From Bacteroidales bacterium (GTDB taxonomy: Bacteria > Bacteroidota > Bacteroidia > Bacteroidales > UBA932), in contig JAFRRA010000004.1 in the NCBI GenBank assembly GCA_017428325.1, forward strand, positions 62,001 through 126,000: a stretch of 64,000 nt of DNA. The letters run 5' to 3'. This document shows positions 1-64,000 of this stretch, piece after piece. Made by a program: the position numbers and the translations under genes. How positions within the stretch are numbered: the first letter of the stretch is position 1; each line of letters opens with the position of its first letter. The notes beneath the pieces are model-generated. The model was not told the origin of the DNA and did not search any database. It worked only from the letters and a program-made list of their open reading frames with translations.

Positions 1-1091
1 GCGGAACGGTCCGCAAGACCCTGACTCAGGATGAAATAATCGCCGAGGTAAAAGCCCTTCAGGATGAGGGCCAGAAAAGGCTGATCCTCGTGTTCGGGGA
101 GTCTCCGGTTTACGGTCCGGATTTCATAGCAAACTGTGTTAAAACCGTTTACGGAGTCCACAGCGGCAACGGGGCTATCCGCAGGGTGAACATCAACGCC
201 GCCCCGCTGGACGTGGCAGGATACAAGATTGTCAAGGCGGAAGGCATCGGAACATACCAGATTTTCCAGGAAACTTACCATAGGGAAACCTATGCCAAAT
301 ACCACCCGGCAAACACCGTCAAGGGAGACTTCATGTGGAGGCTGGACAGTCTGGACAGGGCTTTTGAGGCGGGCATTGACGACCTCGGCATCGGAGCTCT
401 CATCGGCCTGTATGACTGGAGGTTCGAGGTTATGGGACTGGTTAGCCACGCCCTGCACCTGAAGGAAAAGTTCGGGGTTGGCCCTCATACGATCAGCTTC
501 CCGAGAATCCAGCCGGCAGAGGGCATGAACCTGCCTCTCCCGTACAAATGCTCAGACGAGGACTTCAAGCATCTGGTAGCAGTGCTCCGTCTTGCCGTTC
601 CATATACCGGAATGATTATGACCGCAAGAGAATCCCCTGAAATAAGGAACGAGGTTATGCATCTGGGAGTGAGCCAAATAGATGCCGGAACGCATCTGGA
701 GATCGGCGGCTACAGTTCACATTCCGAGAAGCAGGCTCTGGAAAGGGAGCAGTTCCAGGTCGGTGACACCAGAGGGCTTGACCAGGTAACCGGATGGCTT
801 CTGGGAGAAGGTTTCATACCGAGTTTCTGCACTTCCTGCTACAGGGCCGGAAGGACTGGAGACCGCTTTATGGAATTCGCCGAGAAAGGTCTCATCAACA
901 AGTTCTGTACTCCTAACGCCCTCCTGACACTTGCAGAATACCTCCAGGATTACGCGTCTGCGGCCACAAAGGAACTTGGCGATACATTGATAGAAAAGGA
1001 ACTGCAGAAGATGCCGGAAGATGCCTGGAAAGAAAGGATTAAGGATAACCTCAGAAAGATTCAGACAGGACAAAGGGATCTCAGAGTTTAA
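1..1091 (+). CDS. hydG: [FeFe] hydrogenase H-cluster radical SAM maturase HydG (3' part)
   Basis: HydG cleaves tyrosine and builds the Fe(CO)(CN) unit that becomes the diiron site of [FeFe] hydrogenase. The gene enters from the left edge (first whole codon at base 3), so the N-terminal radical SAM cysteine motif lies outside the window. About 363 codons remain. The C-terminal second-cluster motif is intact: CTSC, with cysteine codons at 828 and 837, followed by 22 residues and a cysteine at 906, the family's CX2CX22C signature. The region around IRRVNINAAPLDV is also typical. It is followed after 9 nt by rel in the same direction. The hydrogenase it should serve (hydBAC) is 41 kb away in the window. 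HydE and HydF are not seen here and may lie upstream. Assignment is firm; completeness of the 5' end is unknown. Confidence 0.95.
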   Translation, partial: GTVRKTLTQDEIIAEVKALQDEGQKRLILVFGESPVYGPDFIANCVKTVYGVHSGNGAIRRVNINAAPLDVAGYKIVKAEGIGTYQIFQETYHRETYAKYHPANTVKGDFMWRLDSLDRAFEAGIDDLGIGALIGLYDWRFEVMGLVSHALHLKEKFGVGPHTISFPRIQPAEGMNLPLPYKCSDEDFKHLVAVLRLAVPYTGMIMTARESPEIRNEVMHLGVSQIDAGTHLEIGGYSSHSEKQALEREQFQVGDTRGLDQVTGWLLGEGFIPSFCTSCYRAGRTGDRFMEFAEKGLINKFCTPNALLTLAEYLQDYASAATKELGDTLIEKELQKMPEDAWKERIKDNLRKIQTGQRDLRV

Positions 1092-1100
1092 GATGAATAT

Positions 1101-3320
1101 ATGAGCGATTTTACTAAAGAAGACAACGAACTTATCCAGCGGGAATTCGAGCAGCTGAGACTTGCCGCCCTTAAAAGGTGCGCCTCCCAGGAGGAGTACG
1201 AGGGTGTCATAAAGGCGTTCGAGTTTGCCAACGAGGCGCATAAGGGTATTAGACGCCGCTCCGGCGAGCCGTACATAATCCACCCTATCGCCGTAGCCAA
1301 GATTGTGGTGCAGGAAATCGGACTGGGTTACAAATCCATCGTAACCGCTCTGCTTCACGATGTTGTGGAGGACACGGAATATACCGTGGAGGATATAGAA
1401 AGGCTATTCGGCAGCAAGATCGCTTCTCTCGTAGACGGACTGACCAAGATCAAGTCCGCGATGGACAGCAAGATGGAAGGAGAGCTCAACGAGAAATCCA
1501 TCCAGGCCGAGAACTTCAAGAGAATACTTCTCACGCTCAACGATGACGTAAGGGTCATTCTCATCAAGCTGGCGGACAGGCTCCACAACCTGCGCACCAT
1601 CGATTCCATGCCGGAACGCAAGCAGGACAAGATCCTCAGCGAGACAATGTACATATTCATTCCTCTGGCTCACAGGCTCGGACTTTACAGCATAAAGAGC
1701 GAGATGGAGAATATCTGGCTGAAATTCAGGCAGCCGGAGCAATATCAGGAGATTTCCAGACGCATTAACGAGTATTCGCAGGCCAAGGGAGGAAGCATAG
1801 ACAACTTCATTGAACCGATCTCCAAGCTCCTGGAACAGGCACACTACAAGTTCACGATTACAAAGAGGATCAAGACACCTTATTCCGTCTGGAACAAGAT
1901 GCAGACCAAGGGGATTCCTTTCGAGGAAATCTATGACCTCTTTGCCGTGAGAATCGTGTTCACTCCGAAGAGAGGCACCTCGGAAAGGAAGCAGTGCTGG
2001 GACATATACTCCCTGATTACAGAGGATTACCTGTCCAATACGGACCGCATCCGCGATTGGGTCAGCACCCCTAAGTCCAATGGCTACGAGGCTCTTCACT
2101 GCACCCTCATGAGCCCGCAGGGAGGATGGGTGGAAGTCCAGATCAGGACAGTGAGGATGAACGCCATCGCGGAAAAAGGTGTTGCAGCCCACTGGAACTA
2201 CAAGGGTGAAAAAATCCAGAATCCGGAGAACGACATGGATAACTGGCTGAATATGGTCAGGGAAGTGCTGGAGAACCCTGATGTGAATGCTCTCGAGTTC
2301 CTGGACAACTTCCACAGCGGGCTGATGAGCAAGGAGATATACGTATTCACACCAGCCGGGGAGGCCAAGAGGCTGGAAAAGGGAGCCACGGTGCTGGACT
2401 TTGCCTACGCAATCCACTCCGAAATCGGAAACAGGGCCATAGCCGCCAAGGTTAACCTGAAACTTGTCCCTATCTCATATGTACTCAGGAACGGAGACCA
2501 GGTGGAGATCATAACGGCCGATTCCCAGAAACCTCAGCGCAAATGGCTGGAATTCGTAAAGACCACAAAGGCCCGCAACATCATCCTGGACAGCATCAAG
2601 GGAGATATCAAGGATACAATCAAGAACGGCCAGGAAATCCTTGAGAAGGAACTGGACAAGCTTGGAGTCAAACTCCATATAAGGGTGCTGAAGAAACTCA
2701 TAGACGAGTTCAAGGTCAGCAACAAGGACGAGCTATACAGCAAGATCGGCTCCGGCCTGATAGACCTTAAAAATCTGGACGCCATACTGAAGAAGAACAA
2801 GGAAAACAAGCTGGTGCAGTTCTGGAACCTGCAGTTCTTCAAGCACAAGGACTTCCTGCTCAAGGAGAATCCGGTAGACAAGACCCTGTCCTACAAGGTG
2901 GCCGATTGCTGCAACCCTATTCCTGGAGATCCCGTAATCGGATTTGTGGACGAGGACGGTCAGGTTGTCATCCACAAGAAGGTATGCCCGAAAGCCATAT
3001 CCCTTGCCGCCACGGAAGGCGGAAAGATAATCAACGCAAAATGGACAAAGCACACCATACTGTCTTTCCTTGCCAGAATCGAGCTCAAGGGTATAGACCG
3101 TCTGGGAATAGTCAATGACATTACAAGATACATAACCCTTATACTTTCCGTAAACATCCGTAAACTGTTCTTTGAAACTCATGACGGGGTATTCTACGGA
3201 TATATAGACCTTTACGTGCATAATGCCAAAGACCTGGAGGAGATGATGGCACACATTGAGGAAATCAAGGGTATAGACTCGGCCACAAGAGTGGACATAA
3301 AAGAGGAGGACCGCGTATGA
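1101..3320 (+). CDS. rel: Bifunctional (p)ppGpp synthetase/hydrolase, RelA/SpoT family
   Basis: Cytoplasmic enzyme that makes and degrades the alarmone (p)ppGpp. The 739-residue protein has the full long-RSH layout. An N-terminal HD hydrolase domain carries H61 and H86-D87 in LLHDVVED. A synthetase domain has SNGYEALH near residue 327 and EVQIRT shortly after. A TGS domain begins near IYVFTPAGEA, a conserved-cysteine region contains DCCNPIPGD, and the C-terminus is ACT-like. Because the HD residues and the synthetase motifs are both present, the protein is predicted to be bifunctional. It starts 9 nt after hydG and its stop overlaps the next gene by ATGA, which suggests cotranscription. The length is normal for the family. 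Whether a second RSH gene exists elsewhere cannot be seen. Confidence 0.96.
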   Translation: MSDFTKEDNELIQREFEQLRLAALKRCASQEEYEGVIKAFEFANEAHKGIRRRSGEPYIIHPIAVAKIVVQEIGLGYKSIVTALLHDVVEDTEYTVEDIERLFGSKIASLVDGLTKIKSAMDSKMEGELNEKSIQAENFKRILLTLNDDVRVILIKLADRLHNLRTIDSMPERKQDKILSETMYIFIPLAHRLGLYSIKSEMENIWLKFRQPEQYQEISRRINEYSQAKGGSIDNFIEPISKLLEQAHYKFTITKRIKTPYSVWNKMQTKGIPFEEIYDLFAVRIVFTPKRGTSERKQCWDIYSLITEDYLSNTDRIRDWVSTPKSNGYEALHCTLMSPQGGWVEVQIRTVRMNAIAEKGVAAHWNYKGEKIQNPENDMDNWLNMVREVLENPDVNALEFLDNFHSGLMSKEIYVFTPAGEAKRLEKGATVLDFAYAIHSEIGNRAIAAKVNLKLVPISYVLRNGDQVEIITADSQKPQRKWLEFVKTTKARNIILDSIKGDIKDTIKNGQEILEKELDKLGVKLHIRVLKKLIDEFKVSNKDELYSKIGSGLIDLKNLDAILKKNKENKLVQFWNLQFFKHKDFLLKENPVDKTLSYKVADCCNPIPGDPVIGFVDEDGQVVIHKKVCPKAISLAATEGGKIINAKWTKHTILSFLARIELKGIDRLGIVNDITRYITLILSVNIRKLFFETHDGVFYGYIDLYVHNAKDLEEMMAHIEEIKGIDSATRVDIKEEDRV

Positions 3321-5260
3321 GAAAACTGAAAGAATCATTGCTTGGAGCATTGGCGGCCCCGCTGGCGGCTCTGCTGATTGTTGCGGCTTCACAAAGCTGC
3401 GCCAACACAAAGCAGGGACCTGTCGGTGGCCCCAAAGATACCATTCCGCCCGTTATTGTCGGGATTTCCCCTGATGCTCCTATGCTGAACTTCCCCGTAA
3501 ATAAAGGTAAGATATCCATTACCTTCAACGAATATGTCCAGCTGAAGAACCAGTATCAGGAAATAGTCCTTTCTCCTCCTTCAAAGAAAAGGCCTGTCGC
3601 CAAGATCAAGAAAAAGAGCGTCGTCGTTTCATTCGACGACACCCTCAGGGCAAACCAGACATACTCCCTGGCTTTCGGAAATGCGATTTCCGATGTTAAC
3701 GAAAGCAATCCGTTCAACGGATATGTCATCAACTTCTCGACCGGAGACAGCATGGACTCGCTCATAATAAGCGGTACCGTAATGGATTATGCCACCCTCC
3801 TTCCTCTAAAGGGTATTTATGTCGCACTTTATGCCAACCCTAAGGATTCCTGCATAATCAAGGACCTGGCCGATGCGGCTACCAGGAGCGATGACTGGGG
3901 CTATTTCTGCCTCAGAGGACTCAAGGGCGTTCCATATACCATCTACGCTTTCGAGGACAAGAACAACAACATGCTCTATGACAGGGGCGGAGAGCTTGTC
4001 GGTTTCTGTGATTCAACGATAACCCCTTCCATCGCCGCCCGTCCGGGAATGTCCCAGATTAAGATGATGGATATGAAGGACACCGTAGGCTGTCTTTCCA
4101 GACCTAGCCAGACAGATATATACCTGTTCAAGGAAAAACTGAGCAACCAATACATAGAAAGCACCGGAAGAATTTCAGAAAAAGAGTGTTACGTTAAATT
4201 CAGAAGCGAGAATCCGCAGATAGACACATTCAGGATAAAAGGTATTTTCGACGACAGGATAATCCGCCAGTTCAACCCCGATGGAGACTCCCTGACATTC
4301 TGGATCAACGATCCGAAGTCTGTACAGGACACACTGTTTCTGAGAATCAACTATATGAAGACTGATTCCACAGGAACCCTGAAACCATACGGGGAAACTT
4401 TCAAGCTTGTCAAGCCTTTTGACAAGAGCAAGCTCAAGGATTCCGACAAGCAAGACCCGACAAACTCAGGTCTGACAAACGATTACCTCAAGAATCTGGG
4501 CAAGGCGGGAAAGACAGACCGCAACGACCCGTTCAAAAACGATAAGGACAAGGGCATGAAGACCCTGGAAAAATCGGATAAGGACAAAAAGCCGGAGCAG
4601 AGGAAGGATTTGCTGAAGACGGAAGTTAAGGTCGATGGAAAGACCGTGGAGAATATGGGAATAGACATTACAGTTCCTTCACCGCTGGTCAAGACCGATT
4701 TCGACTCCATAATGTTCACCACCTCAACACCTAGGAAAATCGTTTCAAATGTAAAATTCCACGTGGAAAGGGACTCCACCAACATCCTCCACTACATCAT
4801 AAAGGCAGATGACCCTTACAAGGTGGGAAACGACTACAGGCTCAAAATTCCGATGGCTTTGTTCAAGGATGTAAACGGTTTCACCAATGATTCCATCATA
4901 AAGACATTCTCCCTGCCTACGGATGACAAGCTAAGCTCCATCACCCTGGAAATCAGCGGAACACAGGGCAAGAAATACATCGTTGAACTTGTCAGCGAGA
5001 AAAGGGATAAAGTATACCTTAAATACGATATCTCATCAGACGGAGAGCTCCGCTTCCCTTATCTTAACGCCGGAGTGTATTCATTCAGGATTACCCAGGA
5101 CCTGAACGGGAACGGCAAGCTGGATGTGGGAGACATACTGCTTAAGAAACTTCCGGAAAAGGCAAGGCTGTTCAAGATGCCGGACGGAAAAGTCATAATA
5201 AAACTCAAGGAACAGACAGACCTCACACAGTCAGTCGACCTTATAAAACTGTTCGAATAG
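3317..5260 (+). CDS. Ig-like domain (Big_5 type) lipoprotein
   Basis: Predicted cell-envelope lipoprotein of 647 residues. The N-terminus has a positively charged start, a hydrophobic stretch and a lipobox ending at Cys33 (ASQSCAN). It is followed by GPVGGPKDTIPP, an N-terminal signature recurrent in Bacteroidota lipoproteins with a bacterial Ig-like domain. The first 100 or so residues after it (NKGKISITFNEYVQL and onwards) fit that domain. A central lysine- and aspartate-rich stretch (about residues 375-440) is probably disordered. The C-terminus contains DLNGNGKLDVGD, an aspartate/asparagine loop resembling a calcium-binding or dockerin-like turn. It overlaps rel by 4 nt and is directly followed by a predicted outer-membrane protein, so the pair may work together. 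The function is unknown. Confidence 0.8.
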   Translation: MRKLKESLLGALAAPLAALLIVAASQSCANTKQGPVGGPKDTIPPVIVGISPDAPMLNFPVNKGKISITFNEYVQLKNQYQEIVLSPPSKKRPVAKIKKKSVVVSFDDTLRANQTYSLAFGNAISDVNESNPFNGYVINFSTGDSMDSLIISGTVMDYATLLPLKGIYVALYANPKDSCIIKDLADAATRSDDWGYFCLRGLKGVPYTIYAFEDKNNNMLYDRGGELVGFCDSTITPSIAARPGMSQIKMMDMKDTVGCLSRPSQTDIYLFKEKLSNQYIESTGRISEKECYVKFRSENPQIDTFRIKGIFDDRIIRQFNPDGDSLTFWINDPKSVQDTLFLRINYMKTDSTGTLKPYGETFKLVKPFDKSKLKDSDKQDPTNSGLTNDYLKNLGKAGKTDRNDPFKNDKDKGMKTLEKSDKDKKPEQRKDLLKTEVKVDGKTVENMGIDITVPSPLVKTDFDSIMFTTSTPRKIVSNVKFHVERDSTNILHYIIKADDPYKVGNDYRLKIPMALFKDVNGFTNDSIIKTFSLPTDDKLSSITLEISGTQGKKYIVELVSEKRDKVYLKYDISSDGELRFPYLNAGVYSFRITQDLNGNGKLDVGDILLKKLPEKARLFKMPDGKVIIKLKEQTDLTQSVDLIKLFE

Positions 5261-6043
5261 ATGAAAAGAGTCATTGTTGCCATATTACTGACTTTCATAT
5301 CCCTGCAAGGATATTCCCAGATTGTGGACACCCTGGACATTATGAAGGAATTCGACGAGTATTCCTTCAGGGACGCCAAGGTAACCGGCCAGGTGAAGGA
5401 TTCCACCCGCCTGAGAGAGCATCTTTTCGGAGTCAAATGGGGAATGGCAATCAACACCCTCAGCGTTAGCGTAGACTACGACAAGGGTCCTATAACCACG
5501 CCGATGAACTTCGGTGTCTACTACACCTATTATCATTCTCTCTGGAACTCCATTTCCCTTTTCGGCGTGGAAACCGGCCTCCAGATGAACGAAGAAGGCT
5601 ACAAGACCCTGATTAAGGACGAGAATAAAAAGGTTGTACAGGAAGGCAAGGAAACTTTCCGCAATCTGACCTTCCCGTTCGTATCCCAGTTCAGGATAGA
5701 CTTCTGGAATATGAGGCTGCTGGCCAACGCGGGAGTATTTGTGGCCAGGAGGCAGAGCGCCAGCTTCTCCGGCCTGCTTCCGGAAACAGTCAGTTCCACC
5801 TGGAAAAAATGGGGCTACGGATTCATAGCCGGAGGAGGCATAGCATATGTCTTCAGGCCATTTGAGATCCATGCGGAAGCCAATTACAAATACAATCTGA
5901 GCAACCTCTACGACAAGAAGGCCTTCTATGGGGACGAATACTGGGTTTCCACCCATACCGGCCAGATAATCATATCCGTAGGCCTTTTCTACAGATTCGG
6001 CGGAAGCTCATACAAGAACCCTGCAAACGCGCCAAGGAGATGA
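5261..6043 (+). CDS. Predicted outer-membrane beta-barrel protein
   Basis: The 260-residue protein has a clear signal peptide (MKRVIVAILLTFISLQGYSQ, cleavage after about residue 20). It then has alternating hydrophobic and aromatic strands with many glycines, such as FGVYYTYYHSLWNSISLFGVETGL, shown here only in part: FGVYYTYYHSLW near residues 86-97. It ends in strand-like sequence near GLFYRFGG. That pattern suggests a small porin-like barrel of the outer membrane, but no specific family was recognised. The ATG follows the stop of the lipoprotein gene with no gap, and its own stop overlaps ispG (ATGA at 6040-6043). Translation of the three genes is therefore probably coupled. Function is unknown. 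Confidence 0.65.
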   Translation: MKRVIVAILLTFISLQGYSQIVDTLDIMKEFDEYSFRDAKVTGQVKDSTRLREHLFGVKWGMAINTLSVSVDYDKGPITTPMNFGVYYTYYHSLWNSISLFGVETGLQMNEEGYKTLIKDENKKVVQEGKETFRNLTFPFVSQFRIDFWNMRLLANAGVFVARRQSASFSGLLPETVSSTWKKWGYGFIAGGGIAYVFRPFEIHAEANYKYNLSNLYDKKAFYGDEYWVSTHTGQIIISVGLFYRFGGSSYKNPANAPRR

Positions 6044-7368
6044 AAAGGTTACAAGCAAAGGCCGCAGGACTGACAATCGGAGGCGGCGCCCCTATCGCCG
6101 TCCAGACGATGTGCAACACCCATACCCAGGATGTGGAGAAAAGCGTTGCCCAGTGCCTTGAAATGGCGGATGCCGGAGCAAAGCTGATAAGGCTTACCAC
6201 CCAGGGTTTCAAGGAAGTGGAAGCCCTTGCAAAAATTAAGGATATCTTAAGGAACCAAGGTATTAACACCCCTCTTGTCGCCGATGTGCACTTCAATTCC
6301 GAAGTCGCCATTGCCGCGGCGCAGGTCGCCGACAAGGTCAGGATCAATCCTGGCAATTTCTCCCAGGTACACAAGGACGCCCAGAGCCAGTTCTCCCGCT
6401 TCATAGAAGTCTGCCGAAAATATAAGACCGCCGTAAGGATCGGGCTTAACCACGGTTCACTGGGAGAAGACATCGTCAACAGGTACGGAAATACCCCTGA
6501 AGGCATGAAACAGGCTGCTATGCAATGGCTTGCGATGTGTGTAGACGAGAAATTCGACAATGTTGTAGTATCTCTGAAGGCCAGTAACACCATAGTTATG
6601 AGCCAGGCCTATCTACTGCTCTACAAGGCGATGGAAGAGAGCGGAACCGTATTCCCTGTCCATCTGGGAGTCACCGAGGCCGGCAATGCGGATCAGGGAA
6701 GGATCAAGTCCGCCATTGGCATCGGAGCCCTTCTGGACAAGGGCATAGGAGATACCATCAGGATTTCCCTGACAGAGAATCCTGTCAACGAGATTCCGGC
6801 TGGAATGCAGATCGCGGATTTCTTCGAGAGCGGTCTGGAAGCAAAACTGAAAGAAACCGTAAAACAGCAGAACAGCCGCTCTCCAATCCTTCCGTTCAAC
6901 GCCCTCGAGTGTAACACGGAAGACTGGAACCGCTTCATTATCAGGGCGGCATCCCTATTCGGAGTTATGCTTCTAGAAAAGGAAATCGATGATTTCACCA
7001 TCGCCGATGCTCCATATTCCAATAAAGAGATGGAAGCCCTCAAGGAAAATATCCAGCAAGGAGCAAGAAGAGTCTTCTACCATCCTGAATACATAGCCTG
7101 CCCGGGATGCGGAAGGACCCAATATAATCTGGAGGAAACTTTCAACAAGGTCAAGGAAAAGACCTCTCATCTGAAAGGAGTCAGGATCGCCGTTATGGGT
7201 TGCATTGTAAACGGCCCGGGAGAAATGGCGGACGCAGACTACGGCTATGTCGGCCAGGGAGGCGGACTGGTAACCATCTACAAAGGCAAGAATCCGGTCC
7301 TGAAATCAGTTCCGGATTCCGAAGCTATTGACCAATTGCTGAGGATAATAGAAGAAGACAGCAAGTAA
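6040..7368 (+). CDS. ispG: 4-hydroxy-3-methylbut-2-enyl diphosphate synthase IspG, short form
   Basis: IspG is the [4Fe-4S] enzyme of the MEP isoprenoid pathway that converts methylerythritol cyclodiphosphate to HMBPP. The 442-residue protein starts with the TIM-barrel signature GGGAPIAVQTM. The iron-sulfur domain follows, with CPGCGR near residue 352 and GCIVNGPGE near 387, at the spacing seen in E. coli. About 101 residues separate NPVNEI from CPGC, compared with about 21 in E. coli and well over 200 in the three-domain enzymes usual in Bacteroidota. The extra segment resembles only the last part of that middle domain. The active-site motifs look intact. It ends 1 nt from the stop of a convergent gene, leaving no room for a terminator. 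Confidence 0.93.
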   Translation: MKRLQAKAAGLTIGGGAPIAVQTMCNTHTQDVEKSVAQCLEMADAGAKLIRLTTQGFKEVEALAKIKDILRNQGINTPLVADVHFNSEVAIAAAQVADKVRINPGNFSQVHKDAQSQFSRFIEVCRKYKTAVRIGLNHGSLGEDIVNRYGNTPEGMKQAAMQWLAMCVDEKFDNVVVSLKASNTIVMSQAYLLLYKAMEESGTVFPVHLGVTEAGNADQGRIKSAIGIGALLDKGIGDTIRISLTENPVNEIPAGMQIADFFESGLEAKLKETVKQQNSRSPILPFNALECNTEDWNRFIIRAASLFGVMLLEKEIDDFTIADAPYSNKEMEALKENIQQGARRVFYHPEYIACPGCGRTQYNLEETFNKVKEKTSHLKGVRIAVMGCIVNGPGEMADADYGYVGQGGGLVTIYKGKNPVLKSVPDSEAIDQLLRIIEEDSK

Positions 7369-7369
7369 T

Positions 7370-9247
7370 TCACTGCTTCCTTTTGAATACAATCTTCGAG
7401 GTGCACAAATTATTGAATTTACGCACCGCCGTCTTGTATGCGGCATAGTCTTCCTTTGGATAACGTCCCGCCTTAAATACGGTTTTGAGAACAACTATCA
7501 CCTTGCTGCCCTCAGTTTTTACAGATGAGGAAAAGCTGGCAAAACTGCACTCCATATTCACAGGTTTAGGAAGTCCTTCCGGCTCGTAAGTAACCGGAAC
7601 ATTAATCTCTATGGTATCCAGATAAGTAGAACCTGTTTCAATGAAAACTTCGTTCTTGCGCTCCCCTCTCTGCCAGTTGAAACCGTTGCGCAAAGGAGTC
7701 ATGGGTATGAAAAGGCGGTCTCCGTTGGATTCCGCATAATTTCGGCATTCCACAGAGTAATCAGTTGTAATCTCCGGAACATAATCCCTGCCTTTCAAAG
7801 GATAATCCCGGAAGTTATCCTTTATTGAATTGATTTTAGGGTTATTGCTGGTAACCACAATATTACCGGCCACTCTTTCCGACTTCTCCTTTTCGCTCAT
7901 TTCATACAGCCGGAGTCGAGACTCGACAAAATCAAGACAGGCTCTCTGGCTTACATTTACAGTCGCATCACCGGTTGAGGCAACGTAAAGTCTTACCTTA
8001 TTTTCCAGGCGGGACAGGCTGTCGGCATACCTGGAACAACGGACAAAATCCCCGCCACTGTCTTTTATGAGAAGAACCTGATGACCGGCCACATCATCAT
8101 GCCTGTAACCTAGCGGGACCAAAGGATTGGTACATTCCACCCAAAGGGTATCTCCCTGCATAATACCGCCGTCCTTAAGCGGAACGGCCAGCATAGCATG
8201 ATTCATGCTCCCGACAGATGAATAATCCTTGTCAAAATCCGCGCGGTTAGTATTGAGGATAAAGTAATCGGACTCCACACCTATAGCCTCAAGCATGGAC
8301 TTCATATAGTTGGAAAGGCCCTTGCAGTCTCCGAATCCCGTTCTGGAAACAGTAGAAGCGGGAAACGGCTTGTATCCGCCAATTCCAAGCTGTATGCTCA
8401 CATATCTGGTCGTTTTTCTGAGGTATTCATAAAGAACCTTAACCTTTTCAAAGGTGTTGGTGCAACCGGAAGTCATTTCCCTGACCTTGGCTTTGTCTTC
8501 TTCTGTCAGATCCCATGTGTCTTTCTGAAGATCATACAACCAAAGACCTATGTCTTTCCAGCTGCCCTGCTTGCCCTCTACATTCGAAAACATGAAAGTC
8601 TCGGGAGAGGCATACACATGGGGAACGACCTCCCTTGCCGGAGGCATCTTGTCCTCGGACTCGAATCCCTGATAATCATTGAATCGCCAGATATATCTTT
8701 CCTTGAAGTCTTCTTTAACGATATCCGGCTCAACTGTAGCGCTGTACTGTATTTTTGTCCCCTTCGGAACCTCCACTGAATACTCCCCTTTTTCCAGTCT
8801 GACATTTTCTCCCGTAACCGGAAAATAAGAAGGGAAAGCAGGCACTCCCCTCTTGTAAGTCAGTGTATATTCGTATTCCACGATGAAGGGAACCGGAGCC
8901 AGAGGCCTGCAGAAATACACGAAAGAATCGTCGGCCAGTTCCTGTGCCAAAGCCCTGGAATCCAAATCCTGGCGGCGAAGTTTCTTGATTACCTTTCCGG
9001 CTGTGTTGGTTATTGTCGCCGAGAAGGAAGACAAAGACCTGTCTCTATCCGTAAAAATCGTTATCCGTCCCATGGATTCTGCGGATTCCTTATTAATACG
9101 GATCTTGCAGTATACCGAATATGTTCCTGAAGAAAGGCTTTTCATCTGGAAAGACTCCCTGCTTTCCAGAATGTCTGCAGCGCTATCCTGTCCTGAACTG
9201 ACTACCGGAATAAGAGCCAGGAACAATAATGTCAGAAAGCGTTTCAT
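7370..9247 (-). CDS. DUF3857 and transglutaminase-like secreted protein (catalytic residues present)
   Basis: Secreted or envelope protein of 625 residues with a signal peptide (MKRFLTLLFLALIPVVSSGQ). The N-terminal half is DUF3857-like. A transglutaminase/protease-like core follows: GDCKGLSNYM puts a candidate nucleophile at Cys308, and NHAMLAV gives the histidine near residue 348. A downstream acidic position (LWVECTN) could complete the triad. In known families this core catalyses amide transfer or hydrolysis; the substrate here is unknown. It is the last and the only apparently catalytic member of three adjacent paralogues, and its start overlaps the preceding gene's stop by 4 nt. The three follow the hut operon closely, so they may share its transcript. 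Confidence 0.82.
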   Translation of the reverse strand: MKRFLTLLFLALIPVVSSGQDSAADILESRESFQMKSLSSGTYSVYCKIRINKESAESMGRITIFTDRDRSLSSFSATITNTAGKVIKKLRRQDLDSRALAQELADDSFVYFCRPLAPVPFIVEYEYTLTYKRGVPAFPSYFPVTGENVRLEKGEYSVEVPKGTKIQYSATVEPDIVKEDFKERYIWRFNDYQGFESEDKMPPAREVVPHVYASPETFMFSNVEGKQGSWKDIGLWLYDLQKDTWDLTEEDKAKVREMTSGCTNTFEKVKVLYEYLRKTTRYVSIQLGIGGYKPFPASTVSRTGFGDCKGLSNYMKSMLEAIGVESDYFILNTNRADFDKDYSSVGSMNHAMLAVPLKDGGIMQGDTLWVECTNPLVPLGYRHDDVAGHQVLLIKDSGGDFVRCSRYADSLSRLENKVRLYVASTGDATVNVSQRACLDFVESRLRLYEMSEKEKSERVAGNIVVTSNNPKINSIKDNFRDYPLKGRDYVPEITTDYSVECRNYAESNGDRLFIPMTPLRNGFNWQRGERKNEVFIETGSTYLDTIEINVPVTYEPEGLPKPVNMECSFASFSSSVKTEGSKVIVVLKTVFKAGRYPKEDYAAYKTAVRKFNNLCTSKIVFKRKQ

Positions 9248-11235
9248 TTTCTTTTCAATACTATCGTTTCCTTTTCTGTCTGAACCATCTTCTGCCAGAA
9301 TCTCCGGTAATCCTGATAGTTTGCAGGATCAACATACAAAGCCTTGTCGGTAAACGTATATGTTACATCTATGGTTTTACTGTCCTCTGAAAGTTTGTAA
9401 GTAACGTTAGCCGAAAAATCATTCTTGAGTGTCCCGAATGTGGCTGAAGCAGGAAGCTGCTCCACTACAAACCCTTCGGGCACTGTAAGATGCATCTTGT
9501 AGATGGTTGTAGACAGTCTGTCTATGTCAACCGGAACGGTTCTCTTTTCCGACTTGAAATAGCGGTCAGGGTGCAGGCTTTCAATAATTGGCTTAACGTA
9601 AATCAGGTCTCCTGAAGTCTGCATCTGCTGCTCAAGTTCCACGTTAACCACACACTCTCCAGAATAGTCTTTGGCTTTTGTCGGAGAAACACTGATAACA
9701 GTATAGGAATTCCCGCTTTCAAGCTGAGAATAAAGCTCTTCGTCCTTTTCAAAGGAATTGAGGAGACGCTTTATAATATATGACTGGCCGTTCTGGGCCT
9801 TGAGAGTCATTTTGCCGTTCATAATACCATCTTCTTCCAGAGTGGCGTCAACATTGAACTCAATACGGTTTTCTGCAAGATTTGTAAGGTCTGTCCAAGA
9901 CGACTTGTGTCCCTTGGCAATAATCCTTGCCTTTGGAACAAGATAAGAGTCTGGCAGGACATTAAGATATGCTTCATCCCTGGCCGCATCAAGATATACA
10001 GACTGGCCATCCTTGGAAATCACTTTCAGAATATAAGTGTCAAAAGCATCGGAAGACACGTGATGCTCAGATAATATTCCGCTTGAACGCAGCTTTACCA
10101 AAACCGGATAAACAGTGTAGCCGGCATAGATCAGTGCGCTTCCCACCAGAGCATTAATGTCTGCATTGTCTCCCGTAGCATCTTTCAGCACAGAAGAGAG
10201 TTTGTTCGGGATCAGCCTAACGTTCTTGTTCCATTTTACCTTGCTGCATACCAGATTGCGTATTTCACAAACCTTCTGCTCAAAAGTCTTGTCAGACTTG
10301 GCAATAGGATCCACTTCATTCTTGAACTTGCATGAGGAATTCAATTCGGTCCACAGTGGAGATTCATATAACTGCTCGTCTATGTCCTCCCATTTAGTCG
10401 TGTAGTTCTTCGGAAGCTGGTTCGGTAACTGGATACTTCTCAGTTCATATTCCACAGCACTGTAATACTGGTCTATGCAGAACAGATGACTTTCTGCCTT
10501 CAAAGCCGGCACGTTCGAGGCCTTGTAGTTTTCCACAAGAAGATTATAGTCATAAGTCTGCCCACCGCCAAGAGCTATTGACTTTGTCTCATAGGTAGTG
10601 TTATGAGTATAGAATTTAGATCCCCTAGGCGTAACATTGAACTTGAGGAACTCTGGGATCAGAATGGTCGCTTCCTTGCAGTTGATCGGATATCGTTCCT
10701 GGAAATCTATCTCTCCAATATTCCAGAACTGCTTGTTCTTGCGTACATATGTAACTTCTATTACAGAACCAACCTTGACGTTCTGGGCCGTAAAAGCCAT
10801 TTTCTTCACGCTTTCAGAATATTTGGTGTCGAAAATGAACTCCTTGCCCATCTTGGTTTTTACAACCTTTCCATTTTCCCAGTTATAAGTAGTTACTTTT
10901 ATATCGTAGATTTTCTCGCTCATGTTTCCATCTGTCCTGTACAGCATCTGGAAATCAGCCAATCCCTTGGCAGACTCCTTAAGGATCTTAAGCCTTAGCC
11001 TGTGGTTTTTCTCTACGTTGAACTCTAATTGGGGATCCAAGTACGTGGATATTCTTAAACCGCTGTAAATCACCACTGCTTCTGCAGAGGTGTCTGGAGC
11101 GTAAGTGGTCATCTTAACCTCATCCTCCGAAACTGCATCGAACTTTGGGTTGAACTTGATGGTCTGAGAACGGGAAACCGTACTCACGGATGCCATCAGA
11201 ACTGCCAGTATTGCAGTAAAAACAAATCGCTTCAT
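9244..11235 (-). CDS. DUF3857-domain secreted protein, transglutaminase core without the catalytic Cys
   Basis: The 663-residue protein has a signal peptide (MKRFVFTAILAVLMASVSTV then a short cleavage region). A DUF3857 N-terminal region (FNPKFDAVSEDEVKMTTY, EVTYVRKNKQFWNIGEI) is followed by a transglutaminase-like fold region and a C-terminal beta-rich DUF3858-like part. At the usual nucleophile position the sequence reads GDNADINALV, where the catalytic paralogue has GDCKGLSNYM, so asparagine replaces cysteine. The histidine position reads DTYILKV and also lacks histidine. A structural or binding role is therefore more likely than catalysis. It has the same length as, and clear similarity to, the gene upstream (11245-13236), and 9 nt separates them. 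Function is unknown. Confidence 0.8.
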   Translation of the reverse strand: MKRFVFTAILAVLMASVSTVSRSQTIKFNPKFDAVSEDEVKMTTYAPDTSAEAVVIYSGLRISTYLDPQLEFNVEKNHRLRLKILKESAKGLADFQMLYRTDGNMSEKIYDIKVTTYNWENGKVVKTKMGKEFIFDTKYSESVKKMAFTAQNVKVGSVIEVTYVRKNKQFWNIGEIDFQERYPINCKEATILIPEFLKFNVTPRGSKFYTHNTTYETKSIALGGGQTYDYNLLVENYKASNVPALKAESHLFCIDQYYSAVEYELRSIQLPNQLPKNYTTKWEDIDEQLYESPLWTELNSSCKFKNEVDPIAKSDKTFEQKVCEIRNLVCSKVKWNKNVRLIPNKLSSVLKDATGDNADINALVGSALIYAGYTVYPVLVKLRSSGILSEHHVSSDAFDTYILKVISKDGQSVYLDAARDEAYLNVLPDSYLVPKARIIAKGHKSSWTDLTNLAENRIEFNVDATLEEDGIMNGKMTLKAQNGQSYIIKRLLNSFEKDEELYSQLESGNSYTVISVSPTKAKDYSGECVVNVELEQQMQTSGDLIYVKPIIESLHPDRYFKSEKRTVPVDIDRLSTTIYKMHLTVPEGFVVEQLPASATFGTLKNDFSANVTYKLSEDSKTIDVTYTFTDKALYVDPANYQDYRRFWQKMVQTEKETIVLKRK

Positions 11236-11244
11236 AACTATTAT

Positions 11245-13236
11245 TTATTTCTTCTTAATCACTATGGTTTCTTTCTCCAGTTTGACGAGCTGCATCCAGT
11301 ATCTCCTGAAATCCTGATAATCATGAGGATCAACATACATATCGTTGAGCGAATATTTATAGGAAACCTCTATCTTTCGGCCGTCATCCGACTTCCTGTA
11401 AACAATATCCACCTTGCTGTCAACCTTCACGGCACTAGCGGAAGCGTTTGAAGGCATCTGCTCAATTTCATATCCTTCCGGTATCTCTACTGTCATATTG
11501 TAAACGGTTGTTTCCCTGTATGGAAAATCAACCGGAACAGACCTGGTTTCAGACTTGTATCGGCCTTCAGAATGAATATTCTCGATAACCGGCTTAAGAT
11601 ATATCCTGTCCTCCGTGGTCTGCATCTGGCTCTCGACTTCCATAGTTATAGTGCAGTCCGGAGTATATTCCTCCATATTGCGGGCAGTCATATCAACAAC
11701 CGTGTAGGAGTTGTTCTTTTCAAAAACGGCGAAAAGTTTCTCTTTCTCACCGTATGATCTGTAAAACTCCTTGAGGTACATTGACTCTTCTCCGGTGGCT
11801 TCTATCTTCATTGTGGCCTTCAGCAGACCATCCCTATCGAGTTTAGCCTGAACGTTATACGAGGTCTGGTTCTTAGTCAGGGATGTAAGGTCTATCCATG
11901 GCCTGATACTCTGGTCCTTGACAATCTGCCTGGCTGTAGGCACCAGGAAATTATATGGGAGAATATTGACATATCCTGTAGGAATAGCCGCATCCAGCAT
12001 CAGGACATCTCCCTTGTCAGACGCAACCTTGAGAATAAAAGTGTCAAATGCATCTAAAGAAATATGGAAATCCTGAAGTTCGCCGCTGGTACGGAGCTTG
12101 ACCGCAACCGGTGTAACGGTAAATCCGGCATACTTCAAAGCACTGCCTACCAGAGCATTTATGTCTGCATTGCTTCCTGAAGACTCTTTTAGAACCGATG
12201 TCGCCGACTTTGGAAGCAGCCTTATATTCCTGTTCCATTTAACTTTCCGGGCCACGAGATTGCGTATGGCTACAACTTTCTCCAGAAAAGGCTTGTCTGA
12301 TTTCTTAATAGGATCGACCTCGTCCCTGAACTTGCAGCTGGAGTTCAGTTCACTGAAAATATCGCTCTCCATGATACGCTTGTCCACGTCGGACCACTCG
12401 TAAGCAACGGTCTTGGGAGTTTGGCCCGGCAGGCGCAATGCTGCAAGCTCGTATGAAACGGCGCTGTAGAACTGGCTGATGCAATAGATATTTCCCTCTG
12501 CCTTCAGAGCCGGGATGTTGACAGCCCTGTAATTATTCTGGAGTAATTTGTAATCCGCATATCTCCCCACCCCAAGGACGAGTCTGCTGGTTTCGTATGA
12601 CTGGTTTGAGGAATAAAGTTTGAGGCCTCTGCTCATTGCATTGAAAACCAGCCATTCCGGATAACTAACCTTAGCCTCCGCACAATTGACCGGGATACTG
12701 CCCTGAAAAATAATGTCGCCGATGTCCCAATAATGCTTGTTTTGCCTTTCGTATGTTACCTCTATTACGGAACCGGCTTTCACGTTCTGGGCAGAAAAAC
12801 TGATTCTACTTGAATGTTCGGAATACTTCTGGTCAAAAATGAATTCCTTTCCCATTTTGGTCTTGACCACCTTGCCGTTTTCCCAGTTGAATGTCGTTAC
12901 CTTAATATCTTGAATCTTCTCGCTCATCTCGCCGTCAGTACGGTAAATGATTTCAAAGTTTCCGATGCTCTTGGCAGACTCCTTCAGAACCTTGAATCTG
13001 AAACGGTTAACCTTTTTCAGGAAAAACTCGAATGACGGAGAAACATATACTTTTCGGGTGAGTTCCTTATAGATAACGACAGCGGCAGCGGAAGTGTCGC
13101 GAGGATAGGATGTCATCTTCACCTCTTCTTCCGACACGGCGTCGAATTTGGGGTTGAACTTGATATCCTGCCCCTTCAGGGAAGAAAAAGGCAGGACCGC
13201 AAGAAGCAATAGGGCTAACAAACACAACCGTTTCAT
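11245..13236 (-). CDS. DUF3857-domain secreted protein, second non-catalytic paralogue
   Basis: The 663-residue paralogue of the next gene has a signal peptide (MKRLCLLALLLLAVLPFSSL, then KGQ) and the same domain order. Shared blocks include FNPKFDAVSEEEVKMTSY, TTFNWENGKVVKTKMGKEF and NADINALVGSAL. The catalytic cysteine position reads GSNADINALV and the histidine position DTFILKV, so both active-site residues are missing, as in its sister. Equal lengths and conserved blocks indicate an old tandem duplication. It begins only 10 nt after the hutI stop codon. That spacing suggests read-through from the histidine operon, although an internal promoter cannot be excluded. Export is predicted; the function is unknown. 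Confidence 0.8.
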   Translation of the reverse strand: MKRLCLLALLLLAVLPFSSLKGQDIKFNPKFDAVSEEEVKMTSYPRDTSAAAVVIYKELTRKVYVSPSFEFFLKKVNRFRFKVLKESAKSIGNFEIIYRTDGEMSEKIQDIKVTTFNWENGKVVKTKMGKEFIFDQKYSEHSSRISFSAQNVKAGSVIEVTYERQNKHYWDIGDIIFQGSIPVNCAEAKVSYPEWLVFNAMSRGLKLYSSNQSYETSRLVLGVGRYADYKLLQNNYRAVNIPALKAEGNIYCISQFYSAVSYELAALRLPGQTPKTVAYEWSDVDKRIMESDIFSELNSSCKFRDEVDPIKKSDKPFLEKVVAIRNLVARKVKWNRNIRLLPKSATSVLKESSGSNADINALVGSALKYAGFTVTPVAVKLRTSGELQDFHISLDAFDTFILKVASDKGDVLMLDAAIPTGYVNILPYNFLVPTARQIVKDQSIRPWIDLTSLTKNQTSYNVQAKLDRDGLLKATMKIEATGEESMYLKEFYRSYGEKEKLFAVFEKNNSYTVVDMTARNMEEYTPDCTITMEVESQMQTTEDRIYLKPVIENIHSEGRYKSETRSVPVDFPYRETTVYNMTVEIPEGYEIEQMPSNASASAVKVDSKVDIVYRKSDDGRKIEVSYKYSLNDMYVDPHDYQDFRRYWMQLVKLEKETIVIKKK

Positions 13237-13246
13237 AATATTAAAG

Positions 13247-14473
13247 TTAATACAGCACTTTGTCTATGAATGGAGTATGATGGAAGTAAGGGATGAATCC
13301 CAGTTCCATCACTTTTTTAGTCACAATGAAAGCGGCTTTCTTGCCCACCGTTATGGAGCCGGCAATATCAGCGCAGCCCATTGCAGCGGCTGCGTTTATT
13401 GTGCAGGCGTTGAAGCTCTCCTCAGGAGTCAGCCTCATTTTTATGCAGCCAAGAGCCATCACAAACCTCATGTCACAGGAAGGGGAAGAGCCTGGGTTGC
13501 AGTCAGATGCAAGTGCAACAGGAAGTCCTGCCTTCACATAGTCCCTGGCCCTGCCGTAAGGCATTCCGAGGAAGAAAGATGCGCCAGGAAGCATCAGTGG
13601 CATAGTATCCGAATTCCTTAGGACTTCCATTTCCACGTCAGTTGTCCTTTCCAGATGGTCCACACTCACGGCGTTGTACTTCACCCCTACCTGCACTCCA
13701 CCACTGACAGCAAGTTCATTGGCATGGATCTTAGGCCTCATCCCATATTGCATTCCGACCTTTAAAATGCGGTCTGTCTGCTCCACTGTAAAGAAACCCT
13801 CATCGCAGAATACATCTACGAAATCTGCCAGCTTTGCCGAGGCTACAGCGGGTATCATCTCGTTGCAGACAAGGTCCACATACTCATCCTGCCTTCCGGT
13901 ATACTCCCTGCCAACCGCGTGTGCTCCCAGGAATGTGGATTTAATCGTGACAGGATATTTCTCCTTCAGCCTCTTTATTACCCTGAGCATCTTGAGCTCG
14001 TCTTCTGTCCTCAGACCGTATCCGCTCTTGATTTCCATCGTTAGAGTGCCCTTGGAAATCATTTCCTCCAGCCTCTCCGATGCCTGGACAAAGAGCTCAT
14101 CGTCGCTTGTATTGTGCAGAAGGTCAGCGGAATTAAGGATTCCACCGCCTCTCTTTGCTATCTCCTCGTAACTCAGGCCGTTTATCTTGTCTACAAATTC
14201 CTGCTGGCGGTCACCTGCATAGACAATGTGCGTATGAGCATCGCAGAAGGCAGGCAGCAGCATCTTGCCCTTCAGGTCTTCCATCAGGATTCCAGAAGGA
14301 ATCTCTCCCAAAGTGGCCATCGGCCCCCAGGAATCAATCTTTCCGTCACGCACCTTCAGCCAGGCATTGTCCAGAGTCTGGACACGGTTCATTTCCTTGC
14401 CGCAGAGTCTTCTTGCTCCCTGAGGCAAAATGCCCGCTATACGTCCTATGTTTACAAAGAGAGTGTCTTTCAT
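13247..14473 (-). CDS. hutI: Imidazolonepropionase HutI
   Basis: HutI hydrolyses 4-imidazolone-5-propionate to N-formiminoglutamate, the third step of histidine degradation, in the cytoplasm. The 408-residue protein belongs to the amidohydrolase superfamily. Visible metal-site and substrate motifs are HTHIVYAGDRQQEF near residue 80, KSGYGLRTEDELKML in the middle, HANELAVSGG and VDHLE further on, and ASDCNPGSSPS near the C-terminus. Length is normal. It is the fourth gene of the hut run: its start is 3 nt after the hutH stop, and the downstream DUF3857 genes follow at 10 nt. Assignment is firm. Confidence 0.96.
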   Translation of the reverse strand: MKDTLFVNIGRIAGILPQGARRLCGKEMNRVQTLDNAWLKVRDGKIDSWGPMATLGEIPSGILMEDLKGKMLLPAFCDAHTHIVYAGDRQQEFVDKINGLSYEEIAKRGGGILNSADLLHNTSDDELFVQASERLEEMISKGTLTMEIKSGYGLRTEDELKMLRVIKRLKEKYPVTIKSTFLGAHAVGREYTGRQDEYVDLVCNEMIPAVASAKLADFVDVFCDEGFFTVEQTDRILKVGMQYGMRPKIHANELAVSGGVQVGVKYNAVSVDHLERTTDVEMEVLRNSDTMPLMLPGASFFLGMPYGRARDYVKAGLPVALASDCNPGSSPSCDMRFVMALGCIKMRLTPEESFNACTINAAAAMGCADIAGSITVGKKAAFIVTKKVMELGFIPYFHHTPFIDKVLY

Positions 14474-14476
14474 AAA

Positions 14477-15961
14477 CTACTTTCTCAAGAATTCAACTGA
14501 CTTTTCCATAAGAGGATGCATATAGGCATCTTTCTCAAGGAAAGGTACTTCCTTACGGTAATCCGCCAGTATGCCTTCAATTACCGGAGAGGATTTCTCA
14601 CCTGAAATCCTGTGCCTGAGATCCAGAGCCTGGGCGGCATTGAAGAGCTCGATGGCAAGCACCCTTTCCGTGTTCTCAACAACCCGGACAAGCTTGGTGG
14701 CAGCATTTGCTCCCATACTAACATGGTCCTCCTGTCCCTGGGAAGACGGAATGGAGTCTGCGGAAGCGGGCCAGCAAAGCCCCTTGTTTTGGCTCACGAT
14801 GGATGCAGCGGTGTACTGCGGAATCATGAATCCGCTGTTAAGGCCGCTCTCAGGAGCAAGGAACTGAGGAAGCCCCCTCTGGCCTGAAATAAGTTTATAT
14901 ATCCTTCTTTCAGAGATGTTTGCAAGCTCGCTCATCGCGATTGCCAGGGTATCCATAGGTATTGCGATAGGCTCTCCGTGGAAGTTGCCGGCGGAGATAA
15001 TCATATCCTCCTCAGGGAATACGTTAGGATTGTCCGTTGCACTGTTTATCTCATTGTCAATCACGCTTTCCACATAGCGGATATTGTCCTTTACAGCTCC
15101 GTGGACCTGTGGTATGCAGCGGAATGAATAAGGATCCTGCACGTGTTTCTTAGGCATCGCGATAAGCTTGCTTCCCTCCAGAAGGCCCATAAACCTCTCT
15201 GCTGTGTCTATTTGTCCCCGATGTCTTCTAAGCCTGTGAGTCAGAGGGTAGAACGGCTCAATCCTTCCGTCGTATGCCTCCAGGCTCATAGCCCCTATCC
15301 TGTCAGCCCACAGACTCAGCCTATGGCACTGGATCAGAGACCATACGGCGTGAGCGCTCATGAACTGGGTTCCGTTAAGAAGCGCAAGTCCTTCCTTGCT
15401 CTGAAGCCTTATCGGCTCCCAACCCATAATGCCCAGCACTTCTGCACTTGGCATTGTCTTTCCCTGGTAATCCACTTCGCCGAGGCCTAGAAGAGGAAGA
15501 GCCAGATGCGCCAGCGGAGCCAGGTCTCCGGATGCTCCCAGAGAGCCCTGCTGATAGACAACCGGCAGAATGTCCTTGTTGAACATATCTATAAGTCTCT
15601 GTACCGTAACAAGCTGTGCTCCAGAGTGCCCATAAGACAGGCACTGAACTTTCAGCAGCAGCATCAGCTTCACGATTTCCGGCCTGACCTTCTCACCAAA
15701 GCCGCAGGCATGGCTTACAACCAGATTGTACTGTAACTGAGAAAGCTGGTCTTCCGGAATGGTTACATTGCAAAGGGAACCGAAACCCGTAGTAACTCCA
15801 TACACCGGCCTTCCGATGTCCTCCATCTTGCTGTCCAGATACTTGCGGCATTTGATTATCGCTTCCTCAGCCTCCCGGCTAAGGCTCAGCGACATTTTTC
15901 TGTCTATTATTTCCTTCACTCTCTCCAGGGAGAGATGCTCAAATGATATCTTGTGTTCCAT
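14477..15961 (-). CDS. hutH: Histidine ammonia-lyase HutH
   Basis: HutH removes ammonia from L-histidine to give trans-urocanate, the first committed step of the pathway. The 494-residue protein carries the Ala143-Ser144-Gly145 triad inside GSLGASGDLAPLAHL, which cyclises into the MIO electrophile. It also has the family motifs YGVTTGFG near residue 54, QDPYSFRCIPQVHGA and GNFHGEP. These and the normal length favour HutH over phenylalanine or tyrosine ammonia-lyases, as do the neighbours hutU, hutI and ftcD. The hutU-hutH gap is 9 nt and the hutH-hutI gap 3 nt. Confidence 0.97.
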   Translation of the reverse strand: MEHKISFEHLSLERVKEIIDRKMSLSLSREAEEAIIKCRKYLDSKMEDIGRPVYGVTTGFGSLCNVTIPEDQLSQLQYNLVVSHACGFGEKVRPEIVKLMLLLKVQCLSYGHSGAQLVTVQRLIDMFNKDILPVVYQQGSLGASGDLAPLAHLALPLLGLGEVDYQGKTMPSAEVLGIMGWEPIRLQSKEGLALLNGTQFMSAHAVWSLIQCHRLSLWADRIGAMSLEAYDGRIEPFYPLTHRLRRHRGQIDTAERFMGLLEGSKLIAMPKKHVQDPYSFRCIPQVHGAVKDNIRYVESVIDNEINSATDNPNVFPEEDMIISAGNFHGEPIAIPMDTLAIAMSELANISERRIYKLISGQRGLPQFLAPESGLNSGFMIPQYTAASIVSQNKGLCWPASADSIPSSQGQEDHVSMGANAATKLVRVVENTERVLAIELFNAAQALDLRHRISGEKSSPVIEGILADYRKEVPFLEKDAYMHPLMEKSVEFLRK

Positions 15962-15970
15962 ATAACCGTT

Positions 15971-17995
15971 TTACTGATTGTTCAAAGCCTGTTCAATAAT
16001 GGAATCGTCCGCGTGGTTAGGCATTGTAACCTTCAGGGACGGAGTGCGGTCCATTTCTCTGCGGATAGCATCCTCAGCACCTTTGTTACGTGCCCAGCTG
16101 CGCCTTGCAATGCCATTGTTGACATCCCAGTGAAGCATTTCCCTGATATGCCTTGCGGAATCATCTGTGCCTTCCACAACCATTCCAAAGCCGCCGTTGA
16201 TCACTTCCCCCCAGCCTACTCCGCCGCCGTTATGGATTGACACCCAGGTAGCTCCGCGGAAACCGTCTCCAATCACGTTCTGCACGGCCATATCTGCCGT
16301 GAACTGGCTGCCGTCATAGATATTGGAGGTCTCCCTGAACGGAGAGTCTGTTCCGGAAACATCGTGATGGTCTCTTCCGAGGACTATCGGAGCCTTGATC
16401 TCTCCCTTCCTGATGGCTTCGTTGAACTTTAGGGCAATGGTGGTTCTTCCGATTGCGTCGGCATAGAGGATCCTGGCCTGGGAGCCAACCACAAGGTTGT
16501 TACGGCCTGCCTCCTCTATCCAGTGGATATTGTCCAGCATCTGCATCTTTATGTCGTCCGTAGCGGTCTTGCTTTCTTCCAGAAGAGCCTCAACAGCAAG
16601 GGCGTCGCTCTTTGCCAGGTCTTCCGGATCCTCGCTCATGCACACCCAGCGGAATGGACCGAATCCGTAATCGAAGTAGAGAGGGCCCATAATATCCTGA
16701 ACGTATGAAGGATAGCGGAAAGTGCCGTCTGTCTTCATAACGTCTGCACCGGCCCTTGAAGACTCGAGCAGGAAGGCGTTGCCGTAGTCGAAGAAATACA
16801 TTCCCCTGTCATTGAGGCGGTTAATCGCGGCAATCTGCCTTCTCAGCGATGCCTGGACTGCCTCCTTGAACCTCTCAGGCTCCTCAGCCATCATCCTCTG
16901 AGACTCCTCAAGAGAATAGCCTACAGGATAATAGCCGCCAGCCCATGGGTTGTGGAGAGATGTCTGGTCTGAACCTATATCTACTTTAATACCCTCGTCT
17001 GCAAGCCTTTCCCAAAGGTCTACGATATTTCCCACATATGCCAGGGAAACGGTTTCCCTACCCTCTGTGGCTTTCTTTACCCTTTGGATGAGTTCATCCA
17101 GATTCTCGTGGAGCTCATCCACCCAGCCCTGCTCGTAACGCTTGCGAGCGGCCTTCGGGTTGATCTCGGCAGTTACGCTGACTACACCCGCAATGTTACC
17201 GGCCTTTGGCTGGGCGCCGCTCATTCCACCCAGTCCGGCGGTAACGAAGAGCATTCCGGCCATATTCTCCCTCGTGCCCTCTATTCCCCTCTTCTTAAGC
17301 TGCATACGGGCAGCGTTCATAACGGTGATTGTAGTGCCGTGAACAATACCCTGCGGGCCTATATACATATAGGAACCGGCCGTCATCTGGCCGTACTGGG
17401 AAACTCCAAGGGCGTTGAACCTCTCCCAGTCGTCCGGCTTGGAGTAATTAGGAATCACCATTCCGTTGGTGACAACCACTCTCGGAGCATCCTTGTGGCT
17501 CGGGAAAAGTCCCATAGGATGACCTGAGTACATGCTCAGAGTCTGCTCCTCTGTCATTGTTGCAAGATACTGCATGGCAAGCCTGTACTGGGCCCAGTTC
17601 TGGAAAATCGCGCCGTTTCCTCCGTAGATGATCAGCTCATGAGGATGCTGCGCAACCCTCTCGTCCAGGTTGTTCTGGATCATGGCCATAATGGCCGCGG
17701 CCTGGCGGCACTTGCACGGATATTCGTCTATCGGCCTTGCATATATCTTGTAATCAGGACGGAAGCGGTACATGTAGATCCTTCCGTAGTCCTTGAGCTC
17801 TTTGGCAAACTCCGGAGCCAGGGTGGCGTGGAACTCCTTAGGGAAATACCTCAGGGCATTCTTCAGCGCCAGCTTCTTCTGCGCCGGGGTTAGGATGTCC
17901 TTGCGCTTTGGAGCGTGGTTAATGTTCTTGTCATAGGGTTTCGGTTCCGGCAAAACGGATGGTATTCCGGCCAGTATCTCTTCCTTGAATGTCAT
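15971..17995 (-). CDS. hutU: Urocanate hydratase HutU
   Basis: HutU adds water to urocanate using NAD+ as an electrophilic cofactor, giving 4-imidazolone-5-propionate. The 674-residue protein has the expected motifs: IYGGNGAIFQNWAQYRL, SGHPMGLFPSH, the NAD-binding glycine-rich stretch TAGLGGMSGAQPKA, and the C-terminal WVSIHNGGGVGWGE. It is longer than the roughly 560-residue enzymes of Proteobacteria and fits the larger form found in Bacteroidota and some Firmicutes. It sits 16 nt after ftcD and 9 nt before hutH in one operon. Assignment is firm. Confidence 0.96.
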   Translation of the reverse strand: MTFKEEILAGIPSVLPEPKPYDKNINHAPKRKDILTPAQKKLALKNALRYFPKEFHATLAPEFAKELKDYGRIYMYRFRPDYKIYARPIDEYPCKCRQAAAIMAMIQNNLDERVAQHPHELIIYGGNGAIFQNWAQYRLAMQYLATMTEEQTLSMYSGHPMGLFPSHKDAPRVVVTNGMVIPNYSKPDDWERFNALGVSQYGQMTAGSYMYIGPQGIVHGTTITVMNAARMQLKKRGIEGTRENMAGMLFVTAGLGGMSGAQPKAGNIAGVVSVTAEINPKAARKRYEQGWVDELHENLDELIQRVKKATEGRETVSLAYVGNIVDLWERLADEGIKVDIGSDQTSLHNPWAGGYYPVGYSLEESQRMMAEEPERFKEAVQASLRRQIAAINRLNDRGMYFFDYGNAFLLESSRAGADVMKTDGTFRYPSYVQDIMGPLYFDYGFGPFRWVCMSEDPEDLAKSDALAVEALLEESKTATDDIKMQMLDNIHWIEEAGRNNLVVGSQARILYADAIGRTTIALKFNEAIRKGEIKAPIVLGRDHHDVSGTDSPFRETSNIYDGSQFTADMAVQNVIGDGFRGATWVSIHNGGGVGWGEVINGGFGMVVEGTDDSARHIREMLHWDVNNGIARRSWARNKGAEDAIRREMDRTPSLKVTMPNHADDSIIEQALNNQ

Positions 17996-18011
17996 AGTAT
18001 CTTGTTTATAA

Positions 18012-19721
18012 TTAACCTCTTATCTTTTCTTCAACGATTTCCAGGATCCTCTTTTCCTCAGCGACAGCCTCAGCCGTAATCCTGTCTGCCTCGTTCATCA
18101 GTTCCTCCGCCTTCATCCTGTCTTTCAGGCCCTCGGCGTTGATATGGACGTTGAGCCTTGCACCCATGACAGCGCCCCTTGCGGCGATTGCGGCAACACC
18201 GGCATCAGATACGGAATTCGGATTGCCCTCAGATGCCATCGCGGAGGCAACTTCAAATACCTTGAATGCAGTCTTGAGAGTCCTCAGAGGCACCTGGGTT
18301 GCGTACAAAGTGGCTTCTTCCATAGCCTTAGCCCTTGCAGCCTTCTCTTCTTCCGTGCCCTTAGGCATAGAGAACACATCCATTATCTTGTTGAACGCCG
18401 CGGTATCTTCGTCCACCAGCGCTATCAGCTCGTTCATAAGGGAACTCCCTTTCTCGGCCCAGTCTGAGAACTCCTTCCAGCGGTCGTCCCATCCCCTCTT
18501 GTGTGAAGACAGATTTGCCACCATAGTGGAAAGGGCTGCTCCCAGGGCACCCATATAAGCGGCTATGCTTCCTCCGCCAGGAGCCGGAGACTCGCTGGCC
18601 GTCTCAATCGCAAAGTCCTTGCAGGTCATCCTCACAAGCCTCTCTTTCACAGCCATCTCCTTAGGGTCTTCCATCAGGTATTCAATCACCTTTTCCTTAG
18701 GGTTGAAAGGCTTAAGGTCGTCCAGGCTCATGCTCTTGACGGCTATCTTCAGTATCTCGTCCTCGGAGATTCCGAGAGACCTCTGCTGTTTCTCCAGATA
18801 GAACTTGCCGGCATCAATCAGCACACGCTTTGGAACAAGTCCCACTATCTCCGTTCCGGTAACCTTCAGGCCTCTTGCTGCTGCTGCGCGGCATACTTCC
18901 TCATAGGCCTTGTGGAGTGGAGTTGTCTCGATATCCGTAATGTTCATGGATACCTGGGCAATGCCGTATTCGTCTATGTACCAGCCGATAGCCTTGCATC
19001 CCTTGAGGGTTCCGGGCTGCCACATCTCCTTACCGTTCTCATCCTTGAGCACCTTGCCGGTAAGGCTTCCGCCCTCACGCATCTTCCTTCCCTTCTCCCT
19101 TACATCAAATGCCACGGCCATTGCCCTTCTGGTAGAAGTTGTATTCAGATTATAGTTAACGGCCACAAGGAAATTCCTTGCACCCACGTTGATTGCTCCG
19201 CTCTTTGCCACTACATCCGTATATGCTCCTGGACCAAAGTCAGGCATTCTGGCCGGGTCCACAACCTTCTCAGGCAGAGCTTCATACTCGCCGGCACGGC
19301 ATACAGCCAGGTTCTTCCTTTCCGGCTTGAAAGCGGCTGCCTCGTAGCAGTAGCAAGGTATCTGCTGCTCATCAAAGATTCTCTTTGCCAAGGTCCTGGC
19401 AAGAAGCGCACATTCCTCAAGGGTAATCCCTGAAACAGGAATCAGAGGCAGAACATCGGTGGCTCCTGACCTTGGATGTGCTCCCTTATGAACCCTCATG
19501 TCTATGAGTTCAGCAGCCCTCTTTACTCCCTGGAATGCAGCCTCTACAACGTCCTCCGGACTTCCCACGAAGGTAACCACCGTACGGTTAGTGGCCTCTC
19601 CAGGATCCACGTCCAGGACTTTTACTCCTTTTACCGCTGCGATTGCGGCAACTATCTTGTCAATAACTTCCCTGTTGCGCCCTTCAGAAAAATTGGGCAC
19701 ACACTCAATTATCCTTTTCAT
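18012..19721 (-). CDS. ftcD: Bifunctional glutamate formimidoyltransferase / formimidoyl-THF cyclodeaminase
   Basis: This fusion enzyme ends histidine degradation. It moves the formimino group from N-formiminoglutamate to tetrahydrofolate, releasing glutamate, then cyclises the product to 5,10-methenyl-THF and ammonia. The 569-residue protein starts with the formiminotransferase signature IIECVPNFSEGR and contains GAHPRSGATDVLPLIP near residue 82. The cyclodeaminase half begins around residue 350, marked by SPAPGGGSIAAYMGALG. The bifunctional form is shared with mammals and explains why no hutG or separate cyclodeaminase is needed. It is the first gene of the hut operon, and a plausible promoter lies 26 nt upstream. 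Confidence 0.95.
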   Translation of the reverse strand: MKRIIECVPNFSEGRNREVIDKIVAAIAAVKGVKVLDVDPGEATNRTVVTFVGSPEDVVEAAFQGVKRAAELIDMRVHKGAHPRSGATDVLPLIPVSGITLEECALLARTLAKRIFDEQQIPCYCYEAAAFKPERKNLAVCRAGEYEALPEKVVDPARMPDFGPGAYTDVVAKSGAINVGARNFLVAVNYNLNTTSTRRAMAVAFDVREKGRKMREGGSLTGKVLKDENGKEMWQPGTLKGCKAIGWYIDEYGIAQVSMNITDIETTPLHKAYEEVCRAAAARGLKVTGTEIVGLVPKRVLIDAGKFYLEKQQRSLGISEDEILKIAVKSMSLDDLKPFNPKEKVIEYLMEDPKEMAVKERLVRMTCKDFAIETASESPAPGGGSIAAYMGALGAALSTMVANLSSHKRGWDDRWKEFSDWAEKGSSLMNELIALVDEDTAAFNKIMDVFSMPKGTEEEKAARAKAMEEATLYATQVPLRTLKTAFKVFEVASAMASEGNPNSVSDAGVAAIAARGAVMGARLNVHINAEGLKDRMKAEELMNEADRITAEAVAEEKRILEIVEEKIRG

Positions 19722-19746
19722 ATAAAACCAAAATCAATTATTCGGT

Positions 19747-19779
19747 TAAAGGTACGAATAATTTTGGTATTACATCAAA
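19747..19779 (-). promoter_or_regulatory. Predicted promoter of the hut operon
   Basis: On the minus strand a TTTG (19779-19776) is followed by a 21-nt spacer and TACCTTTA (19754-19747), one mismatch from the Bacteroidota -7 consensus TAnnTTTG. The ftcD ATG is 25 nt further downstream. The -33 box lies inside the 3' end of lysO. No operator or riboswitch fold was recognised in the short leader. Confidence 0.55.
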
Positions 19780-20726
19780 AAGAATGTCAAAAGGAATGGA
19801 ACGGCTATGTTAATCACGATGCCGAAGTAAAGAACCGCCGGCAGGATACCGTTTCCCTCGGCCTTGAGGATGATTGGAAGACTGGTGTCCGTAACGGTCG
19901 CTCCGCCGCTGGAAGTGGAAGCAAACCTTCCGAACACTCTTCCCAAAGGCTTGGCGCACACGATGGTGAAGAGTTCCCTCATAAGGTTTGTCAGAAGGCA
20001 GATGGAGCCGATAGTAGCTCCCCAGGCCTTGGTTGTCAATATGGAAGAAAGGGAATAGTACCCCATTGCAGTGTTAATTGTTGCACTTTGCTGAAGTGAA
20101 AGGTCATAGCCAAAAGCCTTTATAACCAGGAAAGCCAGCACCGAGCCAAGCCATGTTCCCAGAAGAGCAACCAGAGGAAGCCACAAAACCCGTCTTGGAA
20201 CCTTCTTTACCAGAGCGAGGATACTGTCCCCCATCCCGATATTTATTCCCACAGACAGCAGCATCGCATATAGGACCCAGTCGGCATAAGACTCAAAGTC
20301 AAGAGCATAGAACTTTTCCGGCAGAATCCTTGTCAGCGCCAGGACAAGCCCCAGAACAAAGCATCCGAGAATGATAGCACTGTCCTTGAAGCCGCTTCCT
20401 CCGCCTGCTGGAACCGCCTCTTCTGTGATATCCTGTTCCCCCTCTTCAGAGTCTTTGCTTTTTTTACGGTCTATCACATACTTGGTAAAAAGCCAGGTAA
20501 AGACAATGCAAGTGCCTGTTCCCAGCACAAAAAGAATCGCCGAGATAACTCCCGTAGACTTTATCGCCCCGATAATTTCCTCGTTAAGCCCCACTCTTAT
20601 ACCCATGACAAACAGCAGGATACACACGGTCGCCATCACAACGGCGGAAACCCATTTGCCGTTGTGCCCCCGGAGGAACATCCCCACAATTATGCCGAAA
20701 ATCAGAAGCCCAAGAGTGATAAGCAT
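19770..20726 (-). CDS. lysO: LysO family amino-acid (lysine) exporter
   Basis: Predicted inner-membrane exporter of 318 residues, close to the family's usual 300. It has many hydrophobic segments: residues 1-18 (MLITLGLLIFGIIVGMFL), about 25-42, 58-80, and a further bundle in the C-terminal half. A charged loop at about 85-105 (RKKSKDSEEGEQDITEE) separates the N- and C-terminal membrane domains, as in LysO. The E. coli protein exports lysine and the antimetabolite thialysine; the substrate here is inferred. The context is notable because the same window holds a full lysine fermentation operon. A consensus promoter lies so close to the ATG that the mRNA may be leaderless. Confidence 0.85.
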   Translation of the reverse strand: MLITLGLLIFGIIVGMFLRGHNGKWVSAVVMATVCILLFVMGIRVGLNEEIIGAIKSTGVISAILFVLGTGTCIVFTWLFTKYVIDRKKSKDSEEGEQDITEEAVPAGGGSGFKDSAIILGCFVLGLVLALTRILPEKFYALDFESYADWVLYAMLLSVGINIGMGDSILALVKKVPRRVLWLPLVALLGTWLGSVLAFLVIKAFGYDLSLQQSATINTAMGYYSLSSILTTKAWGATIGSICLLTNLMRELFTIVCAKPLGRVFGRFASTSSGGATVTDTSLPIILKAEGNGILPAVLYFGIVINIAVPFLLTFFLM

Positions 20727-20732
20727 ACACTA

Positions 20733-20763
20733 CAAATATATTATGTTTTCTTACCTTTACAAA
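20733..20763 (-). promoter_or_regulatory. Consensus promoter of lysO
   Basis: On the minus strand TTTG (20763-20760), an exact 19-nt spacer and TATATTTG (20740-20733) match the Bacteroidota housekeeping consensus perfectly. The ATG begins at 20726, only 6 nt past the -7 box, so transcription should start at or next to the start codon. Confidence 0.7.
20752..20759 (+). promoter_or_regulatory. Candidate -7 box of the esterase lipoprotein gene
   Basis: TACCTTTA differs from TAnnTTTG at one base and lies 17 nt before the ATG at 20777. It abuts the -33 box of the divergent lysO promoter (20760-20763), so the two promoters would compete for RNA polymerase. No TTTG was found at the right distance upstream. 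Confidence 0.4.
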
Positions 20764-20776
20764 AAATCTAAATGCC

Positions 20777-21652
20777 ATGAAGCGCACGTTATCCTTTCTG
20801 TTTATTGCAACTACACTAGTTGTCCTGACTTCCTGCCGTCAGGAAGTGCTGTTTGACATGGGTGCAGGGGCTGTGGATTATGCCTGCCAAGGCTATTTCG
20901 AAGGCAAGACCATTAAGATTTACTACAACATTCCAAGCGGGGAAATCTCCTCTATGCCAGTACTTTTCGTAATGCACGGAATGGACCGTAACGGAGATGA
21001 TTACCGGGATCAGTGGAAAGACCTGTCAGACAAATACGGTTTCATCATACTGGTACCGACATTCTCCCAAGACCAGTTCCCGGATGAATTCTACCAGAGG
21101 GGCAACGTAATTGCTGAGGATAATAAATATACGCCTGAGAATGAGAGGGTATATGTTCTTATAGATGAGGTCTTTGAGTTCTTTATTGCCCATAGCGGCT
21201 CCAAGGCAAAGGCTTACAGCATATATGGCCATTCCGCCGGAGGGCAGTTCGTTCATCGCTTCCTTCTTTTCAACAATACCCTTTATTTGGACAGGGCCGT
21301 TGCCGCCAATGCCGGCTGGTATACCTATCCTTCCGATACCGTTTCCTATCCTTATGGAATCAAGGGAAGCGGTGCGGATATAAAGGCCTATTACGGCAAG
21401 AAGATGATCATCCTTCTCGGCGATGCGGATACCCTCAGGACGTCAGACCTGAGACAGACTCCGGAAACTGATGCCCAGGGCCTTACAAGGTTTGCCAGAG
21501 GCAATGCCTTTTTCAGTTTCTGCGAAAAAGACGCTGAGCGGAACGGTTATCCGTTCAACTGGAGGAAGGAATATGTCAAGAATGTAGGCCATTCCAACAC
21601 CAAGATGGCTCCTTCAGCTGCTGAACTCCTCTTCGGAGACCTGCATAACTAG
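20777..21652 (+). CDS. Alpha/beta-hydrolase lipoprotein, PHB-depolymerase/esterase-like
   Basis: Predicted envelope lipoprotein of 291 residues. The signal peptide MKRTLSFLFIATTLVVLTSC ends at a lipobox cysteine at residue 20. The mature part looks like an alpha/beta hydrolase of the polyhydroxybutyrate-depolymerase or feruloyl-esterase type. VLFVMHGMDRNGDDY provides the oxyanion-side HG motif, and GHSAGGQF holds the nucleophilic serine. The aspartate is probably in LLGDADTL, and the histidine in NVGHSNTKM. The likely reaction is hydrolysis of an ester or a polymer side chain outside the cytoplasmic membrane; the substrate is unknown. It is divergent from lysO, and the two share a very short intergenic region. 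Confidence 0.78.
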   Translation: MKRTLSFLFIATTLVVLTSCRQEVLFDMGAGAVDYACQGYFEGKTIKIYYNIPSGEISSMPVLFVMHGMDRNGDDYRDQWKDLSDKYGFIILVPTFSQDQFPDEFYQRGNVIAEDNKYTPENERVYVLIDEVFEFFIAHSGSKAKAYSIYGHSAGGQFVHRFLLFNNTLYLDRAVAANAGWYTYPSDTVSYPYGIKGSGADIKAYYGKKMIILLGDADTLRTSDLRQTPETDAQGLTRFARGNAFFSFCEKDAERNGYPFNWRKEYVKNVGHSNTKMAPSAAELLFGDLHN

Positions 21653-21664
21653 AGATATTATTTA

Positions 21665-21672
21665 TATCTTTA
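21665..21672 (+). promoter_or_regulatory. Candidate -7 box before the CD225 gene
   Basis: TATCTTTA, one mismatch from TAnnTTTG, lies 21 nt before the ATG at 21694. The -33 region gives no clear TTTG. Confidence 0.4.
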
Positions 21673-21693
21673 CATCCTCAAACATTATTAGCT

Positions 21694-22089
21694 ATGGAAG
21701 TAATCAACGACCAGAATCAGAACGGCTACTACAACCAGAACCAGTATCAGCAGCCATACCAGAATCCTTATGGATACCAGCAGCCTAACCAGAATCAGAT
21801 GCCGCCCTATCCCAAACCAGCCAACAACCTGGTATGGGGAATATTAACCACCATTCTCTGCTGTCTTCCATTTGGAATAGTATCCATAGTATTTGCTTCC
21901 AAGGTAGACTCCCTGTGGTACAGCGGACGCTATCAGGAATCAAAGGATGCCGCCAGGAAAGCCGCAACATGGGCAATAGTATCGGCTTCAATAGGAATCC
22001 TGTTCTCAATTATTTATATCGTTTTCGTAGTGCTGGCTGCAGCTAAGGGAGTCAGCTCCGGTCTTACCGATTACCTGGATCTTTATTAA
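21694..22089 (+). CDS. CD225/dispanin-family membrane protein with Q/N/Y-rich N-terminus
   Basis: Small membrane protein of 131 residues. Residues 6-46 are almost entirely Gln, Asn, Tyr and Pro (for example NQNQYQQPYQNPYGYQQ), a disordered, prion-like composition. From about residue 47 it has the CD225 pattern: a first hydrophobic helix in LVWGILTTILCCLPFGIVSI, a conserved loop SGRYQESKDAARKA, and a second membrane helix near residues 92-117. Eukaryotic relatives (IFITMs) alter membrane curvature, but the bacterial role is unknown. The gene is followed after 8 nt by a DUF2752 membrane protein, a likely partner in the same transcript. Confidence 0.82.
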   Translation: MEVINDQNQNGYYNQNQYQQPYQNPYGYQQPNQNQMPPYPKPANNLVWGILTTILCCLPFGIVSIVFASKVDSLWYSGRYQESKDAARKAATWAIVSASIGILFSIIYIVFVVLAAAKGVSSGLTDYLDLY

Positions 22090-22097
22090 CGGACCTT

Positions 22098-22499
22098 ATG
22101 GCCCGGAAAATCCGTAAGATATGGATGTGGATAATCCCTGCCGCAGTTCTGGCGGCAGGGGTATTTTATTATTTCGTCAATCCTTCTGAATCCAGTGTGG
22201 CTCCGAAATGCCCGATGAAACTTCTCACAGGCTGGCAGTGCCCGTCCTGCGGAGGACAGAGGGCATTGCACGCCTTCCTGCACGGACGCCTCGCCGAGGC
22301 CGTTTCTTATAACCTCTTCTTTATAATCGCGATTCCTTTTCTTCTGGTTACCGCCTACGCTACACTGATGATAAACAGACCTAACCCATCCAGGCTGACC
22401 ATATCCCTATATAATTTTGCCACAAGCAAATACACGCTAATGTCCTATATAGCGGTTTACCTTGTCTGGTGGGTGGTGAGGAATCTTCTCGGGATTTAA
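22098..22499 (+). CDS. DUF2752 membrane protein
   Basis: The 133-residue protein has an N-terminal membrane helix (about residues 8-25), a cysteine-rich loop GWQCPSCGGQRALHAFLHG typical of DUF2752, and two further hydrophobic segments (about 68-85 and 112-129). The paired cysteines and nearby histidines may bind a metal or form a disulfide, but no activity is known for the family. It lies 8 nt after the CD225 gene. Its stop codon is 1 nt from the stop of a convergent gene. Confidence 0.8.
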   Translation: MARKIRKIWMWIIPAAVLAAGVFYYFVNPSESSVAPKCPMKLLTGWQCPSCGGQRALHAFLHGRLAEAVSYNLFFIIAIPFLLVTAYATLMINRPNPSRLTISLYNFATSKYTLMSYIAVYLVWWVVRNLLGI

Positions 22500-22500
22500 G

Positions 22501-22938
22501 CTACTCTTGGCAAGGGCTGAAAATCATATTCTCATTACTCAGACTTCTGCGCCAGGAAACCAGATTTCCGTCTTTATAGTCATACATCTCTGTAAAACCG
22601 TCTTCTAATGTTACGGAAACTTCATTTCTCTTGACGCGGTAAGTCCCCTTTTTAGTACTGCTGGACTCCCAGCCGGGCTGGGTAGGAACTTCTCCATTAG
22701 CATCCATATACATTGCCGGATGCGGTGGCATATATGTTCTGCGTGTCTTCACAACATCCTTGTCTGTAGTGAATTCCAGGGTGTAGGTAGTGGTCTCCGT
22801 TCCTGCATCAGCTACAAACATCTTCTCCACATACTGCCACTTGGTTCCCTTAAGCTTGAGTTTCTTTCCGTCCATACTCATAAACACCAGGCTTGCGCCC
22901 AAAATGAGCATTATTGCTACTAATAATCTGTATTTCAT
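22501..22938 (-). CDS. Small exported protein, lipocalin-like (tentative)
   Basis: No family recognised with confidence. The 145-residue protein starts with a signal or anchor segment (MKYRLLVAIMLILGASLVFM). Short beta-strand-like segments follow (KLKGTKWQYVEK, TYTLEFTTDKDV, KGTYRVKRNEVSVTLEDG), which suggest a small lipocalin-like barrel. It is the third gene of an envelope operon, 4 nt after the preceding lipoprotein. The downstream end is convergent with the DUF2752 gene, with one base between the two stop codons. Confidence 0.6.
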   Translation of the reverse strand: MKYRLLVAIMLILGASLVFMSMDGKKLKLKGTKWQYVEKMFVADAGTETTTYTLEFTTDKDVVKTRRTYMPPHPAMYMDANGEVPTQPGWESSSTKKGTYRVKRNEVSVTLEDGFTEMYDYKDGNLVSWRRSLSNENMIFSPCQE

Positions 22939-22942
22939 AGTC

Positions 22943-23740
22943 TTAAATTGTAATTTCAGTCAATCCGTCGAGGCTCATGATCAGACCCTCATAATCAGGT
23001 TCAGCAGAAAAAGCGGTCACTTCAAATGCCTTGCCTTCGCCTTCAGTAGCGAGCTGGCCTTTGCTTTTCATAATGCTCCACTTGTAATAAGGAAGACCGT
23101 TCTCCTTGTCGATGTGCATTATGGTCTTGCCCCAAACATCCACAATAGCATTCTTCTCGGACTTTTCCTTGGTGATGATGTAAGCAGGGCGGCCGAAAAT
23201 GGTCGTGTCCCTGACTGTGGTTCCCTCATCGCCGATCTTCAGCTGCTTGCCAAAGACAGTGTTGCTCATCTGATCCTTCAGGTACCTGTATACAGCATCA
23301 TCCACACCGTTGAATCCGGACTTCTCATGCCTCTTGATGTAAGTTTTCTTCTCATTGCCAATAGTATAGAGAGTACGGGTGGAGTCTGTACATACAAACA
23401 GGTTTGTCATCCCGCTGCCCTCTGACATGCCGATCAGAATGTTCCCCTTGCGTGCATAGGTTCTGGTCATACAGGCATTTCCAACATACATGTTCTCGGT
23501 CAGGACAAAATCGTGTTTCCACCATTCCTTTCCCTCCTCTTTCTTGGCAACCGGTTTTTCCTCAGGTGTCTGTTCTTCTGCCTTTGCAACCTCCTGTTGC
23601 GGAGCCTGTTCTTCCGCAACGGACTGTTCAGTCTGCTGGTCAGTTTCCTGATCCGTGTTCTGGTTGGCGTTCCCGCCACCGCAAGCGCTCACCATAAGGA
23701 GACTTGCAATTCCAATAAAAGAATAAAAGGTTGTCTTCAT
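22943..23740 (-). CDS. Lipoprotein of unknown function
   Basis: Not recognised. The 265-residue protein has a lipoprotein signal (IASLLMVSACGGG, lipidated Cys at about residue 20). It is followed by about 55 residues rich in Glu, Gln, Pro and Lys that should form a flexible tether. The folded part from about residue 75 has alternating strands (NILIGMSEGSGMTNLFVC, TIFGRPAYIITKEKS). It resembles small beta-rich periplasmic proteins, but no motif stands out. It lies 17 nt after an AsmA-like gene and 4 nt before another exported protein, so all three are probably one envelope-related operon. Confidence 0.65.
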   Translation of the reverse strand: MKTTFYSFIGIASLLMVSACGGGNANQNTDQETDQQTEQSVAEEQAPQQEVAKAEEQTPEEKPVAKKEEGKEWWKHDFVLTENMYVGNACMTRTYARKGNILIGMSEGSGMTNLFVCTDSTRTLYTIGNEKKTYIKRHEKSGFNGVDDAVYRYLKDQMSNTVFGKQLKIGDEGTTVRDTTIFGRPAYIITKEKSEKNAIVDVWGKTIMHIDKENGLPYYKWSIMKSKGQLATEGEGKAFEVTAFSAEPDYEGLIMSLDGLTEITI

Positions 23741-23757
23741 AATAATTATGTCTTATA

Positions 23758-25530
23758 TCATCGATTATTTTGTTTCAGCTCCTTGCGTTCTTTACGTTCT
23801 TCCCTGCGTTCCTCCCTACGCTCTTTCCGTTCTTCCTTATGTTCCTTACGCTCTTCCTTAAATTCTTCTTTCTTTTCCTTTATGCGCTGGAAGATGTTTT
23901 CCTTTTTGTTCTTGCCCTGCTTTTTCTGGGCCAGCTTGTATGCCATCTTATCCAACACGGTCTGCTCCACACCGTTCAGTACAGTCGAGACTATATAAGC
24001 CCCAAAGTTCTTCATTGGATCCCTATTTGCATTTACCTGGCAGGTAAACGCCTCTTTCTTAAGCTTTCTAGGGTTCTGCCTGTGAATCAGTCCGCCCTCA
24101 AGGGATTCTATGAGTTTCCCGTGCTTTGACAGAAATTCTATCGGGGTTTTCTGCTGGTCGATTTCCAGTTTAAGGCCGTCATACAGCATGCAGAAATCGC
24201 CATTTGCGGATATACTGTTACCTGAAAATGAAGTTTTGATGCTTTGCACATCTCCGGTGGCCGATACTCCGAAGAGTGGTCCAATCAGGCTTCCAAAGTC
24301 GCTGAGACTAACATTGCTGACACTTCCATTGAAAGAGAATGAACAATGTCTGTCGTTTTTAACATGGAGGGTTATTTCCCCCCGGCCTTTTCCCAGGCGT
24401 GGAGTCAGATGGAATGAGTTAGTATGTTCCGGTTTGTTGGACAAATTGCTGATTTTTAGCCCCATATCATGGAGGCTCAGTGTCCCCGAAGAACCTTCCG
24501 GACGCTTGACTTCCAGGTTGTAATAGGTTACACGCATATCTACCTTTCCGACATGCAGTGGCAGAGGAATCTTCATAATGGACTCCTGAGGCATCGGGTA
24601 TGCCTTCTTCGGAGGGAACCTCACATCCCTGTAAGTGGTCATCCTGTCTCCGTCTATGAAGACACTGTCTATCGATATGCTCTTCTGAAGGACAGTACGG
24701 AAAATGTTCACCGATGAAGTGTGCAGGCTCTTGACCTTTAGGTCAGACCAAGTTACAGGAACCTTGCCTTTTGCTTCTGCCAGGTGGTTTTTGTGCGTTG
24801 TATTCCTTCCGTGCAGTCCCTTGATGAATACCCCTCCGGCATTCTCCGTCTTGACACTGTCCACATCCAGCCTGTACAGACTGTCTTTGGATGTATAGGA
24901 AAACTTGGATGCTGAAAAGCCGTAGAGAGAGTCGCAATATGTCAGTTTCCTGTCTTCCAGGCCGTAGCCTATATCAAACAAAGAGAGATCCAGGTCTCCG
25001 GCAGACAGGCTCATCCTGCTGCCTTTACGCCTAAGGGAAACGGTACCATTGTCAATTGACACACACTTCACCCCTATACTCTTGATATACTTCACAATGC
25101 CACTTTTTCCAGTTTCAGGTACAGTTAGAGTATCCTTTCGGCAAGTGTCAGGTTCATTCTTGTTAGGTTTCAGAATAAATGTCAGTCGGGGAGAATTGAT
25201 CCTGATAAAATCCAGGTCCACTTTTTCCTCCCTCCAGACCCGCAGAGGCTTCAGCGGCCCAAGTTCAAGGCTTTTGCATGAAACGTCCATACTTTTTGGC
25301 GGATAAGAGACAGATATGTTCTTCAACTTCACCTTTCCTGTAGCAAGATTGTAGTTGAGATTTGAATAGCTGACTGAAAGTGAATCTTTTTTCTCCAGTT
25401 CCTTCTTCAGATACCTGTCGGCGATGCATGTAAGGATCTGGTCTGCATACGTGTCGAATACATAGAACAAAATGGCAGCAACCACCGCCAAAGCGGCCAG
25501 CCATACAAGTATCTTGGATTTACGAGCCAT
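23758..25530 (-). CDS. AsmA/DUF748-like membrane-anchored protein with charged C-terminal tail
   Basis: The 590-residue protein has one N-terminal membrane helix (about residues 8-27). The repetitive beta-rich body begins like AsmA or DUF748 proteins: SYSNLNYNLATGKVKLKNI, SLELGPLKPL and FIRINSPRLTF. Such proteins span the periplasm and in other bacteria help move lipids or limit outer-membrane assembly; the match here is by pattern only. The last 50 or so residues form an extreme charged stretch of repeating EERKE/EERRE units ending in LKQNNR, probably a single long helix. The gene heads a three-gene operon. Confidence 0.6.
   Translation of the reverse strand: MARKSKILVWLAALAVVAAILFYVFDTYADQILTCIADRYLKKELEKKDSLSVSYSNLNYNLATGKVKLKNISVSYPPKSMDVSCKSLELGPLKPLRVWREEKVDLDFIRINSPRLTFILKPNKNEPDTCRKDTLTVPETGKSGIVKYIKSIGVKCVSIDNGTVSLRRKGSRMSLSAGDLDLSLFDIGYGLEDRKLTYCDSLYGFSASKFSYTSKDSLYRLDVDSVKTENAGGVFIKGLHGRNTTHKNHLAEAKGKVPVTWSDLKVKSLHTSSVNIFRTVLQKSISIDSVFIDGDRMTTYRDVRFPPKKAYPMPQESIMKIPLPLHVGKVDMRVTYYNLEVKRPEGSSGTLSLHDMGLKISNLSNKPEHTNSFHLTPRLGKGRGEITLHVKNDRHCSFSFNGSVSNVSLSDFGSLIGPLFGVSATGDVQSIKTSFSGNSISANGDFCMLYDGLKLEIDQQKTPIEFLSKHGKLIESLEGGLIHRQNPRKLKKEAFTCQVNANRDPMKNFGAYIVSTVLNGVEQTVLDKMAYKLAQKKQGKNKKENIFQRIKEKKEEFKEERKEHKEERKERREERREERKERKELKQNNR
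23775..23880. repeat. Degenerate tandem repeat encoding the charged tail
   Basis: Imperfect short-period repeats of the type cgttcttcc / cgctctttc run through the 3' end of the AsmA-like gene and encode alternating Glu, Arg and Lys. Such tracts are prone to length change by slippage. It is coding sequence and has no spacer structure. Confidence 0.6.
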
Positions 25531-25559
25531 ATCTGGAACCGGAAATGATCTTCTACCCG

Positions 25560-25567
25560 TAAAGTTA
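25560..25567 (-). promoter_or_regulatory. Candidate -7 box of the AsmA-like operon
   Basis: On the minus strand TAACTTTA lies 29 nt before the ATG at 25530, one mismatch from TAnnTTTG. No -33 TTTG is evident. Confidence 0.35.
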
Positions 25568-25581
25568 TAAAGAAAACTCCA

Positions 25582-25613
25582 TTTTTATATTAATCGGGAG
25601 GTTGTTATATTTG
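25582..25613 (+). promoter_or_regulatory. Predicted promoter of the dipeptidase-carAB operon
   Basis: TATATTTG (25606-25613) is a perfect -7 box. A TTTT at 25583-25586 gives a three-of-four -33 match with a 19-nt spacer. The first ATG is at 25634, leaving a leader of about 15 nt. Confidence 0.6.
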
Positions 25614-25633
25614 TTGTAACAAATAATAGTCTT

Positions 25634-27268
25634 ATGAGAAGGGTTCATTTTTCTTCGGCGATGGCTGTTGCCGTTCTATTACTTTTAAGTCCTGTATATC
25701 CTTATGCACAAGTTTTGCCTTATCTGGCTGAAGACGAGCCGGCAAAGGAAAGCTGCACCTCTATAATCGTGGGGCGTGGTGCTTCTGATGACGGGTCTGT
25801 GATGACATCGCATACCTGTGATGCGAACTACAGGACCTGGGTTACCATGGAGCCGAGGAAGGTGTTTGCCGGAGGAGTGGATGAGATACGCTGGGGCCTT
25901 CTGCACACGGAAGAGCCTTATGACCTTAGGAATACGGAGGTGAAAGGCTCCGTTCCTGCACCGGAAGGAGAAACATTCCGTTTCCTGAACGTAGCCTACC
26001 CTTGCATGAACGAAAAGCAGCTGGCAATGGGAGAAACCACCACAGAGGGAAAGAGGGAACTGGTCAACAAGGAAGGAATGTTCCAGATAGAGGAACTGGA
26101 AAGGATAGCCCTCCAGAGATGCTCAACGGCCCGTGACGCCATTAAGCTAATGGGAAGGCTTGCAGAAGAATACGGCTATGGAGACTGGGGAGAATCCCTG
26201 ACAGTGATAGACAAGAAAGAAGCCTGGCTGTTTGAAATCTACGGAAGCGGAAAGAGCGGCAAGAAGCCAGGAGCGCTGTGGGCGGCACAGAGGATTCCGG
26301 ATGACCACGTAAGCATCAGCGCCAATGTTCCTAGGATTGGAGTGATAGATTTTAAGGATCCCGACAGTTTCATGTACGGCTCCGACCTCAGGGAAAGATG
26401 CAAGGAACTGGGCCTGTGGGACGGAAAGGCTCCGTTCAAGTTCTGGCCAATGGTAACTACTTATCAAAAGAACTTCTATTACAGGGAGTACTTTGTACTG
26501 AACGCTGTGGCTCCGAGCCTTGGACTCAAGTTCGAGGACGAGGAAATGCCGTTCTCCGTAAAGCCTGACAAGAAGATAAGCGCACAGAGGATGTTTGAGC
26601 TTTACAGGGAAACCTATGACGGAACGGACTTTGACCAGGTTAAGGACCTTAAGATTGAAGTCAAGAGAAGAGTAAAGGGAGAGAACGGAGAGACTATAAT
26701 GGTAACTGACACCACCGCCCCTATCAGCACCTTTATGACAAATGACACCCGCACGCTCCTGAACCAGCTGAAGCCCGGATGCGCTCCGAGAATAAGGACA
26801 ATTGCGGTTATACAGTGCTCATATTCAGAGATAGTCAAGCTCCGCGACTGGCTTCCTGACGAAGTGGGAGGAGTGGCGTATTTCGCCTTTGACAACCCTG
26901 CCCAGACACCGAGAGTGCCTATCTACGCCGGCCAGACAGAACTTCCAAAGGGATTTGACGTATGCGGCCAGAAACGCTACCGCAAGGATGCCGCAATCTG
27001 GAGATTCAGGGAAACCAACAGGGTGGCAACAATCGGATGGGACAGGACCAAGGCAAAGATCAGGAAGAACCTCGCCGAGTACGACAGGATGATATTTGAA
27101 GAAACTCCCGTGCTGGAAAAGAAGGCAGTGGAACTTATCAAGGCAGGAAAGAAGGAAGAGGCTGTAGAACTGCTCAACGGATACTGCAGCCGGCTCAGCG
27201 CATCAGAGCAGAGAACCTGGGAAGAGCTCAGGGAGGAATTCTGGAGCATTTATGCACGCAGCCTGTAA
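25634..27268 (+). CDS. C69-family dipeptidase, first copy
   Basis: Predicted exported Ntn-hydrolase that cleaves dipeptides, of 544 residues. The signal peptide covers about the first 25 residues (MAVAVLLLLSPVYPYAQV within it). The mature N-terminal nucleophile is probably the cysteine in SCTSIIVGRGASDDGS, the usual place for the C69 family (PepD-like), so cleavage should expose it. Other family segments are TSHTCDANYRTW and DDHVSISANVPRIG. A close paralogue follows after 9 nt. With the downstream hut and kam pathways this fits growth on peptides. The substrate preference is unknown. Confidence 0.9.
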   Translation: MRRVHFSSAMAVAVLLLLSPVYPYAQVLPYLAEDEPAKESCTSIIVGRGASDDGSVMTSHTCDANYRTWVTMEPRKVFAGGVDEIRWGLLHTEEPYDLRNTEVKGSVPAPEGETFRFLNVAYPCMNEKQLAMGETTTEGKRELVNKEGMFQIEELERIALQRCSTARDAIKLMGRLAEEYGYGDWGESLTVIDKKEAWLFEIYGSGKSGKKPGALWAAQRIPDDHVSISANVPRIGVIDFKDPDSFMYGSDLRERCKELGLWDGKAPFKFWPMVTTYQKNFYYREYFVLNAVAPSLGLKFEDEEMPFSVKPDKKISAQRMFELYRETYDGTDFDQVKDLKIEVKRRVKGENGETIMVTDTTAPISTFMTNDTRTLLNQLKPGCAPRIRTIAVIQCSYSEIVKLRDWLPDEVGGVAYFAFDNPAQTPRVPIYAGQTELPKGFDVCGQKRYRKDAAIWRFRETNRVATIGWDRTKAKIRKNLAEYDRMIFEETPVLEKKAVELIKAGKKEEAVELLNGYCSRLSASEQRTWEELREEFWSIYARSL

Positions 27269-27277
27269 AGCATTCGA

Positions 27278-28873
27278 ATGAAAAGATTATTTCTTGTAAC
27301 AGTATTTGCAGCCTCCTCTGTCCTGGTTTTCGGGCAGAAGAACGCATGCACGTCTATTGTCGTAGGAAAAGGAGCTTCTGATGATGGTTCCGTAATGACG
27401 GCACATACATGTGATTCCAACTTCAGGACCTGGCTCACTATGGAGCCCAGGAAGACGTTTGCACCTGGCAGCCGGGATGACATTCGCTGGGGACTGATGC
27501 ACACGGAAGAGCCGCACGATACCAGAGACGTGGAAGTAAAAGGCTCTATACCAGCACCTTCTCAGGAAACTTTCCGCTTTATGAACGTGGCCTATCCGTG
27601 CATGAACGAAAAACAGCTGGCCATCGGTGAAACCACCACGGAAGGCCGCCAAGATCTGCGGCAGGGAGATGCACTGTTCCTTATAGAAGAACTGGAAAGA
27701 GTGGCTCTTCAACGATGCTCTACGGCAAGGGATGCCATACGGCTGATGGGAAGCCTGGCAGAGGAATACGGCTTTGCAGACAACGGTGAATGCCTTACTG
27801 TCATTGACAAGAAAGAGGCCTGGTTCTTCGAGATTTACGGAAGCGGAAAAAGTGGCAAAAAGCCTGGTGCGCTGTGGGTTGCACAGAGGATTCCGGATGA
27901 CCACGTGGGAATCAGCGCCAATGTGCCGAGGATTGGAATTGTGGATTTTAAAGATCCAGATAACTTCATGTGGGGCTCTGACCTCAGGGAAAGATGCAGG
28001 GAACTTGGGCTTTGGGACGGAAAATCCCCTTTCAAGTTCTACAAGATGGTTTCCGAGGATGGTGAAAAGGGCAAGAATTACTCACACAGGGAAGTCTTTG
28101 TGTTCAACACCCTGGCCCCAAGCCTCGGACTCAGCATGAATGACGACGAGATTCCGTTCAGCATCAAGCCGGAGAAGAAAGTCAGCGCAAGCCAGATGTT
28201 CCAATTATACAGATCCACCTACGAAGGGACTGAATTTGACATGCTCAAGAACCTGAACACTGAAGTCAAGAGATGGATAAGGAACGAAAATGGAGAACTA
28301 GTAACTGTCTCAGACACAACTTGCCCGGTAAGTCCGTATATGACAAACGCAATGCGTTCCCTGCTCAACAATCTAAAGCCGGGAACAGTTCCGTGGGCAT
28401 ATACAATTTCAGTGATACAGTGCTCTTATTCAGAGATAATAAAGCTCCGCGACTGGCTGCCTGACGAGGTTGGAGGAGTGGCATATTTTGCTTTTGACAT
28501 ACCCGCCCTTACCCCGAGAGTGCCTATCTATGCAGGACAGACAGAGCTTCCTGCCGGATTTGAAGTATGCGGACAGAAACGCTACCGCAGGGATGCCGCA
28601 ATCTGGAGATTCAGGGAAACTAACCGTCTTGCCGCTTTCGGGTGGAACAGGACAGCCGACAGGATGAAAAAAGCCCTCGCCGAATATGACAGGATGATAT
28701 TCGAAGACGCTCCAGACCTGGAAAAGAAGGCTGTGGAACTGATAAAGGCCGGGAAGAAGGAAGAGGCTGTTGAACTTCTCAACGGATATTGCAGCCGCCT
28801 CAGCGCCTCCGAGCAGAGGACCTGGGAAGAACTCAGGGAAGAATTCTGGAGCATATTCGCAAGAAGTTTGTAA
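27278..28873 (+). CDS. C69-family dipeptidase, second copy
   Basis: The 531-residue paralogue of the preceding gene has a shorter signal region (MKRLFLVTVFAASSVLVFGQ), after which ACTSIVVGKGASDDGS carries the predicted N-terminal nucleophile Cys. The two copies are similar over their whole length, including GEIYGSGKSGKKPGALW-like blocks (EIYGSGKSGKKPGALW here). The last 51 residues differ at one position only (Phe for Tyr), while the DNA there has many silent differences. It is in the same transcript unit as the first copy, 9 nt downstream, with carA starting 28 nt after its stop codon. Confidence 0.9.
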   Translation: MKRLFLVTVFAASSVLVFGQKNACTSIVVGKGASDDGSVMTAHTCDSNFRTWLTMEPRKTFAPGSRDDIRWGLMHTEEPHDTRDVEVKGSIPAPSQETFRFMNVAYPCMNEKQLAIGETTTEGRQDLRQGDALFLIEELERVALQRCSTARDAIRLMGSLAEEYGFADNGECLTVIDKKEAWFFEIYGSGKSGKKPGALWVAQRIPDDHVGISANVPRIGIVDFKDPDNFMWGSDLRERCRELGLWDGKSPFKFYKMVSEDGEKGKNYSHREVFVFNTLAPSLGLSMNDDEIPFSIKPEKKVSASQMFQLYRSTYEGTEFDMLKNLNTEVKRWIRNENGELVTVSDTTCPVSPYMTNAMRSLLNNLKPGTVPWAYTISVIQCSYSEIIKLRDWLPDEVGGVAYFAFDIPALTPRVPIYAGQTELPAGFEVCGQKRYRRDAAIWRFRETNRLAAFGWNRTADRMKKALAEYDRMIFEDAPDLEKKAVELIKAGKKEEAVELLNGYCSRLSASEQRTWEELREEFWSIFARSL

Positions 28874-28878
28874 ATTTG
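28871..28878 (+). promoter_or_regulatory. Possible internal -7 box before carA
   Basis: TAAATTTG matches TAnnTTTG perfectly and includes the stop codon of the second dipeptidase. It lies 23 nt before the carA ATG. A proper -33 box is missing, so it may be chance. Confidence 0.3.
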
Positions 28879-28901
28879 AAGCCCGAATAGAACAATCTGC
28901 G

Positions 28902-29978
28902 ATGCAATCCAACAGTAAAATAAAGCTTGTCTTAGAGAATGGCCTTGAATTTCAGGGCTATTCTTTTGGGTATCAGAAGAGTGCAGAAGGAGAAGTGGTA
29001 TTTAACACCGCTATGGTGGGCTATCCGGAAAGCCTGACTGATCCATCATATTCCGGTCAGATCCTCTGCATAACCTACCCTATCATAGGAAACTACGGAG
29101 TACCGGACGACAGATTTGATTCCTACGGGATATCGGAAGTGTTCGAATCTGACAAGATACACGTAAGGGCACTGGTGATTTCCTGCTATTCTGAAAACTA
29201 CAGCCACTGGGATTCCGCACGGAGCCTGGACGAATGGATGAAAAGCCACAGGATTCCAGGAATCTGGGGAGTTGACACCAGGGAGCTGACAAAGGTCCTG
29301 AGGGAGAACGGCGCCATGCTGGGAAGGATAGTCCCTGCAGGAAGCCGCAAGAACAGCCCTGTCGCTGACCCGAATCTGGACAATCAGGTAGATATAGTTT
29401 CCTGCAAGGAAGTGGCTATATACGGGAAAGGGAAAAAGCGGGTTGTCCTGGTTGATTGCGGTGTCAAGAACAACATTCTCAGATGCCTGATTAACAGAAA
29501 TGTGGAAGTGGTTAGAGTTCCTTGGGACTATGACTTCAACACTCTGGATTATGACGGTCTTTTCATATCCAACGGACCTGGAAACCCCGAGTTGTGCAAC
29601 AAGGCGGTGGATCATCTCAAGGTTGCCATGAAAGGAAGCAAGCCCATTTTCGGCATCTGTATGGGCAACCAACTGATGGCCAGGGCTGCCGGAGCAAAGA
29701 CCTACAAACTAAAGTACGGTCACCGAAGCCATAACCAGCCGGTAATGATGCTCGGGACAAACCGCTGTTTCGTGACAAGCCAGAACCATGGTTTCGCCGT
29801 GGATGACTCCACTCTGGACAAGGATTGGGAGCCGCTGTTCGTGAACATGAATGACGGCACCAACGAGGGCATACGCCACAAAAGGAAACCATTCTTCTCC
29901 GCTCAGTTCCATCCGGAAGCCACAAGCGGTCCCACAGACACTGAATTTTTGTTTGACCAGTTCATAAACCTCCTGTAA
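28902..29978 (+). CDS. carA: Carbamoyl-phosphate synthase small (glutaminase) subunit
   Basis: CarA hydrolyses glutamine and channels ammonia to CarB for carbamoyl phosphate, used for pyrimidines and arginine. The chosen ATG at 28902 gives 358 residues starting MQSNSKIKLVLENGLEFQG, the normal CarA N-terminus. A longer reading from 28770 overlaps the dipeptidase and has no homologous look. The N-terminal domain shows GEVVFNTAMVGYPESLTDPS. The class I glutaminase part has the nucleophile Cys in FGICMGNQLM and the histidine and glutamate in AQFHPEATSGP. The stop codon is directly followed by the carB ATG. Confidence 0.97.
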   Translation: MQSNSKIKLVLENGLEFQGYSFGYQKSAEGEVVFNTAMVGYPESLTDPSYSGQILCITYPIIGNYGVPDDRFDSYGISEVFESDKIHVRALVISCYSENYSHWDSARSLDEWMKSHRIPGIWGVDTRELTKVLRENGAMLGRIVPAGSRKNSPVADPNLDNQVDIVSCKEVAIYGKGKKRVVLVDCGVKNNILRCLINRNVEVVRVPWDYDFNTLDYDGLFISNGPGNPELCNKAVDHLKVAMKGSKPIFGICMGNQLMARAAGAKTYKLKYGHRSHNQPVMMLGTNRCFVTSQNHGFAVDDSTLDKDWEPLFVNMNDGTNEGIRHKRKPFFSAQFHPEATSGPTDTEFLFDQFINLL

Positions 29979-32900
29979 ATGAAGCCTATAAAGAAAGTTC
30001 TCATACTTGGTTCCGGAGCTCTCAAGATCGGTGAGGCCGGAGAATTCGACTATTCGGGTTCGCAAGCCCTGAAGGCAATGAAGGAAGAGCACATCAAGAC
30101 CGTGCTCATCAATCCGAACATCGCCACTGTCCAGACTTCAGAAGGAATCGCAGACAAGATCTACTTCCTGCCCGTCACTCCTTATTTTGTGGAGAAGGTC
30201 ATCCAGAAGGAAAAACCTCAGGGCATCCTGCTGTCGTTCGGAGGCCAGACAGCCCTGAACTGCGGAGTTGAACTCTTCCGTCAGGGAATACTGGAAAAAT
30301 ACAAGGTACAGGTTCTTGGCACCCCTATCCAGGCCATTATGGATACGGAAGACAGGGAACTCTTCGTAAAGAAACTTGACGAGATTTCCGTCAAGACCAT
30401 TAAGAGCCACGCAGTTGAGAATACGGAAGACGCACTCAAGGCAGCCCGTCAGCTAGGCTATCCGGTAATCGTGAGAGCAGCCTATGCGCTGGGAGGTCTC
30501 GGCAGCGGATTCTGTTCCAACGACACTGAGCTCAAGAAGCTGACTGCCAAAGCGTTTACCTTCTCCCCGCAAGTGCTTGTGGAAAAATCTCTCAAGGGCT
30601 GGAAGGAAATAGAATATGAGGTTGTCAGAGACAGATACGACAACTGCATAACGGTCTGCAACATGGAGAACTTCGACCCTCTTGGGATCCATACCGGAGA
30701 GAGTATTGTAGTTGCTCCGAGCCAGACACTCACCAATCACGAGTATTATCTTCTCAGGGAACTTGCCATAAAGATTGTAAGGCACATAGGAATCGTGGGA
30801 GAGTGTAATGTCCAGTATGCTTTCGACCCTGAAAGCGAGGACTATAGGGTTATCGAAGTAAACGCCCGCCTCAGCCGCTCATCGGCACTTGCATCCAAGG
30901 CGACAGGCTATCCCCTGGCATTCGTAGCCGCTAAGCTGGGATTGGGATACGGACTTTACGAGCTCAAGAACTCCGTCACCAAGACAACGCCTGCGTTCTT
31001 CGAGCCGGCTCTGGACTACATTGTCTGCAAGATTCCTCGCTGGGACCTTAGCAAGTTCCACGGAGTCAGCCGCTTGATTGGTAGCAGCATGAAGAGCGTG
31101 GGAGAAGTGATGGCCATTGGCAGGAGCTTTGAGGAAGTAATCCAGAAAGGCCTCAGGATGATAGGCCGCGGAGCCCACGGATTCGTGGCCAACAAGGAAA
31201 TGAAGGTGGACGACATAGACAAGGAGCTGGAGCAGCCTACGGACAGCCGAATCTTTGTCATAGCCAAAGCCTTCGAAGCAGGATACACGGTGGACAGGAT
31301 ACACCAGGCAACCAAGATAGACAAGTGGTTCCTGCAGAAACTATACAACATTTACCTCATCGGCAAAGACCTTTCCAAGTTTAAGGATATCAGAGATATA
31401 GACAGCGAGATGATGCGGAAGGCCAAGTCTAGCGGATTCTCGGACTTCCAAATAGGAAGACTTGTCTACAAGGACCGCAAGGATCCGGACAGCTATGCCA
31501 CCTCCATCAGGGAATACCGCAAGGCTTTGGGCGTGCGTCCTGTAGTAAAACAGATAGATACGCTGGCAGCAGAGTTCCCGGCAAAGACCAACTACCTGTA
31601 TCTCACATATAACGGTACGTCAGACGACATTACATACGAGAAAGACCAGAAATCCATAATCGTACTGGGAAGCGGCGCCTACCGCATCGGCAGTTCCGTG
31701 GAGTTTGACTGGTGCAGCGTCAACTGCCTGAGCACATTGCGCAAATGCGGATGGAGAGGCGTTATGATTAACTACAACCCGGAGACCGTTTCCACAGACT
31801 ACGATATGTGCGACCGCCTCTACTTTGACGAGCTCACATACGAGAGGGTTATGGATATCTACGAACTGGAATCCCCGTACGGTGTTGTGGTCAGTGTGGG
31901 CGGCCAGATCCCTAACAATCTGGCAATGAGGCTCAACGATGCCAATGTAAGGTTGCTTGGAACCTCTGCCCGCAGCATAGACAACGCTGAGGACCGCCAC
32001 AAATTCTCGGCGATGCTGGACCGTCTGGGCATCAACCAGCCCCGCTGGAGCGAACTTACAACCCTGGACGACATCCACGCCTTTGTGGACAAAGTAGGCT
32101 ACCCTGTTCTTGTCAGGCCGTCCTACGTGCTCAGCGGAGCTGCCATGAACGTATGCTCCAACAATCACGAACTCAAGCAGTTCCTCCGCCTGGCGGCAGA
32201 CGTTTCCAAGAAGCATCCGGTTGTGGTGAGCGAATTCATCCAGCATGCCAAGGAAATTGAATTTGACGCTGTGGCAAAGGACGGAGTCATTGTGGCTTAC
32301 GCTATCAGCGAGCATATAGAATTCGCCGGTGTCCACTCCGGAGACGCCACCATCCAGTTCCCTCCTCAGAAACTTTATGTGGAAACGGTGAGGAGGCTAA
32401 AGAAGATCTCAAGGAAAATCGCCGAGGAACTCAGGATTAGCGGCCCGTTCAACATCCAGTTCATGGCAAAGGACAACGACATACTTGTAATCGAGTGCAA
32501 CCTCAGGGCCTCCAGGAGTTTCCCGTTTGTGAGCAAAGTCCTCAAGATTAACTTCATAGAACTGGCCACCAAGGTTATGACCGGAGAAAAGTTCAAGGCT
32601 CCCGACAAGAGCGCCTTCGACCTGGACTATGTGGGAATCAAGGCTCCGCAGTTCTCATTCTCCAGACTTCTTAAGGCTGACCCGGTACTTGGAGTGGATA
32701 TGGCTTCCACTGGAGAGGTCGGGTGTATCGGCGACGATACTTCCGAGACTGTGCTCAAATCAATGCTGAGCGTAGGCTACAGCATTCCTTCCAAGGGAAT
32801 CCTGCTGTCCACCGGAGATGGAAAGGAAAAGGCGGAGATGCTGGAAGCCTGCCAGAGGCTCAGCCGCAAGGGATACAGGCTCTACGCCACGGGAGGAACC

Positions 32901-33194
32901 TACAGGTATCTGAAAGACAACAACATACAAACAACTCTCGTTTACTGGCCTAGCGAGAAGGGCAAGACCCCTCAGGCCCTGGACCTTATCCAGCTGAAGA
33001 AGATAGATATGGTGGTCAACATACCTAAGAACCTTACAAAGACAGAGCTTGACAACGGATATAAGGTACGTAGGGCCGCCGTGGACTTCAATATCCAGCT
33101 CCTGACTAACACCCGTCTTGCAAGCGCCTTCATAAACTCCTTCTGCAATATGGACATGGATCAGATCCAGATAAAGAGCTGGGACGAGTATTAA
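29979..33194 (+). CDS. carB: Carbamoyl-phosphate synthase large subunit
   Basis: CarB makes carbamoyl phosphate from bicarbonate, ammonia and two ATP. The 1071-residue protein has the expected duplicated ATP-grasp halves. Each begins with a glycine-rich nucleotide motif: VLILGSGALKIGEAGEFDYS at the N-terminus and IIVLGSGAYRIGSSVEFDW near residue 560. Other visible blocks are IRAAYALGGLGSG-like VRAAYALGGLGSG in the first half and VRPSYVLSGAAM in the second. The C-terminal MGS-like regulatory domain contains LYATGGTYRYLKDN. Length is normal. It follows carA with no gap, and an antiporter gene lies 17 nt downstream. Confidence 0.97.
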   Translation: MKPIKKVLILGSGALKIGEAGEFDYSGSQALKAMKEEHIKTVLINPNIATVQTSEGIADKIYFLPVTPYFVEKVIQKEKPQGILLSFGGQTALNCGVELFRQGILEKYKVQVLGTPIQAIMDTEDRELFVKKLDEISVKTIKSHAVENTEDALKAARQLGYPVIVRAAYALGGLGSGFCSNDTELKKLTAKAFTFSPQVLVEKSLKGWKEIEYEVVRDRYDNCITVCNMENFDPLGIHTGESIVVAPSQTLTNHEYYLLRELAIKIVRHIGIVGECNVQYAFDPESEDYRVIEVNARLSRSSALASKATGYPLAFVAAKLGLGYGLYELKNSVTKTTPAFFEPALDYIVCKIPRWDLSKFHGVSRLIGSSMKSVGEVMAIGRSFEEVIQKGLRMIGRGAHGFVANKEMKVDDIDKELEQPTDSRIFVIAKAFEAGYTVDRIHQATKIDKWFLQKLYNIYLIGKDLSKFKDIRDIDSEMMRKAKSSGFSDFQIGRLVYKDRKDPDSYATSIREYRKALGVRPVVKQIDTLAAEFPAKTNYLYLTYNGTSDDITYEKDQKSIIVLGSGAYRIGSSVEFDWCSVNCLSTLRKCGWRGVMINYNPETVSTDYDMCDRLYFDELTYERVMDIYELESPYGVVVSVGGQIPNNLAMRLNDANVRLLGTSARSIDNAEDRHKFSAMLDRLGINQPRWSELTTLDDIHAFVDKVGYPVLVRPSYVLSGAAMNVCSNNHELKQFLRLAADVSKKHPVVVSEFIQHAKEIEFDAVAKDGVIVAYAISEHIEFAGVHSGDATIQFPPQKLYVETVRRLKKISRKIAEELRISGPFNIQFMAKDNDILVIECNLRASRSFPFVSKVLKINFIELATKVMTGEKFKAPDKSAFDLDYVGIKAPQFSFSRLLKADPVLGVDMASTGEVGCIGDDTSETVLKSMLSVGYSIPSKGILLSTGDGKEKAEMLEACQRLSRKGYRLYATGGTYRYLKDNNIQTTLVYWPSEKGKTPQALDLIQLKKIDMVVNIPKNLTKTELDNGYKVRRAAVDFNIQLLTNTRLASAFINSFCNMDMDQIQIKSWDEY

Positions 33195-33211
33195 CGGAAA
33201 AACAGACAGTT

Positions 33212-34207
33212 ATGACAAATACCATTCTTCTTATCATTCTTGGTCTCGCGATGATAATCATTGGAGCCAATTTCCTTGTGGAGGGCTCCTCCAGGATAGC
33301 AAGCCGTTTCGGCATCTCCGACATTGTCATAGGAATGACCATTGTCGCCATCGGCACCAGCGCTCCTGAACTTGTGGTGTCATTCCTTGGAGCAATGAAA
33401 GGCAGCGTTGGACTTTCTGTCGGCAACATTCTCGGTTCCAATATCTGCAACATATTGCTTATCATAGGATTAAGTTCCATCATCTACCCTATGACCGTAA
33501 CCAGGATAAATGTAAACAGGGATTTGCAGTTCCTGCTTCTTTCCACAGTTGTCCTGATTCTCGTATCCCTGGACGCACAGATAGAAACCCTTACCATAGA
33601 TGACCAGATGACCGGTAACGTGATTTCCAGGACAGAGGGCCTGATTCTCCTGCTTTTCTTCCTGGTGTTCATGTTCTATTCATTCGCCAGCGCCAAAAGA
33701 CACGAAGAAGCAACAAAAGGAACTGAAACGGAGGAAGAGGAAAAGCCTGTTGTCAAGAAGAGCTTCGCCCTTTCCCTTCTTATGTTCCTGGGAGGACTCG
33801 CAGTCCTTATCTGGGGCGGTAACATCCTGGTAGACAACGCCACCACCCTTGCCAGGGCAAAAGGCGTCTCCGATACCCTTATCGGAGCAACCATAGTTGC
33901 AATCGGAACCAGCCTGCCGGAACTTGCAGCCAGCGTAATGGCCGCCTGCAGAAGGAAAGTGGGAATCGCTATCGGAAACGTTATTGGATCCAACATATTC
34001 AACGTCTTCCTGATTCTGGGAGGATGCGCAACAGTAAAGCAGCTTCCTCTTGCCAGCGTCAATCACGTGCACTTCATATTCCTGCTCCTGGCTACCCTGC
34101 TGTTCCTTGTTTCGGCGAGGACAAGCTTCAAGATCAGGAGAATAGAAGGACTGATGCTCTTTGCGCTTTACATCCTCTACATTATTGTCACCATTTCCCT
34201 GGCATAA
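33212..34207 (+). CDS. Calcium/sodium antiporter, CaCA family
   Basis: Inner-membrane cation/Ca2+ exchanger of 331 residues, similar in size to YrbG-type proteins. The two inverted alpha repeats are clear: MTIVAIGTSAPELVVSFLGA with GNILGSNICNILLIIG in the first half, and ATIVAIGTSLPELAASVMAA with GNVIGSNIFNVFLILG in the second. The glutamates in SAPELV and SLPELA are the expected cation ligands. A charged cytoplasmic loop (RHEEATKGTETEEEEK) separates the halves. It sits 17 nt after carB and may be cotranscribed, but no functional link is apparent. Confidence 0.93.
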   Translation: MTNTILLIILGLAMIIIGANFLVEGSSRIASRFGISDIVIGMTIVAIGTSAPELVVSFLGAMKGSVGLSVGNILGSNICNILLIIGLSSIIYPMTVTRINVNRDLQFLLLSTVVLILVSLDAQIETLTIDDQMTGNVISRTEGLILLLFFLVFMFYSFASAKRHEEATKGTETEEEEKPVVKKSFALSLLMFLGGLAVLIWGGNILVDNATTLARAKGVSDTLIGATIVAIGTSLPELAASVMAACRRKVGIAIGNVIGSNIFNVFLILGGCATVKQLPLASVNHVHFIFLLLATLLFLVSARTSFKIRRIEGLMLFALYILYIIVTISLA

Positions 34208-34232
34208 GAGTCCAATAAGACCGGATTTATGC

Positions 34233-34240
34233 TATATTTG
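34233..34240 (+). promoter_or_regulatory. Consensus -7 box before the marR-hdr operon
   Basis: TATATTTG is a perfect match to TAnnTTTG, 37 nt before the marR ATG at 34278. The -33 region shows no TTTG, which is compatible with an activator-dependent or regulated promoter. No clear palindromic MarR operator was identified. Confidence 0.5.
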
Positions 34241-34277
34241 TAACCGTTTATTAAAGTAAAACCTCGTACTATATTAT

Positions 34278-34763
34278 ATGATACTGAACAAACAGGTGGG
34301 TATGTTCCTTAATCTTGTCCACAACCGCTTCAAGCAGTATGTGGCCGGAATCTTCGAGAACGAAGGCCTGAACATAACTCCGGAGCAGTTCCTTGTGATG
34401 GATGCTCTCTGGGACGAGGGAGTCCTCACCCAGCAGCAGATTGCGGATTACCTGCTCAAAGACAAAAACTCCGTGGTGAAACTCGTGGACGGTCTGGAAG
34501 ACAGGAATCTTGTCCGCAGGGCAAGCAACCCTAAAGACCGCAGACAGAACCTCATAGAAGTAACCGAATATGCCATGGGCATAAAGGATAAGGTTACCAA
34601 GGTCGCGATGGATGCCGTAGACAAGATTATCAATGGCATAACCAAAGACGATATGCAGATATTCATCCGGGTGCTGAGCAAAATGGCCGAAAACATGAAC
34701 AACGACATAGACCTTATGGCTCTGGCCGCCAAGTACCCTACCAACAGTAAATTCACAGCGTAA
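34278..34763 (+). CDS. MarR-family transcriptional regulator
   Basis: DNA-binding regulator of 161 residues with the MarR winged-helix layout. The N-terminal dimerisation helix is followed by the recognition-helix region LTQQQIADYLLKDKNSVVKL and the wing with NPKDRRQNLIEVTE, a conserved DRR motif. MarR proteins usually respond to small molecules or thiol oxidation. This protein has no cysteine, so direct cysteine-based redox sensing is unlikely. Its stop codon shares one base with the start of the Hdr-like operon (TAATG). It is therefore almost certainly the local regulator of the redox and cysteate synthase genes, possibly also of itself. Confidence 0.9.
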   Translation: MILNKQVGMFLNLVHNRFKQYVAGIFENEGLNITPEQFLVMDALWDEGVLTQQQIADYLLKDKNSVVKLVDGLEDRNLVRRASNPKDRRQNLIEVTEYAMGIKDKVTKVAMDAVDKIINGITKDDMQIFIRVLSKMAENMNNDIDLMALAAKYPTNSKFTA

Positions 34764-35458
34764 TGGGAAAGCTATACGACAGGCTGATGAAGGATTACAG
34801 GCTACGCGAGGGCCTGAACGCCTGCATAAACTGCGGTACCTGCACTGCCATATGCCCGGCTGCCGAGTTCTACCGCTACGACCCGAGAAGGATTGTGGAT
34901 ATTGTCCAGAAACAGGACGATGCCCAGATTGAGGAGCTTCTCAAGAGCGACACTATCTGGTATTGCGGGGAATGCCTTAGCTGCGTGACAAGATGCCCGA
35001 GAAAGAATGCCGCCGGCCTTATTATAATGGCTCTGCGAAGCCTTTCGATACAGACAGGGCTGTTTATGGAATCCGAAAAGGGACGTCAGATGTATCTTTT
35101 GTGCAAGGATTTGAACAACAATATTCTTAATTACGGTTATTGCGTATATCCAAGAAACTTCAAATATGACGAGCATCTGGAAGCGGGTGTCGTATGGCAA
35201 TGGGTGGAAAAGAATATGGAGGATGTCTTTGACCGTATGGGAGCCAACCTGGACAAGGAAGGTCCGGGAGCTATGAGAAGAATCCCACAGAAGGACCTGG
35301 ATGAACTGAAGAGAATATATGATATTACCGGAGCCACCGAAATGCTTGAAAACGTGAAGAATGCAGGGCTGAAAAAAGCATCTGAGCTCGGCCTCACGGA
35401 AGAAGAGTACTGCAAGAAGATTTACAATGAGTGCAGTCCAAAACATTTCAACCACTAG
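34763..35458 (+). CDS. HdrC-like [4Fe-4S] protein
   Basis: Soluble electron-transfer subunit of 231 residues, like HdrC of heterodisulfide reductase. Two cubane cluster motifs sit in the N-terminal third: CINCGTCTAICP near residues 21-32, and CGECLSCVTRCP near 70-81. Each is C-x2-C-x2-C-x3-CP. The remaining 140 residues are helical and unlike ferredoxins. In known Hdr complexes HdrC passes electrons between HdrA and HdrB; both partners follow directly (HdrB-like after 3 nt). Start ATG overlaps the MarR stop by one base. The partner substrate cannot be read from sequence. Confidence 0.88.
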   Translation: MGKLYDRLMKDYRLREGLNACINCGTCTAICPAAEFYRYDPRRIVDIVQKQDDAQIEELLKSDTIWYCGECLSCVTRCPRKNAAGLIIMALRSLSIQTGLFMESEKGRQMYLLCKDLNNNILNYGYCVYPRNFKYDEHLEAGVVWQWVEKNMEDVFDRMGANLDKEGPGAMRRIPQKDLDELKRIYDITGATEMLENVKNAGLKKASELGLTEEEYCKKIYNECSPKHFNH

Positions 35459-35461
35459 AAG

Positions 35462-36526
35462 ATGATTTACGAAGGAAAAAAGAAAATCTGGGCAGAGTAC
35501 CAGAAAGAGATACCGGAAGACCATTACTTCTATGTAAGAAGCTGCATCAGGCAGTCTTTCTTCCCCGCTTCTGAGGCTACCTTCCTGGACATTACCCGGA
35601 ACAAACTGGGAAAGGACATATTTGAGACCGAGCACCACACTACCTGCGGCGGCATTGCCTATCATTCGGACGCCATTCCGCAGGAGACAGCTATGACTAT
35701 CATAGCCAGGCAGTTTGCACTGATGCACAAATACGGCTATGAAAATTACGTATGCTCCTGCATCACCTCTTTCGGCCTGTACTGCGAGACTCTGGAGACA
35801 TGGAGGGAGTATCCGGAACTCCAGCAGAAAATTGCTGAGAACCTCTGGAAGACCTGCCACCTTGAATTCGCCAAGCCAAAGTTCCTGGTTCACGCCAGCG
35901 ACCTTATCTTCAAATACAGGATGCAGATTGCGGCAAAGAGCAAATTCAAGCTGGTAAACAAGAATACCGGAGAGCCTCTCAGGGTTGTGGAGCATATCGG
36001 TTGCCACTACTCAAAGATGTTCCCTTCCAAAGGCGTGGGAGGAGCAGAGTATCCTTATGTGCTAGTGGGAATGGTAGAAGCCTGGGGCGGCCAAATCGTT
36101 GATTATCCCGAAAGGAGACATTGCTGCGGCTTCGGGTTCAGGCAGTATTTCATAAAGGGCAACCGCGGATACTCGCTTTCCAATACTCACAAGAAATTCG
36201 AGAGTATGGAGCCTTTCAAGCCGGATATGATAATCACAAACTGCCCTGGATGCCCTTATTTCCTGGACAGATGGCAGTATGTTATCGCCGAGACCGAAGG
36301 AAAGACCTACGGGCAGGACGGGCACGGAATACCGGTATTCACCTACGAGGAAGTGGCAGGCCTTGTGATGGGCTACGATCCTTGGGATCTGGGCCTGCAG
36401 ACCCATCAGGTAAGTGTGGAACCACTGCTTGACAAGATTGGAATACCTTACGACCCCGCTAAGAAATATCTGGGCAAGAACGGGAAATATCTCGGTGAGC
36501 CTGAAAAACCACATTGTCTGAAGTAA
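35462..36526 (+). CDS. HdrB-like CCG-domain protein
   Basis: Predicted catalytic subunit of 354 residues, similar to HdrB, which in methanogens carries noncubane [4Fe-4S] clusters that split a disulfide. The C-terminal cysteine-rich motif is canonical: GCHYSK, then CCGFGF in the middle and CPGCPYF at the end. The N-terminal motif is degenerate: Cys28, then Thr61-Cys62 in place of the Cys-Cys pair, then Cys98 and Cys100 as CSC. One noncubane cluster may therefore be altered or missing. A 3-nt gap separates it from the HdrC-like gene and 4 nt from the HdrA-like flavoprotein. Substrate is unknown; it need not be a CoM/CoB disulfide. Confidence 0.86.
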   Translation: MIYEGKKKIWAEYQKEIPEDHYFYVRSCIRQSFFPASEATFLDITRNKLGKDIFETEHHTTCGGIAYHSDAIPQETAMTIIARQFALMHKYGYENYVCSCITSFGLYCETLETWREYPELQQKIAENLWKTCHLEFAKPKFLVHASDLIFKYRMQIAAKSKFKLVNKNTGEPLRVVEHIGCHYSKMFPSKGVGGAEYPYVLVGMVEAWGGQIVDYPERRHCCGFGFRQYFIKGNRGYSLSNTHKKFESMEPFKPDMIITNCPGCPYFLDRWQYVIAETEGKTYGQDGHGIPVFTYEEVAGLVMGYDPWDLGLQTHQVSVEPLLDKIGIPYDPAKKYLGKNGKYLGEPEKPHCLK

Positions 36527-36530
36527 AGTT

Positions 36531-37544
36531 ATGAAAAACAACATATTAGTCATAGGAGGCGGACCTGCCGGACTTGAAGCGTCATCAATCCTGTCCCGTA
36601 TGGGGTATAACGTCATTCTGGCTGAAAAAGAAAAACTGCTGGGCGGCCATCTGGCAAAGTGGGACCGCCTGTTTCCGGACCAGGTTCCGGCAAAGGAAGT
36701 CCTGAATGATATGCTTGGAAGGATGGATGGAGTGAAATGCTTCACCGAAACAAAGGTAAACTCCATCAACCTACTGGAAAATTCATATAATGCCATGCTT
36801 TCCAACGGAATAACCGTTCTGGCGGATGCTGTTCTGCTGGCCAGCGGATTCGATCTGTTCAAGGCAGAGAAAAAAGAGGAATACGGCTACGGCATTTATG
36901 AGGGAGTGCTGACCAACGCAGACCTGGAAAAGGCGTTCCAGGAAGGGAAGAAGAGTTCCCCTGCTCCACGTGCCATAGGATTCGTCCATTGCGTGGGAAG
37001 CAGAGATGAAAAAGCCGGCAATCCGGCCTGTTCAAAGGTATGCTGCGCAACCGCTGTAAAACAGGCAATTGAAACCAAAGAACTCTATCCTGAGGCTGAC
37101 GTGTACTGTTTCTATATGGATCTGAGAATGTTCGGACGCCACTACGAGGACCTTTACCTCAGGGCGCAGAAATCAGGCATCAGGTTCATAAGGGGAAGAG
37201 TAAGCGAGGTGGCTGAAACCGCTGAAGGGAGACTTCTGGTCAAGGCGGAAGACACCCTTTCCAGCAAACCGTTGAAAGTCACCCTGGACCGCCTGGTTCT
37301 GATGGCAGGGATGAGGCCGTCAAAGACCGGCCACGATGTGGGCAGGCAGCTGAACCTGAGCATTGAGGATGACGGATTCTTCTCAGCGAAGGATGGACTG
37401 CAGAATCTCCAGAAGAGCAAACTCCCGGGATTTTTCTATGCAGGAGCCTGCACCGGTCCAAAGACCCTTCCTGACACCCTTCACGAGGCCCGCAGCGCTG
37501 CAATGGAGATAGACAGGTACATCAAAGAAAACTTCAGGAAATGA
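36531..37544 (+). CDS. Short HdrA/QmoA-like FAD oxidoreductase
   Basis: Flavoprotein of 337 residues. It starts with the FAD dinucleotide motif VIGGGPAGLEASSIL and has an HdrA-type core, visible as FVHCVGSRDEKAGNPACSK with CCATAVKQA, then YMDLRMFGRHYEDLY. The C-terminal part has FFYAGACTGPKTLPDT, also typical of HdrA. It is much shorter than methanogen HdrA (about 650 residues) and has no ferredoxin domains of its own. It is closest in size to the QmoA-type subunits of membrane-linked complexes. Flavin-based bifurcation needs more partners and cannot be claimed. The stop overlaps the next gene (ATGA at 37541-37544). Confidence 0.86.
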   Translation: MKNNILVIGGGPAGLEASSILSRMGYNVILAEKEKLLGGHLAKWDRLFPDQVPAKEVLNDMLGRMDGVKCFTETKVNSINLLENSYNAMLSNGITVLADAVLLASGFDLFKAEKKEEYGYGIYEGVLTNADLEKAFQEGKKSSPAPRAIGFVHCVGSRDEKAGNPACSKVCCATAVKQAIETKELYPEADVYCFYMDLRMFGRHYEDLYLRAQKSGIRFIRGRVSEVAETAEGRLLVKAEDTLSSKPLKVTLDRLVLMAGMRPSKTGHDVGRQLNLSIEDDGFFSAKDGLQNLQKSKLPGFFYAGACTGPKTLPDTLHEARSAAMEIDRYIKENFRK

Positions 37545-37867
37545 TAGACTTCGGATTCAGTGTCAGCCCCAGTTCGAGAATAAACCTCGATAACGCGGAC
37601 AAGGAGAAATTCGCCCGTCTGGCCATCGCTGAGCCTGATGTGCTCAAATGCATGGCCTGCGGAAGCTGCACTGCCAGCTGCACTGCCGGCGCCTTTGAAG
37701 ACACCAGCCTTAGAAGAGCTATCCTTTCTCTCCAGAACGGACTCAGCGATGATGCTTCCAAACTATTGAGTCACTGTATGTTGTGTGGGAAATGCACTAT
37801 GGTTTGTCCAAGAGGCATAAATACCCGCCACCTCATATTGTCGATACAAAAAATCTACTCCCTATGA
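37541..37867 (+). CDS. Small two-cluster [4Fe-4S] protein (second HdrC-like subunit)
   Basis: The 108-residue protein carries two [4Fe-4S] motifs, CMACGSCTASCTAG near residues 37-50 and CMLCGKCTMVCPRG near 79-92. The first lacks the usual proline after the fourth cysteine (CT instead of CP). Its size and position between an HdrA-like and an HdrD-like gene suggest an electron bridge to the membrane subunit, like HdrC2 in sHdr systems. It overlaps both neighbours by 4 nt (ATGA at 37541 and 37864), indicating tight translational coupling and fixed stoichiometry. Confidence 0.84.
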   Translation: MIDFGFSVSPSSRINLDNADKEKFARLAIAEPDVLKCMACGSCTASCTAGAFEDTSLRRAILSLQNGLSDDASKLLSHCMLCGKCTMVCPRGINTRHLILSIQKIYSL

Positions 37868-39768
37868 TCCATCTTCTGTCAGCCACAGTGCATCAGATTA
37901 CACCGGAAGGGATCATAGACAGATACCCTAACAGCTACAATCATTTTGTACTGCCTTTTGTAATTGGAATAACCTTTATCCTGATTTACCTTTTCATAGG
38001 TCTGATCAGGATACTTTACCACCTGAGCGGAGAAGACAGGATCAAGCTCCTCAAATCCCTGTTCAACCCAAAGACCGCCTGGAAAAACATAAAGGATATA
38101 TTCTGCGACTGCCTGCTGCACACCAAGATATGGAAGAGAAAGCCACTTCTGGGCTACATGCATTCGGCGATAGCTTTCGGATGGTTCCTGCTTATCGTGG
38201 TCGGACATATAGAGGTATGGCTTTTTGCTCCGAGACATCTCTCAGGACTTACAGAGGGCTCTCTTTACTACCCTATTTTCTACAGGTTCTTCATCTGGAT
38301 TAATCCGGCTCACGAAACCCTCAGGGGCTCCGTGTTCTTCTTCATAATGGATTTCCTGCTGCTGTACGTCCTCAGCGGCATCGGACTGGCCATGTTCAAG
38401 AGAGTCAGATCCATAGCCCTGGGAATGAGACACACCACCAAGCCATCGCTGGCAGACCGCATTGCGCTTTACTGCCTGTGGCTGATTTTTCCACTAAGGC
38501 TTCTGGCAGAAGGTTTTACCGCTGACCTTAGCGGAGGAGGATTCCTGACAAGACCGCTCAACTGGGTGTTCAGGGCATTCTTCGGTAACGAGCTGAATTT
38601 CCTCCCGACCTGGTGGGCCTATTCCATCTGCCTGGGACTCTTCTTCATTGCTATGCCGTTCTCCCGCTATATGCACATCCTGACCGAGCCGCTGCTGATT
38701 CTTTTCCGCAACGCCGGCCTGAAAGTGCGTCATCCGAGAAAGGGATTCGCCGAGGCCGAGATCTACGCCTGCTCAAGTTGCGGACTCTGCCTGGATGCAT
38801 GCCCGATGAATGCACAGAAGAAGAACCTCAAATACTCGTCCGTATATTTCATACGTTTCTTGCGCAGGCATAACAAGAAGAAAACCAAAGAGATAGCAGA
38901 AAAGTGCCTGATGTGCGGCAAATGCTATGCGCTCTGCCCTGTAGGAGTCAATTCCCCTGCTATCAGAAGAGCCATAAGGGAAACCCAGAACAATTCCATT
39001 AATTGTAACTACTCCTATCTCGACACTTACGCGGGCAAGGCGGCTGAAGTCCTTTCAGATAAAACCAGAGGAAAGATTCTCTACTTTGCCGGTTGCATGA
39101 GCCATCTTACACCAAAGATCATAAAGTCCATGGAAACAATTCTCCAGGCCAGCGGCCAGGAATATGAATTCATGGACCGCAATGAGGGCATCTGCTGCGG
39201 AAGGCCTCTGATGCTTGCCGGAAGAACTGATGCGGCACGCAAGACCATTGAGGCCAACACCAAGATAATCAAGGACTCCGGATGTACCATCCTGCTCCTG
39301 TCCTGCCCTATCTGCCTCAAGATATTCAAGGAGGAATACTCCCTGAAAGGCATTGAGGTTATCCACTATACCCAGTTCATAGACAGGCTCATTAAGGAAG
39401 GGAAACTGAAGGTTTCAAAATCATCTTCAGCGATAGTTTATCACGACCCTTGCGAACTTGGAAGAGGCTGCGGCATTTACGAAGAGCCAAGGAATGTACT
39501 TAGAGCTGTCGCTGAGTTAAAGAAGGCTTCAAAGGAAAAGGACGAGAGCATATGCTGCGGCTACAGTCTGGGGACACTGACATTGGACGAGAAAGACAAG
39601 GCAAAGATTGCGGAGAGTTCCGTTTCCAGCCTTATGGCTGAGGATCCGGAAGAGATTGTCACCGCCTGCCCTATGTGCTACAGGGCCATAAGGAGCAAGG
39701 CGGAAGTTCCAGTCAAGGACTTCGCCGAGATTGTTTGCGAGAGAATTGAAAACAATGATAAAAACTAA
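37864..39768 (+). CDS. Membrane-bound HdrD-like Fe-S reductase with HdrE/NarI-like N-terminus
   Basis: The protein has 634 residues from the ATG at 37864, which overlaps the preceding stop by ATGA; a reading frame open further upstream is out of register with that gene and was not used. The first 290 residues form several membrane helices with histidines that could bind heme b (YMHSAIAFGW, VVGHIEVWL, RYMHILTEPL), like HdrE, NarI or DsrM. Two [4Fe-4S] motifs follow, CSSCGLCLDACP near 302 and CLMCGKCYALCP near 347. Two CCG domains complete the protein, with ICCGRPLM near 443 and CCGYSLG near 562; each ends in a CPxC motif. It probably exchanges electrons between menaquinone and a thiol/disulfide or sulfur substrate. 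Confidence 0.88.
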   Translation: MIHLLSATVHQITPEGIIDRYPNSYNHFVLPFVIGITFILIYLFIGLIRILYHLSGEDRIKLLKSLFNPKTAWKNIKDIFCDCLLHTKIWKRKPLLGYMHSAIAFGWFLLIVVGHIEVWLFAPRHLSGLTEGSLYYPIFYRFFIWINPAHETLRGSVFFFIMDFLLLYVLSGIGLAMFKRVRSIALGMRHTTKPSLADRIALYCLWLIFPLRLLAEGFTADLSGGGFLTRPLNWVFRAFFGNELNFLPTWWAYSICLGLFFIAMPFSRYMHILTEPLLILFRNAGLKVRHPRKGFAEAEIYACSSCGLCLDACPMNAQKKNLKYSSVYFIRFLRRHNKKKTKEIAEKCLMCGKCYALCPVGVNSPAIRRAIRETQNNSINCNYSYLDTYAGKAAEVLSDKTRGKILYFAGCMSHLTPKIIKSMETILQASGQEYEFMDRNEGICCGRPLMLAGRTDAARKTIEANTKIIKDSGCTILLLSCPICLKIFKEEYSLKGIEVIHYTQFIDRLIKEGKLKVSKSSSAIVYHDPCELGRGCGIYEEPRNVLRAVAELKKASKEKDESICCGYSLGTLTLDEKDKAKIAESSVSSLMAEDPEEIVTACPMCYRAIRSKAEVPVKDFAEIVCERIENNDKN

Positions 39769-39773
39769 ATTAT

Positions 39774-41060
39774 ATGGAAATCAAACCGACTAGCTACCGC
39801 CTGGAAAACTGCTTGACCCACAGAGTGTTCAACGACACCGGATGGCTTATGTCAGACCCGGAGGATTCCCGCCCTTCCCTCGTAAGGGCAATCTATGACA
39901 AGAAACAGATTGAGTTCAAGGATCCGTCTTTCGGATTATACAGGTTCTCCGACTGGCTGCCTGTAAGCCGCGCTCTCAAAGGATCCTGCGCCCCTGTAAC
40001 CTACCGCAGCGAGCACCTGGCAAAGAAACTGGGTCTCAATAACCTATACATCACATACAGCGGATGGTGGCCTGAGAAAGGCGCAACTATGCGCACCTGT
40101 TCTTTCAAGGAAACTGAAGCCTATTCCGTATGCGGAAGGCTGTCCGCAGACAACAAGAGAATCCTGGTGGTTGCCTCCGCCGGCAACACGGCAAGGGCTT
40201 TCTCCCAGGTATGTTCGGACAACAACATACCTCTGGTGATTGCCATACCGGAAGACAACTTGGACGCCCTTTGGTTCAAGGACAGGCTAAACGACTGTGT
40301 AAAAGTGATCTGTCCTCCTAAAGGAAGCGACTATTTCGACGCCATTGCACTGGCTGCCAAACTCAACGCCTCCCCTATGTTCCTGGAAGAAGGAGGAGCC
40401 AAGAACGTGGCCAGGAGAGACGGAATGAGCACAACCGTCCTCTCAGCCGCAGAAGTGATAGGACGGATACCGGACGCCTATTTCCAGGCCGTCGGAAGCG
40501 GCACGGGAACAATCGCCGCATATGAGGCCAATCTTCGCCTTCTGGAAGACGGGCGCTTCGGAGACAACCTTATGAAGCTCATTCCTTCCCAGAACGTTCC
40601 GTTCACCCCTATGTACGATGCGTGGAAAGCACTTAGCCGTAACCTGTTGCCAATGGATGACAATGAAGGCAGGCTAAAAGCCCTTCAGATCAAGGCTTCT
40701 GTCCTCAGCAACCGTAAACCGCCTTTCGCCGTTCCAGGAGGCCTGTTCGACGCCCTTATGGCTACCCGGGGAGACTTCCAGAAAGTCACCAACGGAGAGC
40801 TTACGGATGCTTGCGACATGTTCGCAGAACTCGAAGGCAGCGATATACATCCGGCCGCCGGAGTAGCCGTGGTCAGCCTGGCAAAGGCCCTTAAGGAAGG
40901 CCAGATAACCCCAGACCAGACCATTATGCTTAACGTTACCGGAGGCGGAGAAAAACGCTTCAAGAAAGAGTTTAACTACGTAAACGCAAAGGCAGACCTT
41001 ATCCTCTCTCCTGACTGCAGCGCCACGGAAGTAATAGACAAGGTAACTGCACTGTTCTAG
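39774..41060 (+). CDS. Cysteate synthase (PLP-dependent)
   Basis: Predicted to make L-cysteate from O-phosphoserine and sulfite. The 428-residue protein is related to threonine synthase but matches the cysteate synthase pattern known from Methanosarcina: WWPEKGATMRTCSFKETEAY with the PLP lysine at 112, VASAGNTARAF for the phosphate loop, and GGAKNVARRDGMST and PDAYFQAVGSGTGTIAAYE further on. In methanogens cysteate leads to coenzyme M; in Bacteroidota it starts sulfonolipid (capnine) synthesis. No other sulfonolipid gene is visible here. The ATG is 5 nt after the Hdr-like operon's last stop, and a terminator follows. Threonine synthase is the main alternative and is less likely. Confidence 0.85.
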   Translation: MEIKPTSYRLENCLTHRVFNDTGWLMSDPEDSRPSLVRAIYDKKQIEFKDPSFGLYRFSDWLPVSRALKGSCAPVTYRSEHLAKKLGLNNLYITYSGWWPEKGATMRTCSFKETEAYSVCGRLSADNKRILVVASAGNTARAFSQVCSDNNIPLVIAIPEDNLDALWFKDRLNDCVKVICPPKGSDYFDAIALAAKLNASPMFLEEGGAKNVARRDGMSTTVLSAAEVIGRIPDAYFQAVGSGTGTIAAYEANLRLLEDGRFGDNLMKLIPSQNVPFTPMYDAWKALSRNLLPMDDNEGRLKALQIKASVLSNRKPPFAVPGGLFDALMATRGDFQKVTNGELTDACDMFAELEGSDIHPAAGVAVVSLAKALKEGQITPDQTIMLNVTGGGEKRFKKEFNYVNAKADLILSPDCSATEVIDKVTALF

Positions 41061-41082
41061 GAAACAGACTGGAAGAAAACAA

Positions 41083-41111
41083 AAACGGGGCGGAAATAAT
41101 CCGTCCCGTTT
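41083..41111. terminator. Bidirectional terminator between cysteate synthase and a convergent gene
   Basis: An 11-bp stem (AAACGGGGCGG paired with CCGTCCCGTTT, one G-U pair) has an A-rich flank on the left and a T-rich flank on the right. It can end transcription from both the 41060 and 41132 sides. Confidence 0.8.
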
Positions 41112-41131
41112 AATTTATCCGTATAACAAGA

Positions 41132-41374
41132 TTATTTCTTGCTGGTATCTGACTTGCTGTTGTCTTTCTTGGTAGACTCTTTGTTGTTCTTGTCCTTGCT
41201 GCTGTCTTTCTTGGTGTCTGTCTTCTTGTCAGAAGCTTTTACCTTTTCACCGCTCTTATCCTTCTTCTTGGATTTTTCGAAGGTCTGAGGCTCTGAAACT
41301 GAAGTTGATGCCATAGCGTAAGTTCCACCGAACAGGAACAGGGCAGCGCACATTAAAGCAATGATCTTTTTCAT
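41132..41374 (-). CDS. Small lysine-rich exported protein
   Basis: No known family. The 80-residue protein has a signal peptide MKKIIALMCAALFLFGGTYA. The mature part from about residue 21 is almost entirely Lys, Asp, Ser and Thr, in repeats such as KKDSSKDKNNKESTKKDN. It should be highly charged and unstructured outside the inner membrane. A consensus promoter and its own terminators on both sides show it is an independent, probably well expressed gene. Possible roles include binding polyanions or acting as a lysine or charge reservoir in the envelope, but these are speculation. Confidence 0.7.
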   Translation of the reverse strand: MKKIIALMCAALFLFGGTYAMASTSVSEPQTFEKSKKKDKSGEKVKASDKKTDTKKDSSKDKNNKESTKKDNSKSDTSKK

Positions 41375-41414
41375 AATTGTGAAGTATTAAGGGTTAATAA
41401 TAAAGTTTTCGGTT

Positions 41415-41446
41415 CAAAAATAAAAAAATAATGCTACCGATACAAA
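41415..41446 (-). promoter_or_regulatory. Consensus promoter of the lysine-rich protein gene
   Basis: On the minus strand TTTG (41446-41443), a 20-nt spacer and TATTTTTG (41422-41415) match the Bacteroidota consensus. The ATG at 41374 leaves a leader of about 35 nt. Confidence 0.7.
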
Positions 41447-41466
41447 TTCCGCAAAAATTGAGCCGA

Positions 41467-41500
41467 AAAAAAAACGGATGGCCAGATGGTCATCCGTTTT
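41467..41500 (-). terminator. Terminator of the Ala/Glu-rich lipoprotein gene
   Basis: A perfect 10-bp stem (AAAACGGATG and CATCCGTTTT) encloses a 10-nt loop. On the minus strand it is followed by a run of eight or more T, 22 nt past the stop of the 41522-41812 gene. Confidence 0.85.
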
Positions 41501-41521
41501 ATTAAAGGTCAAAAAGTATGA

Positions 41522-41812
41522 TTACTTCTTGATGGTCTCAGCAGCGTCCTTTACAGCGTCAACTGCACCCTTAACTGCCTCTGCACCTTCCTTAACCTCG
41601 TTGGCAACTTCCTCAACCTTGTTAGCCTCAGCCTCAACTGCCTGAACAGCCTCAGCAGCGGTAACAGCTGTAGAATCAACAACTTCAGTAGCAACCTCAG
41701 TTACCTCGGCAGCAGCCTCAGTAGCCTCGGCAGCAGCCTCCTGAGCAGGAGTGTTGTTCTTGCATGCTACGAATGCAAGAGCTGCAACGGCGATAAACAA
41801 TACCTTCTTCAT
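41522..41812 (-). CDS. Small Ala/Glu/Val-rich helical lipoprotein
   Basis: Not assigned to a family. The 96-residue protein has a signal peptide with lipobox (AALAFVACKNN, lipidated Cys17). The mature part is built of heptad-like Ala-Glu-Val units (AAAEATEAAAEVTEVATEVV, KEGAEAVKGAVDAVKDAAE), which predict one long amphipathic helix or coiled coil. Small helical lipoproteins of this kind can tether the outer membrane to peptidoglycan, as Lpp does in E. coli, but the C-terminal lysines (TIKK) are the only specific hint. It has its own promoter and terminator. The start CKNNTPA recurs in the lipoprotein at 61857. Confidence 0.7.
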   Translation of the reverse strand: MKKVLFIAVAALAFVACKNNTPAQEAAAEATEAAAEVTEVATEVVDSTAVTAAEAVQAVEAEANKVEEVANEVKEGAEAVKGAVDAVKDAAETIKK

Positions 41813-41864
41813 GATCTTGATTTTTAAATGTTAATATATAATAGTCTTGTTTTCTTTGGTGGTG

Positions 41865-41872
41865 CAAATGTA
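41865..41872 (-). promoter_or_regulatory. Consensus -7 box of the Ala/Glu-rich lipoprotein gene
   Basis: TACATTTG on the minus strand matches TAnnTTTG. It lies 52 nt before the ATG, giving a leader of about 45 nt that is AT-rich and without clear structure. The -33 box is not obvious. The remaining 230 bases up to the hydB start hold no gene, and no other site was recognised there. Confidence 0.5.
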
Positions 41873-42105
41873 GAAACGAAAACGGACCAGTGTTTTTAGC
41901 CGGCCATGTTATCAGCGCTTTGTAACAAAAAATTAGCAACAGCCGGAAGAATGGCCCCGTTAACATATTGTTTCAGATTGGAAGGATTTGAAATGTAAAA
42001 TCCTTGTGATTTCGCAGTATTATTGTGAAAATAATTACGGAATTGAAGAAATTTGTCTTATCTTTAACCCCTGAAAACAATATAGAAAAGCATTACCGTT
42101 GTTTT

Positions 42106-44013
42106 ATGAAAATATCGTCTATTGAGGATTTGAAGAAAATCCGTGAAAGAGCGAGTGTTCACCTGAAGCCACGCGAGCAGAGCGACCATCAGGACTCTTC
42201 TGCAACCTGTGGCCTGAAGAAGGGAACACCTAAAATACAGATCCTGACCTGCGGTGGTACAGGATGCAAGGCTTCTCAAAGCCATCTTATCGCCGATAAT
42301 TTCAAGAAACTGATTGCAGACAACAATCTTGAAGGCAAGGTTGAGGTCATCACTACAGGCTGCTTCGGTTTCTGCGAAAAAGGCCCTATTGTTAAAATAA
42401 TACCGGACAACACCTTCTATACAAAGGTTAAGCCTGAGGATACGGAAGAGATCTTCACCACGCACATCATTGGCGGAAAGAGAGTCAACAGGCTGCTGTA
42501 TGTGGATCCGAAGCGCAAGACTACAGTATCCGACTCAAAGCACATGGACTTCTACCGCAAGCAGGTCAGAATCGCTTTGAGAAACTGCGGACTCATTGAC
42601 CCTGAGGATATTGTGGAGTATATAGCTCGCGACGGATACTTTGCCCTCGCAGACTGTCTCCTCAACCGCAGCCCTAAAGCCGTGATTGACGAAATCAAGA
42701 AGTCCGGCCTCAGGGGAAGAGGCGGCGGAGGATTCCCTACCGGCCTCAAGTGGGAGATTGCTTCCAAGAACCAGTCAAAGGAGAAATATGTAGTCTGCAA
42801 TGCCGACGAGGGAGACCCTGGAGCATTTATGGACCGTTCCATCATGGAAGGAGATCCTAACTCTATCGTCGAGGCTATGGCAATCTGCGGTTATGCAATT
42901 GGAGCCAACCATGGCCTGGTTTACATCAGGGCAGAGTATCCTCTTGCTGTCGAGCGTCTTAAGATTGCCATCAAGCAGGCTAGGGAACTCGGTCTTCTCG
43001 GAAAGAAGATCCTTGGAACTTCATTCTCATTCGACATAAATATCAGATACGGTGCGGGAGCATTCGTATGCGGAGAAGAGACCGCCCTTATCCACTCTAT
43101 GGAAGGCCGCAGAGGAGAACCTACCCTCAAGCCGCCGTTCCCTGCAGAAAGCGGATACAACGGCAAGCCAACCAACGTGAACAATGTCGAGACCTTTGCA
43201 AACGTCCCAATCATCATCAACAAGGGAGCGGACTGGTTCGCCTCTATCGGAAGCGACCGTTCCAAGGGAACCAAGGTGTTCGCACTTGCCGGAAAGATCA
43301 ACAACGTAGGTCTGATCGAAGTCCCTATGGGAACCACACTTAGAGAGGTTATCTTCGATATCGGAGGCGGAATCAAGGGCGGCAAGCAGTTCAAGGCTGT
43401 TCAGACCGGAGGCCCTTCAGGAGGATGCCTTACGGAGAAGCACCTGGATACCCCTATCGATTTCGACACTCTTACCGCCGCCGGCAGTATGATGGGTTCC
43501 GGAGGTATGATCGTAATGGACGAAGACAACTGTATGGTTTCCGTAGCCCGTTTCTATCTCGACTTTATCGTTGGAGAGTCCTGCGGAAAATGTACTCCTT
43601 GCCGTATCGGCAACAAGAGGATGCTGGAAATCCTGGACAAGATCATTGCCGGAAACGGAACTATGCAGGATCTTGAAAAACTCAAGACTCTTGCCGGAGT
43701 CATCAAGGACACAGCGCTTTGCGGACTCGGGCAGACTTCCCCAAACCCTGTTCTCTCCACTCTGAGCAATTTCTGGGACGAGTATGTGGAGCACGTCAGG
43801 GACAAGAAGTGCCGCGCAAAGCAGTGCAAGGCCCTGCTCACCTACGTGATCAATCCTGAGAAGTGTATCGGCTGCCACGCCTGCGCAATGGGTTGTCCTG
43901 CCGGAGCTATCGAGGGCGTTCCGAGAAAGCCTCACGCAATCATCTTCTCAAAGTGCATCAAGTGCGGAATGTGCATGTCTCGATGCAAGTTCAAAGCAGT
44001 TTCAGTTGTCTAA
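42106..44013 (+). CDS. hydB: NADH-dependent [FeFe] hydrogenase flavoprotein subunit HydB (NuoF-like)
   Basis: HydB binds FMN and NADH and links NAD(H) to the [FeFe] hydrogenase. The ATG at 42106 (635 residues, MKISSIEDLKKIRERAS) is preferred because HydB-type proteins begin here; an in-frame ATG at 42025 adds 27 unrelated residues. An N-terminal thioredoxin-like [2Fe-2S] domain has CGGTGCKAS and CFGFCEKGP. The NADH/FMN domain shows GLRGRGGGGFPTGLKWE and NADEGDPGAFMDR. An N3-type [4Fe-4S] motif is SCGKCTPCRIGNKR, and two C-terminal ferredoxin clusters are CIGCHACAMGCP and CIKCGMCMSRC. This layout is that of electron-bifurcating HydABC enzymes. hydA follows after 12 nt. Confidence 0.94.
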   Translation: MKISSIEDLKKIRERASVHLKPREQSDHQDSSATCGLKKGTPKIQILTCGGTGCKASQSHLIADNFKKLIADNNLEGKVEVITTGCFGFCEKGPIVKIIPDNTFYTKVKPEDTEEIFTTHIIGGKRVNRLLYVDPKRKTTVSDSKHMDFYRKQVRIALRNCGLIDPEDIVEYIARDGYFALADCLLNRSPKAVIDEIKKSGLRGRGGGGFPTGLKWEIASKNQSKEKYVVCNADEGDPGAFMDRSIMEGDPNSIVEAMAICGYAIGANHGLVYIRAEYPLAVERLKIAIKQARELGLLGKKILGTSFSFDINIRYGAGAFVCGEETALIHSMEGRRGEPTLKPPFPAESGYNGKPTNVNNVETFANVPIIINKGADWFASIGSDRSKGTKVFALAGKINNVGLIEVPMGTTLREVIFDIGGGIKGGKQFKAVQTGGPSGGCLTEKHLDTPIDFDTLTAAGSMMGSGGMIVMDEDNCMVSVARFYLDFIVGESCGKCTPCRIGNKRMLEILDKIIAGNGTMQDLEKLKTLAGVIKDTALCGLGQTSPNPVLSTLSNFWDEYVEHVRDKKCRAKQCKALLTYVINPEKCIGCHACAMGCPAGAIEGVPRKPHAIIFSKCIKCGMCMSRCKFKAVSVV

Positions 44014-44025
44014 AACAGCCTCATT

Positions 44026-45789
44026 ATGAAACAGAATATATCACTGATAATAGATAATCACAAAGTCGTTGTCCCGGAAGGCACAACGATACTCGACGCT
44101 GCCAAGAGCATAGGAATCGTCATCCCTACGCTTTGCCACATGAACCTCAAGGGAACCTGCGCTGACAACCATCCGGCTTCCTGCCGCGTCTGCGTTGTGG
44201 AAGTCAAGGGCAGAAGAAACCTGGCCCCTGCCTGCAGCACCGCCTGCACAGAGGGTATGGAGGTAAAGACCAGCTCCATTAGGGTAATCAGGGCCCGCAA
44301 GACTGTCATTGAGCTCATGCTCAGCGACCACCCTAACGAGTGCCTTACCTGCCCTAAGAGCGGAAAGTGCGAGCTTCAGGCAGTTACCCAGCATCTTGCA
44401 ATCAACGAGACTCCTTATGCAGGAGAACTGTCGCTGAGAAAGAAGGAGATGACAGCATCCATCGTCAGGAATATGGACAAGTGCATATACTGCCGCAGAT
44501 GCGAGACTATGTGCAATGTCTACCAGACCGTTGGCGCTCTCGGAGCTGTTGGAAGAGGTTTCAACACCACCATCGCCCCTTCTTTCAACCGCAACCTCAA
44601 GGATACGGACTGCACATACTGCGGCCAGTGCGTTGCAGTATGCCCTGTAGGAGCTCTTACGGAAAGGACTTATACAGACCAGCTTATAGATGACCTGGAG
44701 AATCCTGAAAAGACCGTTATCGTCCAGACCGCCCCTGCTGTAAGGGTTGCCCTCGGCGAAGAGTTCGGAAACGCTCCGGGCAGCATCGTGACCGGCAAAC
44801 TGGTTGCTGCTCTCAAGGATCTGGGATTCGACTATGTCTTCGATACCGATTTCTCTGCAGACGCAACCATAATGGAGGAAGGCAGCGAGCTTCTGGAAAG
44901 GCTCACCAAGTTCCTGAAGGGAGACAAGAGCGTTCCTATTCCTCTGATGACTTCCTGCTGCCCTGCATGGGTTAACTTCTACGAGCATAACTTCCCGGAT
45001 CTTCTCCAGTATCCTTCAACGGCCCGTTCACCGCAGCAGATGTTCGGAGCCATTGCAAAGAACTACTGGGCAGAGAAGATGAACATTCCGCGCGAGAAAC
45101 TGGTTGTTGTTTCCGTAATGCCTTGTCTTGCAAAGAAATTCGAGTGCCAGAGGCCTGAGTTCGCCACCAACGGCAATCCGGATGTAGATTATTCAATCAC
45201 TACCAGGGAACTTGCAACCCTCATACGCAGGTCCAACATCAACTTCGAGACCCTGCCTCACATGGAATTCGACAATCCTCTTGGAGAAAGCACTGGCGCA
45301 GCTGCTATCTTCGGATCTACCGGCGGAGTGCTTGAAGCAGCCCTCAGGACCGCTTACGAGCTCCACACAGGCAAACCTCTTCCTAAGATAGACTTCACCG
45401 AAGTAAGGGGTATCGACAGCCTCAGGACAGCTACTATCGATTTCGACGGTTTTGCCCTCAACGTTGCCATTGCCTACGGCCTGGGTAACGCCCGTAAGCT
45501 GATGGAAGAGATCAGGGCCGGCAAGTGCAAGTACCACGTAATCGAGATCATGGCCTGCCCGGGCGGCTGCATCGGCGGCGGCGGACAGCCACTCCATCAC
45601 GGAGACTTCGAGATTATCAAGGCCCGCCAGAAGGCAATCTATGAGGAAGACAAGAACATGCCTCTAAGAAAGAGCCACGAGAACAAGAGCATTATTGAGA
45701 TGTACGAGAAGTATTTCGGCAAGCCTCTCAGCGAAAAGGCACACGCCCTTCTCCACACCCATTACTCAGACAAAACAATCAAGTACTAG
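44026..45789 (+). CDS. hydA: [FeFe] hydrogenase catalytic subunit HydA
   Basis: HydA reduces protons to H2 at the H-cluster. The 587-residue protein has an N-terminal [2Fe-2S] ferredoxin domain (TLCHMNLKG, CRVCVVEVKG), a His-ligated [4Fe-4S] site (HPNECLTCPKSGKCELQ), and two cubane motifs, CIYCRRCETMCN and CTYCGQCVAVCPVG. All three H-cluster signatures are intact: TSCCPAWVNF, MPCLAKKFE, and EIMACPGGCIGGGGQP. The lone C-terminal extra domain seen in some group A3 enzymes is not evident. With HydB and HydC this forms a trimer that in characterised relatives uses NADH and reduced ferredoxin together. It should accept electrons from the lysine route. Confidence 0.96.
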   Translation: MKQNISLIIDNHKVVVPEGTTILDAAKSIGIVIPTLCHMNLKGTCADNHPASCRVCVVEVKGRRNLAPACSTACTEGMEVKTSSIRVIRARKTVIELMLSDHPNECLTCPKSGKCELQAVTQHLAINETPYAGELSLRKKEMTASIVRNMDKCIYCRRCETMCNVYQTVGALGAVGRGFNTTIAPSFNRNLKDTDCTYCGQCVAVCPVGALTERTYTDQLIDDLENPEKTVIVQTAPAVRVALGEEFGNAPGSIVTGKLVAALKDLGFDYVFDTDFSADATIMEEGSELLERLTKFLKGDKSVPIPLMTSCCPAWVNFYEHNFPDLLQYPSTARSPQQMFGAIAKNYWAEKMNIPREKLVVVSVMPCLAKKFECQRPEFATNGNPDVDYSITTRELATLIRRSNINFETLPHMEFDNPLGESTGAAAIFGSTGGVLEAALRTAYELHTGKPLPKIDFTEVRGIDSLRTATIDFDGFALNVAIAYGLGNARKLMEEIRAGKCKYHVIEIMACPGGCIGGGGQPLHHGDFEIIKARQKAIYEEDKNMPLRKSHENKSIIEMYEKYFGKPLSEKAHALLHTHYSDKTIKY

Positions 45790-45806
45790 CCTAAAACAGA
45801 ATAGAT

Positions 45807-46283
45807 ATGGAAAAATTGTGCAACTCTGTCGTTGAAAAGATTAGGGCTATCTGTGACAAATTCGGAAACAAACCGGGAGAGCTTATCAACATACTTCACG
45901 AGTCCCAGCATACTGTGGGCTACCTTCCAATGGAAGTTCAGGCCATCATCGCCGAGAAACTCCACATCCCTGTCAGCAGGGTTTACGGTGTGGTTACCTT
46001 CTACACTTTCTTCACTATGGTTCCAAAAGGCAAGCATCCTGTTTCAGTTTGCCTTGGTACCGCCTGCTATGTAAGGGGTGCGGAGAAGATCCTGGAAGAA
46101 TTCAAGAGAACCCTTGGCATTGATGTCGGAGAAACCACCGAAGACGGACGCTTCTCCCTTGACTGTCTCAGATGCGTCGGCGCATGCGGCCTTGCCCCTG
46201 TGGCAATGGTTGGAGAGAAGGTATACGGCCACCTCAACCCTGCAGATATCAAGAAAATCATCAAGGATTTCTCCCAGGACTAG
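45807..46283 (+). CDS. hydC: Hydrogenase subunit HydC, NuoE-like [2Fe-2S] protein
   Basis: Thioredoxin-fold electron carrier of 158 residues, the third subunit of the HydABC hydrogenase. The [2Fe-2S] ligands are the four cysteines in CLGTACYVRG and CLRCVGACG. The N-terminal helical region contains ILHESQHTVGYLPMEVQ and VYGVVTFYTFFTM, both typical of NuoE/HndA. It starts 17 nt after hydA. The order hydB-hydA-hydC differs from the hydC-hydB-hydA seen in Thermotoga, but subunit content is complete. Confidence 0.94.
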   Translation: MEKLCNSVVEKIRAICDKFGNKPGELINILHESQHTVGYLPMEVQAIIAEKLHIPVSRVYGVVTFYTFFTMVPKGKHPVSVCLGTACYVRGAEKILEEFKRTLGIDVGETTEDGRFSLDCLRCVGACGLAPVAMVGEKVYGHLNPADIKKIIKDFSQD

Positions 46284-46301
46284 TTTTTTCCAACGATTTA
46301 C

Positions 46302-46309
46302 TATCTTTG
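46302..46309 (+). promoter_or_regulatory. Consensus -7 box directly before the L,D-transpeptidase gene
   Basis: TATCTTTG matches TAnnTTTG perfectly and ends 4 nt before the ATG at 46314. If used, the transcript would be leaderless. A -33 TTTG at the right distance was not found. Confidence 0.4.
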
Positions 46310-46313
46310 GAAC

Positions 46314-46943
46314 ATGAGACTGATTCTTGCTATTATTTGCCTTGTGTCGATGGCGTTTTGCCCAGACAGGGACACAGAGAGACAGAAGGAACTGAAAACC
46401 CTTCCAAAAGAAGTTAAACAGGTGATTCTGGTACAGAACCACAGATTGAGCCTGTGGAACAGGACAGACGGGAAAGGCGGTGTCTGGGAGAAAGCCTTTG
46501 AAGTGGAATGCCAGTATGGGAAGAACGGGCTTAAGGCTGACAGGCACGAGGGAGACGGAACCACCCCTATTGGGCTGTTCAAGGTGCTGTATTCATTTGG
46601 GAATGCGCCGGATCCGGGATCTGCACTGCCATACAAGCCAATAACCAGGACATCATACTGGTCCGGAGAAAAGGAAGACTACAACACCTGGGTGGAAGTG
46701 GAACCGGGCACCAGGGACATGAGCCATAGCGAACACCTCAGCCGCTACAAGGTATGCTACAAGTATTCAATGGTCATAGATTTCAATACCAATCCTGTAG
46801 TTTACGGCAAAGGCTCAGCGATATTTATCCATGTCCAGTATCCTGGAGACGAGACCACTATCGGATGTGTAACTGTATCTGAAGAATATATGCTCCGCCT
46901 GATCAAAGAATGCGGAGAAGGAACCTATCTCTGGGTTAAATAA
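46314..46943 (+). CDS. L,D-transpeptidase (YkuD) family exported protein
   Basis: Predicted periplasmic enzyme of 209 residues. The signal sequence MRLILAIICLVSMAFC ends in a cysteine that could be lipidated. The YkuD core has TTPIGLFKVLYSFG near residue 83. The active-site segment IHVQYPGDETTIGCVTVSEE contains the nucleophilic cysteine in the IGC motif and an upstream histidine. It would crosslink peptidoglycan 3-3 bonds or attach proteins, as in ErfK/YbiS relatives. In this family the residue after the Gly-Cys is often His or Val; Val occurs here. It lies 30 nt after hydC but probably has its own promoter, and a strong terminator follows. Confidence 0.86.
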   Translation: MRLILAIICLVSMAFCPDRDTERQKELKTLPKEVKQVILVQNHRLSLWNRTDGKGGVWEKAFEVECQYGKNGLKADRHEGDGTTPIGLFKVLYSFGNAPDPGSALPYKPITRTSYWSGEKEDYNTWVEVEPGTRDMSHSEHLSRYKVCYKYSMVIDFNTNPVVYGKGSAIFIHVQYPGDETTIGCVTVSEEYMLRLIKECGEGTYLWVK

Positions 46944-46970
46944 CAGACTTTGTTTATATATTATTTTAAA

Positions 46971-47012
46971 AAAAAGCAGGCACCCTGATTTGTCGGGGTG
47001 CCTGTCTTTTTT
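46971..47012. terminator. Bidirectional terminator between the transpeptidase and the lysine operon
   Basis: A 9-bp perfect stem (CAGGCACCC with GGGTGCCTG) is flanked by a run of A on the left and six T on the right. It can stop transcription from hydBAC and the transpeptidase, and from the kam-etf operon on the other strand. Confidence 0.88.
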
Positions 47013-47027
47013 GATGACGGAGAAGTA

Positions 47028-48035
47028 TTACTTCTTCACAATCATCTTGGAGAGCTTTTCGGTGAGCATAGGGATGATCTTGTGGACATCACCTACTATA
47101 CCTACATCGGCGACATTGAAGATAGGAGCAAACTTGTCCTTGTTGATGGCGATGATGAAATCACTCTCCTCCATACCTGCTAGGTGCTGGATGGCACCGC
47201 TGATACCGCAAGCCATGTAAAGGGCAGGCCTAACGGTTTTACCGGTCTGGCCGACCTGAACCTCGTGAGGCATAACGCCGGCATCAACCATGGCACGGGA
47301 AGAAGAAACCTGAGCTCCGATAACGTCTGCCAGAGCCTGGAGCTTTGCAAATCCCTCCGGATTTCCTACTCCACGGCCTCCAGAAACGAGGATCTTTGCC
47401 TCGGTGATATCTACCTTGCCCTTGTTCTCCTTAACGCTCTCAACGAGCTTAACCTTGAACTTGGCGTGGTCGAATGTAGGGTTGAAGGCTTCGATCTCAC
47501 CCTGGCGGTTCTCATCCTTGGTACCCTTCTGCATAACGCCCGGACGTACGGTTGACATCTGAGGCCTGTGCTCGGTACACATAATGGTAGCCATAAGGTT
47601 ACCGCCGAATGCAGGACGGGTCATAAGGAGTTCTCTCTCCTCGGAGATGTCCAGACCGGTGCAGTCTGCGGTAAGACCGGTAGCAAGTCTGGAAGCCAGC
47701 CTTGGACCAAGGTCACGTCCGATTGTGGTAGCGCCCAGAAGCACGATGCTAGGCTTGTAATGGTCGATAGCCTGGCTCATGGCCTGGGAGTACTGCTCGG
47801 TGAGATAGTGCTCAAGTTCAGGAGCGTCCATAACAACAACCTTGTCTGCACCCCATGCGATCAGTTCCTTTGCGCTTTCAGTATTCTTGTATCCAGGAAA
47901 GAAAGCCACAACCTTCTCTCCGAGAGCGTCTGCAAGCACTCTTGCCTTTCCCAAAAGTTCAAGAGCAACAGACTGGATCTTGCCGTCTCTTTGTTCGGCG
48001 AAAACGTAAACGTCTTTATAATCTGCTTTATTCAT
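47028..48035 (-). CDS. etfA: Electron transfer flavoprotein alpha subunit
   Basis: EtfA binds FAD and pairs with EtfB to deliver electrons to butyryl-CoA dehydrogenase. The 335-residue protein has the C-terminal ETF-alpha signature ALYMACGISGAIQHLAG, and the NADH-domain half starts MNKADYKDVYVFAEQRDG. It is the last gene of the lysine fermentation operon, 19 nt after etfB. In clostridial Bcd/EtfAB complexes the second FAD allows bifurcation between crotonyl-CoA and ferredoxin. Whether that happens here is inferred from context only. Confidence 0.95.
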   Translation of the reverse strand: MNKADYKDVYVFAEQRDGKIQSVALELLGKARVLADALGEKVVAFFPGYKNTESAKELIAWGADKVVVMDAPELEHYLTEQYSQAMSQAIDHYKPSIVLLGATTIGRDLGPRLASRLATGLTADCTGLDISEERELLMTRPAFGGNLMATIMCTEHRPQMSTVRPGVMQKGTKDENRQGEIEAFNPTFDHAKFKVKLVESVKENKGKVDITEAKILVSGGRGVGNPEGFAKLQALADVIGAQVSSSRAMVDAGVMPHEVQVGQTGKTVRPALYMACGISGAIQHLAGMEESDFIIAINKDKFAPIFNVADVGIVGDVHKIIPMLTEKLSKMIVKK

Positions 48036-48054
48036 TTCTTTCAGTATTAGGCAA

Positions 48055-48837
48055 TTAGATAATAAACTTCTCTTTCATCTTGGCGATGATGACATCTACG
48101 GCCTGCTCAGCGTCAACCTCATAGACCTGACCTGCGGCCTTGGTAGCCTTGGTAAATGCCTTCATAACCTTGGTTGGAGAACCCTTGAGTCCGAGTTTTC
48201 CAGGATCAATGTCGAGGTTAGCCTCTGTCCAGATCTCTACCTGGCGGTCGAAAGCGTCAACGATGCCTCCAACGCTCATGTATCTGGCCTTGTAGCCGGA
48301 TGCCAGAACGGTGAATACCGCTGGACCCTCAACATCCAGAATCTCATAGCCGTCCTCAGTCTCCTTCTTTACCCTGAAGTTGTTGCCGCCCTTGTACTCG
48401 CAGTCAACAACATAGGATACCTGAGGAAGAGCCAGATGCTCAGCCATTTCAGGACCTACCTGAGCGGTATCTCCATCGATGGCCTGGCGACCGGTGATGA
48501 TAAGGTCGTAAGGAATAGCCTTCAGTGCGCCGGCAAGAGCGTTTGAGGTTGCAAGAGTATCTGCACCTGCAAATGCCCTACTGGTAAGAAGGATAGCCCT
48601 GTCTGCCCCCATTGCGAAAGCTTCCCTGAGAACCAGGTCTGCCTGAGGAGGACCCATAGTGATTACAGTAACGTTAGCACCGCACTTCTCCTTCAGCTGA
48701 AGGGCAAGCTCGAGACCGCCCTTGTCGTCAGGATTCATAATGGAAGGAACGCCATCTCTTATGAGAGTGTGCTTTACCGGATCAATCTTTACAACGGTAG
48801 TGTCCGGAACTTGTTTTACACAAACTACTATATTCAT
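48055..48837 (-). CDS. etfB: Electron transfer flavoprotein beta subunit
   Basis: EtfB of 260 residues pairs with EtfA. Conserved blocks are the start NIVVCVKQVPDTTVVKIDP, DDKGGLELALQLKE and GRQAIDGDTAQVGPEMAEHL, which is the nucleotide-binding region. The NADH-binding role in bifurcating ETFs resides in this subunit, but sequence reading alone does not separate the bifurcating from the simple type. It lies 12 nt after the acyl-CoA dehydrogenase gene. Confidence 0.95.
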   Translation of the reverse strand: MNIVVCVKQVPDTTVVKIDPVKHTLIRDGVPSIMNPDDKGGLELALQLKEKCGANVTVITMGPPQADLVLREAFAMGADRAILLTSRAFAGADTLATSNALAGALKAIPYDLIITGRQAIDGDTAQVGPEMAEHLALPQVSYVVDCEYKGGNNFRVKKETEDGYEILDVEGPAVFTVLASGYKARYMSVGGIVDAFDRQVEIWTEANLDIDPGKLGLKGSPTKVMKAFTKATKAAGQVYEVDAEQAVDVIIAKMKEKFII

Positions 48838-48849
48838 AATCAGACTTTT

Positions 48850-49992
48850 TTACTTCTTGAACAATTTGGCGGCAATAACCATTCTCTGAACTTCTGAGGT
48901 ACCCTCGTAGATCTCGGTGATCTTGGCGTCCCTCATCATTCTCTCGACAGGATATTCCCTTGTGTAACCGTAACCTCCGTGGAACTGGACAGCCTTGGTA
49001 GTCATATCCATGGCTGTCTCGGCTGCAAAGAGCTTAGCCATAGCTGCGTCTGCACTGAAAGGCATTCCGTGATCCTTCTTCCAGGCTGCTGCCCTGACGA
49101 GGTATCTTGCTGCCTCGATTCTGGTCTGCAGGTCTGCAAGCTGGAACTGGGTGTTCTGGAACTGGCTCAGCGATTTTCCGAACTGCTTCCTTTCCTTGCA
49201 GTACTTTACGGTCTCGTCCATAGCGCCCTGAGCGATACCCAGAGCCTGAGCGGCGATACCGATACGTCCGCCATCCAGAGTCTTCATCGCAACAGCGAAT
49301 CCGCCACCGAGAGGGCCGAGCATATTTGCCTTAGGAACCCTGCAGTTCTCGAAAATGAGCTCGCAGGTAGCGCTGCCCCTGATACCCATCTTGTGTTCCT
49401 TCTTTCCGATGGAGAAGCCAGGAGTTGTAGCCTCCACGATGAAGGTGGTGATGCCCTTGTTGCCCTTGGACTTGTCTGTCATTGTGGCAATTACATAGAC
49501 ATCAGCCTCACCGGCGTTGGTGATGAATATCTTGGTTCCGTTGAGGATGTAGTCGTCTCCGTCTGTAACAGCCATAGTCTGCTGTGCGGAAGCGTCTGTT
49601 CCGGCGTTAGGCTCGGTAAGGCCGAAGGCTCCGATCCACTCGCCGCTGGCAAGCTTAGGGATGTACTTTTGCTTCTGCTCCTCGGTTCCGTTGTCAAGGA
49701 TAGCGTCCTCGCAGAGGGAAGTATGAGCGGAAACGATAACGCCTGTAGTTGCACAAACTCTTGAAAGCTCCTCTACTGCAATGGTGTACATTACGTGGTC
49801 TCCACCTGCTCCGCCGTAAACCTTAGGAGTCGGGATACCCAGTACGCCGAGCTTTCCGAGCTTCTTGATATTCTCCGTAGGGAATTTCTCTTCCTCGTCC
49901 ACTTCTGCAGCGATAGGCTTCACCTCCTTGTCGGCGAACTCCTTGATCATCTGCTGGAAGAGCTTCTGGGATTTAGTAAGTTCGAAATCCAT
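48850..49992 (-). CDS. bcd: Butyryl-CoA (short-chain acyl-CoA) dehydrogenase
   Basis: Reduces crotonyl-CoA to butyryl-CoA (the reverse of the oxidative direction in other bacteria) with ETF. The 380-residue protein has FGLTEPNAGTDAS for substrate and FAD contacts. The C-terminus has HGGYGYTREYPVERMMRDAK and then EIYEGTSEVQR, where the Glu of YEGTSE is the catalytic base of short-chain dehydrogenases. The neighbours etfA and etfB support the Bcd/Etf role. Spacing on both sides is 12 nt. Confidence 0.93.
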   Translation of the reverse strand: MDFELTKSQKLFQQMIKEFADKEVKPIAAEVDEEEKFPTENIKKLGKLGVLGIPTPKVYGGAGGDHVMYTIAVEELSRVCATTGVIVSAHTSLCEDAILDNGTEEQKQKYIPKLASGEWIGAFGLTEPNAGTDASAQQTMAVTDGDDYILNGTKIFITNAGEADVYVIATMTDKSKGNKGITTFIVEATTPGFSIGKKEHKMGIRGSATCELIFENCRVPKANMLGPLGGGFAVAMKTLDGGRIGIAAQALGIAQGAMDETVKYCKERKQFGKSLSQFQNTQFQLADLQTRIEAARYLVRAAAWKKDHGMPFSADAAMAKLFAAETAMDMTTKAVQFHGGYGYTREYPVERMMRDAKITEIYEGTSEVQRMVIAAKLFKK

Positions 49993-50004
49993 ATTGTTAA
50001 ATTT

Positions 50005-50670
50005 CTAAAGTTCTATCTTTTTCAAATCCGGTGAAATGATAAGCGTAGCCTCGGTTGCGGCCTGAACCTGCTCAACAGTGAATTCAGGGTTGATTTCGCT
50101 GAGGACGATTCCTTCCGGGGTAATGTTCATTACACCCATCTCGGTGATGATCATATTGACCTGTCCTGCTGCTGTAAGAGGCAAATGGCACTTCTTCAGG
50201 ATCTTAGGGTTGCCCTTCGCAGTGTGCTCCATCGTGAGGATAACTCTGTTGGCACCAACCAGAAGGTCCATGGCGCCACCCATTCCAGGAGCTCTCTTTC
50301 CAGGGATGATCCAGTTTGCAAGGTCACCCTTCTCGTCAACTTCCAGAGCGCCGAGGAAGGTTACATTGATGTGGCCTCCGCGAACCATACCGAAGCTGGT
50401 AGCGGAGTCGAAGGATGCGGCACCTGCCTCGTGGGAAATGTATCCGCCACCGGCATCGATCCAGTGAGGATCCCTTGTTCCGCCGGAAAGTGCAGGATCT
50501 GCAGCCATTCCAAGGCATCCGTTCTCAGACTGGATTGTCACAGTCACTCCCTCAGGGAGATAGTTAGGAATAAGGGTAGGAAGACCGATACCCAGATTCA
50601 CAACGTCACCGTCCTTTACTTCCAGGGCAGCACGCTTGGCAATAAACTCTCTAATTTGCTGTTTATCCAT
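50005..50670 (-). CDS. atoA: Acetate/butyrate:acetoacetate CoA-transferase beta subunit
   Basis: One half of a class I CoA-transferase, 221 residues. The catalytic glutamate is in SENGCLGMAADPA near residue 50, and the start has FIAKRAALEVKDGDVVNLGI. It should swap CoA between butyryl-CoA and acetoacetate, freeing butyrate and giving acetoacetyl-CoA. The alpha subunit is encoded at the operon's other end (59204-59878), 8.5 kb away, which is unusual for a pair normally adjacent. It sits 31 nt after kamE. Confidence 0.9.
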   Translation of the reverse strand: MDKQQIREFIAKRAALEVKDGDVVNLGIGLPTLIPNYLPEGVTVTIQSENGCLGMAADPALSGGTRDPHWIDAGGGYISHEAGAASFDSATSFGMVRGGHINVTFLGALEVDEKGDLANWIIPGKRAPGMGGAMDLLVGANRVILTMEHTAKGNPKILKKCHLPLTAAGQVNMIITEMGVMNITPEGIVLSEINPEFTVEQVQAATEATLIISPDLKKIEL

Positions 50671-50701
50671 AATCGAATATTTAATGAATTAATATTGTTA
50701 G

Positions 50702-51490
50702 TTACTTATTGTTCCTTTTAACGAATTCCTCAGCGATGAAGCTAGCCACATCATCAGCATAGGTGTTGGTGCCGAATCCTGCGTCATATCCAAGCTCCTT
50801 TGCAAGCTCGTGACTGATACGGGCTCCGCCGCAGACCACTATCATCTTGTCTCTCAATCCCTCAGCGTCCATAAGCTCGATGAGGTTGGTCAGGTTCTGG
50901 ATATGCACGTCCTTCTGCGTTACAGTCTGGCTTACAAGAAGCGCATCCGCCTTGAGCTCGATGGCCCTTGCCAGGAACTCCTCGTTCGGAACCTGGCTGC
51001 CAAGGTTGTATGCCTCGATCATCCTGTAACGCTCCAGACCATAGTGTCCGGCATATCCCTTCATATTCATAATCGCGTCTATACCTACCGTGTGGGCATC
51101 GGTTCCGGTGCTGGCTCCAACCACCACCAGAGGGCGTCCGATTTTTTCCTGAATGAAATCGTCGCAAGCCTCCATGCTCATAGTCTTGGATTCTACCTTT
51201 GGTACGTATATGTCTGCGTAATTAACTGTCATAGTGCTGCTTCCGTAGCAGTTGAAGAAGGTGAAGCCCGGTGTAAGCTCCTGGGAGAACACTACCAGAG
51301 GGTTCTCGAATCCCATCTTCTTCAGCAGCTGCTTTGCGGCCTCGATGGCTTCCGGACCGGCCGGAACAGGGAGGGTGAAACTGAGCTGCACCTTGCCGTC
51401 GTTCATCGTATCTCCGTACGGCTTCACTTTCTTAAGGTCAAGAGTCTTGTCGTAATTCTTGGCCTCCATTGAATATAGACCTTCACTCAT
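50702..51490 (-). CDS. kamE: Beta-lysine 5,6-aminomutase beta subunit KamE
   Basis: KamE binds adenosylcobalamin and, with KamD, moves the terminal amino group of beta-lysine to carbon 5. The 262-residue protein has the cobalamin motif with D-x-H-x-x-G in STGTDAHTVGIDAIMN, followed by MKGYAGHYGLERYRM. The PLP lysine of the family lies upstream in this region but was not pinned to one residue. Adjacent kamD and reactivase genes support it. The reading frame is 2 nt from kamD. Confidence 0.94.
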   Translation of the reverse strand: MSEGLYSMEAKNYDKTLDLKKVKPYGDTMNDGKVQLSFTLPVPAGPEAIEAAKQLLKKMGFENPLVVFSQELTPGFTFFNCYGSSTMTVNYADIYVPKVESKTMSMEACDDFIQEKIGRPLVVVGASTGTDAHTVGIDAIMNMKGYAGHYGLERYRMIEAYNLGSQVPNEEFLARAIELKADALLVSQTVTQKDVHIQNLTNLIELMDAEGLRDKMIVVCGGARISHELAKELGYDAGFGTNTYADDVASFIAEEFVKRNNK

Positions 51491-51492
51491 AT

Positions 51493-53052
51493 CTATTTCC
51501 TCCCTTTCATCAGTTCAACAAACGGATTCATGTAATTGGCGCCCTTCTCGGTCACGCCGTCAAGTCCCTTACCGCCGTTCTTAGGACGTTTCACATCGCC
51601 GAACTTGCCCTGTTCCAGGGTGTTGAAAAGACCCTCGGTGGTCATTTCCTTAAGCAGGGCGATAGCATTGTCCAGAACTTCCTTTGCACGGCTGCGGATG
51701 ATTCCTCCCTCCTTGAACTCAACTTCCTCTCCGATATCGTGGAGATTGTTGAAAATGTAGTTGGCGTTCTCGATTGAAAGGAAACGGTCGCTCATGAACG
51801 GTGTGTGGATCGCCTCGGTAGGCATACCCAGAAGCTGGAGGCCCTGATGTGTCCAGATGCCCACGATGTTGAACAGGGCGTCCTGGATATGGCCCCTGAA
51901 GATATTTCCGGTCATGAACTTTGTAGGCGGCATATACTTCAGCGGAGCCTTAGGGAAGATTTCCCTTGTCATCTGTGCCTGGGCAAGTTCCAGAAGGAAT
52001 CCGTTCTTGTGCATAGGATCCATCTCGAATGCGTGGCCCAGTCCCATCTGCTCCTCAGGCAGACCGGCGAACAGAGCCAGCTGCTCGTTTATTAGGTCTG
52101 AAGCCAGCACGGTATGCGCGGCCTCGATGGCGTCTGCGGTTGTGAGATAGTTGTCCTCTCCAGTGTTTATGATTACTCCGGCAAAGCCGTTGATTATCCT
52201 TGAGAAATACTGGTCTATCAGGGTGCGCTGCATATTGATGTCGCGGAAGAGGATTCCGTAAAGCGCATCGTTGAGCATAACATCCAGACCCTCAAGGGCT
52301 CCCATAATCGCGATCTCAGGCATGCAAAGTCCAGAGCAGTAGTTGCAGAGGCGGATGTAGCGGTGAAGTTCCTCACCTACTTCGTCCAGTGCCTTGCGCA
52401 TTATGCGGAAGTTCTCCTGGGTGGCGAACGTTCCGCCGAATCCTTCTGTGGTTGCTCCGTAAGGCACATAGTCCAGAAGGCTCTGGCCAGTGGTTCGGAT
52501 AACGGCAATGATATCCGCTCCCTGCCTTGCAGCGGCCTGGGCCTGAACAACATCCTCGTAGATGTTACCCGTGGCCACAATCACATAGATGTATGGGCGG
52601 GCGCGGTCCTCTCCGTACTCGGCAACATATTTTTCCCTGCGAAGGCGGTGATTGCGGATCCTTTCTATGGTCGCGTCAATCACAGGCTGAACAGCAGCCT
52701 GAAGGACCTTAGGATCCGTAATGCGGGCTTCCTTTGTGATATCGAAGCCCTCGTTTGCAATTTTTTCAGCAATCTGCTGCGGAGAAAGGCCTGTGGCTAT
52801 CATCGCATTGGCAATGTAGAACATCACTCCCTGCGACAGCACCCCTTTCTCCTTGAGCGAATCTACCAGGACATTGGGAAGCGGGACGGCACTCTCGTCC
52901 ACGCCGTCTATGCCCAGGGCGCGGGCGATTGTCCTTTCCGTAGCGACGGTAGTATAGCGCTCCACAAAAGCCTGAACTTCGACCGCAACCTTCTCTGCCA
53001 AGGATTTGGCCAAAGCGACTTTCTCAAAATCTAAACCTACTTTACTCTGCAT
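51493..53052 (-). CDS. kamD: Beta-lysine 5,6-aminomutase alpha subunit KamD
   Basis: The large subunit of the B12- and PLP-dependent aminomutase, 519 residues, the usual size. Recognisable stretches are VIRTTGQSLLDYVPYGATTE, YIRLCNYCSGLCMPEIAIMG and MFMSDR-like PFMSDRFLSIENANYIF. It acts in the second step of lysine fermentation on L-beta-lysine. Neighbours: kamC 30 nt upstream, kamE 2 nt downstream. Confidence 0.95.
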   Translation of the reverse strand: MQSKVGLDFEKVALAKSLAEKVAVEVQAFVERYTTVATERTIARALGIDGVDESAVPLPNVLVDSLKEKGVLSQGVMFYIANAMIATGLSPQQIAEKIANEGFDITKEARITDPKVLQAAVQPVIDATIERIRNHRLRREKYVAEYGEDRARPYIYVIVATGNIYEDVVQAQAAARQGADIIAVIRTTGQSLLDYVPYGATTEGFGGTFATQENFRIMRKALDEVGEELHRYIRLCNYCSGLCMPEIAIMGALEGLDVMLNDALYGILFRDINMQRTLIDQYFSRIINGFAGVIINTGEDNYLTTADAIEAAHTVLASDLINEQLALFAGLPEEQMGLGHAFEMDPMHKNGFLLELAQAQMTREIFPKAPLKYMPPTKFMTGNIFRGHIQDALFNIVGIWTHQGLQLLGMPTEAIHTPFMSDRFLSIENANYIFNNLHDIGEEVEFKEGGIIRSRAKEVLDNAIALLKEMTTEGLFNTLEQGKFGDVKRPKNGGKGLDGVTEKGANYMNPFVELMKGRK

Positions 53053-53082
53053 ATTCAGTCAGTTAGTCGTGAAGTACTTATA

Positions 53083-54486
53083 TTAATCTTTGTTTTCGTT
53101 CAATATCTTTTCCGCCTCGTCCAGCCACTTTGCGTCAATGTCCAGGCTGCGGGCCACGTTGATGGCCTCGTGCGGGATCTCCCCTTCCGATGTCTCTTCC
53201 AGGGTGTAATCCATCTGCCCATCCACCAGTCCTCGCACTTTCAGGCGGCGGAAGAAATCTCCCGGCACATTGTAGTGGGTTGTCATGAGGACGGATATTT
53301 TCTTGTTTTTCAATATGTTCAAAAGAGCTGTCACCAAAGCCGTACCCTCTATCGGGTTAGTGGTCCTGGCAGGCTCGTCTATCAAGGCCAGCATCCGGCT
53401 TCCGGTAACCATTCCCTTCAGCACGTTGTCTATCGCCTTTACCTCTCCTGCAAAGGAACTCAGACCGGAGGCAAGGTCCTGGTCATCGCCGATGCATACC
53501 CTAATATCCTCCTTAATGTCTATTGTCGCCGATGCGGCAGCCACTCCGAAGCCGAACTGGAAAAGCAGCTGGTTGAGTGCCGTCATCTTCAGCACTACGG
53601 TCTTTCCGCCCATATTCGCCCCGATAATGGTAACGCTCTCGAGACCGAACTGCAAATCAACAGGAATGAACACTTTCTTCTTTCCCCCGATTGCCGCCTG
53701 TGTCTCATACTTGTGGACGACATAAGGATGGAACAGTCCTGCATATGAAGTCCTGGAATCATCAGAAATCTTCGGGATGCAAAGGCCCATCATCTTCATC
53801 TGCAACGCTTTGGCAAGCAACACATCCAGGTCTCCCAACGCATCCATTCCCTCTTTGATTTCGGACAGATGGTTCTTCAGCATATGGGAGAGGTTCTCCC
53901 TGATATCCCTTTCCAGCAGCCGCTCTTTCTCCAACAGTTCCAGAAGTCTCGGCGATGAGAGTTTCAAATCAGGTGAAAGACCCTGCAGTTTCCTGATATC
54001 CGCCCTTATCCTTCCAAGCTCCTTGGAATACATGTCGTATACGTAGAAGCTCTCTATCTTCATCCCGTCCGGGTCGAGTATCCTTACAACAGCCTCAAGG
54101 TCAGGAATATGAACTCCATCCAGATTTAGCGTAGCGGCTTCCCTGGCTACATTACCGGCCAGAAGTGCCAGGTACTTGATCTCGAACAGGTCCACATCAT
54201 CCAGAACCACATCCCTTGAAAGACGGTCCAGGGTTCCGCTGATGTCCCTCAGGCACATCAGCCTGTGTTTCAGCGATGCCAGAGCTGAAGAAGCCGCTCC
54301 TCCGCCCTCCACATATAGAGTGCGGTAGCAATCCCCCAGAAGAGTGAAAGCCTTCTGGATTTCCACCCTTGAGGTCATAAACGGAGACTGCAGCAGACGG
54401 CTGCGGCCGTAAGACGACTGCAACTGGAGTTCATCAACCATGAACCTCAGCCCGCAAGGAATATCAAGACATTCTTTCAGTAACAT
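53083..54486 (-). CDS. kamC: Lysine 5,6-aminomutase reactivase ATPase KamC (MutS-like)
   Basis: MutS-related ATPase of 467 residues. The C-terminal ATPase domain has a Walker A in IIGANMGGKTVVLKMTALNQ and a Walker B in MLALIDEPARTTNP, followed by the switch-like VLMTTHYN. The N-terminal half is helical and lacks the mismatch-recognition domain. This family is known in kam operons as the ATPase part of the reactivating factor that removes damaged cobalamin from KamDE. The MutS resemblance reflects the ATPase only; a DNA-repair role is unlikely in this operon. It is 1 nt after kamB. Confidence 0.88.
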   Translation of the reverse strand: MLLKECLDIPCGLRFMVDELQLQSSYGRSRLLQSPFMTSRVEIQKAFTLLGDCYRTLYVEGGGAASSALASLKHRLMCLRDISGTLDRLSRDVVLDDVDLFEIKYLALLAGNVAREAATLNLDGVHIPDLEAVVRILDPDGMKIESFYVYDMYSKELGRIRADIRKLQGLSPDLKLSSPRLLELLEKERLLERDIRENLSHMLKNHLSEIKEGMDALGDLDVLLAKALQMKMMGLCIPKISDDSRTSYAGLFHPYVVHKYETQAAIGGKKKVFIPVDLQFGLESVTIIGANMGGKTVVLKMTALNQLLFQFGFGVAAASATIDIKEDIRVCIGDDQDLASGLSSFAGEVKAIDNVLKGMVTGSRMLALIDEPARTTNPIEGTALVTALLNILKNKKISVLMTTHYNVPGDFFRRLKVRGLVDGQMDYTLEETSEGEIPHEAINVARSLDIDAKWLDEAEKILNENKD

Positions 54487-54487
54487 C

Positions 54488-55504
54488 CTAAATATTGTCT
54501 CCGTTTTTAACTATATCATATACAGGCACTTGTACTGCCTCATACATTTTCTTGCACAATAGGTCCGAATCCAGCACGATACCCCGTGGAGAAACCGGAT
54601 TGACGCATACGGCTATCAGCCTGCTGCGTCTAGTCACCCTGAGCCTTCCCCCTTTCCTGAGAAAGATTCTCCAGTTCTGCTCATTGACGAATATCTTGGT
54701 GAAATCTCTCACCACCAGCTCGATCTCCTTTACTCTCCTGGAGTCTGAAATCAAGCCCAGGAACCTGTCCGTCAAAGCTCCCGCTACGAAAACCGCCTCG
54801 CATCTTCCCGTCAGATCATCCTTGATCCTGTCTATGGCAAGGGAGGACTCCACCTGGAAATCTATGATATTCCCCTCACTGTCCATTCCCCATACGCCCT
54901 TTTCCTTGCCGTCAAAGGCAGATCGGTACTTTTCCTCTGCCATATCCAGCCGCACCAGTTCCACAATGAACTTTGTCCTTCTTACAAGGGTCTCCAAATC
55001 AGCCGAATAGGCCGCACCCGTCGTAAGTATCAGACTTTCACTGATAATGGGAGAAGCGCTGCTCAGCCTTGAAAGCGCCCCGTCCACTATCGTAAGGTCC
55101 GGCGTGAACTTCTCCACGCTCTGGACCCATCTGGAAAGGGATTGGGCAGACGAAGGTCCGCTCAGCATCACCTTTCCCCCTCTCACCACGCGGGCAGTGA
55201 CTATCCTGCCCAATGAACTTCTCTCGGAAGTAATCTCCAGAAGATCGCTGAGAAGTTGCCTTCTGGCGTAAAAGACTTCTGAAGTTGAGAATATTGTACC
55301 TTCCTTGAGTATTATCTCAGGCTTGGCCGTTCCGGTCACCTGATCCTTGCTCTCCCCGTCTATCCCGATAGAGGTTACCGCCACGTGAAAGGATGACGGT
55401 AACCTTTCCAGGATATAATTCAGGCACACTGTCTTTCCGGTGTTCTTCTCCAGCCCTACTATCGAGAGGCTTTTGAGGTTTTGTATCTGACCGATGAAAG
55501 ACAT
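54488..55504 (-). CDS. kamB: Lysine 5,6-aminomutase reactivase subunit KamB
   Basis: The 338-residue protein begins with a P-loop-like segment, SIVGLEKNTGKTVCLNYIL, which resembles nucleotide-binding proteins although the spacing is not the textbook Walker A. It occupies the kamB position (kamA-kamB-kamC-kamD-kamE) known from Fusobacterium and Clostridium. It is assigned on this synteny and length. It probably cooperates with KamC to restore inactivated aminomutase. The gap to kamA is 10 nt, and to kamC 1 nt. Confidence 0.82.
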   Translation of the reverse strand: MSFIGQIQNLKSLSIVGLEKNTGKTVCLNYILERLPSSFHVAVTSIGIDGESKDQVTGTAKPEIILKEGTIFSTSEVFYARRQLLSDLLEITSERSSLGRIVTARVVRGGKVMLSGPSSAQSLSRWVQSVEKFTPDLTIVDGALSRLSSASPIISESLILTTGAAYSADLETLVRRTKFIVELVRLDMAEEKYRSAFDGKEKGVWGMDSEGNIIDFQVESSLAIDRIKDDLTGRCEAVFVAGALTDRFLGLISDSRRVKEIELVVRDFTKIFVNEQNWRIFLRKGGRLRVTRRSRLIAVCVNPVSPRGIVLDSDLLCKKMYEAVQVPVYDIVKNGDNI

Positions 55505-55514
55505 TGCGCATCAG

Positions 55515-56849
55515 TTACTTCTTCTTTGCAACCTTCTTTGCTGCAGGCTTCTTTGCCGGAGCCTTTTTGGCTTTCTTTGCCGCAGCGGCAAGCTTTGCAC
55601 GATACTTGACAGCCCTGTCCTCCCTTGCAAGGTGAGCAGGCTGAATTGTCATCTGCTTTCCTTCCAGGAGGGATACGACACCGTCGCATTCCTTGTTCTC
55701 CTTGCAATACTTGCAGTTGCACTTGGATGGCTTGTAATCCTCAGGCTCGGAGTAAGTTGTGATAACGCCCTCGTAGTTTCTCAGGACAACCTTTCCTGGA
55801 GCCTGGGAAATAACATAGTTAGGCATTACCGGAGTCTTGCCGCCTCCGCCCGGAGCGTCAACCACGAAGGTTGGAACAGCATAGCCGCTGGTATGTCCCC
55901 TCAGTCCCTCGATGATTTCTATACCCTTTGAAACAGGGGTACGGAAATGCTCGATACCCATAGAGAGGTCGCACTGGTAGATGTAGTAAGGCCTTACCCT
56001 CATCTTCACCAGCTCGTGAACCAGCTTCTTCATGATGTTCACACAGTCGTTGATACCGCGGAGCAGAACACTCTGGTTTCCAAGAGGAATACCGGCGTCA
56101 GCCAGCCTTGCGCAGGCTGCAGAGCTCTCCGGAGTAACTTCCTGAGGATGGTTGAAGTGGGTGTTGAGCCAGATTGGATGGTACTTCTTGAGCATGTTGC
56201 AAAGCTCAGGAGTGATTCTCTGAGGGCAAACCACAGGTGTACGGGTACCGATCCTTATTATCTCCACGTGCTTGATTGTACGGAGCTTGCTTATGATGTA
56301 CTCGAGCCTCTCGTCCGGAACCATCAGGGCGTCACCTCCTGAAAGCAGAACGTCCCTGACCTGAGGGGTGTTCCTGATGTACTCGATAGCCTTCTCCACG
56401 TTGTCCATAGAGGTTGCGGCGTCTGTCTGGCCGGCGAACCTTCTTCTGGTGCAGTGGCGGCAATACATTGAGCACATGTCGGTTATAAGCAGGAGCACTC
56501 TGTCCGGATAACGGTGGGTCAGCCCCGGGACAGGAGAATCCGTATCCTCGTGCAGAGGGTCCAGAAGGTCTGCCTCGGCGCGATGGGTCTCGTTGACCGT
56601 AGGGATGCACTGTTTCCTTACCGGATCTTCAGGGTTGTTCGGATCAATAAGGCTCAGATAATATGGAGTGATGGCCATCCTGATAGTCTTCAGAGACTTG
56701 CGGATGCCTTCCTCCTCTTCCTTGGAAAGCTTTATGTACTTCTTCAGCTTCTCAAGGGTCTCAATCCTGTTTCTTACCTGCCATTTCCAGTCGTTCCACT
56801 GGGCGTCGGTAACCTCGGGAAAGAGCTGTTTTCTTCTTGAAACTGCCAT
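55515..56849 (-). CDS. kamA: Lysine 2,3-aminomutase KamA with Lys/Ala-rich C-terminal tail
   Basis: Radical SAM, PLP-dependent enzyme that turns L-lysine into L-beta-lysine, the entry step. The 444-residue protein has the [4Fe-4S] motif CSMYCRHC (Cys126, Cys130, Cys133), and VDAPGGGGKTPVMPNYV, whose lysine is the PLP anchor. A zinc-type cysteine cluster near the C-terminus is CNCKYCKENKEC. The last 27 or so residues are a Lys/Ala/Pro tail (AKKAKKAPAKKPAAKKVAKK and one more K), absent from the well-known clostridial enzyme. It resembles histone-H1-like tails. The kdd-kamA gap is 11 nt. Confidence 0.95.
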   Translation of the reverse strand: MAVSRRKQLFPEVTDAQWNDWKWQVRNRIETLEKLKKYIKLSKEEEEGIRKSLKTIRMAITPYYLSLIDPNNPEDPVRKQCIPTVNETHRAEADLLDPLHEDTDSPVPGLTHRYPDRVLLLITDMCSMYCRHCTRRRFAGQTDAATSMDNVEKAIEYIRNTPQVRDVLLSGGDALMVPDERLEYIISKLRTIKHVEIIRIGTRTPVVCPQRITPELCNMLKKYHPIWLNTHFNHPQEVTPESSAACARLADAGIPLGNQSVLLRGINDCVNIMKKLVHELVKMRVRPYYIYQCDLSMGIEHFRTPVSKGIEIIEGLRGHTSGYAVPTFVVDAPGGGGKTPVMPNYVISQAPGKVVLRNYEGVITTYSEPEDYKPSKCNCKYCKENKECDGVVSLLEGKQMTIQPAHLAREDRAVKYRAKLAAAAKKAKKAPAKKPAAKKVAKKK

Positions 56850-56860
56850 AAAATCAGTAA

Positions 56861-57934
56861 TTAAGCGTAAAGTTCCTCAAATATCTTTCTCAGTTTCTCG
56901 CACTCGCGGAGTTCCTGGAGAGTGATCTCGGCGTGACCCTTGGTATAGCCGTTGCCGATAATCATGTTGACATCTGCTCCGATACCCTCTGCTCCCAATG
57001 CAGCCTTTGTGAAGCTGGTAGCCATTGAGAAGAAGTAAACGATACCGTCGTCCTTGGTGCAGAGCACTGCTGTCATCTCCTGGTCCGGAACGTTTACGCA
57101 GTTGATGGTAACGTCTGCCATCTTGCCGTCTGTGAGCTTGCTTACAAGTTCGTAAACCTGTACTGGAGTCATTCCCTTAACGCTCTCTACAACATCGCAG
57201 AAGCCGAGATCCTTGATACGGTTGGTAGACTTTGGACTGTTGGCAAGACCGATAACCTTACCGGTGACGCCTACCCTCTTCTTGGCCTCGTAGCAGCAGA
57301 GCATTCCGCTCTTTCCGCCTGCGCCAAGGATTACTACAGTCTGTCCGCACTGGCAGAGCTTTGCAGTCTGGGCAGGAGCTCCTGCTACGTCCAAAGCGCT
57401 AAGAGCCAGCTTCTCAGGCATATCGTTAGGAATCTTAGCGTAGATGCCGCTCTCGAAGAGGATGGCCTTTCCCTTGATGTCTACCTGGTCAACATCTGCC
57501 TTGATGTTGAGAATCTCGTCTATTCTGAGAGGAGTCAGGGACAGGGAAACCAGAGTAGCGATGCGGTCGCCCTCCTTCAGGTCTATCTTGCCCTTTAGGG
57601 CGTCTCCGATCTTCTCGACTGTTCCCAGAAGCATACCTCCGGAACCGGTACGGCGGTTGCGGTGCTTGCCCTGAAGCTCCACGTTAAGGAGCATCTCCTT
57701 CTTGATTTCCTCCATTACCTCGGCCTCGTCGTTAGGATTCTTGGCCTGGGACTTTGCATAGTTGTGGATATCAGTGAAAGAAGCTGAGTCTATGTTGAGT
57801 GTCTGGACATCTATGAGAATCTCGTTGTCGTAGATCTCGTCCATATTGTTGTCCAACTTGTTGGCTGGCTGCGGCAGAACGCCTACAGGCTCGATTACAC
57901 GGTGGGTACCGTAGCGATTTCCATGTTTTTGCAT
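56861..57934 (-). CDS. kdd: L-erythro-3,5-diaminohexanoate dehydrogenase Kdd
   Basis: Oxidatively deaminates 3,5-diaminohexanoate to 3-keto-5-aminohexanoate with NAD+, supplying NADH. The 357-residue protein has a Rossmann glycine motif VVILGAGGKSGMLCCYEA near residue 200 and family blocks HRNRRTGSGGMLLGTVEKI and PTPVGVLPQ-like VGVLPQPANKLDN at the start. It sits 11 nt before kamA and 39 nt after kce, the standard lysine operon neighbourhood. Assignment is firm. Confidence 0.94.
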   Translation of the reverse strand: MQKHGNRYGTHRVIEPVGVLPQPANKLDNNMDEIYDNEILIDVQTLNIDSASFTDIHNYAKSQAKNPNDEAEVMEEIKKEMLLNVELQGKHRNRRTGSGGMLLGTVEKIGDALKGKIDLKEGDRIATLVSLSLTPLRIDEILNIKADVDQVDIKGKAILFESGIYAKIPNDMPEKLALSALDVAGAPAQTAKLCQCGQTVVILGAGGKSGMLCCYEAKKRVGVTGKVIGLANSPKSTNRIKDLGFCDVVESVKGMTPVQVYELVSKLTDGKMADVTINCVNVPDQEMTAVLCTKDDGIVYFFSMATSFTKAALGAEGIGADVNMIIGNGYTKGHAEITLQELRECEKLRKIFEELYA

Positions 57935-57973
57935 ATTGTTTGTCTTGTGTTTTATTGTTGTTCAACGATTTGA

Positions 57974-58807
57974 TTATTTGCGTGGTGCTAGACCGAGTAT
58001 CTCGCGGGCCTCGTGGCTGTTGGCTACAGGCCTTCCGAGTTCGTTCGCCAGGCGGACGACCTTCTCAACCAGGGCGCCGTTGGACGGAGCCAGAACGCCT
58101 CTTGACAGATAGAGATTGTCCTCAAAGCCAACCCTTACGTTACCGCCCATGGCGATAGCGGCTGCGGCCATCGGGAATGCGTGGCGGCCTACTCCGGTAA
58201 CTGTCCAGGTACTGCCTTCAGGAATTCCGTTAACAAGCCAGCAGAGGTTGGCAACGGTAGCCGGTGTACATCCAGGTACTCCGAGAACGAAATTGAACTG
58301 CATAGGAGCCCCGGGAGCCTGGCCTTTGCGGGCCATGTTGAGGATTGTATCCAGATGTCCCATCTCAAAGCACTCGTACTCAGGCTTGATGCCGCGTTCC
58401 ATCATCCGGGCGCCGAAAGCCCTCATTGTAGGCATTGTGTTGTCGAAGATCTCGTCTCCGAAGTTGCAGGTTCCGCAGTCGAGGGTGGCCATCTCAGGCA
58501 GCGGATCGGTGTCCGTGCTCTGAAGCCTCTCGTCCGGTGTCATTCCTACTGCTCCACCCGTGGAAGGGATGAGGATTACGTCAGGACAAACCTTCAGGAT
58601 TGCCTCTTCGCACTCCTGGAAGCGGTCTCTGGACTGGGTTGGAGTACCGTCGTCCCATCTTACGTGAAGATGCACGATGGCCGCACCGGCGTCAACAGCG
58701 CTCTTTGCCTCCCTGACAATCTCCTCAACAGTGTAAGGAACGGCAGGATTCTGGGCCTTGGTAACTTCTGCGCCACAAATGGCGGCTGTGATTATCAGTT
58801 TGTCCAT
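57974..58807 (-). CDS. kce: 3-keto-5-aminohexanoate cleavage enzyme Kce
   Basis: Zn-dependent enzyme (BKACE/DUF849 fold) that combines 3-keto-5-aminohexanoate with acetyl-CoA to give acetoacetate and L-3-aminobutyryl-CoA. The ATG at 58807 (277 residues, MDKLIITAAICGAEVTKAQN) is chosen because relatives begin there and an AAGG purine run precedes it. A longer reading to 58831 would overlap kal. Zinc ligands are in AIVHLHVRWDDG. Other blocks are STGGAVGMTPDERL and GDEIFDNTMPTMRA. It lies 5 nt after kal. Confidence 0.94.
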   Translation of the reverse strand: MDKLIITAAICGAEVTKAQNPAVPYTVEEIVREAKSAVDAGAAIVHLHVRWDDGTPTQSRDRFQECEEAILKVCPDVILIPSTGGAVGMTPDERLQSTDTDPLPEMATLDCGTCNFGDEIFDNTMPTMRAFGARMMERGIKPEYECFEMGHLDTILNMARKGQAPGAPMQFNFVLGVPGCTPATVANLCWLVNGIPEGSTWTVTGVGRHAFPMAAAAIAMGGNVRVGFEDNLYLSRGVLAPSNGALVEKVVRLANELGRPVANSHEAREILGLAPRK

Positions 58808-58812
58808 AATCC

Positions 58813-59202
58813 TTACTTTTTTCTCTGGCATTTAAGTGGAACCACGCAGGTTCCGCTTGCGCGGCATACTACGATTGGCTCTTCTAAAACGTCTGCTGCT
58901 GAGTCAGATACGTCTGGACGAGGTGCGATGACCTTGCGTGCCTCGAATGTCATCTTGCGGGATGTGTTGCCTATGTTGGTTATCTCGCCAGTAGCCTCGA
59001 TATAGTCTCCTGCATATACAGGGGCGATGAATTCAACATTGTCATATGCCTTGAAAAGTCCCTCGTCACCATCGTTGATGATGAGAAGTTCGGTAGCCAC
59101 GTCGCCAAAAAGTTTCAGCATGTGCGCTCCGTCAACAAGGCCTCCGCCGTAATGGGCGTCTTCACCGCCCATTCTTACCCTGATCAAAGATTTTACTGCC
59201 AT
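58813..59202 (-). CDS. kal: 3-aminobutyryl-CoA ammonia-lyase Kal
   Basis: Eliminates ammonia from 3-aminobutyryl-CoA to form crotonyl-CoA. The 129-residue hotdog-fold protein starts [20 protein letters not shown], a diagnostic beginning, with [20 protein letters not shown] in the middle. It is 1 nt from the CoA-transferase alpha gene and 5 nt before kce. Short proteins are hard to assign alone, but sequence and context agree. Confidence 0.93.
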
Positions 59203-59203
59203 A

Positions 59204-59878
59204 CTATTCTCTTACTTTCTGAAGGTTGTTGGTAGACTGGTAGATGTGGGAAACGAAGACATGAGGTGTGATAACTGCCTCAGGCTTGATTTCTCCTGCA
59301 GGCACAATCTTCTCTGCCTCAACGATTACAACGTCTGCAGCAGCGGCCATCAGAGGGTTGAAGTTCTGGGAAGTACCCACATAGATGCAGTTTCCCCTTT
59401 CGTCTGCAACGGTAGCGCCGATAAGGGCAATATCAGCCCTGAGAGGCTTCTCGAGCAGATAAGTCTTGCCGTCAACCTCTACTGTAGGTTTTCCCTCGGC
59501 GATGACGGTTCCCATTCCGGTAGTGGTGAGGACTCCGCCAAGGCCCGCTCCGCCGCAGCGGATTCTCTCTGCCAGGGTTCCCTGAGGGCAGAATTCGATC
59601 TCAAGCTCGCCTGCGTTCATCTGGGCGGCTGTGTCAGGATTGGTTCCGATATGGGAAACATAGAGTTTCTTGATCTTATGGGCACCGATCAGATTGCCTA
59701 CTCCTATCCCCTGATATGCAGTATCGTTGGAGATGAGGGTCAGATCCTTGACGTCGCTCTTTGCAAGGGCGTCGAGGATATCCAGAGGAGAACCGGCTGA
59801 GAGGAAACCTCCCACCATAATTGTCATACCGTCCTTTACCATAGAAACGGCTTCCTGTAATGAAATTCTTTTATCCAT
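59204..59878 (-). CDS. atoD: Acetate/butyrate:acetoacetate CoA-transferase alpha subunit
   Basis: The other half of the class I CoA-transferase, 224 residues. It begins [20 protein letters not shown] with the GGFLSAGSP loop. CoA-site residues include [20 protein letters not shown] and [16 protein letters not shown]. It is the first gene of the twelve-gene lysine operon, and the beta subunit is encoded 8.5 kb downstream. The region upstream (184 nt to crt) should hold the operon promoter, but no convincing consensus could be placed on the minus strand. Confidence 0.9.
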
Positions 59879-60062
59879 AAGAAAACGATTTGAATATTAT
59901 TTGTTTTGCACTTTGTTTTACACTTTCTTAATCCAAGCAAATATAATCAAAATGTCCGAAAAAAATAACAACGATGTTATATTTTTATTTCGCAAAATTT
60001 TAAGTAACTTCGCAAGATGCAGGACGGGATGTCCTGAACAAGAATTAAACACATTTCGCTAT

Positions 60063-60842
60063 ATGGAATTCAAAAACCTCATCCTTCAGCAGGAAGGAAA
60101 CATCCGCATCGTAAAGATCAATAATCCCCAGAGCATGAACGCCCTTAATTCACAAGTCCTTGCAGAACTGGACCAGGTGTTCTCGGAAATTGAAAACGAT
60201 CCTCAGACCAATGTCGTAATACTGACAGGTGAAGGCAGGGCCTTCGTGGCCGGGGCGGACATCTCCCAGATGAGCACCATGAACGCCGCACAGGGCAAGG
60301 ATTTCGGGGTCCAGGGCTCCAAAGTCTTCCGCAAGATTGAACTTCTCGGAAAACCTGTGATTGCTGCCATCAACGGCTTCGCTCTCGGCGGCGGCTGTGA
60401 GCTGGCCCTTTCCTGCGATATACGCATAGCTTCCGTAAAGGCGAAGATCGGCCAGCCTGAGGTTGGACTGGGTATCACTCCGGGCTTCTCCGGGACCCAG
60501 AGGCTTCCTAGAATCGTCGGTGAAGGCCGGGCTAAAGAGTTAATATATTCCGCAAAAGCTATCACTGCAGACGAGGCTTTCAGAATCGGTCTGGTTAACA
60601 GGGTCGTTGAACCGGAACAGCTTATGGACGAGGCCCTGACCCTGGCAAAGACCATAGCCAAGAACGCCCCTATCGCCGTAAGGCTCAGCAAGGAGGCCAT
60701 CAACCGCGGAATGCAGACAGATATAGACACGGCTATCGCCATTGAGAACGACCTTTTCGCCCTCTGCTTCTCGACCGAAGACCAGAAGGAAGGTATGAAG
60801 GCTTTCTTCGAGAAGAGGCCTGCAGAATGGAAAAACAAATAA
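60063..60842 (+). CDS. crt: Enoyl-CoA hydratase (crotonase)
   Basis: Hydrates crotonyl-CoA or, in the butyrate direction, dehydrates 3-hydroxybutyryl-CoA. Start at the ATG 60063 gives 259 residues (MEFKNLILQQEGNIRIVKIN), the standard size; the open frame further upstream is not like the family. The oxyanion-hole region is GRAFVAGADISQM and ALGGGCELALSCDIRIA. The second catalytic acid lies in IGQPEVGLGITPGF. It is divergent from the lysine operon and is followed by hbd after 39 nt. A weak -7 candidate (TAACTTCG at 60005) precedes it. Confidence 0.94.
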   Translation: MEFKNLILQQEGNIRIVKINNPQSMNALNSQVLAELDQVFSEIENDPQTNVVILTGEGRAFVAGADISQMSTMNAAQGKDFGVQGSKVFRKIELLGKPVIAAINGFALGGGCELALSCDIRIASVKAKIGQPEVGLGITPGFSGTQRLPRIVGEGRAKELIYSAKAITADEAFRIGLVNRVVEPEQLMDEALTLAKTIAKNAPIAVRLSKEAINRGMQTDIDTAIAIENDLFALCFSTEDQKEGMKAFFEKRPAEWKNK

Positions 60843-60881
60843 CACACATTATAACCATTAACAATTTAAAACTTTAGTACA

Positions 60882-61727
60882 ATGTTAGTTGCAGTTGTTG
60901 GAAACGGAACAATGGGCCACGGCATAGCACAGGCATTCGCTACCGCAGGTCACGACGTTCTCCTCAAGGGACGCAGCGAGGCATCTCTTGCAAGAGCACA
61001 CAAAGCCATCGAGAAATTCCTCAACAGAAGTGTTGAAAAGGGAAAGATGGAGGCAAGTGTAAAAGACGAGATTATCGCCAGAATCAAGGACACTTTCAAT
61101 TATGAGGATCTCAAGGACGCAGACCTCGTAATAGAGGTTGTTGCCGAGGATATGGCGGTAAAGAAGGAAATCTGGGAGACCCTGGACAAGGTCTGCAAGC
61201 CTGAGGCCATCCTTGCTTCCAATACTTCTTCGCTGAGTATCACAGCTATAGCAGCATTCACCACACGTCCTCAGAACGTGATTGGAATGCACTTCTTCAA
61301 CCCGGTTCCTCTGATGAAGCTGGTTGAGGTTATCAAGGGTCAGCTCACCTCCCCTGAGGTTCACGACAAGGTTGTAGAGATAGCAAAGGCTATCGGCAAG
61401 TGCCCTGTATCTGTTAACGAGGCTCCTGGCTTTGTTGTAAACAGAATCCTTATTCCTCTTGTAAACGAGGGAGTTGGAATCCTGGCAGACGGTATCGCAA
61501 CCAAGGAGGAGATTGATGCCGCAATGCAGATGGGCGCCAACCATCCTATGGGACCTCTGGCTCTCGGAGACCTCATCGGTCTGGATGTCTGCCTTGCAAT
61601 CATGGAAGTTCTCTACAACGAGTTCGGAGACAGCAAGTACCGTCCACATCCGCTTCTCAGGAAGATGGTACGCGCAGGCCTTCTCGGACGCAAGACAGGA
61701 AAGGGCTTCTACGACTATAGCAAATAG
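60882..61727 (+). CDS. hbd: 3-hydroxybutyryl-CoA dehydrogenase
   Basis: Reduces acetoacetyl-CoA to 3-hydroxybutyryl-CoA. The 281-residue protein starts with the Rossmann motif [20 protein letters not shown]. It has the catalytic histidine in [16 protein letters not shown] and the C-terminal helical domain [19 protein letters not shown], with [13 protein letters not shown] at the end. It forms a two-gene unit with crt. Together with the CoA-transferase it lets acetoacetyl-CoA rejoin the butyrate pathway. No thiolase is visible in the window. Confidence 0.95.
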
Positions 61728-61743
61728 TCAAGCTATTTGCTAT

Positions 61744-61783
61744 AAATAAATGAGCAGATTGCAAAATCTGCTCATTTATTTTT
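61744..61783 (+). terminator. Strong terminator after hbd
   Basis: A perfect 17-bp stem with a GCAA tetraloop (61761-61764) is followed by T-rich sequence. It is palindromic, so it can also act on the opposite strand behind the gene at 61857. Confidence 0.9.
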
Positions 61784-61791
61784 ATCACCCC

Positions 61792-61853
61792 GCGCACTCA
61801 GTGCGCACCCCTCAAGGGGTATCACGGCCTACCCGGCCGGGCACTAAAGTGCC
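61792..61853. repeat. Cluster of four adjacent short palindromes
   Basis: In 62 bases four hairpins follow each other: GCGCACT/AGTGCGC (61792-61806), ACCCCT/AGGGGT (61807-61820), a GGCC-type element around CGGCCTACCCGGCCGG (61825-61840), and GGCACT/AGTGCC (61840-61853). The first and last share GCACT/AGTGC. This looks like a repeat unit or structured RNA element; it is not needed as a terminator because one already precedes it. Confidence 0.6.
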
Positions 61854-61856
61854 TTA

Positions 61857-62627
61857 TTAATTCTGTGGAGCGGAGGAGTCGAACCAGTGGCCGTTCCACT
61901 TCCAGTAGAGTTCAGGGTCAGCACCGCCGTCAAAGTCAATGTTATCGCCATTGGCGTGAAAGACCACCAAGCCTCTTTGAGGAGTGTATTCCGGAAGGAA
62001 ATACTCATCGGTGTTAAGCGGCTTCAGTGTCTTGTCTCCCTTAGGGTCATAGTTCCAGAACATCAGGTTCTGGTAAACCCCTATCCCATCATCACCGTCC
62101 CATAACCTGTGGTATGCAAGGCCTATTGCCCAGGTTTCAGGATAGAAGAACTGCCAGGCTTTAAGGCGGAAATTATCATTGTAGTCCGCATTTTCATAAA
62201 AATCCTCTACTAAAGAAATGAAATGATTGGCTTCATCTTCCACTATGGTTGCTTTGGTATTGCCGTTTAAACAAGCCAGCAGCATCGGCATAGGATAAAC
62301 CTCGGCGATTGCCTTTAAAATTGCCTTCATGTCAGGGACATCGGAGGTTTCCTGTCCGGGAACCACGATGCTCAGTTTCCTCCATGCATTGTTAACCCCG
62401 TGTTCAATAACATCCCCGTCGAGCGGATTCTTGCGGATCTTCCCCAGAGGGGTAATTGTCAAGCTGTCAGCGGTGGCATACAGCTTCTCGACATCAAGGG
62501 TGTCAGCGGCTGCAGGTGTGACTTTATCCTGATTGTTGGCCTCGGTAGCCGGAGTATTGTTCTTGCAGTAGGACAGCAGCATTGCGGCACACCCGGCAAA
62601 CGCAATCAAATACAGCAGTTTTTTCAT
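61857..62627 (-). CDS. Lipoprotein of unknown function with WG-type tail
   Basis: No family recognised. The 256-residue protein has a signal peptide with lipobox (CAAMLLSYCKNN, lipidated Cys21), then a Thr/Asn/Ala linker to about residue 45. The folded part includes FYENADYNDNFRLKAWQFF, ETWAIGLAYHRLWDGDDG, and an aromatic end ELYWKWNGHWFDSS. It follows the GDPD/PIG-L fusion gene after 4 nt and is probably cotranscribed. The CKNNTPA start matches the small lipoprotein at 41522, which may reflect a common sorting or leader unit. Confidence 0.6.
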   Translation of the reverse strand: MKKLLYLIAFAGCAAMLLSYCKNNTPATEANNQDKVTPAAADTLDVEKLYATADSLTITPLGKIRKNPLDGDVIEHGVNNAWRKLSIVVPGQETSDVPDMKAILKAIAEVYPMPMLLACLNGNTKATIVEDEANHFISLVEDFYENADYNDNFRLKAWQFFYPETWAIGLAYHRLWDGDDGIGVYQNLMFWNYDPKGDKTLKPLNTDEYFLPEYTPQRGLVVFHANGDNIDFDGGADPELYWKWNGHWFDSSAPQN

Positions 62628-62631
62628 AGAT

Positions 62632-64000
62632 TTATTTTGTTTTAAGGTTTAATGACTCAAAAATCCTGTTGCCGTCAGTCTGGCGGACGAATGCCTCGGC
62701 AGCTTTGCAGCGGTTCTCGATACCGCGGAACACTTCCATAGGCGTGTGCCATCCCTCAAACAGTGGCGGCATATCCTGGCTTACGTGGCACCAGCAGGCA
62801 TTGTGCTTTTCTTCAACAACCGATGAAATATCCACATAATCAGTAGGCTGGAAGTTCTGTGTCTGAGTTCCGCTCATTACTTCGAAATAATACAGGTCAA
62901 AGACACGGCCGCTTCTTCTCCAACTGTCATAAACCAGTATAGAGCAAATGCGGTGGTCTCTGTGCCCGTCTATAGGCCAGTGTGTAAAGACTATATCCGG
63001 CTCCTCTTCTCTAATGAGCTTTAGCATCTCATCATAACGCTCCTTGGTTATCTCTGTCTGTCCGTCAATTTGTGTCATAAAGCGGTATTCGGCACCCGTG
63101 ACAGCACAGGCATTTCTTGCCTCTTCGCTCCTTATGGCTGCAGCCTCATCGTTATTCTTGCCAGCTATACCTGCCTCACCCCTTGTCAGATACACGCACT
63201 TGACATCATAGCCGGCTCTCTTCATAAGGATCATAGTTCCGCCGCAGCCTGTCTCAGGATCATCGGGATGGGCTCCGATTATCAGCACTTTCTTAGGAAG
63301 GGTTCCGTCTATTATCTGTTGGGCGGTGACAGGGTTGTTGGTGGTTATCTGGTCCACACCTAAATCCACCATACGCTTGATGTCTGCTTTCCTGTCCACT
63401 GTCCAGACATTGACATCCATACCGAGACTGTGAGCCTGCCCAACCCATTCAGGATGCTTGTCGAATACAGAATAATGGTAATCCAAGCCTTTTATGCCCA
63501 AGGCCTTCAGCTCCTGAGGAGATTTCTCTCCCCCAAGATACTGGACCACTGTCTTCGGATACTTCTTGGCTGCCGCCTTGCACACTTCCAGGCTGAAGGA
63601 GATAATTGTCATATCGTCCATATTCATCCTGTGCTTCTTTAAAGCCTCGGCAACCTTCTCGAATACAGGAAGATATCCACCCTTGTCGCGATAATCCTCC
63701 TTGATTTCAAGCACAGGGCGGATCTTGCATTTCTTTATCAGCGACAAGTATTCGTCCAGTGAAGGCGGGGCCTCACCGTTGGAAAGCCTCTCCCCTCTCA
63801 CTGTTTCGAATGTCTCTTTCTGCACATCGGGAAGTGATACGATCCTCGGACCGTGGCAGACTATAAGCTGGTTGTCTGAAGTCAAATTAACATCAAACTC
63901 AGAGCCATATGCCCCTATGCTGTCCGCAGCCCTGTAAGACGCTAGGGAATTGTGCGGAAGGATGTTCCCCTTAATATTCCAGTATCCCCTGTGGGCTATG
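62632..64000 (-). CDS. Glycerophosphodiester phosphodiesterase / PIG-L deacetylase fusion (partial)
   Basis: Runs off the right edge, in frame to base 63999, so the N-terminus is missing. The visible part has two domains. The first is GDPD-like, with AHRGYWNIKGN, then EFDV and VCHG, and LEIKEDYRDKGG and NVWTVDRKADIKR further on. This matches the phosphodiesterase barrel, although the usual PEN reads PHN. From about base 63300 a PIG-L deacetylase domain begins with the zinc motif IGAHPDDPETGCGG and continues to HWPIDGHRDHR. The first could cleave glycerol or lipid phosphodiesters and the second deacetylate an amino sugar. A signal peptide cannot be judged. It is 4 nt upstream of a lipoprotein gene. 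Confidence 0.85.
   Translation of the reverse strand, partial: IAHRGYWNIKGNILPHNSLASYRAADSIGAYGSEFDVNLTSDNQLIVCHGPRIVSLPDVQKETFETVRGERLSNGEAPPSLDEYLSLIKKCKIRPVLEIKEDYRDKGGYLPVFEKVAEALKKHRMNMDDMTIISFSLEVCKAAAKKYPKTVVQYLGGEKSPQELKALGIKGLDYHYSVFDKHPEWVGQAHSLGMDVNVWTVDRKADIKRMVDLGVDQITTNNPVTAQQIIDGTLPKKVLIIGAHPDDPETGCGGTMILMKRAGYDVKCVYLTRGEAGIAGKNNDEAAAIRSEEARNACAVTGAEYRFMTQIDGQTEITKERYDEMLKLIREEEPDIVFTHWPIDGHRDHRICSILVYDSWRRSGRVFDLYYFEVMSGTQTQNFQPTDYVDISSVVEEKHNACWCHVSQDMPPLFEGWHTPMEVFRGIENRCKAAEAFVRQTDGNRIFESLNLKTK

Follow-up and report, generated by a model that had tools for sequence, protein, structure and literature searches.

Bacteroidota of the gut and the environment produce sulfonolipids, bioactive relatives of the sphingolipids. 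The enzymes acting downstream of cysteate in their synthesis are known. Archaeal-type cysteate synthase has been reported for gut Bacteroidota (excerpts of PMC10191378), and Lys281 of the acyltransferase SulA replaces an alanine of Spt (excerpts of PMC9304779). A term search in three sulfonolipid papers (PMC9304779, PMC11211663, PMC10191378) returned no mention of 'sulfite'. The sHdr-LbpA systems are divided into type I, shdrC1B1AHC2B2, and type II, shdrC1B1AHB3 with etfAB (available text of PMC11582611), and as a rule, LbpA is linked to the shdr genes (parts of PMC10332631 and PMC6067878). In marine strains including Bacteroidota, the Hdr genes for sulfur oxidation form a 'complete set', which was read as sulfide detoxification; Bacteroidota kin make capnine lipids, and the available parts of that report draw no connection to lipids (PMC11129491).

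The window analysed here, a stretch of 64,000 nucleotides from a Bacteroidales genome, contains a run of seven genes with intergenic gaps of at most 5 nt throughout (Table 1). The tight run of Hdr genes and cysteate synthase described in the earlier note is indeed present at this place. The order HdrC-HdrB-HdrA-HdrC2-HdrDE-cysteate synthase was found again in other members of the genus and the family, in some of them with MarR ahead; this recurrence means that the gene run is not due to chance. For HdrDE, the mechanically called open reading frame starts at GTG 37783, while ATG 37864 yields an ATGA overlap and a protein of 634 aa. Further on, beyond cysteate synthase, a hydrogenase is encoded. 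MarR homologues precede HdrC in several relatives. MarR may regulate the operon. In one other genome (G101, locus L117), a MarR protein 38 % identical to that of the window is encoded after SulA and the ketoreductase.

Table 1. Seven-gene run (MarR, HdrC, HdrB, HdrA, HdrC2, HdrDE, cysteate synthase) at 34278-41060 of the window, all on the + strand
Feature	Position	Strand	Length	Properties
MarR-family regulator	34278..34763	+	161 aa	Pfam MarR 47 bits; 1-nt overlap with hdrC
HdrC (sHdrC1-like)	34763..35458	+	231 aa	two [4Fe-4S] sites; Fer4_8 and HdrC models
HdrB (sHdrB1-like)	35462..36526	+	354 aa	CCG domain; gap of 3 nt after HdrC
Short HdrA (sHdrA-like)	36531..37544	+	337 aa	FAD protein; gap of 4 nt after HdrB
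HdrC2	37541..37867	+	108 aa	two [4Fe-4S] sites; Fer4_9/HdrC models; 4-nt overlap with HdrA
HdrDE membrane fusion	37864..39768	+	634 aa	two CCG stretches
Cysteate synthase (archaeal type)	39774..41060	+	428 aa	TIGR03844; gap of 5 nt after HdrDE

The window contains a syntenic C1-B1-A core of the sHdr kind. Its HdrC, HdrB and HdrA are 47, 41 and 42 % identical to their counterparts in the C1-B1-A-C2-B2 set of Picosynechococcus PCC 7003, which by this gene order is probably a true sHdr. The likeness to sHdr claimed beforehand is thus right in kind. According to counts taken from ORF cluster sequences, each of the eight cluster cysteines of HdrC is kept in 80 or 81 of 81 homologues. In HdrB, the second CCG site is complete and the first is reduced to three cysteines, as in Picosynechococcus HdrB1. 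C28, C62, C100, C181, C221, C222, C261 and C264 of HdrB are kept in 87/87 homologues and invariant in alignment A1, the window's own sequence included. We propose that HdrB is the catalytic subunit. The top PDB match of HdrA is 6tjr (195.6 bits, residues 4-326 of 337), which we take to be the Hyphomicrobium sHdrA, and C154, C167, C171 and C172 are kept in 82/82 homologues. The window's proteins share the HdrA/HdrB/HdrC family and an HdrDE-like membrane fusion with methanogen HdrABC/HdrDE. However, the window's HdrA has 337 aa compared to 643-671 in the PDB chains, a coenzyme M/B context is lacking, and the NCBIfam equivalog cut-offs are missed by HdrA (246 of 1100 bits, HdrA2 model), HdrB (136 of 450) and HdrC (86 of 350).

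Downstream of this core, HdrC2 is 35 % identical to Picosynechococcus HdrC2 over 71 aa. HdrDE combines a cytochrome-b-like membrane part with two [4Fe-4S] sites and two complete CCG sites. The membrane part has about five hydrophobic segments with invariant His86, His100 and His271; these histidines and the cluster cysteines are kept in 78/78 aligned sequences, a set in which the window's protein is possibly counted twice. The NarI-type family is not among the Pfam matches listed for HdrDE. HdrDE may carry heme and be linked to menaquinone. The genome also encodes MenA and a MenG/UbiE-type protein, both over their TIGR cut-offs. The order C1-B1-A-C2 followed by a CCG subunit, the short HdrA and the proposed product sulfite connect the locus with the sHdr-LbpA systems. 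In contrast to them, HdrA and HdrC2 overlap with no sHdrH in between, and the place of B2 or B3 is taken by the cytochrome-b-like/Fe-S/CCG membrane fusion. A C2-like gene is present, but neither the B2 of type I nor the B3 with etfAB of type II accompanies it. Further differences are the linkage to lipid biosynthesis, the Bacteroidales hosts and the absence of a linked LbpA-like gene. The latter was not found in any fetched locus with a single GcvH query, which could miss a very distant LbpA, and an unlinked LbpA may be encoded elsewhere; GcvH-like sequences occurred there only in L208 (9 kb away) and in L228, an Acidithiobacillus plasmid. The window's own genome encodes one full GCV_H protein beside menA and has one weak domain match, both off the hdr contig. 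TusA has no match in this genome and was rejected as a co-occurring sulfur carrier since it shows no association with Hdr (p=0.88) or SulA (p=0.75); therefore, it was used as a control gene. MetVF, an Hdr partner of the acetogen type considered on account of neighbours of 316 and 214 aa, was discarded as well: from their sequences, these neighbours proved to be a histidine kinase and a response regulator of the LuxR type.

QmoABC likewise has Hdr-like subunits with a cytochrome-b-like part, and it shares the quinone link presumed for the window's complex, whose membrane part resembles QmoC/HdrE. A Qmo-like complex would pass menaquinol electrons to APS reductase (AprAB), so that the sulfite for cysteate would come from sulfate. 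This would likewise yield sulfite beside SulA, and some relatives carry genes of sulfate-permease families nearby: SulP follows cysteate synthase, and in L076 a CysP-like PiT permease precedes Hdr. We nevertheless regard this explanation as unlikely. HdrC, HdrB and HdrA are of the sHdr kind, and membership in QmoABC was rejected, as one HdrA-like subunit is present instead of two and the QmoC model reaches 43 bits on HdrC against a cut-off of 300. No aprAB was recognised alongside, and aprA and sat are not among the 25 of 132 Pfam families listed, i.e., those matched by at least 3 of 150 operon neighbours.

The cysteate synthase of the window matches TIGR03844 with 452.4 bits (cut-off 324.9) over positions 6-396 of 398. 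A search of 59 genomes of the window's family found HdrB and cysteate synthase within 8 kb of each other in 18 of the 20 that have both. Over the order, the five-gene Hdr core is widespread, mostly without cysteate synthase: only 22/66 Hdr genomes have it, the co-occurrence is not significant (p=0.12), and among SulA genomes the presence of Hdr does not depend on that of cysteate synthase (p=0.72). Consequently, cysteate synthase was rejected as a general Hdr partner. The pairing put forward in the earlier note holds in the window's family and fails over the order; in the order sample adjacency was seen in this family alone, and what is found outside it is the counter-case that the note itself had named, Hdr genes mainly without cysteate synthase. 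At L152-L160 and L163, HdrB is 85-88 % identical to that of the window, and the fetched flank contains no cysteate synthase (the flank of L155 covers only 3.8 kb). Neighbours at these loci were read as a GTPase and a metalloprotease without a family call and are uninformative for the role of Hdr.

The sulfonolipid link is restored by SulA, the acyltransferase that catalyses the committing step to sulfonolipids and whose presence the earlier note had proposed to look up. Among 198 genomes of the order, SulA is present in 63/66 Hdr genomes and in 78/132 others (p=1.3e-8). The order and family counts are based on MAGs, whose incompleteness affects every absence count. Presence was called at ≥154 bits for HdrB (2/66 are fragments), ≥359 bits for SulA (next class 248), E<1e-25 for PF01507, and over the cut-offs for TusA and for TIGR03844, the latter with one contig-cut fragment added. 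Without two genomes that were counted on an HdrCB-only paralogue alone, SulA is found in 61/64 (p=3e-8). In the window's family, SulA is present in 25/25 Hdr genomes (24/24 without one paralogue-only genome), and Hdr in 0/26 SulA-less genomes. Hdr without SulA was seen in three genomes, G022 (99 % complete), G156 (76 %) and G164 (82 %). Of the 141 SulA genomes, 78 lack Hdr; sulfonolipid genes can thus occur without it. The genome of the window encodes, outside the window, a SulA with the diagnostic lysine (RSQIYAKSLP) and an overlapping SDR gene of the ketoreductase kind. The same lysine is present in 8 Hdr-linked SulA proteins and in 38 labelled as SulA in the fetched SulA loci. The Bacteroidota sulfonolipid pathway comprises archaeal-type cysteate synthase, SulA/CapB and the ketoreductase CapC/KCR. 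A threonine-synthase-like enzyme with a zinc ribbon was found with SulA as well.

Such an association could in principle stem from ancestry and lifestyle, with an energy-metabolism Hdr that is co-regulated with its neighbours or merely adjacent to them. The genomes of the sample are related by descent, and most fetched Hdr loci (the named ones being the top 80 out of at least 594) do not adjoin a recognised sulfonolipid gene. In addition, the PAPS-reductase family PF01507 (CysH/CysD) itself tracks SulA (116/147 vs 25/51, p=1.2e-4), so lifestyle may explain part of such associations. Still, when only the first-listed genome of each family is counted, SulA remains present in 37/38 Hdr genomes (p=2.8e-5), and TusA, the control, is associated with neither SulA nor Hdr. 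Furthermore, L012, L212 and L217 contain an unbroken run VOC-SulA-SDR-HdrC-HdrB-HdrA-HdrC2-HdrDE-cysteate synthase in which no gap exceeds 37 nt. In the HdrB tree, SulA-linked HdrB (6/7) and cysteate-synthase-linked HdrB fall into separate supported clades, which means that the genes were brought together repeatedly, or long ago with frequent later loss of the linkage. An ordinary neighbourhood is therefore highly improbable.

The distribution of PF01507 bears on the direction in which the complex may work. No match to this family was found in the genome of the window, which is 89 % complete. Among SulA genomes, Hdr is present in 19/25 without strong PF01507 compared to 44/116 with it (p=7e-4), and in SulA-less genomes without PF01507 Hdr is found in 0/26. 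Six of the 25 also lack Hdr, and the family members G217, G235, G252, G231 and G249 encode both SulA and cysteate synthase but neither Hdr nor strong PF01507. As 44 SulA-containing Hdr genomes carry PF01507 genes, Hdr does not serve merely as a replacement. In at least 8 genomes (coordinates read by eye), SulA has a CysH-length PF01507 gene at most 3.1 kb away; six of these genomes are without and two with Hdr. Two of the six were scanned, and both exceed the cysH cut-off. The 40 SulA neighbourhoods were chosen by hand (20 without strong PF01507 and 20 PF01507-positive, Hdr-less ones, including the six with a CysH-like gene near SulA) and thus give no rates. In contrast to the sulfonolipid clusters of other lineages, which contain CysH, it is an Hdr complex that sits in the cluster here. 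The tie between Hdr and sulfonolipid synthesis predicted earlier is supported by SulA in 63 of the 66 genomes, the three nine-gene runs, the enrichment where PF01507 is lacking and the second HdrB branch, where Hdr also lies next to SulA.

Hdr-type enzymes can reduce disulfides and sulfite is toxic, so the complex might run reductively and clear excess sulfite or disulfides near cysteate synthase, which the 44 genomes with both Hdr and CysH/CysD-family genes would allow. This is quite unlikely: Hdr peaks where such genes are absent (19/25), which fits supply better than removal, and in the sHdr systems, the closest relatives that have been characterised, sulfur is oxidised to sulfite (available parts of PMC11582611 and PMC10332631). 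Alternatively, since VOC and SDR genes accompany SulA and Hdr in some loci, the complex might exchange electrons with a lipid-modifying step, for example with the VOC protein or an acyl-chain oxidation or reduction, and be unrelated to sulfite. We consider this very unlikely. The ketoreductase was assayed with NADPH (excerpts of PMC11211663), no further redox reaction is described between phosphoserine and capnine, and in the window's family the Hdr genes mostly adjoin cysteate synthase with no SulA alongside.

On balance, the locus probably encodes an sHdr-like complex that works without LbpA, is linked to menaquinone and produces the sulfite from which cysteate is formed, a reading to which we give somewhat better than even chances. 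HdrB together with HdrC and the flavoprotein HdrA would oxidise sulfane sulfur or sulfide-derived, thiol-bound sulfur to sulfite. Electrons would flow from HdrC2 via the Fe-S part of HdrDE and its b-type membrane part to menaquinone, and from menaquinol onward, e.g., to fumarate. Cysteate synthase would convert sulfite and phosphoserine to cysteate on the spot, from which SulA and the ketoreductase would form capnine, the sulfonolipid base. The oxidation of sulfide to sulfite is downhill with menaquinone (about -24 kJ/mol, estimated from redox potentials) and uphill with NAD+. Reaction, direction, sulfur carrier, quinone, heme and control by MarR are all presumptive parts of this scheme.

The position of Hdr beside sulfonolipid genes suggests that reduced sulfur is oxidised to provide sulfite for a lipid head group and not for energy. 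The hosts of these genes are anaerobic gut and rumen Bacteroidales. If the scheme is true, it would provide a source of sulfite for sulfonolipids in anaerobes without CysH/CysD genes. The sHdr family would reach from energy metabolism into biosynthesis and could operate in the absence of linked LbpA, with a quinone as the exit for electrons. In addition, it would be predictable which gut and rumen bacteria can convert sulfide to organosulfonate. More tentatively, and with slightly less than even confidence, a third, assimilatory branch of sHdr can be envisaged that is LbpA-independent and menaquinone-coupled, turns sulfide-level sulfur into sulfite solely for the lipid head group in strict anaerobes and is functionally interchangeable with CysH in sulfonolipid clusters. 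Through such a branch, organosulfonate would be formed anaerobically from sulfide with no need for sulfate, and sulfur oxidation would be coupled to the synthesis of membrane lipids.

All seven genes named in the earlier note, from MarR through HdrC, HdrB, HdrA, HdrC2 and the membrane fusion HdrDE to cysteate synthase, are present as ORFs with the spacing it described. HdrDE starts at window position 37864 and overlaps the preceding gene by 4 bases; an upstream GTG is not its start. The last gene encodes a true cysteate synthase (452 bits to model TIGR03844, cut-off 325). In the model scan of the window, the Hdr proteins fit Hdr families, yet they score far under the cut-offs for the methanogen equivalogs. 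Judged by HdrB, the closest named relatives, taken from the best 80 of at least 594 loci, are assemblies of uncultured Bacteroidales. Many come from rumen or gut, and a few carry names such as Candidatus Merdivivens, Candidatus Cryptobacteroides and Alistipes sp. The run of genes is confirmed and is conserved. HdrC, HdrA and HdrDE were found with our own ORF caller within 8 kb of HdrB in 67 of 88 fetched HdrB loci. Nine of the remaining 21 are a paralogue consisting of HdrC and HdrB only. These pairs lacking HdrA and HdrDE (loci L027, L028, L057, L060, L061, L064-L066, L071) form their own clade (support 98/96), and several adjoin NUBPL/Mrp-type ATPases, dinitrogenase-cofactor-like small proteins and OsmC-like proteins. 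In several lineages (L037, L063, L082, L083, L088, L090, L092), MarR's place directly upstream of the Hdr operon is occupied by a histidine kinase and a LuxR-type response regulator, a pair with a possible role in sulfur or redox sensing. Parts of the hydrogenase downstream of the window run are also present in the close relatives L145-L147.

Features in the window and in gene neighbourhoods fetched from other assemblies (L numbers)
Feature	Location	Remark
Histidine-degradation-like row	window 13247-19721	amidohydrolase, aromatic amino acid lyase, urocanase, formiminotransferase-cyclodeaminase
HydB-HydA-HydC	window 42025-46283	NADH-dependent [FeFe] hydrogenase group A6, downstream of cysteate synthase
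Lysine-fermentation-like genes	window 48850-56849	lysine 2,3-aminomutase, D-lysine 5,6-aminomutase, acyl-CoA dehydrogenase; MutS-domain protein among them
Zinc-ribbon threonine-synthase-like PLP enzyme	L086:11411-12640	alongside SulA plus Hdr or CysH
Same class	L072:15449-16669	as above
Same class	L029:2946-4202	as above
Same class	L025:8622-9941	as above
C1-B1-A-C2-B2 Hdr set and FAD oxidoreductase	L227:8242-13982	Picosynechococcus PCC 7003 plasmid

Adjacency of Hdr and cysteate synthase, the pairing proposed earlier, was seen in the order sample only within the window's family. In a sample of 59 genomes from that family, 25 have HdrB and 25 have cysteate synthase; 20 have both, and in 18 of these the two genes are adjacent. 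Across the order (198 genomes from 120 families, mostly one or two per family), 66 genomes have strong HdrB and 52 have cysteate synthase, in one case as a fragment and in 51 above the cut-off. The 22 genomes with both are no more than expected by chance (p=0.12). Among the SulA genomes, too, the two genes are independent (p=0.72). Cysteate synthase lies inside the flank of 28 of the best 80 of at least 594 named HdrB loci. Five family genomes combine SulA and cysteate synthase with neither Hdr nor a strong match to PF01507, the CysH/CysD family.

SulA, the cysteate acyl-ACP transferase, commits the cell to sulfonolipid. Hdr neighbours in distant families include SulA, with PDB entry 7u7h as top match (636 bits), followed by an entry named cysteate-C-fatty acyltransferase. 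Its hallmark, as given in an excerpt of the source, is a lysine where serine palmitoyltransferase has alanine (PMC9304779). SulA was called at 359 bits or more, the next score class being 248, and is present in 141 of the 198 order genomes. The search for it in Hdr genomes suggested by the earlier note proved fruitful: 63 of 66 Hdr genomes have SulA versus 78 of 132 Hdr-less ones (p=1.3e-8). With the first-listed genome per family only, it is found in 37/38 Hdr genomes (p=2.8e-5), and the result barely shifts once genomes that were counted only for their HdrCB paralogue are dropped. Within the family sample, SulA accompanies Hdr in every one of the 25 Hdr genomes, and Hdr is absent from all 26 genomes that lack SulA. 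TusA, a control with a frequency close to that of Hdr, is associated neither with SulA (57/78 vs 84/120, p=0.75) nor, in the order sample, with Hdr (p=0.88). PF01507 does associate with SulA (116/147 vs 25/51, p=1.2e-4), which fits a sulfite need, but a lifestyle effect as well. Pathway genes and the Hdr set form a single nine-gene run, its genes never more than 37 nt apart, in three genomes: L012 from the window's family and the named assemblies L212 and L217. The HdrB tree places the loci linked to cysteate synthase and six of the seven others linked to SulA in separate supported clades; the seventh of these others, L025, is placed among the loci linked to cysteate synthase. Hence the linkage either has several origins or is ancient and was lost many times. 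The link of the Hdr set to sulfonolipid synthesis is strong.

The SulA gene of the window organism is overlapped by a gene for a ketoreductase-like SDR. A glyoxalase/VOC-fold protein of 350-360 aa and an SDR accompany SulA in L012, L117, L128, L212 and L217. The VOC protein scores below every NCBIfam cut-off and may be a so-far unrecognised part of the sulfonolipid pathway. The zinc-ribbon PLP enzyme is a candidate second cysteate synthase: the two members scanned against TIGR03844 (cut-off 325) reach 108 and 120 bits, and its score class (84-134 bits) never occurs together with the true enzyme (0/198 genomes).

Cysteate formation requires sulfite and phosphoserine. In many bacteria, the sulfite comes from a PAPS or APS reductase, CysH. 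Phosphoserine is sulfonated by CapA, and gut Bacteroidota have an archaeal-type cysteate synthase (PMC10191378, in excerpt). The window organism's genome (1.95 Mb, 88.9 % complete, window on contig 3) yields no CysH/CysD family match. Hdr is found in 19 of 25 SulA genomes that lack a strong PF01507 match versus 44 of 116 that have one (p=7e-4), and in 0/26 genomes that lack both SulA and a strong PF01507 match. In at least eight genomes, six of them Hdr-less, a CysH-length PF01507 member is located at most 3.1 kb from SulA; the two such proteins that were scanned, both from Hdr-less cases, score above the cysH cut-off. Sulfonolipid clusters thus contain Hdr or CysH, and sulfite supply is the simplest function that the two could share. 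Several counts point the other way. Hdr is missing from 78/141 SulA genomes, among them six of the 25 that lack strong PF01507, and PF01507 genes coexist with Hdr in 44 SulA-positive genomes. Three Hdr genomes, one of them 99 % complete, have no SulA, and most fetched Hdr loci have no recognised sulfonolipid gene alongside. A less likely alternative, kept alive by sulfate-permease-family genes near some loci, is a sulfate-based role of the complex like that of Qmo in sulfate reducers.

In HdrB, the second CCG site is complete (C181, C221, C222, C261, C264) and the first is reduced to three cysteines (C28, C62, C100), both in 87/87 homologues. HdrA is a short form with 6tjr (349-aa chain) as top PDB match, covering residues 4-326. 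L227, a cyanobacterial plasmid and the top match among four records that HdrB retrieved from the plasmid collection, encodes C1, B1 and A proteins 47, 41 and 42 % identical to HdrC, HdrB and HdrA of the window, and its B1 shares the three-cysteine first site. These identities, this site and the short HdrA indicate a core of the sHdr kind, known from sulfur oxidation. Unlike in sHdr, the fifth gene of the Hdr set is a membrane fusion standing where B2/B3 would be. HdrDE (634 aa) has two [4Fe-4S] motifs and two CCG sites, both complete. It also shows about five hydrophobic segments, and its His86, His100 and His271 are invariant. With a single GcvH query, no Hdr-linked gene for an LbpA-like protein, as is usual with sHdr, was found in the organism's genome or in the fetched loci, apart from a GcvH-like sequence 9 kb away in L208 and one in the Acidithiobacillus plasmid L228. 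The complex would work like sHdr but is not classed as a member, since linked LbpA, sHdrH and B2/B3 were all sought and are all missing.

A search of mostly open-access papers, with no bioRxiv preprints among them, yielded no joint mention of sulfonolipid and heterodisulfide, nor of sulfonolipid, sulfite and cysteate in one paper; the same holds for heterodisulfide reductase and Cryptobacteroides. Six papers mention both cysteate synthase and heterodisulfide reductase, and to judge from their titles they concern methane-metabolising archaea. A capnine-mentioning paper, in the part available, reads Hdr genes of marine strains including Bacteroidota as sulfide detoxification (PMC11129491).

The window organism encodes menA and a menG/ubiE-type gene. 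Judged by redox potentials, oxidising sulfide to sulfite is favourable when menaquinone takes the electrons and unfavourable when NAD+ does, and this would give this version of the complex a reason to need a membrane exit. The best-supported putative mechanism is that an LbpA-less, menaquinone-linked sHdr-like complex would supply the sulfite for sulfonolipid synthesis.
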